Shown in pieces: positions 1 through 64,000 of a DNA stretch of 64,000 nt. Under the pieces are notes generated by a model that searched no databases, was not told where the DNA came from, and was given only the letters and a program-made list of their open reading frames with translations. Location of the stretch: assembly GCA_037042915.1 (NCBI GenBank), contig CM073198.1, positions 1 to 64,000 of the forward strand, in the 5' to 3' direction. This DNA is from Auricularia sp. M13 (taxonomy: Eukaryota > Basidiomycota > Agaricomycetes > Auriculariales > Auriculariaceae). The position numbers and the translations under genes were made by a program. Numbering within the stretch: position 1 is the stretch's first letter; each line of letters opens with the position of its first letter.

Positions 1-517
1 AGCTCTCGCGTGCCGTCCCCAAGAACATCGTCCAGACCTTCAACCAGATTGGCAAGGACGTCCCCACCTTGCCGACGCCTGCGCCGTCGCAGACCTCATT
101 ACCACCTCCGGCGTCGAGTACGACAGCATCGTCATTGTGCACAACAGGTTTGTTTCTGCGCTCAGCTACGAGCCGACCTTCGTTGAGGTCCTCAACGCCA
201 AGGCTCTGTCAGAGTCCTGTACGTGCCGTAAATTTCCTATCGATCATATCCTCATGCTCTACAGCCGGATTCAAGTCGTACGAGATGGAGGAGGACGTGA
301 CCAGGACCTCGCCGAGTTCCAGCTCGCCAACGCCGTCTTTGCCGCCCTCGTCGAGAGCCATGCGGCCGAGCAGAGCTCGCGCCGCAACGCCATGGACAAC
401 GCGTCCAAGAACGCCGGCGACATGATCACCTCGCTCCAGATGCAGTACAACCGCGGTCGCCAGGCCGCCATCACGAACGAGCTTGTCGACATCATCACCG
501 GTGCCTCAGCATTGTAG
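1..517 (+). pseudogene. ATP3: ATP synthase F1 gamma subunit, 3' fragment (copy 1)
   Basis: C-terminal part of the mitochondrial F1 gamma subunit, the central rotor stalk of ATP synthase. Exons are 1-218 and 265-517; the intron 219-264 (46 nt) has a GTACGT donor and a CTACAG acceptor. The end of the protein, [16 protein letters not shown] then [10 protein letters not shown], is the conserved gamma C-terminus. The fragment is cut by the window edge. Compared with the copy at 9675 it lacks one T near 70 (ACCTTGCC instead of ACCTTTGCC) and one A near 303 (CCAGG instead of CCAAGG), so the frame is broken twice. Both are homopolymer differences and could be sequencing errors. Confidence 0.9.
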
Positions 518-932
518 ACGTCTTAGAACAAATCGTCGCTGTCAAAATCTGATTTTATTATGATATCTGACGGTTTTGACATTGACAAATCGACAGTAAA
601 GGCCTACCTGAACTTTTGTGTCCCTGAGCTTATCAGCTCATGCTTGTTACAGTGTGCCCTTTGGTTTGTTGGACACACCACATACTCTGCTTTCAGAGTG
701 GTAAACTGTCTTCTTTGCTGTGGCAGAGTACTCTTCATGGTGGACTGGAATAGTGCAATAAATATATTGTGCGGTCCTGTCCTTATGCGCTTGTAGGACT
801 TGATCAATGATTCCTCGCAAAACCCTTTTCAGGCGATTTCACACTGTCCTTGAAAGACGGGGCCAGAGTTTGAGAATTGCACATGTACCGGCGCAAACAC
901 GATGCAACATCATGTGAATTCCACCTCTTTCC
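518..932. other. ATP3-PEX3 spacer, group A
   Basis: This 415-bp spacer holds the presumed ATP3 3' UTR and the PEX3 promoter. It is repeated almost exactly at 10412-10826. It contains an AT-rich stretch (caataaatatattg, about 757) that may serve 3'-end formation. I see no gene. The equivalent spacer before PEX3 copy 7 is about 700 bp longer. Confidence 0.6.
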
Positions 933-2621
933 ATGTTCCCGTCAGTACGAAAATGCCTGTACGCTCGTCGGCGCGGGCTCGCGCTCACCGCTGGCGTTCT
1001 TGGCTCGGCATACCTGCTTGGCCGATATGTGGTCGCCAGGCTTGAAGAAATCCGCGATAAAGTGCTCCAGGACCGTGCGGCGCGTGACAAGTGCGGCGCT
1101 CAGCTCTAATTTATTCATTATAATTGCTAATAATTTGATGAATACTAGTCTTCGACGCCGGTTCGCAAAGAACCAGGAGGACGTCGCGTTCAGCGTGCTC
1201 GCGCTGCTGCAGCCGCTGGGCGCTGCGATTCTGGACGCCATGGACGTTGAGCGGCTCACGGCCGACCTGCGCGCGCTGTCCGCGAGGCCGACGCCAGCCC
1301 CGGTCGACGACGATGCGCGGTCGACGGCGACGGACGATTCGGGCTCGGGTTCCCGGCTGGCAGAGAGCGCGAGCAGTTGGGTCGACCAGTTCTCGCAGTC
1401 GCAGCTGCAATCGACGGCCTCGCTCGAAATCCCGCAGCCTGGAACAAGCGCCGGCGCGCACGAGGACTCGCCGCGCAGCACGGACGCCAGCGCGAGCATG
1501 GCGAGCTCCATGCTGAGCGACACGACGTCCGAGGCCAGCGCCAGCTCCGGCGCAACGTCCAAGTCAAGGCCGAGCTCTGGCGCGAGGTCAAGCTGCTCGC
1601 CTTCACGCGCACGCTCACCGTCGCCCACGCCGGCACGCTGCTCGCCCTGCTCGCCCACACCCAGCTGTCCATCCTCGGCCGCCACAAGTACCTCGCCTCC
1701 GTGCGCGCGCTCGCACGCGAGAGCTCGCAGCGCGACGCGGCGCTGTTTGATGCTGCTGCGCTGTTCTCGGACTTTGCGCTACCGGGCCAGAGGGAGGACC
1801 GCGAGGACGACGGCGAGGATGAGGAGGAGGAGGTCACGGATGAGTTGGAGCGCACGTATTTGACGCTGAGTTGGTGGCTGCTCAATGAGGGCTGGCGCGA
1901 AGTTGCTAGCCGCGTGCAACGCGCGGTCGAGGACGTCTTTGAGCCGTGCGTGCGTTTCCCCATTGTAGTCTTTGCTGAGATTCTTGCAGAGTTTCGCTGA
2001 AAACGCAACTCTCGATCGACGACCTGTCGCAGCTCATCCAGTCCGTCCGCGCGCGCATCCACATATCCGACAAGTACGCCGCTCCCCATCCATTCCACAA
2101 TCCACTCACCACCTTGCAGCTTCCTCCCCGCCCTCCTCCCCCAACGCCCGCCCAGCTCGCCCGCGTCCTCCCACCAAGCACGACGGCGCCTTCGCCGCTC
2201 CTCGCCACGCTTCTGGACGAGACGCGGTCCCGCCTGCGCGGGCCCGACTTCGCGCTCGTCCTGCGCGCGGCGCTCGCGCGCGCCGACGCCGTGCTGCTCG
2301 CCGCTCTCGAGGACGACCTCTTCAAGCCCGACCCGCCGCCGCAGGACGCGGATTTGGAGCTGGCTGCCAGCTTTGGTCCGCGTATTCGCGAGATCCCCAC
2401 CAAACGCGTGAGGCTGGCCGCGCTGTTGCCGGGTGTGGCGCGCTGGGCGCATGCCGCTGTGCAGGGCTATCCCAATGAGGTGGTGGATGTGAGTGCCCTC
2501 CCTTTTCCCGAGTGAGATGTGCGGGACTGATGCGTGCCGCATACAGGGCGTCTCGCGCTTGTACGAGGTCGAGGCGTTGTGCGCGATCGCGTACACCGCG
2601 TTCAATGAGGCGACCGATTGA
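933..2621 (+). pseudogene. PEX3: Peroxin-3, copy 1 (two frame breaks)
   Basis: Peroxisomal membrane biogenesis factor Pex3, recognised as described for copy 5. Exons: 933-1090, 1149-1945, 1990-2073, 2120-2488, 2547-2621. Intron 1 (1091-1148) carries the branch-like TTGCTAATAA. One C is missing near 1563 (AAGTCAAGG; AAGTCCAAGG in all other copies that reach this point), and a C run at 2138-2142 has five Cs where copy 5 has six. Each shifts the frame. Either this is a decaying copy or the assembly carries homopolymer errors. Gene E follows downstream on the same strand. Confidence 0.92.
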
Positions 2622-2795
2622 TTGGCAGACGCGACGTGCGGCACTTGCAATTCCCGCGGACACGAACGAGGACGCCGGTCCCGCAAGACCGTTCCAGTCC
2701 CCTTTGAACCTTCAAATGCTCGAGGTCAGCCGTTCCAGGAGATGATGATGTAGGTGGAAATCTCATCGCCATGTGCGTTGCTCACTCTCGAACAG

Positions 2796-4436
2796 AATAT
2801 CAAAGCCGTGACTGGCGATTTCGCGCTATCGCACACGCCGCCAACTCGCGATCGGAAACGGAACGCCGCTCGAGACCGAACTGGTTGCACTCGAGGATCA
2901 CGACAGCGACGGCAGTGTCGCTGACTGCCGTCGCTGTACGCTGTTAGTTCCGGATTTCGACGCATTCCTCGATGCCAACACATTCCACGATCGGCTTGAC
3001 GCCCAGTATGTACAACTTCGCGACAGCGGCAAAGAGACCCACTCACCCGATCTGCAGCGTGCGTCTCTCTTGGCGTGCGGCAGCTGTTTGGCGCGCTCGT
3101 GGTCGCCAACTTGAAAATCTGCTCGAACGGCAGAATTCTGTCATGGTGAGCACGCAGAGTCACGGCAACAGAATGGTGTACTCACTTCATGTTCTTCGCA
3201 GTTCGTGCGGTCGGAAAATGCCCGAGTTCGCTGCGGGATTGCGCGCGCTCGACTTCAGCCTATGGAGCGGATGGACAACATACGCGAAGCAGACGATCGC
3301 GCGCGCGCCAAGCGCTGCAACGAACGTGAGTTATTCATTCCATCGAATTGCGTCCTAAGAAATTACTCACGATTCATCAACAGTCTCCGCGTCCGTCAGG
3401 CGGTATGGGCGGATTCCGATCTAGCACAACGTTACGAACGGTAATACGAGACGCAAGAGCTGCGCACGCCGACTCGGACGACGGCGCCTTCTGCTATGCG
3501 CGCGATAACGGCCACCGCCCGCGGCGAAGGATGCGGCGGCGTTCCTGCAACGAGTCAGCCTTACGAACGGTCATACGGACGACAACACGCACTTGGACGC
3601 CGACTCGGACAACGGCGCGCCTCCTGCTGCGCCCCATGGAGGACGTGGCTCGCAAGCCCTTGAGCCCGTCGACCCCATCGCGCTCGACGCTTTCCAGGAC
3701 GCCAACGGGCTGGAGGCAGTGTGAGTGATTGAACGAACTGCGCGCTAGAAAAACCACTCACGGTGTTTTGCAGCATTTCTTCCCCATTTTACTGTCGATC
3801 GGCGTGAGCGGCGCCATTCCGCGGCGTTGATACACGCAGCGGTGCGTTCGGGGCTAGGGTGAAATGTGAGCGTTCGGTCAGACAAGCACGCGGAGCAAAA
3901 GACTGACCTCGATTGGCAGGATTTGCAGTCTTCCGAGCCAGACATGTGCGCGCGCCATCCAATCGCGCAGGCTGGATGCAAAAAAGGCGAGCGTTCGATC
4001 GAGGTCAGTGAATGTACCAGAAGCGCGGGCGTGCGTTACTCACGGGTTCCGTCAGAGTTTCTGCCTATCGAACGTCGCCAACGCGCGCCCACGAGCCTCG
4101 GAGCATACAGGACGGCGTCGGGGCGCGCTGCACGATACGTGGGCGGATGCGCGTTCGCCAGGAGGCTGAAACGAGCGTGAGTAGTCGCCCGATCGAACTG
4201 CGCCATGTAACGCTCACATTATTGGCAGCATTTCATTTTCCACGGCGCTGTCCAGCGGTGTACGGGCGACGAATGCGTCCGATCGGTCCTGCTCGCAGAT
4301 CAGGATGCGGTCGTGGAACGCGGGGGACGGGGTACTCACGGGCGGCTACGAGCTGGCAGAATGGACTGTAATCGTAGTATCAGCATCGTTAACGCGACGC
4401 GCAGCGAAGGCGATGTACATACGCACCGCGAAATAG
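2796..4436 (+). pseudogene. Unknown multi-exon gene E, copy 1 (degenerate)
   Basis: Group A version of gene E (see 21479). The intron sites are kept at 3006-3057 (GTATGT...CTGCAG), 3146-3201, 3326-3383, 3721-3773, 4004-4055 and 4177-4228. The exon ending VPDFDAFLDANTFHDRLDA and the exons around LENLLERQNSVM and MERMDNIREADDRARAKR are recognisable. The frame is broken by a 13-bp tandem-like insertion near 2909-2930, a TAG in the exon after 3383 (ATC TAG for ATC TGG) and an extra GC in the exon after 4055. Several breaks are not homopolymer changes, so this copy is probably a true pseudogene. Confidence 0.5.
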
Positions 4437-4722
4437 ACGTCCGTTTTGCTGCCAACGACGAGCGTGATCATTTGAGCATCGCCGCTGACGAGCACAACCG
4501 CTGACGAGCAACACAAGCACGAGCAGCACATGCTCGAGCATCGCGTGCAACGGCGAGCACACGCGCAGGCGCATAGACATCGGTCGCGCGGCACACAGCG
4601 AGCGGGGCGGGAGGAAGAGAGGTCGAGGAAGAGGAAGAAGGGGCGGACACTGGTGGATGACCCAGATCCTGAACGCCTTTATACCCCTGCACCCCACCAG
4701 CGCGGCGGCCGTCTCGCAATCA

Positions 4723-4896
4723 ATGCACAGCCCAGGCTTACGGAGCCCAGACGTACGAAGTGAGTTTGGCGAGAGAAGGGGGTGGAAGGAACGGCGCGGC
4801 TGTTGGATTCAGATCGGCCTTCGCCTCCTCACCCCGCCGCCGCGCAACGAATTTCTCGCCCGCGCGAGCACCTCACCCCCTCCCTCTTTTAAATAG
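4723..4896 (+). pseudogene. Small ORF F, group A version (shortened)
   Basis: The ATG at 4723 begins MHSPGLRSPDVR, 44 bp after a TATA-like TTTATACC (about 4679). The frame closes at 4896, near a C/T-rich run, whereas in group B it continues for 158 codons. The same start is at 14620 in unit 2. A GTGAGT directly after codon 12 suggests it could instead be a first exon. No function recognised. Confidence 0.2.
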
Positions 4897-5598
4897 GCGC
4901 CCGTGGTGGTTGAGCGACCAGACCTCAGCCATTAGGCGCCCGTCAGAGGGTGTGGGCCCGCAAAATGGGAGACACCTGGAGGTCCCAGGACCTCTCTGCA
5001 CGGCCTCCCGGCGCACAAACGCACGCGATGCGCTTCCATCAGGCGTGATTGATGTCTTTAAAACGCATGATGAGCGAAAGAATTGGGGGGAAACCGCAGA
5101 ATCGTTCGGTTTCTGCGCGTACTCGCCACCGCCGACTCGCTTCCACCGCCCCAGGACTCGTTTCAATTCAATCGACTGAGTCATTGCTGCGTTAGATACG
5201 CCGCAAGAGCTGTCTAGAACAAGGCACTAAGCCGGCGCAGGTCGGGATCGTTCTCACGCGAGACGTTTCTCCTCGCGTGCCGCCGATTCAACATGATTCA
5301 GAGCCTTCGCTTCGACTATCCCAGCCCGTGCACGTCACGTCATGTTCCAAGACAGCATTACGGCGCTCATTGGCTGTGACGTCGTGCATGCGCATGATGT
5401 ACCGTTCAGGGAACTCGCTCGTCCGATTGTAACGCCTGCTCGATTCTGACTGCCCGCTGTATTTCGGAATCGCGGTGTATGCTACGCTCGATACACCGCT
5501 GAGATTAACAGTATGATCAGCTTACAAGAGTCTTTCTGAGAGTTTCACGCGTAAATCAGCCTATTTGGCCCATTTTGCATGCAGATCTAGTGCGTGGC

Positions 5599-5619
5599 AA
5601 AGTGCGCTTTGCGTACTTT
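5599..5619. repeat. Palindrome P1
   Basis: Imperfect 21-bp hairpin: arms AAAGTGCGC and GCGTACTTT around a TTT loop, with one G-T mismatch pair in the stem. It is related in sequence to P2 at 5751. It is present unchanged in the other units. Confidence 0.8.
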
Positions 5620-5750
5620 CGCACTCTCTAATGCCAAAGAACCGTTTGCTCGAAATGCACGTATACGCCAATAGTATCAATGGGCTATAGAGCCTGCGAC
5701 GTTGCACATATCTCGCTTTTGTTGCGTGTGTATGCACGCAATCCTCGTGG

Positions 5751-5771
5751 AAGGTGCGCTTTGCGCACCTT
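5751..5771. repeat. Palindrome P2, TTT-loop form
   Basis: Perfect 9-bp arms AAGGTGCGC and GCGCACCTT around TTT. Group A units (also 15650-15670) have TTT in the centre; all later units have AAA. That change equals inversion of the whole palindrome core. Confidence 0.9.
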
Positions 5772-6304
5772 CTGGCAGTTCCTCGCACACTTTCCACTAC
5801 ATTCTTTGATTCCGCGATAATACTGGCACGTATTTGCATTTCGGGAACTAATCACAGTGATATATAAGATTCAAGGATGTGTTGAACTCTGAATCTTTCG
5901 TGACATCGTCGACCTGATGTCCGGCTCGCATCCAAGTAGGATTCTGCGGTTCACTGATGCACCCGCGAGGGCATGAAGCGCGTCACCTGAGATCCTATGA
6001 AAGGTCTCATTCCTCGTGCGCAATTGCACGTCTGGCAGTCTGGAACGCTGTTCAGACGTACATGCTTCGCTGAGGGTTCGACTGTCGAGCTCCGAGTCGA
6101 GGATTCAGCCCCATCTGCGCTCTCCCCGGCTCTCCAAATGCGCTCTCGTCGACCCCAGGCCTTACAACCAGTTCCCACGAGCTCTTCATGTTGATTTTGT
6201 TTGCAAACACTCAGGAGACAGCTTTGCAGCAAACCTGGCTGGTCTGCATTGCAATCAACGGCGCATCCGGACGAGCACAAGCGCCCGTCTGAGAGAATTT
6301 TGCT

Positions 6305-6502
6305 GTGCTGCCGCCATTCCTGCAGCTGTGCTGTAAGTTCTGCTCACTGCGCAGGGTCCGCATGTCACTCGGTTGCGTAATTCTATGCTTGGAGTCGGAG
6401 CGCGAAGCGGCGACTCGTGAACAGCCGGGATCACGAGGATCTGCAGAAGCGCGCTGGGAGCGGAACTCCGGCGAGGCGCGGATTGGACCGAAAAACTCTT
6501 GA
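6305..6502 (+). CDS. Conserved 65-codon ORF G
   Basis: An ATG-to-TGA frame of 65 codons with a cysteine-rich hydrophobic start (MLPPFLQLCCKFC) and a charged second half (ESEREAATREQ). The same-length frame is kept in every unit: 16204, 24993, 33714, 42445, 51160, 54705 and 58250. Between groups A and B/C there are about eight substitutions in the first half, none in the second, and no indels. It may be a real small protein or an exon, or just a frame that survived by chance; a GTAAGT and a GCAG lie inside it. No family recognised. Confidence 0.2.
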   Translation: MLPPFLQLCCKFCSLRRVRMSLGCVILCLESEREAATREQPGSRGSAEARWERNSGEARIGPKNS

Positions 6503-6551
6503 ACCCCGACGGTCATGGTCACACATCGCGCACAGCAGCATTTGCTGCTCA

Positions 6552-6705
6552 TTTATACAGCCCACCCAGCGGGCCTCTCTTGTTCTCGATCACCCATTCC
6601 CCCGCTGTCGCCATGCTGCAACGGCGTCCGTTGTTGACACTGGCGTTGCGCGTCTCGACGACGGCACTCTTTCCCTGCCCGCCGCTCTTGCTTTCCGTGG
6701 CCTGA
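6552..6705 (+). other. TATA-like site and signal-peptide-like ORF before gene D
   Basis: TTTATAC at 6552 is followed by an ATG at 6613 with a 30-codon frame: MLQRRPLLTLALRVS, then a hydrophobic, proline-containing end, stop at 6705. The site and frame recur at the head of gene D in every unit, but in group C the frame runs differently because of a C-run change. It could be the first exon of gene D encoding a secretion or targeting peptide, or an upstream ORF. I could not splice it in frame to the repeat exons. Next come exon-like blocks at 6770, 6899-7014 and 7073-7179. Confidence 0.3.
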
Positions 6706-6898
6706 GTAGGTTCGCATTCGCTGTTTTGCTGTTCCCGGGCCATTGCTGACGGCCAATCCCGCTCAACAGTACTCGGCCGCGGTTACTCTGAAGGCGTCCA
6801 GATATTGCCGGCGTCGACGCTGTCATTGTGAGCCCGTGAGTCCAATTTTCTCTTCTCAGTCTCTTCATCCGGCTCACGCATGATGCTCCTGCGCTCAG

Positions 6899-8230
6899 AA
6901 TTGCATGCATCTGATCGCGAGGAATATCGCGCGGCATTGCCAGCGGGCTCGCCGTTATTGGCGTGCGTGACGACACACCTCTGGAACGCCATCATCGTTC
7001 TAGGCACTGAGCTGGTGAGTCCCTGTTCTAATCTCTCCGGCCTCTTACGTCGTTGACGACCTTTCCACTCAGGAATCGCATGCATCTGATCGCGAGGAAC
7101 AATGCGCGCCGACGGCGGCGAGCCCGCTTCCATCGTCGTCTGCGACGACGCGCCGTCATTGTGCTCGGCGTATGAGTTGGTGTGTGCATGCTCACAGTTC
7201 TCAGTTTTCCGCACATTGCTGACGCGCATGTCTTTTCGCAGAATGAATCGCATGCATCTGGTCGCGAGGAACATCGCATGCCAACGCCGCCGGACCCGCT
7301 TCGACCGTCGTTGCCAACAACGTATCGCACAGCGTATGAGCTGGTGAGTTTCTGCTCGAGATTCTCAGCCCGCTCTTCGTCGCTGACGCACACGGCTGTC
7401 CGCACAGCGAATCGCATGCATCTGATCGCGAGGAACATCACGCGCCGACGCCGGCGGGCTCGCTTCCGTCGTCGTCGCAGACGACGCTCCGCCATTGTTC
7501 CCAGTGTGTGTGCAGGTGAGTTTCTGTTCAGAATGCTCAGTCCTCTTCCTCGTCACTGACGCGCAACGTTGTCCGCGCAGTGAATCGCTTGAATCTGCTC
7601 GCGCGGAATGTCACTCGCAGAATCGTACAGCAGGCACGCTGTCATCGCGTGCGGCGTGGGTCGGTGAGTCCCCTGTTGCAATTCTCATCTCTTCACGTTG
7701 CTGACGCGCAAGCTTTTCCGTGCAGGGAATCGCTCGAATCTGCTCGTGAGGCACTGCATGCACCGACGCCCGAAGCAGACCCGCTGCCGTCGCGCGCGCG
7801 ACGGACGAGTCGGTGAGTCCTCGTTCTGCACCTCTCATCACCAGCAGCTGACGCGCCGGTCGTTCCGCGTAGAGAATGGCTTGAATCTGGTCGCGAGGAA
7901 CATCGCGCGCCGAGTCTCACCTAGCCCGGGCTCTCATCGCGCGCGCCGGGCTGTTATCATCGCGCGCGGCGGGATTTGGTGAGTCTCTGCACTTCGCAGT
8001 CCTTTCTCACCGTCTGACGCGCATGCCATTCCGCGCAGGGATTCGCTTGAATCTGCTCGCGGGGAACATCACGCGCCGGCGCCATGTCGAGAACACACTG
8101 GTGAGTTTCGTTCAGGTTTCATTCGTTGAGTCTGTCGCTGAAAACGCCGCCCGCAGATACAGGCGTCGCGCCCTCCATTCTCGACGACGCTCCCGGCGAC
8201 GAGCTAATCAGTTTTGTGTCGCCGCGCTGA
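6899..8230 (+). repeat. Tandem exon-intron repeats R1-R9, about 166-bp period
   Basis: Nine units begin at 6899, 7073, 7242, 7408, 7581, 7726, 7873, 8039 and 8157 (spacings 174, 169, 166, 173, 145, 147, 166, 118). R1-R8 share a core related to GAATCGCATGCATCTG followed by ATCGCGAGGAACATC; R9 keeps the spacing and intron frame but not the core. Each unit ends in GTGAGT (GTGTGT once) and, 56-65 nt later, an acceptor preceded by a GCTGACGCGC-like branch region. Both exon and intron parts are repeated, so the unit of duplication was exon plus intron. The array is present in all units of the window. Confidence 0.85.
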
Positions 8231-8689
8231 TGACATAAGTGCTTTGCAGCGCGCGCCAACTCGAGCGCACTCCAACACCGTCACCGACCACGCCGACATC
8301 GCGCACGTCGGGAACGCGCATCCGGTCGCTCCGCCCGCCGCGCGAGGTCTCCCCAACGCTGTTCCGCGCGTCCGCCGTCTGCAGCATCCCCGGCGGGCAT
8401 GGCGAATCTCTGCTCGCCGCCGCTGCGCTTTCTGGTGCACGGTCTCCCGCGTCGGCTCGCGGCCATCCGTTCATCTTTCTCCCTCCCTCTCACCCCACTC
8501 CCATCTTCGTTCGCGTGCGCCATTGACCTCGCGCCGACCCTCGCCATTCTCAGTTCGCCCGCCAGCGTGTTCCCACGTGTTCCGCCCGCGGCGGGTTGCA
8601 TCACCGAGCTCCTCTCCATCGCCCTTGCCATCGCCGCACTCGTTCTCGTCAATTTCCCGACAACACTCCTGCTCGATCATGTACATTAG
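7243..8689 (+). CDS. Repeat-exon gene D, group A copy 1
   Basis: Proposed exons: 7243-7343, 7408-7515, 7581-7663, 7726-7812, 7873-7978, 8039-8100, 8157-8210, 8250-8689 (1041 nt, 346 residues). The frame stays open through all eight. Successive repeat exons are read in two frames: one gives NRMHLVARNI-type basic peptides, the other ESHASDREEH-type peptides. The last exon is Arg/Ser/Pro-rich and ends in a hydrophobic segment (GCITELLSIALAIAALVLV) and a short tail before TAG. No family recognised. The start is uncertain: an in-frame ATG also lies 15 nt upstream in the preceding intron, and exons further 5' may exist. The last intron (39 nt, GTTTTG donor) is weak. Chance openness is not negligible, because two of the three frames are open in most repeats. 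Confidence 0.4.
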
Positions 8690-9440
8690 TTCAGAGCAAT
8701 GGAATAGACTGTTTTTCTTAACGAATGTGTCTGAACCGCTGAGCATCCTGAGAATGTGTTGATTCCCGCAGACTGTATGCGCATATGTTTGAGCTGTGAG
8801 ATGAAGCGAGGAAGCGGTGATGGGCGTTTAACGCATGGGAAAATGGGTGTGCACACTCTCACGCATCCGCGGCATGAGCTCTGAGACTGCAAGAATGTGT
8901 GTGTTGACGCTGAGGGGGCATGGGAGCAGCACATCGAGTTCCACGACGTTCAGTATGCATCAGCGGCGAAAATAACGTGCTGAGTCAAGCTTCTATGTGA
9001 AGCGAGGAAGTGTGATCGGGGAACGAGATTATGCCCAGGTCGCCAATGTCTTTTCCAATGCGGAGACCATTCCCTAAGCCAGAGCTTGCATTTTTCGCAT
9101 TTCCAGAGCTATTAAACGGCGCGCAAGCATTGAGCAGGAATAACAAAATGCAAGGAAGCGCGAAATCATGAATGCGCGCCTCGGAGAAGTCGGGAAGTAC
9201 TGATGCGAGTCAGAATATCCGAGGAGGGCAGTGTGCCGGGCTGAGAGTCGTGAGGGAGAGGCCCAAAGCAAAAAGACCATATGAGCAACATTTGAGCGCC
9301 GAATACCAGTCGTTAAGCTACGCAGGGCACAGGCAGAGTCTGTATTTCAGCGGGAACGGGGACGGCGGCGCGGACGGCCGGAGTGGGCTGACACGCAGAT
9401 AGCCGGAGTGCTGACGCACCGCGGCCGCCAAGCCCGGCGC
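8690..9440. other. Spacer between gene D and module T
   Basis: No gene seen. It carries short dispersed repeats (AAGCGAGGAAG at about 8804 and 9000). Its 3' half is well conserved among units up to the TATA box. Group B has a different 150-bp block here (about 27640-27790), which points to recombination between versions. Confidence 0.5.
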
Positions 9441-9444
9441 AGGG

Positions 9445-9599
9445 TATAAAAGACGAGGGGAGCGAGAGAGCAGTCTACCCAAGTCTCCCTCCTGTCGTGT
9501 CGCTGTCACTTTGCGCCTCGGTGGCGTCGTCGACGATCCGTTCGTCATCGTGCTATTTTTGTACATAGTTGTTCTGCCTGGCCTTCGGGCGGGCAGAAC
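9445..9599 (+). promoter_or_regulatory. Module T: TATA box plus conserved hairpin
   Basis: A strong TATA box (GTATAAAAG, 9444-9452) is followed by about 100 bp of C/T-rich leader, an ATTTTTG motif at 9555-9561 and a hairpin at 9571-9599. The hairpin has 8-bp arms (GTTCTGCC and GGCAGAAC) enclosing GCC-TTCG-GGC, a UUCG-type tetraloop. The hairpin is unchanged in all eight copies while the leader varies. It may be a promoter with a structured 5' UTR, or a small RNA gene (ATTTTTG resembles an Sm site). Here the ATP3 fragment lies downstream. Confidence 0.55.
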
Positions 9600-9674
9600 C
9601 TCTGCCAGTTTGAATCAACCCCTAAGGTCATTATGATACCTATCAGAAACTGCTGAACGTCCATTTTCTGGCAG

Positions 9675-10411
9675 AAGAGGACTTCGCGACAAACGCAACG
9701 GCGGCGAGGCGGGCAAGCGGCGGCTCTTCGTCGTCATCTCCTCCGACCGCGGGCTCTGCGGCGGTATCCACTCGTCCGTCTCCAAGGCGACCCGCCGCGC
9801 GCTGGGTGTCAGCAAGCCCAACCCCGACGAGAAGCTGCCCGCCGCCGACCCCGACAGCCCCGTCATGGTCGTCGGCGACAAGAGCAAGGCCCAGCTCTCG
9901 CGTGCCGTCCCCAAGAACATCGTCCAGACCTTCAACCAGATTGGCAAGGACGTCCCCACCTTTGCCGACGCCTGCGCCGTCGCAGACCTCATTACCACCT
10001 CCGGCGTCGAGTACGACAGCATCGTCATTGTGCACAACAGGTTTGTTTCTGCGCTCAGCTACGAGCCGACCTTCGTTGAGGTCCTCAACGCCAAGGCTCT
10101 GTCAGAGTCCTGTACGTGCCATAAATTTCCTATCGATCATAACCTCATGCTCTACAGCCGGATTCAAGTCGTACGAGATGGAGGAGGACGTGACCAAGGA
10201 CCTCGCCGAGTTCCAGCTCGCCAACGCCGTCTTTGCCGCCCTCGTCGAGAGCCATGCGGCCGAGCAGAGCTCGCGCCGCAACGCCATGGACAACGCGTCC
10301 AAGAACGCCGGCGACATGATCACCTCGCTCCAGATGCAGTACAACCGCGGTCGCCAGGCCGCCATCACGAACGAGCTTGTCGACATCATCACCGGTGCCT
10401 CAGCATTGTAG
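9675..10411 (+). pseudogene. ATP3: ATP synthase gamma subunit, 5'-truncated (copy 2)
   Basis: Exons 9675-10111 and 10158-10411, with a 46-nt intron (GTACGT...CTACAG). The frame is open for 229 residues to TAG and includes [37 protein letters not shown] and the conserved C-terminus. About the first 60-80 residues of the mature protein, which form half of the rotor coiled coil, are absent. Upstream sequence is module T, not ATP3. The fragment begins at what looks like an ATP3 intron end (branch-like GCTGAAC, pyrimidines, TGGCAG), so the duplication joint lies inside an intron. Without the N-terminal helix a working gamma subunit is unlikely. Confidence 0.93.
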
Positions 10412-10826
10412 ACGTCTTAGAACAAATCGTCGCTGTCAAAATCTGATTTTATTATGATATCTGACGGTTTTGACATTGACAAATCGACAGTAAAGGCCTA
10501 CCTGAACTTTTGTGTCCCTGAGCTTATCAGCTCATGCTTGTTACAGTGTGCCCTTTGGTTTGTTGGACACACCACATACTCTGCTTTCAGAGTGGTAAAC
10601 TGTCTTCTTTGCTGTGGCAGAGTACTCTTCATGGTGGACTGGAATAGTGCAATAAATATATTGTGCGGTCCTGTCCTTATGCGCTTGTAGGACTTGATCA
10701 ATGATTCCTCGCAAAACCCTTTTCAGGCGATTTCACACTGTCCTTGAAAGACGGGGCCAGAGTTTGAGAATTGCACATGTACCGGCGCAAACACGATGCA
10801 ACATCATGTGAATTCCACCTCTTTCC

Positions 10827-12517
10827 ATGTTCCCGTCAGTACGAAAATGCCTGTACGCTCGTCGGCGCGGGCTCGCGCTCACCGCTGGCGTTCTTGGCTC
10901 GGCATACCTGCTTGGCCGATATGTGGTCGCCAGGCTTGAAGAAATCCGCGATAAAGTGCTCCAGGACCGTGCGGCGCGTGACAAGTGCGGCGCTCAGCTC
11001 TAATTTATTCATTATAATTGCTAATAATTTGATGAATACTAGTCTTCGACGCCGGTTCGCAAAGAACCAGGAGGACGTCGCGTTCAGCGTGCTCGCGCTG
11101 CTGCAGCCGCTGGGCGCTGCGATTCTGGACGCCATGGACGTTGAGCGGCTCACGGCCGACCTGCGCGCGCTGTCCGCGAGGCCGACGCCAGCCCCGGTCG
11201 ACGACGATGCGCGGTCGACGGCGACGGACGATTCGGGCTCGGGTTCCCGGCTGGCAGAGAGCGCGAGCAGTTGGGTCGACCAGTTCTCGCAGTCGCAGCT
11301 GCAATCGACGGCCTCGCTCGAAATCCCGCAGCCTGGAACAAGCGCCGGCGCGCACGAGGACTCGCCGCGCAGCACGGACGCCAGCGCGAGCATGGCGAGC
11401 TCCATGCTGAGCGACACGACGTCCGAGGCCAGCGCCAGCTCCGGCGCAACGTCCAAGTCCAAGGCCGAGCTCTGGCGCGAGGTCAAGCTGCTCGCCTTCA
11501 CGCGCACGCTCACCGTCGCCCACGCCGGCACGCTGCTCGCCCTGCTCGCCCACACCCAGCTGTCCATCCTCGGCCGCCACAAGTACCTCGCCTCCGTGCG
11601 CGCGCTCGCACGCGAGAGCTCGCAGCGCGACGCGGCGCTGTTTGATGCTGCTGCGCTGTTCTCGGACTTTGCGCTACCGGGCCAGAGGGAGGACCGCGAG
11701 GACGACGGCGAGGATGAGGAGGAGGAGGTCACGGATGAGTTGGAGCGCACGTATTTGACGCTGAGTTGGTGGCTGCTCAATGAGGGCTGGCGCGAAGTTG
11801 CTAGCCGCGTGCAACGCGCGGTCGAGGACGTCTTTGAGCCGTGCGTGCGTTTCCCCATTGTAGTCTTTGCTGAGATTCTTGCAGAGTTTCGCTGAAAACG
11901 CAACTCTCGATCGACGACCTGTCGCAGCTCATCCAGTCCGTCCGCGCGCGCATCCACATATCCGACAAGTACGCCGCTCCCCCATCCATTCCACAATCCA
12001 CTCACCACCTTGCAGCTTCCTCCCCGCCCTCCTCCCCCAACGCCCGCCCAGCTCGCCCGCGTCCTCCCACCAAGCACGACGGCGCCTTCGCCGCTCCTCG
12101 CCACGCTTCTGGACGAGACGCGGTCCCGCCTGCGCGGGCCCGACTTCGCGCTCGTCCTGCGCGCGGCGCTCGCGCGCGCCGACGCCGTGCTGCTCGCCGC
12201 TCTCGAGGACGACCTCTTCAAGCCCGACCCGCCGCCGCAGGACGCGGATTTGGAGCTGGCTGCCAGCTTTGGTCCGCGTATTCGCGAGATCCCCACCAAA
12301 CGCGTGAGGCTGGCCGCGCTGTTGCCGGGTGTGGCGCGCTGGGCGCATGCCGCTGTGCAGGGCTATCCCAATGAGGTGGTGGATGTGAGTGCCCTCCCTT
12401 TTCCCGAGTGAGATGTGCGGGACTGATGCGTGCCGCATACAGGGCGTCTCGCGCTTGTACGAGGTCGAGGCGTTGTGCGCGATCGCGTACACCGCGTTCA
12501 ATGAGGCGACCGATTGA
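10827..12517 (+). pseudogene. PEX3: Peroxin-3, copy 2 (one frame break)
   Basis: Exons 10827-10984, 11043-11840, 11885-11968, 12016-12384, 12443-12517. Exons 1-3 are open. Exon 4 has five Cs at 12034-12038 against six in copy 5, which shifts the frame within the stretch FLPALLPPTP. The remainder is intact in the other frame, and the C-terminus ends ATD-stop. This is a one-base homopolymer difference, so it may be functional if the call is wrong. Confidence 0.93.
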
Positions 12518-12691
12518 TTGGCAGACGCGACGTGCGGCACTTGCAATTCCCGCGGACACGAACGAGGACGCCGGTCCCGCAAGACCGTTCCAGTCCCCTT
12601 TGAACCTTCAAATGCTCGAGGTCAGCCGTTCCAGGAGATGATGATGTAGGTGGAAATCTCATCGCCATGTGCGTTGCTCACTCTCGAACAG

Positions 12692-14331
12692 AATATCAAA
12701 GCCGTGACTGGCGATTTCGCGCTATCGCACACGCCGCCAACTCGCGATCGGAAACGGAACGCCGCTCGAGACCGAACTGGTTGCACTCGAGGATCACGAC
12801 AGCGACGGCAGTGTCGCTGACTGCCGTCGCTGTACGCTGTTAGTTCCGGATTTCGACGCATTCCTCGATGCCAACACATTCCACGATCGGCTTGACGCCC
12901 AGTATGTACAACTTCGCGACAGCGGCAAAGAGACCCACTCACCCGATCTGCAGCGTGCGTCTCTCTTGGCGTGCGGCAGCTGTTTGGCGCGCTCGTGGTC
13001 GCCAACTTGAAAATCTGCTCGAACGGCAGAATTCTGTCATGGTGAGCACGCAGAGTCACGGCAACAGAATGGTGTACTCACTTCATGTTCTTCGCAGTTC
13101 GTGCGGTCGGAAAATGCCCGAGTTCGCTGCGGGATTGCGCGCGCTCGACTTCAGCCTATGGAGCGGATGGACAACATACGCGAAGCAGACGATCGCGCGC
13201 GCGCCAAGCGCTGCAACGAACGTGAGTTATTCATTCCATCGAATTGCGTCCTAAGAAATTACTCACGATTCATCAACAGTCTCCGCGTCCGTCAGGCGGT
13301 ATGGGCGGATTCCGATCTAGCACAACGTTACGAACGGTAATACGAGACGCAAGAGCTGCGCACGCCGACTCGGACGACGGCGCCTTCTGCTATGCGCGCG
13401 ATAACGGCCACCGCCCGCGGCGAAGGATGCGGCGGCGTTCCTGCAACGAGTCAGCCTTACGAACGGTCATACGGACGACAACACGCACTTGGACGCCGAC
13501 TCGGACAACGGCGCGCCTCCTGCTGCGCCCCATGGAGGACGTGGCTCGCAAGCCCTTGAGCCCGTCGACCCCATCGCGCTCGACGCTTTCCAGGACGCCA
13601 ACGGGCTGGAGGCAGTGTGAGTGATTGAACGAACTGCGCGCTAGAAAAACCACTCACGGTGTTTTGCAGCATTTCTTCCCCATTTTACTGTCGATCGGCG
13701 TGAGCGGCGCCATTCCGCGGCGTTGATACACGCAGCGGTGCGTTCGGGGCTAGGGTGAAATGTGAGCGTTCGGTCAGACAAGCACGCGGAGCAAAAGACT
13801 GACCTCGATTGGCAGGATTTGCAGTCTTCCGAGCCAGACATGTGCGCGCGCCATCCAATCGCGCAGGCTGGATGCAAAAAAGGCGAGCGTTCGATCGAGG
13901 TCAGTGAATGTACCAGAAGCGCGGGCGTGCGTTACTCACGGGTTCCGTCAGAGTTTCTGCCTATCGAACGTCGCCAACGCGCGCCCACGAGCCTCGGAGC
14001 ATACAGGACGGCGTCGGGGCGCGCTGCACGATACGTGGGCGGATGCGCGTTCGCCAGGAGGCTGAAACGAGCGTGAGTAGTCGCCCGATCGAACTGCGCC
14101 ATGTAACGCTCACATTATTGGCAGCATTTCATTTTCCACGGCGCTGTCCAGCGGTGTACGGGCGACGAATGCGTCCGATCGGTCCTGCTCGCAGATCAGG
14201 ATGCGGTCGTGGAACGCGGGGACGGGGTACTCACGGGCGGCTACGAGCTGGCAGAATGGACTGTAATCGTAGTATCAGCATCGTTAACGCGACGCGCAGC
14301 GAAGGCGATGTACATACGCACCGCGAAATAG
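12692..14331 (+). pseudogene. Unknown gene E, copy 2 (degenerate)
   Basis: Carries the same breaks as the copy at 2796: the 13-bp insertion, the TAG in the fifth exon and the extra GC. It also has one G fewer in the G run of the last exon (near 14217). Sharing non-homopolymer lesions with copy 1 shows that the breaks predate the unit 1/unit 2 duplication. Confidence 0.5.
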
Positions 14332-17142
14332 ACGTCCGTTTTGCTGCCAACGACGAGCGTGATCATTTGAGCATCGCCGCTGACGAGCACAACCGCTGAC
14401 GAGCAACACAAGCACGAGCAGCACATGCTCGAGCATCGCGTGCAACGGCGAGCACACGCGCAGGCGCATAGACATCGGTCGCGCGGCACACAGCGAGCGG
14501 GGCGGGAGGGAAGAGAGGTCGAGGAAGAGGAAGAAGGGGCGGACACTGGTGGATGACCCAGATCCTGAACGCCTTTTATACCCCTGCACCCCACCAGCGC
14601 GGCGGCCGTCTCGCAATCAATGCACAGCCCAGGCTTACGGAGCCCAGACGTACGAAGTGAGTTTGGCGAGAGAAGGGGGTGGAAGGAACGGCGCGGCTGT
14701 TGGATTCAGATCGGCCTTCGCCTCCTCACCCCGCCGCCGCGCAACGAATTTCTCGCCCGCGCGAGCACCTCACCCCCTCCCTCTTTTAAATAGGCGCCCG
14801 TGGTGGTTGAGCGACCAGACCTCAGCCATTAGGCGCCCGTCAGAGGGGGGTGTGGGCCCGCAAAATGGGAGACACCTGGAGGTCCCAGGACCTCTCTGCA
14901 CGGCCTCCCGGCGCACAAACGCACGCGATGCGCTTCCATCAGGCGTGATTGATGTCTTTAAAACGCATGATGAGCGAAAGAATTGGGGGGAAACCGCAGA
15001 ATCGTTCGGTTTCTGCGCGTACTCGCCACCGCCGACTCGCTTCCACCGCCCCAGGACTCGTTTCAATTCAATCGACTGAGTCATTGCTGCGTTAGATACG
15101 CCGCAAGAGCTGTCTAGAACAAGGCACTAAGCCGGCGCAGGTCGGGATCGTTCTCACGCGAGACGTTTCTCCTCGCGTGCCGCCGATTCAACATGATTCA
15201 GAGCCTTCGCTTCGACTATCCCAGCCCGTGCACGTCACGTCATGTTCCAAGACAGCATTACGGCGCTCATTGGCTGTGACGTCGTGCATGCGCATGATGT
15301 ACCGTTCAGGGAACTCGCTCGTCCGATTGTAACGCCTGCTCGATTCTGACTGCCCGCTGTATTTCGGAATCGCGGTGTATGCTACGCTCGATACACCGCT
15401 GAGATTAACAGTATGATCAGCTTACAAGAGTCTTTCTGAGAGTTTCACGCGTAAATCAGCCTATTTGGCCCATTTTGCATGCAGATCTAGTGCGTGCAAA
15501 GTGCGCTTTGCGTACTTTCGCACTCTCTAATGCCAAAGAACCGTTTGCTCGAAATGCACGTATACGCCAATAGTATCAATGGGCTATAGAGCCTGCGACG
15601 TTGCACATATCTCGCTTTTGTTGCGTGTGTATGCACGCAATCCTCGTGGAAGGTGCGCTTTGCGCACCTTCTGGCAGTTCCTCGCACACTTTCCACTACA
15701 TTCTTTGATTCCGCGATAATACTGGCACGTATTTGCATTTCGGGAACTAATCACAGTGATATATAAGATTCAAGGATGTGTTGAACTCTGAATCTTTCGT
15801 GACATCGTCGACCTGATGTCCGGCTCGCATCCAAGTAGGATTCTGCGGTTCACTGATGCACCCGCGAGGGCATGAAGCGCGTCACCTGAGATCCTATGAA
15901 AGGTCTCATTCCTCGTGCGCAATTGCACGTCTGGCAGTCTGGAACGCTGTTCAGACGTACATGCTTCGCTGAGGGTTCGACTGTCGAGCTCCGAGTCGAG
16001 GATTCAGCCCCATCTGCGCTCTCCCCGGCTCTCCAAATGCGCTCTCGTCGACCCCAGGCCTTACAACCAGTTCCCACGAGCTCTTCATGTTGATTTTGTT
16101 TGCAAACACTCAGGAGACAGCTTTGCAGCAAACCTGGCTGGTCTGCATTGCAATCAACGGCGCATCCGGACGAGCACAAGCGCCCGTCTGAGAGAATTTT
16201 GCTGTGCTGCCGCCATTCCTGCAGCTGTGCTGTAAGTTCTGCTCACTGCGCAGGGTCCGCATGTCACTCGGTTGCGTAATTCTATGCTTGGAGTCGGAGC
16301 GCGAAGCGGCGACTCGTGAACAGCCGGGATCACGAGGATCTGCAGAAGCGCGCTGGGAGCGGAACTCCGGCGAGGCGCGGATTGGACCGAAAAACTCTTG
16401 AACCCCGACGGTCATGGTCACACATCGCGCACAGCAGCATTTGCTGCTCATTTATACAGCCCACCCAGCGGGCCTCTCTTGTTCTCGATCACCCATTCCC
16501 CCCGCTGTCGCCATGCTGCAACGGCGTCCGTTGTTGACACTGGCGTTGCGCGTCTCGACGACGGCACTCTTTCCCTGCCCGCCGCTCTTGCTTTCCGTGG
16601 CCTGAGTAGGTTCGCATTCGCTGTTTTGCTGTTCCCGGGCCATTGCTGACGGCCAATCCCGCTCAACAGTACTCGGCCGCGGTTACTCTGAAGGCGTCCA
16701 GATATTGCCGGCGTCGACGCTGTCATTGTGAGCCCGTGAGTCCAATTTTCTCTTCTCAGTCTCTTCATCCGGCTCACGCATGATGCTCCTGCGCTCAGAA
16801 TTGCATGCATCTGATCGCGAGGAATATCGCGCGGCATTGCCAGCGGGCTCGCCGTTATTGGCGTGCGTGACGACACACCTCTGGAACGCCATCATCGTTC
16901 TAGGCACTGAGCTGGTGAGTCCCTGTTCTAATCTCTCCGGCCTCTTACGTCGTTGACGACCTTTCCACTCAGGAATCGCATGCATCTGATCGCGAGGAAC
17001 AATGCGCGCCGACGGCGGCGAGCCCGCTTCCATCGTCGTCTGCGACGACGCGCCGTCATTGTGCTCGGCGTATGAGTTGGTGTGTGCATGCTCACAGTTC
17101 TCAGTTTTCCGCACATTGCTGACGCGCATGTCTTTTCGCAGA

Positions 17143-18590
17143 ATGAATCGCATGCATCTGGTCGCGAGGAACATCGCATGCCAACGCCGCCGGACCCGCT
17201 TCGACCGTCGTTGCCAACAACGTATCGCACAGCGTATGAGCTGGTGAGTTTCTGCTCGAGATTCTCAGCCCGCTCTTCGTCGCTGACGCACACGGCTGTC
17301 CGCACAGCGAATCGCATGCATCTGATCGCGAGGAACATCACGCGCCGACGCCGGCGGGCTCGCTTCCGTCGTCGTCGCAGACGACGCTCCGCCATTGTTC
17401 CCAGTGTGTGTGCAGGTGAGTTTCTGTTCAGAATGCTCAGTCCTCTTCCTCGTCACTGACGCGCAACGTTGTCCGCGCAGTGAATCGCTTGAATCTGCTC
17501 GCGCGGAATGTCACTCGCAGAATCGTACAGCAGGCACGCTGTCATCGCGTGCGGCGTGGGTCGGTGAGTCCCCTGTTGCAATTCTCATCTCTTCACGTTG
17601 CTGACGCGCAAGCTTTTCCGTGCAGGGAATCGCTCGAATCTGCTCGTGAGGCACTGCATGCACCGACGCCCGAAGCAGACCCGCTGCCGTCGCGCGCGCG
17701 ACGGACGAGTCGGTGAGTCCTCGTTCTGCACCTCTCATCACCAGCAGCTGACGCGCCGGTCGTTCCGCGTAGAGAATGGCTTGAATCTGGTCGCGAGGAA
17801 CATCGCGCGCCGAGTCTCACCTAGCCCGGGCTCTCATCGCGCGCGCCGGGCTGTTATCATCGCGCGCGGCGGGATTTGGTGAGTCTCTGCACTTCGCAGT
17901 CCTTTCTCACCGTCTGACGCGCATGCCATTCCGCGCAGGGATTCGCTTGAATCTGCTCGCGGGGAACATCACGCGCCGGCGCCATGTCGAGAACACACTG
18001 GTGAGTTTCGTTCAGGTTTCATTCGTTGAGTCTGTCGCTGAAAACGCCGCCCGCAGATACAGGCGTCGCGCCCTCCATTCTCGACGACGCTCCCGGCGAC
18101 GAGCTAATCAGTTTTGTGTCGCCGCGCTGATGACATAAGTGCTTTGCAGCGCGCGCCAACTCGAGCGCACTCCAACACCGTCACCGACCACGCCGACATC
18201 GCGCACGTCGGGAACGCGCATCCGGTCGCTCCGCCCGCCGCGCGAGGTCTCCCCAACGCTGTTCCGCGCGTCCGCCGTCTGCAGCATCCCCGGCGGGCAT
18301 GGCGAATCTCTGCTCGCCGCCGCTGCGCTTTCTGGTGCACGGTCTCCCCGCGTCGGCTCGCGGCCATCCGTTCATCTTTCTCCCTCCCTCTCACCCCACT
18401 CCCATCTTCGTTCGCGTGCGCCATTGACCTCGCGCCGACCCTCGCCATTCTCAGTTCGCCCGCCAGCGTGTTCCCACGTGTTCCGCCCGCGGCGGGTTGC
18501 ATCACCGAGCTCCTCTCCATCGCCCTTGCCATCGCCGCACTCGTTCTCGTCAATTTCCCGACAACACTCCTGCTCGATCATGTACATTAG
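17143..18590 (+). CDS. Repeat-exon gene D, group A copy 2
   Basis: Same exon layout as the copy at 7243. One extra C in the last exon (near 18346) changes its frame. It can still be entered in frame from the preceding exon by using the donor GTGTCG, 5 nt further 3', which gives an exon end ...DELISF followed by RAPTRAHS and the same hydrophobic end. Which homopolymer call is right decides between the two splice models. Confidence 0.35.
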
Positions 18591-19340
18591 TTCAGAGCAA
18601 TGGAATAGACTGTTTTTCTTAACGAATGTGTCTGAACCGCTGAGCATCCTGAGAATGTGTTGATTCCCGCAGACTGTATGCGCATATGTTTGAGCTGTGA
18701 GATGAAGCGAGGAAGCGGTGATGGGCGTTTAACGCATGGGAAAATGGGTGTGCACACTCTCACGCATCCGCGGCATGAGCTCTGAGACTGCAAGAATGTG
18801 TGTGTTGACGCTGAGGGGGCATGGGAGCAGCACATCGAGTTCCACGACGTTCAGTATGCATCAGCGGCGAAAATAACGTGCTGAGTCAAGCTTCTATGTG
18901 AAGCGAGGAAGTGTGATCGGGGAACGAGATTATGCCCAGGTCGCCAATGTCTTTTCCAATGCGGAGACCATTCCCCTAAGCCAGAGCTTGCATTTTTCGC
19001 ATTTCCAGAGCTATTAAACGGCGCGCAAGCATTGAGCAGGAATAACAAAATGCAAGGAAGCGCGAAATCATGAATGCGCGCCTCGGAGAAGTCGGGAAGT
19101 ACTGATGCGAGTCAGAATATCCGAGGAGGGCAGTGTGCCGGGCTGAGAGTCCTGAGCCAGAGACCCAAAGCAAAAAGACCATATGAGCAGCATCTGAGCG
19201 CCGAATACCAGTCGTTAAGCTACGCAGGACACAGGCAGAGTCTGTATTTCAGCGGGAACGGGGACGGCGGCGCGGACGGCCGGAGTGGGCTGACACGCAG
19301 ATAGCCGGAGTGCTGACGCACCGCCAAGCCCGGCGCAGGG

Positions 19341-19497
19341 TATAAAAGACGAGGGGAGAGGGAGAGCAGTCTACCCAAGTCTCCCTCCTGTCGTGTCGCT
19401 GTCACTTTGCCCCTCGGTGGCGTCGTCGACGATCCCTCCGTCGTCGTGCTATTTTTGTACATAGTTGTTCTGCCTGGCCTTCGGGCGGGCAGAACCT
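19341..19497 (+). promoter_or_regulatory. Module T, copy 2, now upstream of PEX3
   Basis: TATAAAA at 19341-19347 plus the conserved hairpin. The ATP3 fragment is absent: 19569 joins the ATP3 intron end (...TTTCTGGCA) directly to PEX3 upstream sequence (ACTTGCAAACAACGTGC). The TATA box is thus 273 bp before the PEX3 ATG. Confidence 0.55.
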
Positions 19498-19613
19498 CTG
19501 CCAATTTAATTCAACCCCTAAGGTCATTATGATACCTATCAGAAAATGCTGAACGTCCATTTTCTGGCAACTTGCAAACAACGTGCAACATCACGTGAAT
19601 TCCGCCTCTTCCC

Positions 19614-21304
19614 ATGTTCCCGTCAGTACGAAAATGCGTGTACGCTCGTCGGCGCGGGCTCGCGCTCACCGCTGGCGTTCTTGGCTCAGCATACCTGCTT
19701 GGCCGATATGTGGTCGCCAGGCTTGAAGAAATCCGCGATAAAGTGCTCCAGGACCGTGCGGCGCGTGACAAGTGCGGCGCTCAGCTCTAATTTATTCATT
19801 ATAATTGCTAATAATTTAATGAATACTAGTCTTCGACGCCGGTTCGCAAAGAACCAGGAGGACGTCGCGTTCAGCGTGCTCGCGCTGCTGCAGCCGCTGG
19901 GCGCCGCGATTCTGGACGCCATGGACGTCGAGCGGCTCACGGCTGACCTGCGCGCGCTGTCCGCGAGGCCGACGCCAGCCCCGGTCGACGACGATGCGCG
20001 GTCGACGGCGACGGACGATTCGGGCTCGGGTTCCCGGCTGGCAGAGAGCGCGAGCAGTTGGGTCGACCAGTTCTCGCAGTCGCAGCTGCAATCGACGGCC
20101 TCGCTCGAAATCCCGCAGCCTGGAACAAGCGCCGGCGCGCACGAGGACTCGCCGCGCAGCACGGACGCCAGCGCGAGCATGGCGAGCTCCATGCTGAGCG
20201 ACACGACGTCCGAGGCCAGCGCCAGCTCCGGCGCAACGTCCAAGTCCAAGGCTGAGCTCTGGCGCGAGGTCAAGCTGCTCGCCTTCACGCGCACGCTCAC
20301 CGTCGCCTACGCCGGCACGCTGCTCGCCCTACTCGCCCACACCCAGCTGTCCATCCTCGGTCGCCACAAGTACCTCGCCTCCGTGCGCGCGCTCGCACGC
20401 GAGAGCTCGCAGCGCGACGCGGCGCTGTTTGATGCTGCTGCGCTGTTCTCGGACTTTGCGCTACCCGGCCAGAGGGAGGACCGCGAGGACGACGGCGAGG
20501 ATGAGGAGGAGGAGGTCACGGATGAGTTGGAGCGCACGTATTTGACGCTGAGTTGGTGGCTGCTCAATGAGGGCTGGCGCGAAGTTGCTAGCCGCGTGCA
20601 ACGCGCGGTCGAGGACGTCTTTGAGCCGTGCGTGCGTTTCCCCATTGTAGTCTTTGCTGAGATTCTTGCAGAGTTTCGCTGAAAACGCAACTCTCGATCG
20701 ACGACCTGTCGCAGCTCATCCAGTCCGTCCGCGCGCGCATCCACATATCCGACAAGTACGCCGCTCCCCCATCCATTCCACAATCCACTCACCACCTTGC
20801 AGCTTCCTCCCCGCCCTCCTCCCCCAACGCCCGCCCAGCTCGCCCGCGTCCACCCACCAAGCACGACGGCGCCATCGCCGCTCCACGCCACGCTTCTGGA
20901 CGAGACGCGGTCCCGCCTGCGCGGGCCCGACTTCGCGCTCGTCCTGCGCGCGGCGCTCGCGCGCGCCGACGCCGTGCTGCTCGCCGCTCTCGAGGACGAC
21001 CTCTTCAAGCCTGACCCGCTGCCGCAGGACGCGGATTTGGAGCTGGCCGCCAGCTTTGGGCCGCGCATTCGCGAAATACCCACTAAGCGCGTGAGGCTGG
21101 CCGCGCTGTTGCCGGGTGTGGCGCGCTGGGCGCATGCCGCTGTGCAGGGCTATCCGAATGAGTTGGTGGATGTGAGTGCCCTCCCTTTTCCCGAGTGAGA
21201 TGTGCGGGACTGATGCGTGCCGCATACAGGGCGTCTCGCGCTTGTACGAGGTCGAGGCGTTGTGCGCGATCGCGTACACCGCGTTCAATGAGGCGACCGA
21301 TTGA
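19614..21304 (+). pseudogene. PEX3: Peroxin-3, copy 3 (one frame break)
   Basis: Exons 19614-19771, 19830-20627, 20672-20755, 20803-21171, 21230-21304. As in copies 1, 2 and 4, the exon 4 C run has five Cs. Exons 1-3 are open through all three splice joins. The upstream region is the fused T module. Confidence refers to identity as PEX3; integrity is unresolved. Confidence 0.93.
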
Positions 21305-21478
21305 TCGGCAGACGCGACGTGCGGCACTTGCAATTCCCGCGGACACGAACGAGGACGCCCGTCCCGCAAGACCGTTCCAGTCCCCTTTGAACCTTCAAAT
21401 GCTCGAGGTCAGCCGTTCCAGGAGATGATGATCTAGGTGGAAATCTTATCGCCATGTGCGTTGCTCACTCTCGAACAG

Positions 21479-23106
21479 AATATCAAAGCCGTGCCTGGGG
21501 ATTTCGCGCTGTCGCACACGCCGCCAACTCGCGATCGGAAACAGCACGCCGCTCGCGACCAAACTGGTTGCCATCGAGGATCGCGACAGCCATGGCAGTG
21601 TCGCCGTACGCTGTCAGTTCCGGATTTCGACGCATTCCTCGATGCCAACACATTCCACGATCGGCTTGACGCCCAGTATGTACAACTTCGCGACAGCGGC
21701 AAAGAGACCCACTCACCCGATCTGCAGCGTGCGTCTCTCTTGGCGTGCGGCAGCTGTTTGGCGCGCTCGTGGTCGCCAACTAGAAAATCTGCTCGAACGG
21801 CAGAATGCTGTCATGGTGAGCACGCAGAGTCACGGCGACAGAATGATGTACTCACTTCATGTTCTTCGCAGTTCGTGCGTTCGGACAATGCCCGAGTTCG
21901 CTGCGGGATTGCGCGCGCTCGACTTCACCCTATGGAGCGGATGGACAACATACGCGAAGTAGACGATCGCGCGCGCGCCAAGCGCTGCAAAGAACGTGAG
22001 TTATTCATTCCAACGAATTGCGTCCTAAGAAATTACTCACGATTCATCAACAGTCTCCGCGTCCGTCAGGCGGTATGGGCGGATTCCGATCTGGCACAAC
22101 GTTACGAACGGTAATACGAGACGCAAGAGCTGCGCACGCCGACTCGGACGACGGCGCCTTCTGCTATGCGCGCGATAACGGCCACCGCCCGTGGCGAAGG
22201 ATGCGGCGACAGGGTTCGTGCAACGAGTCAGCCTTAGGAACGGTAATACGGACGACAACACGCACTTGGACGCCGACTCGGACAACGGCGCGCCTCCTGC
22301 TGCGCGCCGTGGAGGACGTAGCTCGCTAGCCCTTCAGCCCGTCGACCCCATCGCCCTCAACGCTTTCCAGGACGCCAACGGACTGGAGCCAATGTGAGTG
22401 ATGGAACGAACTGCGCGCTCGAAAAACACTCACGGTGTTTTGCAGCATTTCTTCCCCATCTTACAGTCGATCGGCGTGAGCGGCGCCATTCCGCGGCGTT
22501 GATACACGCAGCGGTGCGTTCGGGGCTAGGGTGAAATGTGAGCGTTCGGTCAGACAAGCACGCGGAGCAAAAGACTGACCTCGATTGGCAGGATTTGCAG
22601 TCTTCCGAGCCAGACATGTGCGCGCGCCATCCAATCGCGCAGGCTGGATGCAAAAAACGCGAGCGTTCGATCGAGGTCAGTAAATGTACCAGAAGCGCGG
22701 GCGTGCGTTACTCACCGGTTCCGTCAGAGTTTCTGCCTATCGAACGTTGCCAATGCGCCCACGAGCCTCGGGGCATACAGGACGGCGTCGGGGCGAGCTG
22801 CACGATGCGCGGGCGGATGCGCGTTCGCCAGGAGGCTGAAACGAGCGTGAGTAGTCGCCCGATCGAACTGCGCCATGTAACGCTCACATTATTGGCAGCA
22901 TTTCATTTTCCACGGCGCTGTCCAGCGGTGTACGGGCGACGAATGCGTCCGATCGGTCCTGCTCGCAGATCAGGATGCGGTCGTGGAACGCGGGGGACGG
23001 GGTACTCACGGGCGGCTACGAGCTGGCAGAATGGACTGTAATCGTAGTATCAGCGTCGTTAACGCGACGCGCAGCGAAGGCGATGTACATACGCACCGCG
23101 AAATAG
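21479..23106 (+). CDS. Unknown multi-exon gene E, reference copy (unit 3)
   Basis: Ten exons: 21479-21675, 21728-21815, 21872-21995, 22054-22110, 22213-22393, 22446-22475, 22512-22530, 22592-22675, 22728-22846, 22899-23106. Together they give 1107 nt, open to TAG (368 residues, N-terminus incomplete). Most introns are 52-61 nt with GTATGT, GTGAGC/T or GTCAGT donors and CTCAC or CTGAC branch-like sites; 22476-22511 (36 nt) and 22111-22212 (102 nt) are less certain. Peptides include VPDFDAFLDANTFHD, LENLLERQNAVM, NTDDNTHLDADSDNG and a C-terminus GDGVLTGGYELAEW. No domain recognised; no signal peptide seen in the available part. It starts about 170 bp after PEX3 on the same strand. The first exon was not found (no ATG in the frame leading into 21479). 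Confidence 0.55.
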
Positions 23107-23349
23107 ACGTCCGTTTTGCTGCCAACGACGAGCGTGATCATTTGAGCATCGCCGCTGACGAGCACAACCGCTGACGAGCAACACAAGCACGAGCAGCACA
23201 TGCTCGAGCATTGCGTGCAACGGCGAGCACATGCGCAGGCGCATAGATATCGGTCGCGCGGCACACAGCGAGCGAGGCGGGAGGGAAGAGAGGTCGAGGA
23301 AGAGGAAGAAGGGGCGGACACTGGTGGATGACCCAGATCCTGAACGCCT

Positions 23350-23867
23350 TTTATACCCCTGCACCCCTGCAGCGCGGCGGCCGTCTCGCAATAATGCACA
23401 GCCCAGGCTTACGGAGCCCAGACGTACGAAGTGAGTTTGGCGAGAGAAGGGGGTGGAAGGAACGGCGCGGCTGTTGGATTCAGATCGGCCTTCGCCTCCT
23501 CACCCCGCCGCCGCGCAACGAATTTCTCGTCCGCGCGAGCACCTCACCCCTCCCTCTTTCAAATAGGCGCCCGTGGTGGTTGAGCGACCAACCCTCAGCC
23601 ATTAGGCGCCCGTCAGAGGGGGGTGTGGGCCCGCAAAATGGGAGACACCTGGAGGTCCCAGGACCTCTCTGCACGGCCTCCCGGCGCACAAACGCACGCG
23701 ATGCGCTTCCATCAGGCGTGATTGATGTACTTAAAACGCCTGATGAGCGAAAGAATTGGGGGGAACCGCAGAATCGTTCGGTTTCTGCGCGTACTCGCCA
23801 CCGCCGACTCGCTTCCACCGCCCCAGGACTCGTTTCAATTCGATCGACTGAGTCATTGCTGCGTTAG
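23350..23867 (+). CDS. Small ORF F (158 codons) with TATA-like box
   Basis: TTTATA at 23350-23355 lies 44 bp before the ATG at 23394; the frame runs to 23867 (157 residues: MHSPGLRSPDVR ... IRSTESLLR). The product is basic and Pro/Arg-rich. The frame is intact in units 3-5 and shifted in units 1, 2 and 6 by a run-length change. Codon 12 is followed by GTGAGT, so splicing is possible. No family recognised. It may be a chance frame in GC-rich DNA. Confidence 0.25.
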
Positions 23868-24421
23868 ATACGCCGCTAGAGATGTCTTGGCCAATGCACG
23901 AGGCCGGCGCAGGTCGGGATCGTTCTCATGCGAGATGTTTCTCCTCGCGTTCCGCCGATTCAACATGATTCAGAGCCTTCGCTTCGACTATCCCAGCCCG
24001 TGCACGTCACGTCATGTTCCAAGACAGCATTACGGCGCTCATTGGCTGTGACGTCGTGCATGCGCATGATGTACCGTTCAGGGAACTCGCTCGTCCGATC
24101 GTAATGTCTGCTCGATTCTGACTGCCCGCTGTATTTCGGAATCGCGGTGTATGCTACGCTGGATACCCCGCTGAGATTAGCAGTATGATCACCTTAAAAG
24201 AGTCTTTCTGAGAGTTTCACGCGTACATAAGCCGATTGGCCCATTTTGCATGCAGATCTAGTGCGTGGCAAAGTGCGCTTTGCGTACTTTCGCACTCTCT
24301 AATGCCAAAGAACCGTTTGCTCGATATACACGTATACGCCAATAGTATCAATGGGCTATAGTGCCTGCGATGTAGCACATATCTCACTTTCGTTGCGGAT
24401 GTATGTACGCGGTGCTCGCGG

Positions 24422-24442
24422 AAGGTGCGCAAAGCGCACCTT
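24422..24442. repeat. Palindrome P2, AAA-loop (flipped) form
   Basis: Same 9-bp arms as at 5751, but the centre reads AAA instead of TTT. Also at 33143-33163, 41874-41894 and 50605-50625. Confidence 0.9.
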
Positions 24443-25921
24443 CTGGCAGTTCCTCACATACTGTACCTTCCACTACATTCTTTGATCCCGCGATAATTCT
24501 GGCACGTAGTTGCGTTTCTGGGGTTGCGTTTCTGGGATTAATCACAGTGATATATAAGATTTGAGGATCTGTGAAACTCTGAATCTTTCCTGATATCGTC
24601 GACCTGATGTCCGGCTCGCATCCAAGTAGGATTCTGCGGTTCACTGATGCACCCGCGAGCGCATGAAGCGCGTCAGCTGAGATCCTATTAAAGGTCTCAT
24701 TCCTCGTGCGCAATTGCACGTCTGGCAGTCTGGAACGCTGTTCAGACGTACATGCTTCGCTGAGGGTTCGACTGTCGAGCTCGGAGTCGAGGATTCAGCC
24801 CCATCTTCGCTCTCCCAGGCTCTCCAAATGCGCTCTCGTCGACCCCAGGCCTTACAACCCGTTCCCACGAGCTCTTCATGTTGATTTTTTTTGCAAACAC
24901 TCAGGAGACAGCTTTGCAGCAAACCTGGCTGGCTTGCATTGCATTCAAGGGCGGATCGACGAGCGCAAGCGCCCGTCTGAGCCGAATTTGCTATGCTGCG
25001 GCCGTTCCTGCAGCTGTGCTGTAAGTTATGCTTATCGCGCAGGGCCCGCATAACACTCAGTTGCGTAATTCTATGCTTGGAGTCGGAGCGCGAAGCGGCG
25101 ACTCGTGAACAGCCGGGATCACGAGGATCTGCAGAAGCGCGCTGGGAGCGGAACTCCGGCGAGGCGCGGATTGGACCGAAAAACTCTTGAACCCCGACGG
25201 TCATGGTTCCACATCGCGCACAGCAGCATTTGCTGCTCATTTATACAGCCCACCCAGCGGGCCTCTCTTGTTCTCGATCACCCATTCCCCCCGCTGTCGC
25301 CATGCTGCAACCGCGTCCGTTGTTGACACTGGCGTTGCGCGTCTCGACGACGGCACTCTTTCCCTGCCCGCCGCTCTTGCTTTCCGTGGCCTGAGTAGGT
25401 TCGCATTCGCTGTTTTGCTGTTCCCGGGCCATTGCTGACGGCCAATCCCGCTCAACAGTACTCGGCCGCGGTTACTCTGAAGGCGTCCAGATATTGCCGG
25501 CGTCGACGCTGTCATTGTGCGCCCGTGAGTCCAATTTTCTCTTCTCAGTCTCTTCATCCGGCTCACGCATGATGCTCCTGCGCTCAGAATTGCATGCATC
25601 TGATCGCGAGGAATATCGCGCGGCGTTGCCAGCGCGCTCGCGTGCGTGACGACGCACCTCTGGAACGCCATAGTCGTGCTAGGCACTGAGCTGGTGAGTC
25701 CCTGTTCTAATCTCTCCGGCCTCTTACGTCGTTGACGACCTTTCCACTCAGGAATCGCATGCATCTGATCGCGAGGAACATCGCGCGCCGACGGCGGCGA
25801 GCCCGCTTCCATCGTCGTCTGCGACGACGCGCCGTCATTGTGCTCGGCGTATGAGTTGGTGTGTGCATGCTCACAGTTCTCAGTTTTCCGCACATTGCTG
25901 ACGCGCATGTCTTTTCGCAGA

Positions 25922-27419
25922 ATGAATCGCATGCATCTGGTCGCGAGGAACATCGCATGCCAACGCCGCCGGACCCGCTTCGACCGTCGTTGCCAACAAC
26001 GTATCGCACAGCGTATGAGCTGGTGAGTTTTTGCTCGAGATTCTCAGCCCGCTCTTCGTCGCTGACGCACACGGCTGTCCGCGCAGCGAATCGCATGCAT
26101 CTGATCGCGAGGAAAATCACGCGCCGACGCCGGCGGGCTCGCTTTCATCGTCGTCGCAGACGACGCTCCAGTGTGTGCAGGTGAGTTTCTGTTCAGAATG
26201 CTCAGTCCTCTTCCTCGTCACTGACGCGCAACGCTGTCCGCGCAGTGAATCGCTTGAATCTGCTCGCGCGGAATGTCACTCGCACAGCAGGCACGCTCTG
26301 TTAGAACGCTGCCATCGCGCGCGGCGTGAGTTGGTGAGTCCCCTCTTGCAATGTTCATCTCTTCACGTTGCTGACGCGCAAGCTTTTCCGTGCAGGGAAT
26401 CGCTCGAATCTGCTCGCGAGGCACTGCATGCACCGACGCCTGAAGCAGACCCGCTGCCGTCATCGCGCGCGGCGGACGAGTCGGTGAGTCCTCGTTTTGC
26501 ACCTCTCATCACCAGCAGCTGACGCGCCCGTTGTTCCGCGTAAAATATGGCTTGAATCTGGTCGCGAGGAACATCGCGCGCCGAGTCTCACCTAGCCCGT
26601 GCTCTCATCGCGCGCGCCGGGCCGTTATCATCGCGCGCGGCGTGATTTGGTGAGTCTCTGCACTTCGCAGTTCTCTCTCAGCGTCTGACGCGCAGGCCAT
26701 TCCGCGCAGGGATTCGCTTGAATCTGCTCGCGGGGAACATCACGCGCCGGCGCCATGTCGAGAACACACTGGTGAGTTTCGTTCAGGTTTCATTCGTTGA
26801 GTCTGTCGCTGAAAACGCCGCCCGCAGATACAGGCGTCGCGCCCTCCATTCTCGACGACGCTCCCGGCGACGAGCTAATCAGTTTTGTGTCGCCGCGCTG
26901 ATGACATATGTGCTTTGCAGCGCGCGCCAACGCGTCTCCAGCGCATTTCAACACCGTCACCGAGCTCGCCGACATCGCGCACGCCGCGAACGCGCATCCC
27001 GTCGCTCCGCCCGCCGCGCGAGGTCTCCCCAACGCTGTTCCGCGCGTCGCCCGTCTGCGGCATCCCCGCATGGCGAATCTCTGCTCGCCGCCGCTGCGCT
27101 TTCCGGTGCACGGTCTCCCCGCGTCGGCTCGCGGCCATCCGTTCATCTTTCTCCCTCCCTCTCACCCCACTCCCATCTTCGTTCGCCATCCGAGTCCTTC
27201 GATGCGTGTGCCATTGACCTCGCGCCGACCCTCAGCATTCTCATTCCGCCCGCGGCTGAGCTCCCCTTCGCGGCGCCCGTTCTCAACGATTTTCCCGACA
27301 GCTCGATCATTGTACATTACCGCCGTGCAAAGAATATACAGTTCTTGTTGCCAAATTCGTTTGAACCGCTGAGCATCCTGAGAATGCGCAGTCTGTATGC
27401 GCATATGTTTGAACTGTGA
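25922..27419 (+). pseudogene. Repeat-exon gene D, group B copy (unit 3)
   Basis: Repeat exons R3-R6 are kept, but the acceptor of R7 has changed from GCGTAG to GCGTAAA, and R4 has lost a GT (CAGTGTGTGCAG, against CAGTGTGTGTGCAG in units 4-5), shifting the frame. The 3' end is rewritten: the hydrophobic segment is replaced by ILIPPAAELPFAAPVL and a different tail ending MFEL-stop at 27419. Part of it is open as a 233-codon frame (26718-27419). Either a different product is made or the gene is decaying. Confidence 0.35.
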
Positions 27420-28057
27420 GATGAAGCGAGGAAGCGGTGATGGGCGTTTAACACATGGGGAAATGCGTGTGCGCACTCACGCATCCGCTGCATGATCTCT
27501 GAGTCGGCCAGAATGTGTGTGTTGACGCTGAGAGCGCATGGCAGCAGCACATCGAGTTTCTCGACGGTCAGTATGCATCAGCGGCGAAAATAACGTGCTG
27601 AGTCAAGCTTCGATGTGAAGCGAGGAAGTGTGATCGGACGGATGAGACTGTACCCAAGTTTCCAGTCCTTTGTGGTGTTTGCCAGTGAGAGGACACCATC
27701 CTCGGCCAGAGAAAGCATTTTCGCGTTTTCGAAGGCTGGGATACAGCGTCCAAGCAAGTCATCAGGAGAATACAATGCAAGGAAATCAATGAGCGCCTCG
27801 GAGAAGTCGGGAAGTACTGATGCGAGTCAGAATATCCGAGGAGGGCAGTGTGCCGGGCTGAGAGTCGTGAGGCAGAGGCCCAAAGCAAAAAGACCATATG
27901 AGCAGTATCTGAGCGCTGAATACCAGTCGTTAAGCTACGCAGGACACAGGCAGAGTGTGTATTTCAGCGGGAACGGGGACGGCGGCGCGGCGGACGGCCG
28001 GGTGGGCTGACACGCAGATAGCCGGAGTGCTGACGCACCGCCAAGCCCGGCGCAGGG

Positions 28058-28211
28058 TATAAAAGAGGCGGGGAGCGAGAGAGCAGTCTACCCAAGTCTC
28101 CCTCCTGTCGTGTCGCTGTCACTTTGCCCCTCGGTGGCGTCGTCGACGATCCCTCCGTCATCGTGCTATTTTTGTACATAGTTGTTCTGCCTGGCCTTCG
28201 GGCGGGCAGAA
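28058..28211 (+). promoter_or_regulatory. Module T, copy 3
   Basis: TATAAAA at 28058-28064 and the conserved hairpin; fused to PEX3 copy 4 at 28286. Confidence 0.55.
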
Positions 28212-28330
28212 CCTCTGCCAATTTAATTCAACCCCTAAGGTCATTATGATACCTATCAGAAAATGCTGAACGTCCATTTTCTGGCAACTTGCAAACAACG
28301 TGCAACATCACGTGAATTCCTCCTCTTCCC

Positions 28331-30024
28331 ATGTTCCCGTCAGTACGCAAATGCGTGTACGCTCGTCGGCGCGGGCTCGCGCTCACCGCTGGCGTTCTTG
28401 GCTCGGCATACCTGCTTGGCCGATATGTGGTCGCCAGGCTTGAAGAAATCCGCGATAAAGTGCTCCAGGACCGTGCGGCGCGTGACAAGTGCGGCGCTCA
28501 GCTCTAATTTATTCATTATAATTGCTAATAATTTAATGAATACTAGTCTTCGACGCCGGTTCGCAAAGAACCAGGAGGACGTCGCGTTCAGCGTGCTCGC
28601 GCTGCTGCAGCCGCTGGGCGCCGCGATTCTGGACGCCATGGACGTCGAGCGGCTCACGGCCGACCTGCGCGCGCTGTCCGCGAGGCCGACGCCAGCCCCG
28701 GTCGACGACGATGCGCGGTCGACGGCGACGGACGATTCGGGCTCGGGTTCCAGGCTGGCAGAGAGCGCGAGCAGCTGGGTCGACCAGTTCTCGCAGTCGC
28801 AGCTGCAATCGACGGCCTCGCTCGAAATCCCGCAGCCTGGAACAAGCGCCGGCGCGCACGAGGATTCGCCGCGCAGCACGGACGCCAGCGCGAGCATGGC
28901 GAGCTCCATGCTGAGCGACACGACGTCCGAGGCCAGCGCCAGCTCCGGCGCAACGTCCAAGTCCAAGGCCGAGCTCTGGCGCGAGGTCAAGCTGCTCGCC
29001 TTCACGCGCACGCTCACCGTCGCCTACGCCGGCACGCTGCTCGCCCTTCTCGCCCACACCCAGCTGTCCATCCTCGGCCGCCACAAGTACCTCGCCTCCG
29101 TGCGCGCGCTCGCACGCGAGAGCTCGCAGCGCGACGCGGCGCTGTTTGATGCTGCTGCGCTGTTCTCGGACTTTGCGCTACCCGGCCAGAGGGAGGACCG
29201 CGAGGACGACGGCGAGGATGAGGAGGAGGAGGTCACGGATGAGTTGGAGCGCACGTATTTGACGCTGAGTTGGTGGCTGCTCAATGAGGGCTGGCGCGAA
29301 GTTGCTAGCCGCGTGCAACGCGCGGTCGAGGACGTCTTTGAGCCGTGCGTGCGTTTCCCCATTGTAGTCTTTGCTGAGATTCTTGCAGAGTTTCGCTGAA
29401 AACGCAACTCTCGATCGACGACCTGTCGCAGCTCATCCAGTCCGTCCGCGCGCGCATCCACATATCCGACAAGTACGCCGCTCCCCCATCCATTCCACAA
29501 TCCACCACTCACCACCTTGCAGCTTCCTCCCCGCCCTCCTCCCCCAACGCCCGCCCAGCTCGCCCGCGTCCTCCCACCAAGCACGACGGCGCCTTCGCCG
29601 CTCCTCGCCACGCTTCTGGACGAGACGCGGTCCCGCCTGCGCGGGCCCGACTTCGCGCTCGTCCTGCGCGCGGCGCTCGCGCGCGCCGACGCCGTGCTGC
29701 TCGCCGCTCTCGAGGACGACCTCTTCAAGCCTGACCCGCTGCCGCAGGACGCGGATTTGGAGCTGGCCGCCAGCTTTGGGCCGCGCATTCGCGAAATACC
29801 CACTAAGCGCGTGAGGCTGGCCGCGCTGTTGCCGGGTGTGGCGCGCTGGGCGCATGCCGCTGTGCAGGGCTATCCGAATGAGTTGGTGGATGTGAGTGCC
29901 CTCCCTTTTCCCGAGTGAGATGTGCGGGACTGATGCGTGCCGCATACAGGGCGTCTCGCGCTTGTACGAGGTCGAGGCGTTGTGCGCGATCGCGTACACC
30001 GCGTTCAATGAGGCGACCGATTGA
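28331..30024 (+). pseudogene. PEX3: Peroxin-3, copy 4 (one frame break)
   Basis: Exons 28331-28488, 28547-29344, 29389-29472, 29523-29891, 29950-30024. Intron 3 is 50 nt because of an extra CCA. The five-C run in exon 4 again breaks the frame; everything else matches copy 3. Confidence 0.93.
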
Positions 30025-30198
30025 TCGGCAGACGCGACGTGCGGCACTTGCAATTCCCGCGGACACGAACGAGGACGCCCGTCCCGCAAGACCGTTCCAG
30101 TCCCCTTTGAACCTTCAAATGCTCGAGGTCAGCCGTTCCAGGAGATGATGATCTAGGTGGAAATCTTATCGCCATGTGCGTTGCTCACTCTCGAACAG

Positions 30199-31827
30199 AA
30201 TATCAAAGCCGTGCCTGGGGATTTCGCGCTGTCGCACACGCCGCCAACTCGCGATCGGAAACAGCACGCCGCTCGCGACCAAACTGGTTGCCATCGAGGA
30301 TCGCGACAGCCATGGCAGTGTCGCCGTACGCTGTCAGTTCCGGATTTCGACGCATTCCTCGATGCCAACACATTCCACGATCGGCTTGACGCCCAGTATG
30401 TACAACTTCGCGACAGCGGCAAAGAGACCCACTCACCCGATCTGCAGCGTGCGTCTCTCTTGGCGTGCGGCAGCTGTTTGGCGCGCTCGTGGTCGCCAAC
30501 TAGAAAATCTGCTCGAACGGCAGAATGCTGTCATGGTGAGCACGCAGAGTCACGGCGACAGAATGATGTACTCACTTCATGTTCTTCGCAGTTCGTGCGT
30601 TCGGACAATGCCCGAGTTCGCTGCGGGATTGCGCGCGCTCGACTTCACCCTATGGAGCGGATGGACAACATACGCGAAGTAGACGATCGCGCGCGCGCCA
30701 AGCGCTGCAAAGAACGTGAGTTATTCATTCCAACGAATTGCGTCCTAAGAAATTACTCACGATTCATCAACAGTCTCCGCGTCCGTCAGGCGGTATGGGC
30801 GGATTCCGATCTGGCACAACGTTACGAACGGTAATACGAGACGCAAGAGCTGCGCACGCCGACTCGGACGACGGCGCCTTCTGCTATGCGCGCGATAACG
30901 GCCACCGCCCGTGGCGAAGGATGCGGCGACAGGGTTCGTGCAACGAGTCAGCCTTAGGAACGGTAATACGGACGACAACACGCACTTGGACGCCGACTCG
31001 GACAACGGCGCGCCTCCTGCTGCGCGCCGTGGAGGACGTAGCTCGCTAGCCCTTCAGCCCGTCGACCCCATCGCCCTCAACGCTTTCCAGGACGCCAACG
31101 GACTGGAGCCAATGTGAGTGATGGAACGAACTGCGCGCTCGAAAAAACACTCACGGTGTTTTGCAGCATTTCTTCCCCATCTTACAGTCGATCGGCGTGA
31201 GCGGCGCCATTCCGCGGCGTTGATACACGCAGCGGTGCGTTCGGGGCTAGGGTGAAATGTGAGCGTTCGGTCAGACAAGCACGCGGAGCAAAAGACTGAC
31301 CTCGATTGGCAGGATTTGCAGTCTTCCGAGCCAGACATGTGCGCGCGCCATCCAATCGCGCAGGCTGGATGCAAAAAACGCGAGCGTTCGATCGAGGTCA
31401 GTAAATGTACCAGAAGCGCGGGCGTGCGTTACTCACCGGTTCCGTCAGAGTTTCTGCCTATCGAACGTTGCCAATGCGCCCACGAGCCTCGGGGCATACA
31501 GGACGGCGTCGGGGCGAGCTGCACGATGCGCGGGCGGATGCGCGTTCGCCAGGAGGCTGAAACGAGCGTGAGTAGTCGCCCGATCGAACTGCGCCATGTA
31601 ACGCTCACATTATTGGCAGCATTTCATTTTCCACGGCGCTGTCCAGCGGTGTACGGGCGACGAATGCGTCCGATCGGTCCTGCTCGCAGATCAGGATGCG
31701 GTCGTGGAACGCGGGGGACGGGGTACTCACGGGCGGCTACGAGCTGGCAGAATGGACTGTAATCGTAGTATCAGCGTCGTTAACGCGACGCGCAGCGAAG
31801 GCGATGTACATACGCACCGCGAAATAG
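30199..31827 (+). CDS. Unknown gene E (unit 4)
   Basis: Exons match those at 21479 (offset 8720, then 8721 after one extra A inside the intron near 31141). The frame is open through the same ten-exon model to TAG at 31825-31827. Confidence 0.55.
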
Positions 31828-32114
31828 ACGTCCGTTTTGCTGCCAACGACGAGCGTGATCATTTGAGCATCGCCGCTGACGAGCACAACCGCTGACGAGC
31901 AACACAAGCACGAGCAGCACATGCTCGAGCATTGCGTGCAACGGCGAGCACATGCGCAGGCGCATAGATATCGGTCGCGCGGCACACAGCGAGCGAGGCG
32001 GGAGGGAAGAGAGGTCGAGGAAGAGGAAGAAGGGGCGGACACTGGTGGATGACCCAGATCCTGAACGCCTTTTATACCCCTGCACCCCTGCAGCGCGGCG
32101 GCCGTCTCGCAATA

Positions 32115-32588
32115 ATGCACAGCCCAGGCTTACGGAGCCCAGACGTACGAAGTGAGTTTGGCGAGAGAAGGGGGTGGAAGGAACGGCGCGGCTGTTGGAT
32201 TCAGATCGGCCTTCGCCTCCTCACCCCGCCGCCGCGCAACGAATTTCTCGTCCGCGCGAGCACCTCACCCCTCCCTCTTTCAAATAGGCGCCCGTGGTGG
32301 TTGAGCGACCAACCCTCAGCCATTAGGCGCCCGTCAGAGGGGGGTGTGGGCCCGCAAAATGGGAGACACCTGGAGGTCCCAGGACCTCTCTGCACGGCCT
32401 CCCGGCGCACAAACGCACGCGATGCGCTTCCATCAGGCGTGATTGATGTACTTAAAACGCCTGATGAGCGAAAGAATTGGGGGGAACCGCAGAATCGTTC
32501 GGTTTCTGCGCGTACTCGCCACCGCCGACTCGCTTCCACCGCCCCAGGACTCGTTTCAATTCGATCGACTGAGTCATTGCTGCGTTAG
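32115..32588 (+). CDS. Small ORF F (unit 4)
   Basis: Unbroken 158-codon frame, same as at 23394, with the TATA-like box 44 bp upstream. Confidence 0.25.
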   Translation: MHSPGLRSPDVRSEFGERRGWKERRGCWIQIGLRLLTPPPRNEFLVRASTSPLPLSNRRPWWLSDQPSAIRRPSEGGVGPQNGRHLEVPGPLCTASRRTNARDALPSGVIDVLKTPDERKNWGEPQNRSVSARTRHRRLASTAPGLVSIRSTESLLR

Positions 32589-34641
32589 ATACGCCGCTAG
32601 AGATGTCTTGGCCAATGCACGAGGCCGGCGCAGGTCGGGATCGTTCTCATGCGAGATGTTTCTCCTCGCGTTCCGCCGATTCAACATGATTCAGAGCCTT
32701 CGCTTCGACTATCCCAGCCCGTGCACGTCACGTCATGTTCCAAGACAGCATTACGGCGCTCATTGGCTGTGACGTCGTGCATGCGCATGATGTACCGTTC
32801 AGGGAACTCGCTCGTCCGATCGTAATGTCTGCTCGATTCTGACTGCCCGCTGTATTTCGGAATCGCGGTGTATGCTACGCTGGATACCCCGCTGAGATTA
32901 GCAGTATGATCACCTTAAAAGAGTCTTTCTGAGAGTTTCACGCGTACATAAGCCGATTGGCCCATTTTGCATGCAGATCTAGTGCGTGGCAAAGTGCGCT
33001 TTGCGTACTTTCGCACTCTCTAATGCCAAAGAACCGTTTGCTCGATATACACGTATACGCCAATAGTATCAATGGGCTATAGTGCCTGCGATGTAGCACA
33101 TATCTCACTTTCGTTGCGGATGTATGTACGCGGTGCTCGCGGAAGGTGCGCAAAGCGCACCTTCTGGCAGTTCCTCACATACTGTACCTTCCACTACATT
33201 CTTTGATCCCGCGATAATTCTGGCACGTAGTTGCGTTTCTGGGGTTGCGTTTCTGGGATTAATCACAGTGATATATAAGATTTGAGGATCTGTGAAACTC
33301 TGAATCTTTCCTGATATCGTCGACCTGATGTCCGGCTCGCATCCAAGTAGGATTCTGCGGTTCACTGATGCACCCGCGAGCGCATGAAGCGCGTCAGCTG
33401 AGATCCTATTAAAGGTCTCATTCCTCGTGCGCAATTGCACGTCTGGCAGTCTGGAACGCTGTTCAGACGTACATGCTTCGCTGAGGGTTCGACTGTCGAG
33501 CTCGGAGTCGAGGATTCAGCCCCATCTTCGCTCTCCCAGGCTCTCCAAATGCGCTCTCGTCGACCCCAGGCCTTACAACCCGTTCCCACGAGCTCTTCAT
33601 GTTGATTTTTTTTGCAAACACTCAGGAGACAGCTTTGCAGCAAACCTGGCTGGCTTGCATTGCATTCAAGGGCGGATCGACGAGCGCAAGCGCCCGTCTG
33701 AGCCGAATTTGCTATGCTGCGGCCGTTCCTGCAGCTGTGCTGTAAGTTATGCTTATCGCGCAGGGCCCGCATAACACTCAGTTGCGTAATTCTATGCTTG
33801 GAGTCGGAGCGCGAAGCGGCGACTCGTGAACAGCCGGGATCACGAGGATCTGCAGAAGCGCGCTGGGAGCGGAACTCCGGCGAGGCGCGGATTGGACCGA
33901 AAAACTCTTGAACCCCGACGGTCATGGTTCCACATCGCGCACAGCAGCATTTGCTGCTCATTTATACAGCCCACCCAGCGGGCCTCTCTTGTTCTCGATC
34001 ACCCATTCCCCCCGCTGTCGCCATGCTGCAACCGCGTCCGTTGTTGACACTGGCGTTGCGCGTCTCGACGACGGCACTCTTTCCCTGCCCGCCGCTCTTG
34101 CTTTCCGTGGCCTGAGTAGGTTCGCATTCGCTGTTTTGCTGTTCCCGGGCCATTGCTGACGGCCAATCCCGCTCAACAGTACTCGGCCGCGGTTACTCTG
34201 AAGGCGTCCAGATATTGCCGGCGTCGACGCTGTCATTGTGCGCCCGTGAGTCCAATTTTCTCTTCTCAGTCTCTTCATCCGGCTCACGCATGATGCTCCT
34301 GCGCTCAGAATTGCATGCATCTGATCGCGAGGAATATCGCGCGGCGTTGCCAGCGCGCTCGCGTGCGTGACGACGCACCTCTGGAACGCCATAGTCGTGC
34401 TAGGCACTGAGCTGGTGAGTCCCTGTTCTAATCTCTCCGGCCTCTTACGTCGTTGACGACCTTTCCACTCAGGAATCGCATGCATCTGATCGCGAGGAAC
34501 ATCGCGCGCGACGGCGGCGAGCCCGCTTCCATCGTCGTCTGCGACGACGCGCCGTCATTGTGCTCGGCGTATGAGTTGGTGTGTGCATGCTCACAGTTCT
34601 CAGTTTTCCGCACATTGCTGACGCGCATGTCTTTTCGCAGA

Positions 34642-36140
34642 ATGAATCGCATGCATCTGGTCGCGAGGAACATCGCATGCCAACGCCGCCGGACCCGCTT
34701 CGACCGTCGTTGCCAACAACGTATCGCACAGCGTATGAGCTGGTGAGTTTTTGCTCGAGATTCTCAGCCCGCTCTTCGTCGCTGACGCACACGGCTGTCC
34801 GCGCAGCGAATCGCATGCATCTGATCGCGAGGAAAATCACGCGCCGACGCCGGCGGGCTCGCTTTCATCGTCGTCGCAGACGACGCTCCAGTGTGTGTGC
34901 AGGTGAGTTTCTGTTCAGAATGCTCAGTCCTCTTCCTCGTCACTGACGCGCAACGCTGTCCGCGCAGTGAATCGCTTGAATCTGCTCGCGCGGAATGTCA
35001 CTCGCACAGCAGGCACGCTCTGTTAGAACGCTGCCATCGCGCGCGGCGTGAGTTGGTGAGTCCCCTCTTGCAATGTTCATCTCTTCACGTTGCTGACGCG
35101 CAAGCTTTTCCGTGCAGGGAATCGCTCGAATCTGCTCGCGAGGCACTGCATGCACCGACGCCTGAAGCAGACCCGCTGCCGTCATCGCGCGCGGCGGACG
35201 AGTCGGTGAGTCCTCGTTTTGCACCTCTCATCACCAGCAGCTGACGCGCCCGTTGTTCCGCGTAAAATATGGCTTGAATCTGGTCGCGAGGAACATCGCG
35301 CGCCGAGTCTCACCTAGCCCGTGCTCTCATCGCGCGCGCCGGGCCGTTATCATCGCGCGCGGCGTGATTTGGTGAGTCTCTGCACTTCGCAGTTCTCTCT
35401 CAGCGTCTGACGCGCAGGCCATTCCGCGCAGGGATTCGCTTGAATCTGCTCGCGGGGAACATCACGCGCCGGCGCCATGTCGAGAACACACTGGTGAGTT
35501 TCGTTCAGGTTTCATTCGTTGAGTCTGTCGCTGAAAACGCCGCCCGCAGATACAGGCGTCGCGCCCTCCATTCTCGACGACGCTCCCGGCGACGAGCTAA
35601 TCAGTTTTGTGTCGCCGCGCTGATGACATATGTGCTTTGCAGCGCGCGCCAACGCGTCTCCAGCGCATTTCAACACCGTCACCGAGCTCGCCGACATCGC
35701 GCACGCCGCGAACGCGCATCCCGTCGCTCCGCCCGCCGCGCGAGGTCTCCCCAACGCTGTTCCGCGCGTCGCCCGTCTGCGGCATCCCCGCATGGCGAAT
35801 CTCTGCTCGCCGCCGCTGCGCTTTCCGGTGCACGGTCTCCCCGCGTCGGCTCGCGGCCATCCGTTCATCTTTCTCCCTCCCTCTCACCCCACTCCCATCT
35901 TCGTTCGCCATCCGAGTCCTTCGATGCGTGTGCCATTGACCTCGCGCCGACCCTCAGCATTCTCATTCCGCCCGCGGCTGAGCTCCCCTTCGCGGCGCCC
36001 GTTCTCACGATTTTCCCGACAGCTCGATCATTGTACATTACCGCCGTGCAAAGAATATACAGTTCTTGTTGCCAAATTCGTTTGAACCGCTGAGCATCCT
36101 GAGAATGCGCAGTCTGTATGCGCATATGTTTGAACTGTGA
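34642..36140 (+). pseudogene. Repeat-exon gene D, group B copy (unit 4)
   Basis: Same lost R7 acceptor as unit 3. R4 here keeps the longer GT run. One A is missing near 36007 (CTCACGATT for CTCAACGATT), which changes the last frame. R2 lacks two bases near 34508 (GCGCGCGACGG). Confidence 0.35.
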
Positions 36141-36778
36141 GATGAAGCGAGGAAGCGGTGATGGGCGTTTAACACATGGGGAAATGCGTGTGCGCACTCT
36201 CACGCATCCGCTGCATGATCTCTGAGTCGGCCAGAATGTGTGTGTTGACGCTGAGAGCGCATGGCAGCAGCACATCGAGTTTCTCGACGGTCAGTATGCA
36301 TCAGCGGCGAAAATAACGTGCTGAGTCAAGCTTCGATGTGAAGCGAGGAAGTGTGATCGGACGGATGAGACTGTACCCAAGTTTCCAGTCCTTTGTGGTG
36401 TTTGCCAGTGAGAGGACACCATCCTCGGCCAGAGAAAGCATTTTCGCGTTTTCGAAGGCTGGGATACAGCGTCCAAGCAAGTCATCAGGAGAATACAATG
36501 CAAGGAAATCAATGAGCGCCTCGGAGAAGTCGGGAAGTACTGATGCGAGTCAGAATATCCGAGGAGGGCAGTGTGCCGGGCTGAGAGTCGTGAGGCAGAG
36601 GCCCAAAGCAAAAAGACCATATGAGCAGTATCTGAGCGCTGAATACCAGTCGTTAAGCTACGCAGGACACAGGCAGAGTGTGTATTTCAGCGGGAACGGG
36701 GACGGCGGCGCGGACGGCCGGAGTGGGCTGACACGCAGATAGCCGGAGTGCTGACGCACCGCCAAGCCCGGCGCAGGG

Positions 36779-36932
36779 TATAAAAGAGGCGGGGAGCGAG
36801 AGAGCAGTCTACCCAAGTCTCCCTCCTGTCGTGTCGCTGTCACTTTGCCCCTCGGTGGCGTCGTCGACGATCCCTCCGTCATCGTGCTATTTTTGTACAT
36901 AGTTGTTCTGCCTGGCCTTCGGGCGGGCAGAA
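36779..36932 (+). promoter_or_regulatory. Module T, copy 4
   Basis: TATAAAA at 36779-36785 plus hairpin. It lies 273 bp before the ATG of the only unbroken PEX3 copy. Confidence 0.55.
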
Positions 36933-37051
36933 CCTCTGCCAATTTAATTCAACCCCTAAGGTCATTATGATACCTATCAGAAAATGCTGAACGTCCATTT
37001 TCTGGCAACTTGCAAACAACGTGCAACATCACGTGAATTCCTCCTCTTCCC

Positions 37052-38753
37052 ATGTTCCCGTCAGTACGCAAATGCGTGTACGCTCGTCGGCGCGGGCTCG
37101 CGCTCACCGCTGGCGTTCTTGGCTCGGCATACCTGCTTGGCCGATATGTGGTCGCCAGGCTTGAAGAAATCCGCGATAAAGTGCTCCAGGACCGTGCGGC
37201 GCGTGACAAGTGCGGCGCTCAGCTCTAATTTATTCATTATAATTGCTAATAATTTAATGAATACTAGTCTTCGACGCCGGTTCGCAAAGAACCAGGAGGA
37301 CGTCGCGTTCAGCGTGCTCGCGCTGCTGCAGCCGCTGGGCGCCGCGATTCTGGACGCCATGGACGTCGAGCGGCTCACGGCCGACCTGCGCGCGCTGTCC
37401 GCGAGGCCGACGCCAGCCCCGGTCGACGACGATGCGCGGTCGACGGCGACGGACGATTCGGGCTCGGGTTCCAGGCTGGCAGAGAGCGCGAGCAGCTGGG
37501 TCGACCAGTTCTCGCAGTCGCAGCTGCAATCGACGGCCTCGCTCGAAATCCCGCAGCCTGGAACAAGCGCCGGCGCGCACGAGGATTCGCCGCGCAGCAC
37601 GGACGCCAGCGCGAGCATGGCGAGCTCCATGCTGAGCGACACGACGTCCGAGGCCAGCGCCAGCTCCGGCGCAACGTCCAAGTCCAAGGCCGAGCTCTGG
37701 CGCGAGGTCAAGCTGCTCGCCTTCACGCGCACGCTCACCGTCGCCTACGCCGGCACGCTGCTCGCCCTTCTCGCCCACACCCAGCTGTCCATCCTCGGCC
37801 GCCACAAGTACCTCGCCTCCGTGCGCGCGCTCGCACGCGAGAGCTCGCAGCGCGACGCGGCGCTGTTTGATGCTGCTGCGCTGTTCTCGGACTTTGCGCT
37901 ACCCGGCCAGAGGGAGGACCGCGAGGACGACGGCGAGGATGAGGAGGAGGAGGTCACGGATGAGTTGGAGCGCACGTATTTGACGCTGAGTTGGTGGCTG
38001 CTCAATGAGGGCTGGCGCGAAGTTGCTAGCCGCGTGCAACGCGCGGTCGAGGACGTCTTTGAGCCGTGCGTGCGTTTCCCCATTGTAGTCTTTGCTGAGA
38101 TTCTTGCAGAGTTTCGCTGAAAACGCAACTCTCGATCGACGACCTGTCGCAGCTCATCCAGTCCGTCCGCGCGCGCATCCACATATCCGACAAGTACGCC
38201 GTTCCCCGCTCATCCCACAATTCCCCGCACTCATAATGCACCGCAGCTTCCTCCCCGCCCTCCTCCCCCCAACCCCCGCCCAGCTCGCCCGCGTCCTCCC
38301 ACCAAGCACAACCGCGCCCTCGCCGCTCCTCGCGACGCTCCTGGACGAGACCCGCTCCCGTCTGCGCGGGCCCGACTTCGCGCTCGTCCTGCGCGCGGCG
38401 CTCGCGCGCGCCGACGCCGTGCTGCTCGCCGCGCTCGAGGACGACCTCTTCAAGCCCGACCCGCTGCCGCAGGACGCGGATTTGGAGCTGGCCGCGAGCT
38501 TTGGCCCGCGTATCCGCGAGATACCCACTAAGCGCGTGAGGCTGGCCGCGCTGTTGCCGGGTGTGGCGCGCTGGGCGCATGCCGCTGTGCAGGGCTATCC
38601 AAATGAGTTGGTGGATGTGAGTGCCTTCCCTTTTCCCGAGTGAGATGTGCGGCGAATGCTGATGCGTGCCGGATGCAGGGCGTCGCGCGGTTACACGAGG
38701 TCGAGGTGTTTGGCGTGATCGTGTACTCTGCATTCGATGAGGCGACCGATTGA
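37052..38753 (+). CDS. PEX3: Peroxin-3, copy 5 (intact)
   Basis: Pex3 anchors in the peroxisomal membrane, docks Pex19 and is needed for insertion of peroxisomal membrane proteins. Exons 37052-37209, 37268-38065, 38110-38193, 38247-38616, 38679-38753 give 494 residues without interruption. Visible: a short basic N-terminus, a membrane segment at about residues 17-38 (GLALTAGVLGSAYLLGRYVV), the family motif LRRRFAKNQEDVAFSVL (54-70), an extra Ser-rich linker (about 97-192), KAELWREVKLLAFTRTL (193-209), an acidic patch near 268-285, YLTLSWWLLNEGW, and the VSLKTQLSIDDL block after intron 2. The 44-62 nt introns include a classic TTGCTAATAA branch region. It is somewhat longer than usual because of the linker. 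The start is the first ATG before the membrane anchor. Confidence 0.96.
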
Positions 38754-38930
38754 TTGGCAGACGCGACGTGCGGCACTTGCAATTCCCGCGGACACGAACG
38801 AGGGAGCCCGTTGCGCAAGATCGTTTCGACTTTTTTTTTAAGACCTTTCAATGCACGAGTTCAGCGGGTCCAAGAGAGGATGATGTAGGTGGAAATCTTA
38901 TCGCCATGTGCGTTGCTCACTCTCGAACAG

Positions 38931-40558
38931 AATATCAACGGCGCGACAGGCAATGTCGCGCTGTCGCACACGCCGCCAACTCGCGATCGGAAACAGCACG
39001 CCGCTCGCGACCAAGCTGGTTGCCATCGAGGATCGCGACAGCCATGGCAGTGTCGCCGTACGCTGTCAGTTCCGGATTTCGACGCATTCCTCGATGCCAA
39101 CACATTCCACGATCGGCTTGACGCCCAGTATGTACAACTTCGCGACAGCGGCAAAGAGACCCACTCACCCGATCTGCAGCGTGCGTCTCTCTTGGCGTGC
39201 GGCAGCTGTTTGGCGCGCTCGTGGTCGCCAACTAGAAAATCTGCTCGAACGGCAGAATGCTGTCATGGTGAGCACGCAGAGTCACGGCGACAGAATGATG
39301 TACTCACTTCATGTTCTTCGCAGTTCGTGCGTTCGGACAATGCCCGAGTTCGCTGCGGGATTGCGCGCGCTCGACTTCACCCTATGGAGCGGATGGACAA
39401 CATACGCGAAGTAGACGATCGCGCGCGCGCCAAGCGCTGCAAAGAACGTGAGTTATTCATTCCAACGAATTGCGTCCTAAGAAATTACTCACGATTCATC
39501 AACAGTCTCCGCGTCCGTCAGGCGGTATGGGCGGATTCCGATCTGGCACAACGTTACGAACGGTAATACGAGACGCAAGAGCTGCGCACGCCGACTCGGA
39601 CGACGGCGCCTTCTGCTATGCGCGCGATAACGGCCACCGCCCGTGGCGAAGGATGCGGCGACAGGGTTCGTGCAACGAGTCAGCCTTAGGAACGGTAATA
39701 CGGACGACAACACGCACTTGGACGCCGACTCGGACAACGGCGCGCCTCCTGCTGCGCGCCGTGGAGGACGTAGCTCGCTAGCCCTTCAGCCCGTCGACCC
39801 CATCGCCCTCAACGCTTTCCAGGACGCCAACGGACTGGAGCCAATGTGAGTGATGGAACGAACTGCGCGCTCGAAAAACACTCACGGTGTTTTGCAGCAT
39901 TTCTTCCCCATCTTACAGTCGATCGGCGTGAGCGGCGCCATTCCGCGGCGTTGATACACGCAGCGGTGCGTTCGGGGCTAGGGTGAAATGTGAGCGTTCG
40001 GTCAGACAAGCACGCGGAGCAAAAGACTGACCTCGATTGGCAGGATTTGCAGTCTTCCGAGCCAGACATGTGCGCGCGCCATCCAATCGCGCAGGCTGGA
40101 TGCAAAAAACGCGAGCGTTCGATCGAGGTCAGTAAATGTACCAGAAGCGCGGGCGTGCGTTACTCACCGGTTCCGTCAGAGTTTCTGCCTATCGAACGTT
40201 GCCAATGCGCCCACGAGCCTCGGGGCATACAGGACGGCGTCGGGGCGAGCTGCACGATGCGCGGGCGGATGCGCGTTCGCCAGGAGGCTGAAACGAGCGT
40301 GAGTAGTCGCCCGATCGAACTGCGCCATGTAACGCTCACATTATTGGCAGCATTTCATTTTCCACGGCGCTGTCCAGCGGTGTACGGGCGACGAATGCGT
40401 CCGATCGGTCCTGCTCGCAGATCAGGATGCGGTCGTGGAACGCGGGGGACGGGGTACTCACGGGCGGCTACGAGCTGGCAGAATGGACTGTAATCGTAGT
40501 ATCAGCGTCGTTAACGCGACGCGCAGCGAAGGCGATGTACATACGCACCGCGAAATAG
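38931..40558 (+). CDS. Unknown gene E (unit 5)
   Basis: Open through the same ten-exon model. The first included exon differs from unit 3 by clustered substitutions without any length change (NINGATGNVALSH instead of NIKAVPGDFALSH), which fits either coding constraint or conversion from another version. Confidence 0.55.
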
Positions 40559-40845
40559 ACGTCCGTTTTGCTGCCAACGACGAGCGTGATCATTTGAGCA
40601 TCGCCGCTGACGAGCACAACCGCTGACGAGCAACACAAGCACGAGCAGCACATGCTCGAGCATTGCGTGCAACGGCGAGCACATGCGCAGGCGCATAGAT
40701 ATCGGTCGCGCGGCACACAGCGAGCGAGGCGGGAGGGAAGAGAGGTCGAGGAAGAGGAAGAAGGGGCGGACACTGGTGGATGACCCAGATCCTGAACGCC
40801 TTTTATACCCCTGCACCCCTGCAGCGCGGCGGCCGTCTCGCAATA

Positions 40846-41319
40846 ATGCACAGCCCAGGCTTACGGAGCCCAGACGTACGAAGTGAGTTTGGCGAGAGAA
40901 GGGGGTGGAAGGAACGGCGCGGCTGTTGGATTCAGATCGGCCTTCGCCTCCTCACCCCGCCGCCGCGCAACGAATTTCTCGTCCGCGCGAGCACCTCACC
41001 CCTCCCTCTTTCAAATAGGCGCCCGTGGTGGTTGAGCGACCAACCCTCAGCCATTAGGCGCCCGTCAGAGGGGGGTGTGGGCCCGCAAAATGGGAGACAC
41101 CTGGAGGTCCCAGGACCTCTCTGCACGGCCTCCCGGCGCACAAACGCACGCGATGCGCTTCCATCAGGCGTGATTGATGTACTTAAAACGCCTGATGAGC
41201 GAAAGAATTGGGGGGAACCGCAGAATCGTTCGGTTTCTGCGCGTACTCGCCACCGCCGACTCGCTTCCACCGCCCCAGGACTCGTTTCAATTCGATCGAC
41301 TGAGTCATTGCTGCGTTAG
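40846..41319 (+). CDS. Small ORF F (unit 5)
   Basis: Unbroken 158-codon frame identical in layout to 23394. Confidence 0.25.
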   Translation: MHSPGLRSPDVRSEFGERRGWKERRGCWIQIGLRLLTPPPRNEFLVRASTSPLPLSNRRPWWLSDQPSAIRRPSEGGVGPQNGRHLEVPGPLCTASRRTNARDALPSGVIDVLKTPDERKNWGEPQNRSVSARTRHRRLASTAPGLVSIRSTESLLR

Positions 41320-43373
41320 ATACGCCGCTAGAGATGTCTTGGCCAATGCACGAGGCCGGCGCAGGTCGGGATCGTTCTCATGCGAGATGTTTCTCCTCGC
41401 GTTCCGCCGATTCAACATGATTCAGAGCCTTCGCTTCGACTATCCCAGCCCGTGCACGTCACGTCATGTTCCAAGACAGCATTACGGCGCTCATTGGCTG
41501 TGACGTCGTGCATGCGCATGATGTACCGTTCAGGGAACTCGCTCGTCCGATCGTAATGTCTGCTCGATTCTGACTGCCCGCTGTATTTCGGAATCGCGGT
41601 GTATGCTACGCTGGATACCCCGCTGAGATTAGCAGTATGATCACCTTAAAAGAGTCTTTCTGAGAGTTTCACGCGTACATAAGCCGATTGGCCCATTTTG
41701 CATGCAGATCTAGTGCGTGGCAAAGTGCGCTTTGCGTACTTTCGCACTCTCTAATGCCAAAGAACCGTTTGCTCGATATACACGTATACGCCAATAGTAT
41801 CAATGGGCTATAGTGCCTGCGATGTAGCACATATCTCACTTTCGTTGCGGATGTATGTACGCGGTGCTCGCGGAAGGTGCGCAAAGCGCACCTTCTGGCA
41901 GTTCCTCACATACTGTACCTTCCACTACATTCTTTGATCCCGCGATAATTCTGGCACGTAGTTGCGTTTCTGGGGTTGCGTTTCTGGGATTAATCACAGT
42001 GATATATAAGATTTGAGGATCTGTGAAACTCTGAATCTTTCCTGATATCGTCGACCTGATGTCCGGCTCGCATCCAAGTAGGATTCTGCGGTTCACTGAT
42101 GCACCCGCGAGCGCATGAAGCGCGTCAGCTGAGATCCTATTAAAGGTCTCATTCCTCGTGCGCAATTGCACGTCTGGCAGTCTGGAACGCTGTTCAGACG
42201 TACATGCTTCGCTGAGGGTTCGACTGTCGAGCTCGGAGTCGAGGATTCAGCCCCATCTTCGCTCTCCCAGGCTCTCCAAATGCGCTCTCGTCGACCCCAG
42301 GCCTTACAACCCGTTCCCACGAGCTCTTCATGTTGATTTTTTTTGCAAACACTCAGGAGACAGCTTTGCAGCAAACCTGGCTGGCTTGCATTGCATTCAA
42401 GGGCGGATCGACGAGCGCAAGCGCCCGTCTGAGCCGAATTTGCTATGCTGCGGCCGTTCCTGCAGCTGTGCTGTAAGTTATGCTTATCGCGCAGGGCCCG
42501 CATAACACTCAGTTGCGTAATTCTATGCTTGGAGTCGGAGCGCGAAGCGGCGACTCGTGAACAGCCGGGATCACGAGGATCTGCAGAAGCGCGCTGGGAG
42601 CGGAACTCCGGCGAGGCGCGGATTGGACCGAAAAACTCTTGAACCCCGACGGTCATGGTTCCACATCGCGCACAGCAGCATTTGCTGCTCATTTATACAG
42701 CCCACCCAGCGGGCCTCTCTTGTTCTCGATCACCCATTCCCCCCGCTGTCGCCATGCTGCAACCGCGTCCGTTGTTGACACTGGCGTTGCGCGTCTCGAC
42801 GACGGCACTCTTTCCCTGCCCGCCGCTCTTGCTTTCCGTGGCCTGAGTAGGTTCGCATTCGCTGTTTTGCTGTTCCCGGGCCATTGCTGACGGCCAATCC
42901 CGCTCAACAGTACTCGGCCGCGGTTACTCTGAAGGCGTCCAGATATTGCCGGCGTCGACGCTGTCATTGTGCGCCCGTGAGTCCAATTTTCTCTTCTCAG
43001 TCTCTTCATCCGGCTCACGCATGATGCTCCTGCGCTCAGAATTGCATGCATCTGATCGCGAGGAATATCGCGCGGCGTTGCCAGCGCGCTCGCGTGCGTG
43101 ACGACGCACCTCTGGAACGCCATAGTCGTGCTAGGCACTGAGCTGGTGAGTCCCTGTTCTAATCTCTCCGGCCTCTTACGTCGTTGACGACCTTTCCACT
43201 CAGGAATCGCATGCATCTGATCGCGAGGAACATCGCGCGCCGACGGCGGCGAGCCCGCTTCCATCGTCGTCTGCGACGACGCGCCGTCATTGTGCTCGGC
43301 GTATGAGTTGGTGTGTGCATGCTCACAGTTCTCAGTTTTCCGCACATTGCTGACGCGCATGTCTTTTCGCAGA

Positions 43374-44873
43374 ATGAATCGCATGCATCTGGTCGCGAGG
43401 AACATCGCATGCCAACGCCGCCGGACCCGCTTCGACCGTCGTTGCCAACAACGTATCGCACAGCGTATGAGCTGGTGAGTTTTTGCTCGAGATTCTCAGC
43501 CCGCTCTTCGTCGCTGACGCACACGGCTGTCCGCGCAGCGAATCGCATGCATCTGATCGCGAGGAAAATCACGCGCCGACGCCGGCGGGCTCGCTTTCAT
43601 CGTCGTCGCAGACGACGCTCCAGTGTGTGTGCAGGTGAGTTTCTGTTCAGAATGCTCAGTCCTCTTCCTCGTCACTGACGCGCAACGCTGTCCGCGCAGT
43701 GAATCGCTTGAATCTGCTCGCGCGGAATGTCACTCGCACAGCAGGCACGCTCTGTTAGAACGCTGCCATCGCGCGCGGCGTGAGTTGGTGAGTCCCCTCT
43801 TGCAATGTTCATCTCTTCACGTTGCTGACGCGCAAGCTTTTCCGTGCAGGGAATCGCTCGAATCTGCTCGCGAGGCACTGCATGCACCGACGCCTGAAGC
43901 AGACCCGCTGCCGTCATCGCGCGCGGCGGACGAGTCGGTGAGTCCTCGTTTTGCACCTCTCATCACCAGCAGCTGACGCGCCCGTTGTTCCGCGTAAAAT
44001 ATGGCTTGAATCTGGTCGCGAGGAACATCGCGCGCCGAGTCTCACCTAGCCCGTGCTCTCATCGCGCGCGCCGGGCCGTTATCATCGCGCGCGGCGTGAT
44101 TTGGTGAGTCTCTGCACTTCGCAGTTCTCTCTCAGCGTCTGACGCGCAGGCCATTCCGCGCAGGGATTCGCTTGAATCTGCTCGCGGGGAACATCACGCG
44201 CCGGCGCCATGTCGAGAACACACTGGTGAGTTTCGTTCAGGTTTCATTCGTTGAGTCTGTCGCTGAAAACGCCGCCCGCAGATACAGGCGTCGCGCCCTC
44301 CATTCTCGACGACGCTCCCGGCGACGAGCTAATCAGTTTTGTGTCGCCGCGCTGATGACATATGTGCTTTGCAGCGCGCGCCAACGCGTCTCCAGCGCAT
44401 TTCAACACCGTCACCGAGCTCGCCGACATCGCGCACGCCGCGAACGCGCATCCCGTCGCTCCGCCCGCCGCGCGAGGTCTCCCCAACGCTGTTCCGCGCG
44501 TCGCCCGTCTGCGGCATCCCCGCATGGCGAATCTCTGCTCGCCGCCGCTGCGCTTTCCGGTGCACGGTCTCCCCGCGTCGGCTCGCGGCCATCCGTTCAT
44601 CTTTCTCCCTCCCTCTCACCCCACTCCCATCTTCGTTCGCCATCCGAGTCCTTCGATGCGTGTGCCATTGACCTCGCGCCGACCCTCAGCATTCTCATTC
44701 CGCCCGCGGCTGAGCTCCCCTTCGCGGCGCCCGTTCTCAACGATTTTCCCGACAGCTCGATCATTGTACATTACCGCCGTGCAAAGAATATACAGTTCTT
44801 GTTGCCAAATTCGTTTGAACCGCTGAGCATCCTGAGAATGCGCAGTCTGTATGCGCATATGTTTGAACTGTGA
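43374..44873 (+). pseudogene. Repeat-exon gene D, group B copy (unit 5)
   Basis: R7 acceptor lost as in units 3-4, R4 frame kept, 233-codon 3' frame 44172-44873 intact. Confidence 0.35.
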
Positions 44874-45511
44874 GATGAAGCGAGGAAGCGGTGATGGGCG
44901 TTTAACACATGGGGAAATGCGTGTGCGCACTCTCACGCATCCGCTGCATGATCTCTGAGTCGGCCAGAATGTGTGTGTTGACGCTGAGAGCGCATGGCAG
45001 CAGCACATCGAGTTTCTCGACGGTCAGTATGCATCAGCGGCGAAAATAACGTGCTGAGTCAAGCTTCGATGTGAAGCGAGGAAGTGTGATCGGACGGATG
45101 AGACTGTACCCAAGTTTCCAGTCCTTTGTGGTGTTTGCCAGTGAGAGGACACCATCCTCGGCCAGAGAAAGCATTTTCGCGTTTTCGAAGGCTGGGATAC
45201 AGCGTCCAAGCAAGTCATCAGGAGAATACAATGCAAGGAAATCAATGAGCGCCTCGGAGAAGTCGGGAAGTACTGATGCGAGTCAGAATATCCGAGGAGG
45301 GCAGTGTGCCGGGCTGAGAGTCGTGAGGCAGAGGCCCAAAGCAAAAAGACCATATGAGCAGTATCTGAGCGCTGAATACCAGTCGTTAAGCTACGCAGGA
45401 CACAGGCAGAGTGTGTATTTCAGCGGGAACGGGGACGGCGGCGCGGACGGCCGGAGTGGGCTGACACGCAGATAGCCGGAGTGCTGACGCACCGCCAAGC
45501 CCGGCGCAGGG

Positions 45512-45665
45512 TATAAAAGAGGCGGGGAGCGAGAGAGCAGTCTACCCAAGTCTCCCTCCTGTCGTGTCGCTGTCACTTTGCCCCTCGGTGGCGTCGTCGA
45601 CGATCCCTCCGTCATCGTGCTATTTTTGTACATAGTTGTTCTGCCTGGCCTTCGGGCGGGCAGAA
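45512..45665 (+). promoter_or_regulatory. Module T, copy 5
   Basis: TATAAAA at 45512-45518 plus hairpin; fused to PEX3 copy 6 at 45740. Confidence 0.55.
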
Positions 45666-45784
45666 CCTCTGCCAATTTAATTCAACCCCTAAGGTCATTA
45701 TGATACCTATCAGAAAATGCTGAACGTCCATTTTCTGGCAACTTGCAAACAACGTGCAACATCACGTGAATTCCTCCTCTTCCC

Positions 45785-47484
45785 ATGTTCCCGTCAGTAC
45801 GCAAATGCGTGTACGCTCGTCGGCGCGGGCTCGCGCTCACCGCTGGCGTTCTTGGCTCGGCATACCTGCTTGGCCGATATGTGGTCGCCAGGCTTGAAGA
45901 AATCCGCGATAAAGTGCTCCAGGACCGTGCGGCGCGTGACAAGTGCGGCGCTCAGCTCTAATTTATTCATTATAATTGCTAATAATTTAATGAATACTAG
46001 TCTTCGACGCCGGTTCGCAAAGAACCAGGAGGACGTCGCGTTCAGCGTGCTCGCGCTGCTGCAGCCGCTGGGCGCCGCGATTCTGGACGCCATGGACGTC
46101 GAGCGGCTCACGGCCGACCTGCGCGCGCTGTCCGCGAGGCCGACGCCAGCCCCGGTCGACGACGATGCGCGGTCGACGGCGACGGACGATTCGGGCTCGG
46201 GTTCCAGGCTGGCAGAGAGCGCGAGCAGCTGGGTCGACCAGTTCTCGCAGTCGCAGCTGCAATCGACGGCCTCGCTCGAAATCCCGCAGCCTGGAACAAG
46301 CGCCGGCGCGCACGAGGATTCGCCGCGCAGCACGGACGCCAGCGCGAGCATGGCGAGCTCCATGCTGAGCGACACGACGTCCGAGGCCAGCGCCAGCTCC
46401 GGCGCAACGTCCAAGTCCAAGGCCGAGCTCTGGCGCGAGGTCAAGCTGCTCGCCTTCACGCGCACGCTCACCGTCGCCTACGCCGGCACGCTGCTCGCCC
46501 TTCTCGCCCACACCCAGCTGTCCATCCTCGGCCGCCACAAGTACCTCGCCTCCGTGCGCGCGCTCGCACGCGAGAGCTCGCAGCGCGACGCGGCGCTGTT
46601 TGATGCTGCTGCGCTGTTCTCGGACTTTGCGCTACCCGGCCAGAGGGAGGACCGCGAGGACGACGGCGAGGATGAGGAGGAGGAGGTCACGGATGAGTTG
46701 GAGCGCACGTATTTGACGCTGAGTTGGTGGCTGCTCAATGAGGGCTGGCGCGAAGTTGCTAGCCGCGTGCAACGCGCGGTCGAGGACGTCTTTGAGCCGT
46801 GCGTGCGTTTCCCCATTGTAGTCTTTGCTGAGATTCTTGCAGAGTTTCGCTGAAAACGCAACTCTCGATCGACGACCTGTCGCAGCTCATCCAGTCCGTC
46901 CGCGCGCGCATCCACATATCCGACAAGTACGCCGTTCCCCGCTCATCCCACAATTCCCCGCACTCATAATGCACCGCAGCTTCCTCCCCGCCCTCCTCCC
47001 CCAACCCCGCCCAGCTCGCCCGCGTCCTCCCACCAAGCACAACCGCGCCCTCGCCGCTCCTCGCGACGCTCCTGGACGAGACCCGCTCCCGTCTGCGCGG
47101 GCCCGACTTCGCGCTCGTCCTGCGCGCGGCGCTCGCGCGCGCCGACGCCGTGCTGCTCGCCGCGCTCGAGGACGACCTCTTCAAGCCCGACCCGCTGCCG
47201 CAGGACGCGGATTTGGAGCTGGCCGCGAGCTTTGGCCCGCGTATCCGCGAGATACCCACTAAGCGCGTGAGGCTGGCCGCGCTGTTGCCGGGTGTGGCGC
47301 GCTGGGCGCATGCCGCTGTGCAGGGCTATCCAAATGAGTTGGTGGATGTGAGTGCCTTCCCTTTTCCCGAGTGAGATGTGCGGCGAATGCTGATGCGTGC
47401 CGGATGCAGGGCGTCGCGCGGTTACACGAGGTCGAGGTGTTTGGCGTGATCGTGTACTCTGCATTCGATGAGGCGACCGATTGA
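45785..47484 (+). pseudogene. PEX3: Peroxin-3, copy 6 (frame break in exon 4)
   Basis: Exons 45785-45942, 46001-46798, 46843-46926, 46980-47347, 47410-47484. It shares the distinctive intron 3, intron 4 and last exon (GVARLHEVEVFGVIVYSAF) of copy 5, but lacks one C in each of two adjacent C runs near 47000-47007, shifting the frame by two. Both are homopolymer differences from the intact copy. Confidence 0.93.
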
Positions 47485-47658
47485 TTGGCAGACGCGACGT
47501 GCGGCACTTGCAATTCCCGCGGACACGAACGAGGGAGCCCGTTGCGCAAGATCGTTTCGACTTTTTTAAGACCTTTCAATGCACGAGTTCAGCGGGTCCA
47601 AGAGAGGATGATGTAGGTGGAAATCTTATCGCCATGTGCGTTGCTCACTCTCGAACAG

Positions 47659-49287
47659 AATATCAACGGCGCGACAGGCAATGTCGCGCTGTCGCACACG
47701 CCGCCAACTCGCGATCGGAAACAGCACGCCGCTCGCGACCAAGCTGGTTGCCATCGAGGATCGCGACAGCCATGGCAGTGTCGCCGTACGCTGTCAGTTC
47801 CGGATTTCGACGCATTCCTCGATGCCAACACATTCCACGATCGGCTTGACGCCCAGTATGTACAACTTCGCGACAGCGGCAAAGAGACCCACTCACCCGA
47901 TCTGCAGCGTGCGTCTCTCTTGGCGTGCGGCAGCTGTTTGGCGCGCTCGTGGTCGCCAACTAGAAAATCTGCTCGAACGGCAGAATGCTGTCATGGTGAG
48001 CACGCAGAGTCACGGCGACAGAATGATGTACTCACTTCATGTTCTTCGCAGTTCGTGCGTTCGGACAATGCCCGAGTTCGCTGCGGGATTGCGCGCGCTC
48101 GACTTCACCCTATGGAGCGGATGGACAACATACGCGAAGTAGACGATCGCGCGCGCGCCAAGCGCTGCAAAGAACGTGAGTTATTCATTCCAACGAATTG
48201 CGTCCTAAGAAATTACTCACGATTCATCAACAGTCTCCGCGTCCGTCAGGCGGTATGGGCGGATTCCGATCTGGCACAACGTTACGAACGGTAATACGAG
48301 ACGCAAGAGCTGCGCACGCCGACTCGGACGACGGCGCCTTCTGCTATGCGCGCGATAACGGCCACCGCCCGTGGCGAAGGATGCGGCGACAGGGTTCGTG
48401 CAACGAGTCAGCCTTAGGAACGGTAATACGGACGACAACACGCACTTGGACGCCGACTCGGACAACGGCGCGCCTCCTGCTGCGCGCCGTGGAGGACGTA
48501 GCTCGCTAGCCCTTCAGCCCGTCGACCCCATCGCCCTCAACGCTTTCCAGGACGCCAACGGACTGGAGCCAATGTGAGTGATGGAACGAACTGCGCGCTC
48601 GAAAAAACACTCACGGTGTTTTGCAGCATTTCTTCCCCATCTTACAGTCGATCGGCGTGAGCGGCGCCATTCCGCGGCGTTGATACACGCAGCGGTGCGT
48701 TCGGGGCTAGGGTGAAATGTGAGCGTTCGGTCAGACAAGCACGCGGAGCAAAAGACTGACCTCGATTGGCAGGATTTGCAGTCTTCCGAGCCAGACATGT
48801 GCGCGCGCCATCCAATCGCGCAGGCTGGATGCAAAAAACGCGAGCGTTCGATCGAGGTCAGTAAATGTACCAGAAGCGCGGGCGTGCGTTACTCACCGGT
48901 TCCGTCAGAGTTTCTGCCTATCGAACGTTGCCAATGCGCCCACGAGCCTCGGGGCATACAGGACGGCGTCGGGGCGAGCTGCACGATGCGCGGGCGGATG
49001 CGCGTTCGCCAGGAGGCTGAAACGAGCGTGAGTAGTCGCCCGATCGAACTGCGCCATGTAACGCTCACATTATTGGCAGCATTTCATTTTCCACGGCGCT
49101 GTCCAGCGGTGTACGGGCGACGAATGCGTCCGATCGGTCCTGCTCGCAGATCAGGATGCGGTCGTGGAACGCGGGGGACGGGGTACTCACGGGCGGCTAC
49201 GAGCTGGCAGAATGGACTGTAATCGTAGTATCAGCGTCGTTAACGCGACGCGCAGCGAAGGCGATGTACATACGCACCGCGAAATAG
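47659..49287 (+). CDS. Unknown gene E (unit 6)
   Basis: Ten-exon model open to TAG at 49285-49287; first exon as in unit 5. Confidence 0.55.
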
Positions 49288-49574
49288 ACGTCCGTTTTGC
49301 TGCCAACGACGAGCGTGATCATTTGAGCATCGCCGCTGACGAGCACAACCGCTGACGAGCAACACAAGCACGAGCAGCACATGCTCGAGCATTGCGTGCA
49401 ACGGCGAGCACATGCGCAGGCGCATAGATATCGGTCGCGCGGCACACAGCGAGCGAGGCGGGAGGGAAGAGAGGTCGAGGAAGAGGAAGAAGGGGCGGAC
49501 ACTGGTGGATGACCCAGATCCTGAACGCCTTTTATACCCCTGCACCCCTGCAGCGCGGCGGCCGTCTCGCAATA

Positions 49575-49748
49575 ATGCACAGCCCAGGCTTACGGAGCCC
49601 AGACGTACGAAGTGAGTTTGGCGAGAGAAGGGGGTGGAAGGAACGGCGCGGCTGTTGGATTCAGATCGGCCTTCGCCTCCTCACCCCGCCGCCGCGCAAC
49701 GAATTTCTCGCCCGCGCGAGCACCTCACCCCCTCCCTCTTTCAAATAG
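49575..49748 (+). pseudogene. Small ORF F (unit 6), shortened
   Basis: Starts as in units 3-5 but closes at 49748 because the C/T run before it has one more C. From about 49700 to 51118 the sequence departs from units 3-5 and shares variants with group A (for example AACGCCTGCTCG and CAGCTTACAAGAG). Confidence 0.2.
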
Positions 49749-52090
49749 GCGCCCGTGGTGGTTGAGAGACCAGCCCTCAGCCATTAGGCGCCCGTCAGAG
49801 GGGGGTGTGGGCCCGCAAAATGGGAGACACCTGGAGGTCCCAGGACCTCTCTGCACGGCCTCCCGGCGCACAAACGCACGCGATACGCTTCCATCAGGCG
49901 TGATTGATGTCTTTGAAACGCCTGATGAGCGAAAGAATTGGGGGAAACCGCAGAATCGTTCGGTTTCTGCGCGTACTCGCCACCGCCGACTCGCTTCCAC
50001 CGCCCCAGGACTCGTTTCAATTCGATCGACTGAGTCATTGCTGCGTTAGATACTCCGCTAGAGCTGTCTTGGCCAATGCACGAGGCCGGCGCAGGTCGGG
50101 ATCGTTCTCACGCGAGACGTTTCTCCTCGCCTTCCGCCGATTCAACATGATTCAGAGCCTTCGCTTCGACTATTCCAACCCGTGCACGGCACGTCATGTT
50201 CCAAGACAGCATTACGGCGCTCATTGGCTGTGACGTCGTGCATGCGCATGATGTACCGTTCAGGGAACTCGCTCGTCCGATTGTAACGCCTGCTCGATTC
50301 TGACTGCCCGCTGTATTTCGGAATCGCGGTGTATGCTACGCTCGATACCCCGCTGAGATTAACAATATGATCAGCTTACAAGAGTCTTTCTGAGAGTTTC
50401 ACGCCTAAATCAGCCTATTTGGCCCATTTTATATGCAGATCTAGTGCGTGGCAAAGTGCGCTTTGCGTACTTTCGCACTGTCTAATACCAAAGAACCGTT
50501 TGCTCGATACACACGTATAGACCGATAGTATCAATGAGCTATAGAGCCTGCAATGTACCACATATCTCACTGTTGTTGCGGGTGTATGCACGCAGTCCTC
50601 GCGGAAGGTGCGCAAAGCGCACCTTCTGGCAGTTCCTCACACACTTTCAAAGTTCCACTACATTCTTTGATCCCAGGATAACACTGGCACGTAGTTGCAT
50701 TTCTGGGACTAATCACAGTGATATATAAGATTCAAGGATGTGTTGAACTCTTTCGTGATATCGTCGACCTGATGTCCAGCTCGAATCCAAGTAGGATTCT
50801 TCGGTTCATTGATGCACCCGCGAGCGCATGAAGCGCGTCACCTGAGATCCTATGAACAGGTCTCATTCCTCGTGCGCGATTGCACGTCTGGCAGTCTGTA
50901 ACGCTGCTCAGACGTACATGCTTCGCTGAGGGTTCGACTGTCGAGCTCCCAGTCCGAGGATTCAGTCCCATCTGCGATCTCCTCGGCTCTACGAATGCGC
51001 TCCCGTCGACCCCAGGCCTTGCAACAACTTCCCACAAACTATCCATGCTGGTTTTGTTTGCAAACACTCACGAGACAGCTTTGCAGCAAACCTGGCTGGT
51101 TTGCATTGCATTCAACGGCGGATCGACGAGCGCAAGCGCCCGTCTGAGCCGAATTTGCTATGCTGCGGCCGTTCCTGCAGCTGTGCTGTAAGTTATGCTT
51201 ATCGCGCAGGGCCCGCATAACACTCAGTTGCGTAATTCTATGCTTGGAGTCGGAGCGCGAAGCGGCGACTCGTGAACAGCCGGGATCACGAGGATCTGCA
51301 GAAGCGCGCTGGGAGCGGAACTCCGGCGAGGCGCGGATTGGACCGAAAAACTCTTGAACCCCGACGGTCATGGTTCCACATCGCGCACAGCAGCATTTGC
51401 TGCTCATTTATACAGCCCACCCAGCGGGCCTCTCTTGTTCTCGATCACCCATTCCCCCCGCTGTCGCCATGCTGCAACCGCGTCCGTTGTTGACACTGGC
51501 GTTGCGCGTCTCGACGACGGCACTCTTTCCCCCTCCCCGCCGCTCTTGCTTTCCGTGGCCTGAGTAGGTCCGCATTCGCTGTTTTGCTGTTCCAGGGCCA
51601 TTGCTGACGGCCAATCCCTCTGAACAGTACTCGGCCGCGGTTACTCTGAAGGCGTGCAGATATTGCCGGCGTCGACGCTGTCATTGTGAGGCCGTGAGTC
51701 CATTTTTCTCTTCTCAGTCTCTTCATCCGGCTCACGCATGATGCTACTGCGCGCAGAATCGCATGCATCTGATCGCGAGGAACATCGCGCGGCATTGCCA
51801 GCGCGCTCGCGTGCGTGACGACACACCTCTGGAACGCCATCATCGTTCTAGGCACTGAGCTGGTGAGTCCCTGTTCTAATCTCTCCGGCATCTTACGTCG
51901 TTGACGACCTTTCCACTCAGGAATCGCATGCATCTGATCGCGAGGAACGTCGCGCGCCGACGGCGGCGAGCCCGCTTCCATCCGTCGTCTGCGACGACGC
52001 GCCGTCATTGTGCTCGGCGTATGAGTTGTGTGTGCATGCTCACAGTTCTCAGTTTTCCGCACATTGCTGACGCGCATGTCTTTTCGCAGA

Positions 52091-53234
52091 ATGAATCGCA
52101 TGCATCTGGTCGCGAGGAACATCGCATGCCAACGCCGCCGGACCCGCTTCGACCGTCGTTGCCAACAACGTATCGCACAGCGTATGAGCTGGTGAGTTTC
52201 TGCTCGAGATTCTCAGCCCGCTCTTCGTCGCTGACGCGCACGGCTGTCCGCGCAGCGAATCGCATGCATCTGATCGCGAGGAACATCACGCGCCGACGCC
52301 GGCGGGCTCGCTTCCGTCGTCGTCGCAGACGACGCTCCAGTGTGTGTGCAGGTGAGTTTCTGTTCAGAATGCTCAGTCCTCTTCCTTGTCACTGACGCGC
52401 AACGCTGTCTGCGCAGTGAATCGCTTGAATCTGCTCGCGCGGAATGTCACTCGCACAGCAGGCACGCTCTGTTAGAACGCTGCCATCGCGCGCGGCGTGA
52501 GTTGGTGAGTCCCCTCTTGCAATGTTCATCTCTTCACGTTGCTGACGCGCACGCTTTTCCGTGCAGGGAATCGCTCGAATCTGCTCGCGAGGCACTGCAT
52601 GCACCGACGCCCGAAGCAGACCCGCTGCCGTCGCGCGCGCGACGGACGAGTCGGTGAGTCCTCGTGCTGCACCTCTCATCACCAGCAGCTGACGCGCCGG
52701 TCGTTCCGCGTAGAAAATGGCTTGAATCTGGTCGCGAGGAAGCGCAGCGGCGGCGAGCAGAGATTCGCCATGCGGGGATGCCGCAGACGGGCGACGCGCA
52801 CTCCAGCATTGTCACCGACCACGCCGACATCGCGCACGTCGGGAACGCGCATCCCGTCGCTCCGCCCGCCGCGCGAGGTCTCCCCAACGCTGTTCCGCGC
52901 GTCGCCCGTCTGCGGCATCCCCGCATGGCGAATCTCTGCTCCCCGCGGCACGGTCATCCAACAGTTCTCCCCGCGTCGGTCGCCCGGACCTCCGCTCGCA
53001 TCCATCCGTTCATCTTGTCACTCCCTCTCACCCCACTCCCATCTTGGTTCGCCATCCGAGTCCTGCAATGCGTGCGCCATCGACCTCGCCATTTTCATTC
53101 CGCCCGCCGGGGCGTTCCCACGTGTTCCGCCCGCGGCGGGTTGCATCACCGAGCTCCTCTCCATCGCCCTTGCCACCGCCACACTCGTTCTCGTCAATTT
53201 CCCGACAACACTCCTGCTCGATCATGTACATTAG
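52091..53234 (+). CDS. Repeat-exon gene D, group C copy C1
   Basis: Five-exon version as described for the copy at 59182, open to TAG at 53232-53234 and ending in the hydrophobic C-terminus. Confidence 0.42.
52755..52941. repeat. 45-bp perfect inverted repeat inside gene D
   Basis: Arms 52755-52799 (GAGCAGAGATTCGCC...) and 52897-52941 (...GGCGAATCTCTGCTC) are exact reverse complements, separated by 97 bp. Copies at 56300-56344/56442-56486 and 59846-59890/59988-60032. In groups A and B only the right arm exists, so the left arm arose by an inverted duplication that replaced the end of R7, R8 and R9. Confidence 0.95.
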
Positions 53235-53353
53235 TTCAGAGCAATGGAATAGACTGCTTTTCTTAGCAAATGTGTTTGAACCGCTGAGCATCCTGAGAAT
53301 GTGTTGATTCCCGCAGTCTGTATGCGCATATGTTTGAGCTGTGAGGCGAAGCG

Positions 53354-53768
53354 AGGAAGCGGTGATGGGCGTTTAACATGCGAGGAAATCGACTTGTGCA
53401 CTGTCACGCATCCGCGGCATGAGCTCTGAGTCGGCCAGAATGTGTGTCCTGACGCTGAGAGCGCCTGAGATTCGCGGTCAAGCAGCACATCGAGTTCCTC
53501 GACGCTCAGTATGCATCAGCGGCAAAAATAACGTGCTGAGTCAAGCTTCTATGTGAAGTGAGGAAGCGGTGATGGGCGTTTAACATGCGAGGAAATCGAC
53601 TTGTGCACTGTCACGCATCCGCGGCATGAGCTCTGAGACTGCGAGAATGTGTGTGTTGACGCTGAGAGGGCATGGGAGCAACACAGCGAGTTCCACGACG
53701 TTCAGTATGCATCAGCGGCGAAAATAACGTGCTGAGTCAAGCTTCTATGTGAAGCGAGGAAGTGTGAT
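53354..53768. repeat. Local direct repeat of about 207 bp downstream of gene D
   Basis: A block starting AGGAAGCGGTGATGGGCG at 53354 is repeated at 53561, with a partial third start at 53757. It contains AACGTGCTGAGTCAAGC in each copy. Groups A and B have only one copy. Repeated in C2 and C3. No gene seen here. Confidence 0.85.
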
Positions 53769-54185
53769 CGGGGAACGAACGAGATTGTGCCCAGGTCGCC
53801 AGTGTCTTTGCCAATGCGGAGACCAATCACCTAAGCCAGAGCTCGCATTGTTCGCATTTCTACAGCTATTAAACGGCGCGCAAGCATTGAGCAGGAATAA
53901 AAAAATGCAAGGAAGCGCGAAATCATGAATGCGCGCCTCGGAGAAGTCGGGAAGTACTGATGCGAGTCAGAATATCCGAGGAGGGCAGTGTGCCGGGCTG
54001 AGAGTCGTGAGGCAGAGGCCCAAAGCAAAAATACCATATGAGCGGCCTCTGAGCCCTAAGTACAAATCAGTAGCACGCCCATAACGCAGGAACAGCCTGT
54101 ATTTCAGCGGGAACGGGGACGGCGGCGCGGACGGCTGACACGCAGATAGCCGGAGTGCTGACGCACCGCCAAGCCCGGCGCAGGG

Positions 54186-54349
54186 TATAAAAGACGAGGG
54201 GAGAGGGAGCGAGAGGCCAGCAGACCTTTCCCTCCTGTCGTGTCGCTGTCACTTTGCCCCTCGGTGGCGTCGTCGACGATCCGTTCGTCATCGTCGTCGT
54301 GCTATTTTTGTACATAGTCTCCTTGTTCTGCCTGGCCTTCGGGCGGGCA
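54186..54349 (+). promoter_or_regulatory. Module T, copy C1
   Basis: TATAAAA at 54186-54192. The leader differs from other groups (extra CGTCGT triplets; TCTCCTT inserted before the hairpin), but the hairpin is unchanged. Upstream of a truncated ATP3 piece. Confidence 0.55.
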
Positions 54350-54428
54350 GAACCTCTGCCAATTTGAATCAACCCCTAAGGTCATTATGATACCTATCAG
54401 AAAATGCTGAACGTCCATTTTCTGGCAG

Positions 54429-54588
54429 AAGAGGACTTCGCGACAAACGCAACGGCGGCGAGGCGGGCAAGCGGCGGCTCTTCGTCGTCATCTCCTCCGA
54501 CCGCGGGCTCTGCGGCGGTATCCACTCGTCCGTCTCCAAGGCGACCCGCCGCGCGCTGGGTAGGGTGCTGTTGAAAACTGTTTGTTAA
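54429..54588 (+). pseudogene. ATP3: ATP3 133-bp remnant fused to filler
   Basis: ATP3 sequence runs from the intron end to CGCGCTGGGT (54561) and then breaks into filler DNA. Reading on gives a few foreign codons and a TAA at 54586-54588. Only about 44 ATP3 residues (around [13 protein letters not shown]) remain. Repeated at 57974. Confidence 0.9.
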
Positions 54589-54663
54589 TAACAATGTTAT
54601 TAACAAAATGTTATTAACACGTTAATAACATGAGACCTCGTATGAGCCTTGTTAAAAACAAAA
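54562..54663. repeat. AT-rich self-complementary filler at the breakpoint
   Basis: About 100 bp not seen elsewhere except at 58107-58208. It holds four 9-mers: GTTAATAAC at 54584 and 54621, and its reverse complement GTTATTAAC at 54596 and 54610. Base composition is sharply AT-rich against the GC-rich surroundings. It could be non-templated junction DNA, a transposon remnant or an imported fragment. Confidence 0.9.
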
Positions 54664-55635
54664 CGGATCGACGAGCGCAAGCGCCCGTCTGAGCCGAATT
54701 TGCTATGCTGCGGCCGTTCCTGCAGCTGTGCTGTAAGTTATGCTTATCGCGCAGGGCCCGCATAACACTCAGTTGCGTAATTCTATGCTTGGAGTCGGAG
54801 CGCGAAGCGGCGACTCGTGAACAGCCGGGATCACGAGGATCTGCAGAAGCGCGCTGGGAGCGGAACTCCGGCGAGGCGCGGATTGGACCGAAAAACTCTT
54901 GAACCCCGACGGTCATGGTTCCACATCGCGCACAGCAGCATTTGCTGCTCATTTATACAGCCCACCCAGCGGGCCTCTCTTGTTCTCGATCACCCATTCC
55001 CCCGCTGTCGCCATGCTGCAACCGCGTCCGTTGTTGACACTGGCGTTGCGCGTCTCGACGACGGCACTCTTTCCCCCTCCCCGCCGCTCTTGCTTTCCGT
55101 GGCCTGAGTAGGTCCGCATTCGCTGTTTTGCTGTTCCAGGGCCATTGCTGACGGCCAATCCCTCTGAACAGTACTCGGCCGCGGTTACTCTGAAGGCGTG
55201 CAGATATTGCCGGCGTCGACGCTGTCATTGTGAGGCCGTGAGTCCATTTTTCTCTTCTCAGTCTCTTCATCCGGCTCACGCATGATGCTACTGCGCGCAG
55301 AATCGCATGCATCTGATCGCGAGGAACATCGCGCGGCATTGCCAGCGCGCTCGCGTGCGTGACGACACACCTCTGGAACGCCATCATCGTTCTAGGCACT
55401 GAGCTGGTGAGTCCCTGTTCTAATCTCTCCGGCATCTTACGTCGTTGACGACCTTTCCACTCAGGAATCGCATGCATCTGATCGCGAGGAACGTCGCGCG
55501 CCGACGGCGGCGAGCCCGCTTCCATCCGTCGTCTGCGACGACGCGCCGTCATTGTGCTCGGCGTATGAGTTGGTGTGTGCATGCTCACAGTTCTCAGTTT
55601 TCCGCACATTGCTGACGCGCATGTCTTTTCGCAGA

Positions 55636-56779
55636 ATGAATCGCATGCATCTGGTCGCGAGGAACATCGCATGCCAACGCCGCCGGACCCGCTTCGACCG
55701 TCGTTGCCAACAACGTATCGCACAGCGTATGAGCTGGTGAGTTTCTGCTCGAGATTCTCAGCCCGCTCTTCGTCGCTGACGCGCACGGCTGTCCGCGCAG
55801 CGAATCGCATGCATCTGATCGCGAGGAACATCACGCGCCGACGCCGGCGGGCTCGCTTCCGTCGTCGTCGCAGACGACGCTCCAGTGTGTGTGCAGGTGA
55901 GTTTCTGTTCAGAATGCTCAGTCCTCTTCCTTGTCACTGACGCGCAACGCTGTCTGCGCAGTGAATCGCTTGAATCTGCTCGCGCGGAATGTCACTCGCA
56001 CAGCAGGCACGCTCTGTTAGAACGCTGCCATCGCGCGCGGCGTGAGTTGGTGAGTCCCCTCTTGCAATGTTCATCTCTTCACGTTGCTGACGCGCACGCT
56101 TTTCCGTGCAGGGAATCGCTCGAATCTGCTCGCGAGGCACTGCATGCACCGACGCCCGAAGCAGACCCGCTGCCGTCGCGCGCGCGACGGACGAGTCGGT
56201 GAGTCCTCGTGCTGCACCTCTCATCACCAGCAGCTGACGCGCCGGTCGTTCCGCGTAGAAAATGGCTTGAATCTGGTCGCGAGGAAGCGCAGCGGCGGCG
56301 AGCAGAGATTCGCCATGCGGGGATGCCGCAGACGGGCGACGCGCACTCCAGCATTGTCACCGACCACGCCGACATCGCGCACGTCGGGAACGCGCATCCC
56401 GTCGCTCCGCCCGCCGCGCGAGGTCTCCCCAACGCTGTTCCGCGCGTCGCCCGTCTGCGGCATCCCCGCATGGCGAATCTCTGCTCCCCGCGGCACGGTC
56501 ATCCAACAGTTCTCCCCGCGTCGGTCGCCCGGACCTCCGCTCGCATCCATCCGTTCATCTTGTCACTCCCTCTCACCCCACTCCCATCTTGGTTCGCCAT
56601 CCGAGTCCTGCAATGCGTGCGCCATCGACCTCGCCATTTTCATTCCGCCCGCCGGGGCGTTCCCACGTGTTCCGCCCGCGGCGGGTTGCATCACCGAGCT
56701 CCTCTCCATCGCCCTTGCCACCGCCACACTCGTTCTCGTCAATTTCCCGACAACACTCCTGCTCGATCATGTACATTAG
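55636..56779 (+). CDS. Repeat-exon gene D, group C copy C2
   Basis: Same five-exon model as 59182, shifted by 3546; open to TAG at 56777-56779. Confidence 0.42.
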
Positions 56780-57730
56780 TTCAGAGCAATGGAATAGACT
56801 GCTTTTCTTAGCAAATGTGTTTGAACCGCTGAGCATCCTGAGAATGTGTTGATTCCCGCAGTCTGTATGCGCATATGTTTGAGCTGTGAGGCGAAGCGAG
56901 GAAGCGGTGATGGGCGTTTAACATGCGAGGAAATCGACTTGTGCACTGTCACGCATCCGCGGCATGAGCTCTGAGTCGGCCAGAATGTGTGTCCTGACGC
57001 TGAGAGCGCCTGAGATTCGCGGTCAAGCAGCACATCGAGTTCCTCGACGCTCAGTATGCATCAGCGGCAAAAATAACGTGCTGAGTCAAGCTTCTATGTG
57101 AAGTGAGGAAGCGGTGATGGGCGTTTAACATGCGAGGAAATCGACTTGTGCACTGTCACGCATCCGCGGCATGAGCTCTGAGACTGCGAGAATGTGTGTG
57201 TTGACGCTGAGAGGGCATGGGAGCAACACAGCGAGTTCCACGACGTTCAGTATGCATCAGCGGCGAAAATAACGTGCTGAGTCAAGCTTCTATGTGAAGC
57301 GAGGAAGTGTGATCGGGGAACGAACGAGATTGTGCCCAGGTCGCCAGTGTCTTTGCCAATGCGGAGACCAATCACCTAAGCCAGAGCTCGCATTGTTCGC
57401 ATTTCTACAGCTATTAAACGGCGCGCAAGCATTGAGCAGGAATAAAAAAATGCAAGGAAGCGCGAAATCATGAATGCGCGCCTCGGAGAAGTCGGGAAGT
57501 ACTGATGCGAGTCAGAATATCCGAGGAGGGCAGTGTGCCGGGCTGAGAGTCGTGAGGCAGAGGCCCAAAGCAAAAATACCATATGAGCGGCCTCTGAGCC
57601 CTAAGTACAAATCAGTAGCACGCCCATAACGCAGGAACAGCCTGTATTTCAGCGGGAACGGGGACGGCGGCGCGGACGGCTGACACGCAGATAGCCGGAG
57701 TGCTGACGCACCGCCAAGCCCGGCGCAGGG

Positions 57731-57894
57731 TATAAAAGACGAGGGGAGAGGGAGCGAGAGGCCAGCAGACCTTTCCCTCCTGTCGTGTCGCTGTCACTTT
57801 GCCCCTCGGTGGCGTCGTCGACGATCCGTTCGTCATCGTCGTCGTGCTATTTTTGTACATAGTCTCCTTGTTCTGCCTGGCCTTCGGGCGGGCA
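57731..57894 (+). promoter_or_regulatory. Module T, copy C2
   Basis: TATAAAA at 57731-57737 and hairpin; followed by the second ATP3 remnant. Confidence 0.55.
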
Positions 57895-57973
57895 GAACCT
57901 CTGCCAATTTGAATCAACCCCTAAGGTCATTATGATACCTATCAGAAAATGCTGAACGTCCATTTTCTGGCAG

Positions 57974-58133
57974 AAGAGGACTTCGCGACAAACGCAACGG
58001 CGGCGAGGCGGGCAAGCGGCGGCTCTTCGTCGTCATCTCCTCCGACCGCGGGCTCTGCGGCGGTATCCACTCGTCCGTCTCCAAGGCGACCCGCCGCGCG
58101 CTGGGTAGGGTGCTGTTGAAAACTGTTTGTTAA
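57974..58133 (+). pseudogene. ATP3: ATP3 133-bp remnant fused to filler (second)
   Basis: Same breakpoint as 54561, at 58106. The identical joint shows the two arose by duplication after the break. Confidence 0.9.
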
Positions 58134-59181
58134 TAACAATGTTATTAACAAAATGTTATTAACACGTTAATAACATGAGACCTCGTATGAGCCTTGTTAA
58201 AAACAAAACGGATCGACGAGCGCAAGCGCCCGTCTGAGCCGAATTTGCTATGCTGCGGCCGTTCCTGCAGCTGTGCTGTAAGTTATGCTTATCGCGCAGG
58301 GCCCGCATAACACTCAGTTGCGTAATTCTATGCTTGGAGTCGGAGCGCGAAGCGGCGACTCGTGAACAGCCGGGATCACGAGGATCTGCAGAAGCGCGCT
58401 GGGAGCGGAACTCCGGCGAGGCGCGGATTGGACCGAAAAACTCTTGAACCCCGACGGTCATGGTTCCACATCGCGCACAGCAGCATTTGCTGCTCATTTA
58501 TACAGCCCACCCAGCGGGCCTCTCTTGTTCTCGATCACCCATTCCCCCCGCTGTCGCCATGCTGCAACCGCGTCCGTTGTTGACACTGGCGTTGCGCGTC
58601 TCGACGACGGCACTCTTTCCCCCTCCCCGCCGCTCTTGCTTTCCGTGGCCTGAGTAGGTCCGCATTCGCTGTTTTGCTGTTCCAGGGCCATTGCTGACGG
58701 CCAATCCCTCTGAACAGTACTCGGCCGCGGTTACTCTGAAGGCGTGCAGATATTGCCGGCGTCGACGCTGTCATTGTGAGGCCGTGAGTCCATTTTTCTC
58801 TTCTCAGTCTCTTCATCCGGCTCACGCATGATGCTACTGCGCGCAGAATCGCATGCATCTGATCGCGAGGAACATCGCGCGGCATTGCCAGCGCGCTCGC
58901 GTGCGTGACGACACACCTCTGGAACGCCATCATCGTTCTAGGCACTGAGCTGGTGAGTCCCTGTTCTAATCTCTCCGGCATCTTACGTCGTTGACGACCT
59001 TTCCACTCAGGAATCGCATGCATCTGATCGCGAGGAACGTCGCGCGCCGACGGCGGCGAGCCCGCTTCCATCCGTCGTCTGCGACGACGCGCCGTCATTG
59101 TGCTCGGCGTATGAGTTGGTGTGTGCATGCTCACAGTTCTCAGTTTTCCGCACATTGCTGACGCGCATGTCTTTTCGCAGA

Positions 59182-60325
59182 ATGAATCGCATGCATCTGG
59201 TCGCGAGGAACATCGCATGCCAACGCCGCCGGACCCGCTTCGACCGTCGTTGCCAACAACGTATCGCACAGCGTATGAGCTGGTGAGTTTCTGCTCGAGA
59301 TTCTCAGCCCGCTCTTCGTCGCTGACGCGCACGGCTGTCCGCGCAGCGAATCGCATGCATCTGATCGCGAGGAACATCACGCGCCGACGCCGGCGGGCTC
59401 GCTTCCGTCGTCGTCGCAGACGACGCTCCAGTGTGTGTGCAGGTGAGTTTCTGTTCAGAATGCTCAGTCCTCTTCCTTGTCACTGACGCGCAACGCTGTC
59501 TGCGCAGTGAATCGCTTGAATCTGCTCGCGCGGAATGTCACTCGCACAGCAGGCACGCTCTGTTAGAACGCTGCCATCGCGCGCGGCGTGAGTTGGTGAG
59601 TCCCCTCTTGCAATGTTCATCTCTTCACGTTGCTGACGCGCACGCTTTTCCGTGCAGGGAATCGCTCGAATCTGCTCGCGAGGCACTGCATGCACCGACG
59701 CCCGAAGCAGACCCGCTGCCGTCGCGCGCGCGACGGACGAGTCGGTGAGTCCTCGTGCTGCACCTCTCATCACCAGCAGCTGACGCGCCGGTCGTTCCGC
59801 GTAGAAAATGGCTTGAATCTGGTCGCGAGGAAGCGCAGCGGCGGCGAGCAGAGATTCGCCATGCGGGGATGCCGCAGACGGGCGACGCGCACTCCAGCAT
59901 TGTCACCGACCACGCCGACATCGCGCACGTCGGGAACGCGCATCCCGTCGCTCCGCCCGCCGCGCGAGGTCTCCCCAACGCTGTTCCGCGCGTCGCCCGT
60001 CTGCGGCATCCCCGCATGGCGAATCTCTGCTCCCCGCGGCACGGTCATCCAACAGTTCTCCCCGCGTCGGTCGCCCGGACCTCCGCTCGCATCCATCCGT
60101 TCATCTTGTCACTCCCTCTCACCCCACTCCCATCTTGGTTCGCCATCCGAGTCCTGCAATGCGTGCGCCATCGACCTCGCCATTTTCATTCCGCCCGCCG
60201 GGGCGTTCCCACGTGTTCCGCCCGCGGCGGGTTGCATCACCGAGCTCCTCTCCATCGCCCTTGCCACCGCCACACTCGTTCTCGTCAATTTCCCGACAAC
60301 ACTCCTGCTCGATCATGTACATTAG
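59182..60325 (+). CDS. Repeat-exon gene D, group C reference copy C3
   Basis: Exons 59182-59282, 59347-59442, 59508-59587, 59658-59744, 59805-60325: 885 nt, 294 residues, open throughout. The first four exons are repeat exons read alternately as MNRMHLVARNI, ESHASDREEHH, ESLESARAECH and NRSNLLARHCM peptides. The last exon begins ENGLNLVARKRSGGEQ, continues Pro/Ser/Arg-rich, and ends IFIPPAGAFPRVPPAAGC plus a hydrophobic stretch, stop TAG. The third exon must use the first of two adjacent GTGAGT donors. A faint likeness of the end to Pmp3-type small membrane proteins (IPPxGxF ... GC) is too weak to name it. The 5' end is unresolved; an in-frame ATG also lies at 59167. Confidence 0.45.
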
Positions 60326-61276
60326 TTCAGAGCAATGGAATAGACTGCTTTTCTTAGCAAATGTGTTTGAACCGCTGAGCATCCTGAGAATGTGTTGATT
60401 CCCGCAGTCTGTATGCGCATATGTTTGAGCTGTGAGGCGAAGCGAGGAAGCGGTGATGGGCGTTTAACATGCGAGGAAATCGACTTGTGCACTGTCACGC
60501 ATCCGCGGCATGAGCTCTGAGTCGGCCAGAATGTGTGTCCTGACGCTGAGAGCGCCTGAGATTCGCGGTCAAGCAGCACATCGAGTTCCTCGACGCTCAG
60601 TATGCATCAGCGGCAAAAATAACGTGCTGAGTCAAGCTTCTATGTGAAGTGAGGAAGCGGTGATGGGCGTTTAACATGCGAGGAAATCGACTTGTGCACT
60701 GTCACGCATCCGCGGCATGAGCTCTGAGACTGCGAGAATGTGTGTGTTGACGCTGAGAGGGCATGGGAGCAACACAGCGAGTTCCACGACGTTCAGTATG
60801 CATCAGCGGCGAAAATAACGTGCTGAGTCAAGCTTCTATGTGAAGCGAGGAAGTGTGATCGGGGAACGAACGAGATTGTGCCCAGGTCGCCAGTGTCTTT
60901 GCCAATGCGGAGACCAATCACCTAAGCCAGAGCTCGCATTGTTCGCATTTCTACAGCTATTAAACGGCGCGCAAGCATTGAGCAGGAATAAAAAAATGCA
61001 AGGAAGCGCGAAATCATGAATGCGCGCCTCGGAGAAGTCGGGAAGTACTGATGCGAGTCAGAATATCCGAGGAGGGCAGTGTGCCGGGCTGAGAGTCGTG
61101 AGGCAGAGGCCCAAAGCAAAAATACCATATGAGCGGCCTCTGAGCCCTAAGTACAAATCAGTAGCACGCCCATAACGCAGGAACAGCCTGTATTTCAGCG
61201 GGAACGGGGACGGCGGCGCGGACGGCTGACACGCAGATAGCCGGAGTGCTGACGCACCGCCAAGCCCGGCGCAGGG

Positions 61277-61442
61277 TATAAAAGACGAGGGGAGAGGGAG
61301 CGAGAGGCCAGCAGACCTTTCCCTCCTGTCGTGTCGCTGTCACTTTGCCCCTCGGTGGCGTCGTCGACGATCCGTTCGTCATCGTCGTCGTGCTATTTTT
61401 GTACATAGTCTCCTTGTTCTGCCTGGCCTTCGGGCGGGCAGA
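61277..61442 (+). promoter_or_regulatory. Module T, copy C3
   Basis: TATAAAA at 61277-61283 and hairpin, upstream of the longest right-hand ATP3 fragment. Confidence 0.55.
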
Positions 61443-61519
61443 ACCTCTGCCAATTTGAATCAACCCCTAAGGTCATTATGATACCTATCAGAAAATGCTG
61501 AACGTCCATTTTCTGGCAG

Positions 61520-62256
61520 AAGAGGACTTCGCGACAAACGCAACGGCGGCGAGGCGGGCAAGCGGCGGCTCTTCGTCGTCATCTCCTCCGACCGCGGGCT
61601 CTGCGGCGGTATCCACTCGTCCGTCTCCAAGGCGACCCGCCGCGCGCTGGGTGTCAGCAAGCCCAACCCCGACGAGAAGCTGCCCGCCGCCGACCCCGAC
61701 AGCCCCGTCATGGTCGTCGGCGACAAGAGCAAGGCCCAGCTCTCGCGTGCCGTCCCCAAGAACATCGTCCAGACCTTCAACCAGATTGGCAAGGACGTCC
61801 CCACCTTTGCCGACGCCTGCGCCGTCGCAGACCTCATTACCACCTCCGGCGTCGAGTACGACAGCATCGTCATTGTGCACAACAGGTTTGTTTCTGCGCT
61901 CAGCTACGAGCCGACCTTCGTTGAGGTCCTCAACGCCAAGGCTCTGTCAGAGTCGTGTACGTGCCATAAATTTCCTATCGATCATATCCTCATGCTCTAC
62001 AGCCGGATTCAAGTCGTACGAGATGGAGGAGGACGTGACCAAGGACCTCGCCGAGTTCCAGCTCGCCAACGCCGTCTTTGCCGCCCTCGTCGAGAGCCAC
62101 GCGGCCGAGCAGAGCTCGCGCCGCAACGCCATGGACAACGCGTCCAAGAACGCCGGCGACATGATCACCTCGCTTCAGATGCAGTACAACCGCGGTCGCC
62201 AGGCCGCCATCACGAACGAGCTGGTCGACATTATCACTGGTGCCTCGGCGCTGTAG
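61520..62256 (+). pseudogene. ATP3: ATP synthase gamma subunit, 5'-truncated (right-hand copy)
   Basis: Exons 61520-61956 and 62003-62256, open for 229 residues to TAG. It lacks the same N-terminal region as the copy at 9675 and is likewise preceded by module T. It differs from that copy by scattered substitutions, mostly silent in the last exon (for example GAGCTGGTCGACATTATC). An in-frame ATG ([11 protein letters not shown], 61710) would give only the C-terminal two thirds of the fragment. Confidence 0.93.
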
Positions 62257-63374
62257 ACGTCCTAGAACAAGTCGCCGCTGGCAATGGCAAAATCTGATTT
62301 TATTGTGCTATCTGACGGTTCTGACATTTGCGTCTTGCCCCCATGATTGAGCACGACAGTCCGGTGAACAGACTACCATCAACTCGATATCTCCGCACCG
62401 TGAGCACCATGCCAACATCTACTCAGTGCCACGAAATGGCTGCCGCCTTGCGCTGGGAATGGGTTTGCGACGAGTTACAGGCATTGGTGACCGATTCTCG
62501 CGTTTTGAACTCCTGCAGGCCGGCTTGTTAATAGGGGTATCACAGTGCTCGCAACAACTCGCAGCGCGAGATCGCAACGCAGCGAAAGCCTCAACGGTCT
62601 CAACGGCGTGTTACAGCGTTGCGAGTCTGGGAGTTGCAACACCTTGCAACGCCCACTCGCAACGAAATTTGCAACACACTCAGCAAAGGATGATATTTCC
62701 ATCATTCTCGCCGTCATCCGCCCACAAACCATGCGCTTTTGCATGTTTCTTGGTACTTTATAACGACGGAGTGCGCGGTGTTGGGAGTTATGTTGCGAGT
62801 GCTATCGCAGCACTTACTCTTGGCAACCGGCGCTCGCAACATTGTCGTCGCAATATTTTGTTGTGAGCCTTTGCGAGCTCGTTGTGATACCCCCTAGACT
62901 AGAGCGACCACAACGGCGGAACCTGCAGTCGCTACCGATTGCAGGTTTTCAATGTGCTGGGGCTGCCGCTGTCATCGCCCTGACAATCACGACTGTAGAA
63001 TGCAGGCACGCCTACAGTAAAGGCCTGCCTGAACTTTTGTGTCCCTGAGCTGGTCATGCTTCTTGTGATGCATCCTTTGTGCTGTTGGATGTATGCTGGA
63101 GTCCTGGATGTACCACATACTCTGCTTGCAGGCTGGCAAACAACCATAGTCGAGCAAGTGAGATGATTGCACAAGGCAATGAATTTCTCGTGTGATCCTG
63201 TCCTTGTGTGCTGGTATAGCAACTAATGAATGATTCCTTGCGAAACCCTGTCCAGGCGTTTCTCACTGTCTTTCAAACTGAAGAAAGGGTCAGATATTTC
63301 TGAGTTTGAGAATTGCACAACTTGAAGTACCGGTGCAAATAACGTGCAACATCACGTGAATTCCTCCTCTTCCC
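62257..63374. other. ATP3-PEX3 spacer, divergent long version
   Basis: It aligns with the 415-bp group A spacer at both ends (TGATTTTATTGTG near 62292; AAAGGCCTGCCTGAAC near 63018) but has about 650-700 bp more in between, including the element at 62531. This is probably a separate allele or the flank of the array. No gene seen. Confidence 0.6.
62531..62898. mobile_element. MITE-like element with imperfect terminal inverted repeats
   Basis: The left end reads ATAGGGGTATCACAGTGCTC (62531); the reverse complement of the right end reads CTAGGGGGTATCACAACGAG. The roughly 365-bp interior has no credible ORF and is rich in CTCGCAAC and GTTGCGA words facing both ways. The target-site duplication is unclear (perhaps TA). 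It looks like a non-autonomous DNA transposon; family not assigned. Confidence 0.6.
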
Positions 63375-64000
63375 ATGTTCCCGTCAGTACGCAAATGCGT
63401 GTACGCTCGTCGGCGCGGGCTCGCGCTCACCGCTGGCGTTCTTGGCTCGGCATACCTGCTTGGCCGATATGTGGTCGCCAGGCTTGAAGAAATCCGCGAT
63501 AAAGTACTCCAGGACCGTGCGGCGCGTGACAAGTGCGGCGCTCAGCTCTAATTTATTCATTATAATTGCTAATAATTTGATGAATACTAGTCTTCGACGC
63601 CGGTTCGCAAAGAACCAGGAGGACGTCGCGTTCAGCGTGCTCGCGCTGCTGCAGCCGCTGGGCGCCGCGATTCTGGACGCCATGGACGTCGAGCGGCTCA
63701 CGGCCGACCTGCGCGCGCTGTCCGCGAGGCCGACGCCAGCCCCGGTCGACGACGATGCGCGGTCGACGGCGACGGACGATTCGGGCTCGGGTTCCCGGCT
63801 GGCAGAGAGCGCGAGCAGTTGGGTCGACCAGTTCTCGCAGTCGCAGCTGCAATCGACGGCCTCGCTCGAAATCCCGCAGCCTGGAACAAGCGCCGGCGCG
63901 CACGAGGACTCGCCGCGCAGCACGGACGCCAGCGCGAGCATGGCGAGCTCCATGCTGAGCGACACGACGTCCGAGGCCAGCGCCAGCTCCGGCGCAACGT
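63375..64000 (+). CDS. PEX3: Peroxin-3, copy 7 (partial, runs off the window)
   Basis: Exon 1 63375-63532, intron 63533-63590, exon 2 from 63591 to the window edge, open as far as it goes (into the Ser-rich linker). It keeps the unfused upstream sequence (GCACAACTTGAAGTACCGG) that the fused copies have lost, so it shows the original PEX3 promoter side. Confidence 0.95.

Follow-up and report, generated by a model that had tools for sequence, protein, structure and literature searches.

The window analysed here, the first 64,000 nucleotides of contig 6 of Auricularia sp. M13, is made up for the most part of segments amplified in tandem, at offsets of about 9.9, 8.7 and 3.5 kb; this amplification runs to about 123 kb of the contig. 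The genome searched amounts to 52.1 Mb in 14 contigs. An array of short exons and introns is found in 14 copies within the first 123 kb of contig 6, where it has been amplified together with the gene PEX3. Because a match starts at base 1, the contig begins inside the amplification and the true copy number is probably higher. PEX3 itself is present in 13 copies in the tandem amplification (window positions 1-64000 and contig 6 to about 123 kb), and it is open across 798 nt of one exon in all 12 copies checked. The amplified DNA also includes matches to ATP synthase gamma (PF00231), among them those at window positions 9706-10408 and 61551-62253. All 13 genome matches to this profile are inside the amplification and none of them covers profile positions 1-68; a full-length ATP synthase gamma gene may be located in the unassembled part. 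A strong TATA box, TATAAAAG, is found at window positions 9445-9452, upstream of a 5'-truncated ATP synthase gamma fragment. Copies differ little in the region between window positions 13187 and 15387 (0.5-8.5% per 200 bases); the ORFs checked there had no clear codon periodicity, and three ORFs tried gave no Pfam match.

The 14 copies of the array define four groups, named A (two copies), B (three), C (six) and D (three). In copy 1, a member of group A, nucleotides 6899-8156 include eight exons of 116, 107, 102, 108, 83, 87, 106 and 62 nt with introns between them. They form a chain of units of about 160-175 bp, each composed of one exon and one intron, that belong to a common sequence family, as seen when the eight units of copy 1 were aligned. 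A chain of exon-plus-intron units of about 166 bp, with exon lengths of 102, 108, 83, 87, 106 and 62 nt, had been proposed in the initial annotation and is borne out: donor, branch-like site and acceptor are present in each unit and the six lengths are exact. The array had been described from nucleotide 7073; units are indeed found there, but the array starts earlier: the 102-nt exon has two units 5' of it, at 6899 and 7073. Two further likely exons and a TATA-like site were found upstream of nucleotide 6899. The features of copy 1 and the other copies located in the window are as follows.

6380..6612, forward strand: putative promoter and leader, with a TATA-like TTTATAC at 6552-6558
6613..6705, forward strand: putative exon 1, which holds the first ATG 3' of the TATA-like site
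6770..6835, forward strand: putative exon 2, between introns 6706-6769 and 6836-6898
6899..7072, forward strand: unit 1, exon E3 (6899-7014) and intron 7015-7072; 10-nt indel between group A and groups B-D
7073..7241, forward strand: unit 2, exon E4 (7073-7179) and intron 7180-7241, donor GTGTGT
7242..7407, forward strand: unit 3, exon E5 (7242-7343) and intron 7344-7407
7408..7580, forward strand: unit 4, exon E6 (7408-7515) and intron 7516-7580; 12-nt indel among groups
7581..7725, forward strand: unit 5, exon E7 (7581-7663) and intron 7664-7725; 5-nt indel, exon tail rearranged
7726..7872, forward strand: unit 6, exon E8 (7726-7812) and intron 7813-7872; group B without acceptor
7873..8038, forward strand: unit 7, exon E9 (7873-7978) and intron 7979-8038; largely deleted in group C
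8039..8156, forward strand: unit 8, exon E10 (8039-8100) and intron 8101-8156; missing from group C
8157..8240, forward strand: putative last exon, start only; missing from group C
16799..18056, forward strand: array copy 2, group A
25588..26827 (approximate end), forward strand: array copy, group B
34309..35549 (approximate end), forward strand: array copy, group B
43040..44281 (approximate end), forward strand: array copy, group B
51757..52741, forward strand: array copy, group C, truncated in E9
55301..56286, forward strand: array copy, group C, truncated in E9
58847..59832, forward strand: array copy, group C, truncated in E9

Copy 1 includes 10 introns of 56-65 nt each. The donor is GTGAGT in eight of them and GTAGGT and GTGTGT in the remaining two, a CTGAC branch-like site is located 23-25 nt from the 3' end in seven, and the acceptor is CAG in nine and TAG in one. 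The ORF of putative exon 1 reaches a stop at the final codon of the exon in groups A and B, is shifted in group C, and is open in group D, where it ends in exon 4.

Pairwise comparison of 10 of the 14 copies showed no substitutions within groups. When the columns of all 14 copies were compared, with 60 columns at either end left out, the within-group differences amounted to 11 columns in total, all of them gaps, mostly in short base runs or GT repeats; these gaps are probably assembly errors. Divergence between groups, for which one majority sequence per group was used here and in the other group comparisons, is 4.6-6.8% of aligned sites, and the exons differ among groups by indels of 10, 12, 5 and 2 nt in addition to several of 1 nt. 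Divergence is uneven along the whole amplified unit: per 200 bases it ranges from 0.5% to 22%, and 14-22% is reached in several non-coding stretches.

The distribution of the variable sites within the array is unequal. Defining the splice signals of each intron as six donor, five branch and three acceptor positions, 1 of 140 splice-signal sites is variable among groups versus 45 of 474 other intron sites (P = 9e-5); the repeat exons vary at 47 of 771 sites. After removal of CpG sites the difference persists (1/129 splice-signal versus 25/365 other intron sites, P = 0.005), while exons (27/516) and introns (25/365) do not differ from each other (P = 0.31). Random blocks of the same size placed in the same introns contained a mean of 11 variable sites, and one or fewer in 0.035% of 20,000 draws. 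The sole change in a splice signal among groups is found in group B, at the acceptor that precedes nucleotide 7873. In the putative promoter, 3 of 233 sites are variable among groups, a number that becomes 8 of 233 when the raw copies are aligned. These comparisons show that the splice signals of the array change little, and the signals appear to be protected, although exchange between units could be a cause of the sparing at positions common to all units.

A search of the genome for the pattern GTGAGT-N(15-40)-GCTGAC-N(16-22)-CAG gave 192 matches, a number that includes the array's own copies, versus 15 for the reversed pattern. On contigs 1-5 at least 73 places outside the repeat family were found among the matches listed. 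The excess over the reversed pattern, like that of a pattern drawn from the family's introns (22 matches versus 0), indicates that the intron architecture of the array is not due to chance; judged by this pattern, the introns are of a host type whose architecture is found genome-wide.

Relatives of the array were found elsewhere in the genome. A degenerate array on contig 4 (3371636-3372290) is 72% identical and retains five donors and four of five acceptors recognisable by eye. In the comparison with it, 79 of 322 exon sites and 63 of 305 intron sites are different, the alignment includes frame-breaking gaps, and no clear codon periodicity was detected. A second subfamily with similar introns is present at the following locations.

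Contig 7, 2765167-2766179: second subfamily, similar introns
Contig 4, 680249-681267: second subfamily, 95-98% identity to the contig 7 copy
Contig 4, 677333-678144: second subfamily, 95-98% identity to the contig 7 copy
Contig 11, 2051344-2052650: second subfamily, 95-98% identity to the contig 7 copy

Fragments of this subfamily are found at three further places. Its splice signals are variable at 0 of 56 sites versus 13 of 191, counts that derive from four of five introns, one of them misplaced by one base and with the branch window off; without CpG sites the values for the same four introns, one misplaced, are 0/51 versus 4/138. This low variation is suggestive only. Two copies of the subfamily face each other as a palindrome in a region of contig 4 (675833-682767, loci L050 and L051), and 896 bases of these two loci match in inverted orientation, which is due to the overlap of the loci at this place.

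The initial annotation had interpreted the repeats as exons translated in two alternating frames, one DNA repeat thus encoding two peptide families, NRMHLVARN-type and ESHASDREE-type (hereafter NRM and ESH), through a spliced frame open across eight exons in group A and five in group C. The group A chain that starts at the ATG at 7243 is open from 7242 to a stop just after 8225. It includes seven exons and not eight, because the joining of the 107-nt exon to the 102-nt exon makes a stop. The same stretch of seven exons stays open in group D, and in both groups the chain reads E5 to E10 in the NRM, ESH, ESH, NRM, NRM and ESH frames. The chain closes in the other two groups, in the fourth exon in B and in the fifth in C, the latter in agreement with the earlier count if the group labels correspond. 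It had been cautioned that two of three frames are open in most repeats, with a chance of openness of about one in ten. The counts agree with this: two frames are open in each of E5-E8 and E10 of group A and one in E9, from which the chance that any chain stays open across E5-E10 of this group works out at no more than about 0.13. Synonymous and nonsynonymous changes, the comparison suggested in the initial annotation, gave for the alternating frame values that match the neutral expectation of 27% synonymous: 8 synonymous and 12 nonsynonymous between A and D (P = 0.15), and 7 and 18 among all four groups when the rearranged tail of E7 (7616-7663) was excluded (P = 0.54). The other two frames of the chain yielded 4 and 21 (P = 0.96) and 11 and 14 (P = 0.08). 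That the test has power was evident from PEX3, in the same amplification, for which 13 synonymous and 4 nonsynonymous changes were counted over 798 nt (P = 4e-5) in 12 of the 13 copies, the copy at 1149, which carries an indel, being left out. Comparison of unit with unit, carried out on 7 of the 28 possible pairs, each cut to its first gap-free block, was neutral in all six frames, with 26-33 synonymous changes versus 28-31 expected. The alternating chain is furthermore broken between groups by the 10-, 5- and 1-nt indels and by the acceptor lost in B. A conserved reading frame is not supported by any copy-wide test of the alternating frame, and a protein read in two frames, for which the seven-exon chain open in A and D is the favourable observation, is unlikely and in our estimate very improbable.

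Searches for other kinds of product were also carried out. No Pfam domain scored above the cut-off in any of 10 proposed proteins, nine of which had no match at E 0.1. An arginine-rich minus-strand ORF (7028-7552) matched REV (20.6 of 22 bits) and L38e (14.1 of 27), both below the cut-off, and these matches were taken as a reflection of composition; three solved-structure matches to the spliced ORF, the best with an E value of 0.23, were taken as noise. Antisense coding was rejected since the minus-strand frames are neutral between units. In the comparison among groups, with the E7 tail 7616-7663 excluded, 14 synonymous and 15 nonsynonymous changes (P = 0.013) were counted in one minus frame whose third positions are also those of the ESH frame, and 3 and 9 without CpG sites (P = 0.59). 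A structured RNA was likewise rejected: Rfam gave no match for the window at the gathering threshold or for 4500-10800 at E values up to 1, the consensus fold of 16 units reached -0.68 kcal/mol with eight pairs, in one of which both partners change, and all six exon or intron pieces folded were no more stable than shuffled versions (z-scores 0.08 to 1.80). As exons are not clearly above introns in conservation at non-CpG sites and no RNA structure was found, the exons give no positive sign of function as RNA.

The reading that we prefer, with a probability of about one half, is that the array specifies a TATA-promoted transcript of duplicated exon-plus-intron cassettes. Transcription would start from the TATA-like promoter near 6552, and the transcript would consist mostly of tandemly duplicated cassettes, each with one exon and one complete spliceosomal intron. 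All units would be spliced, and the product would be mainly a non-coding RNA, or an RNA with an incidental short first ORF. With a donor, a branch site and an acceptor in every cassette, the array could gain, lose or resize units by unequal crossing-over while splicing is kept, and it may have grown by this process. The splice signals look protected and no frame clearly does, which makes it likelier that the array yields a spliced RNA or is a repeat gene in decay than that it is a two-frame gene. Set against the cassette transcript are an excess of synonymous changes in the ESH frame, the seven-exon open chain of A and D, and the lost acceptor of B.

The first of these observations leads to an alternative that we regard as less likely, namely a protein gene that reads the repeats in one ESHASDREE-type frame and is now decaying, or skips exons, with the result that the frame is no longer preserved by the exon lengths seen today. 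Over all exons, the changes among groups amount in the ESH frame to 16 synonymous and 15 nonsynonymous (P = 0.005, uncorrected for six frames), a count that excludes the E7 tail 7616-7663 and becomes 22 and 25 when it is included. Exon 7726-7812 alone has 6 and 0, and the variable sites are distributed over the three ESH codon positions as 9, 5 and 18 (P = 0.016). This excess possibly reflects a protein, extant or former, read in a single frame, and the frame does persist across some joins (E6/E7 in every group, E3/E4 in A, and E8/E9 in A, C and D). However, the excess is located for the greater part at CpG sites, where the counts are 11 and 6 (P = 0.016), and is not significant outside them, where they are 5 and 9 (P = 0.23); between units the frame is neutral, with 28 synonymous and 75 nonsynonymous changes versus 28.4 synonymous expected; and it is broken at the join of E5 to E6 in four of four groups and meets a stop within E9 in A, B and D. 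The ESH signal lends no support to translation in two frames, because the signal is strongest in 7726-7812, an exon through which the alternating chain passes in the other frame in groups A and D. An unlikely explanation is that the array is a neutral relic, a decayed exon-intron repeat that hitchhikes with the amplification of the PEX3 region and retains leftover splice sites. The degenerate and dispersed state of the relatives, the frame breaks, the acceptor lost in B and the failure to find either a domain or RNA structure are all consistent with a relic, but the scarcity of changes at the splice signals (1/140 versus 45/474), significant even without CpG sites, argues against it.

A different role was considered on the basis of a match to a Piwi-domain gene on contig 4 (2304549-2305652). 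An array-like piece of about 65 nt, 83% identical and with 31 nt exact, lies antisense inside this gene at 2304781-2304845 (about 4982-5046 of locus L010), in an open stretch, in frame, and right before YRDGV; a comparable segment was obtained from three of five other Piwi loci, where it is about 13 residues shorter. The array RNA could on this basis be imagined as an antisense or small-RNA regulator that pairs with the mRNA of the Piwi-domain gene. Such a role is most improbable: the match is a single one, the Piwi-domain match of the contig 4 gene is itself weak (28-29 bits), and part of the piece is the 3' end of an intron, which places its origin in DNA or unspliced RNA. The Piwi match is a weak lead, and the only functional one for the array. 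The fuller proposal, a cassette-duplicating non-coding RNA gene of at least 14 copies under selection for splicing only, which may regulate RNA silencing in trans as an antisense or small RNA through the exact 31-nt Piwi antisense match of its exon core, is highly doubtful.

If the cassette transcript is the correct reading, protected splice signals without a protected frame would mean that selection on splicing can be separated from selection on protein, and the array would be a natural test of how exon-plus-intron cassettes multiply if splice signals alone are protected. The array also serves as a warning: in GC-rich repeats, a spliced frame that stays open is weak evidence of coding.

Many small exons are a feature of the aphid bicycle genes. 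They form a fast-evolving, protein-coding family recognised by gene structure and not by sequence (PMC9168663), and the array resembles them in being rapidly evolving and known by its structure; those genes encode proteins, whereas coding by the array is putative at most. The SP7-like effectors of arbuscular mycorrhizal fungi are secreted proteins whose repeats are hydrophilic and whose genes have a conserved intron upstream of the first repeat (PMC11333574). The array is likewise fungal, with repeats and a diagnostic intron position, but an intron accompanies every one of its repeats, and the tests do not support a conserved protein. With fungal introners and introner-like elements (PMC4457414, PMC9860276) the array shares similar spliceosomal introns in many copies. 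Introners are near-identical introns in unrelated genes, while the repeated unit here is an exon plus an intron (PMC4457414). Identity with introners was rejected, as the family intron pattern, searched as one exact pattern, had 22 matches versus 0, all 22 of them inside repeat-family loci (contigs 4, 6, 7 and 11) and none outside. A tandem exon-intron non-coding array in a fungus was not encountered among the literature matches listed, which does not prove its absence. Among the literature compared, the nearest described kind is the exon array of the Tetrahymena LRR genes, which consist of arrays of 90-bp exons with introns almost always in phase 2, the exact exon length and the near-constant phase keeping the frame (PMC6564038). 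Both systems have tandem small exons with introns, for which unequal crossing-over is the explanation given in Tetrahymena (PMC6564038) and a probable one here. The array differs in its exons of 62-116 nt, whose lengths are again different in groups B-D, in its mixed phase with no single frame kept, and in having no LRR or other recognisable protein (Pfam, 10 of 10 proteins below the cut-off). On the sequence evidence, the exon-intron chain is real and is best described as a variant of the known tandem exon array type.
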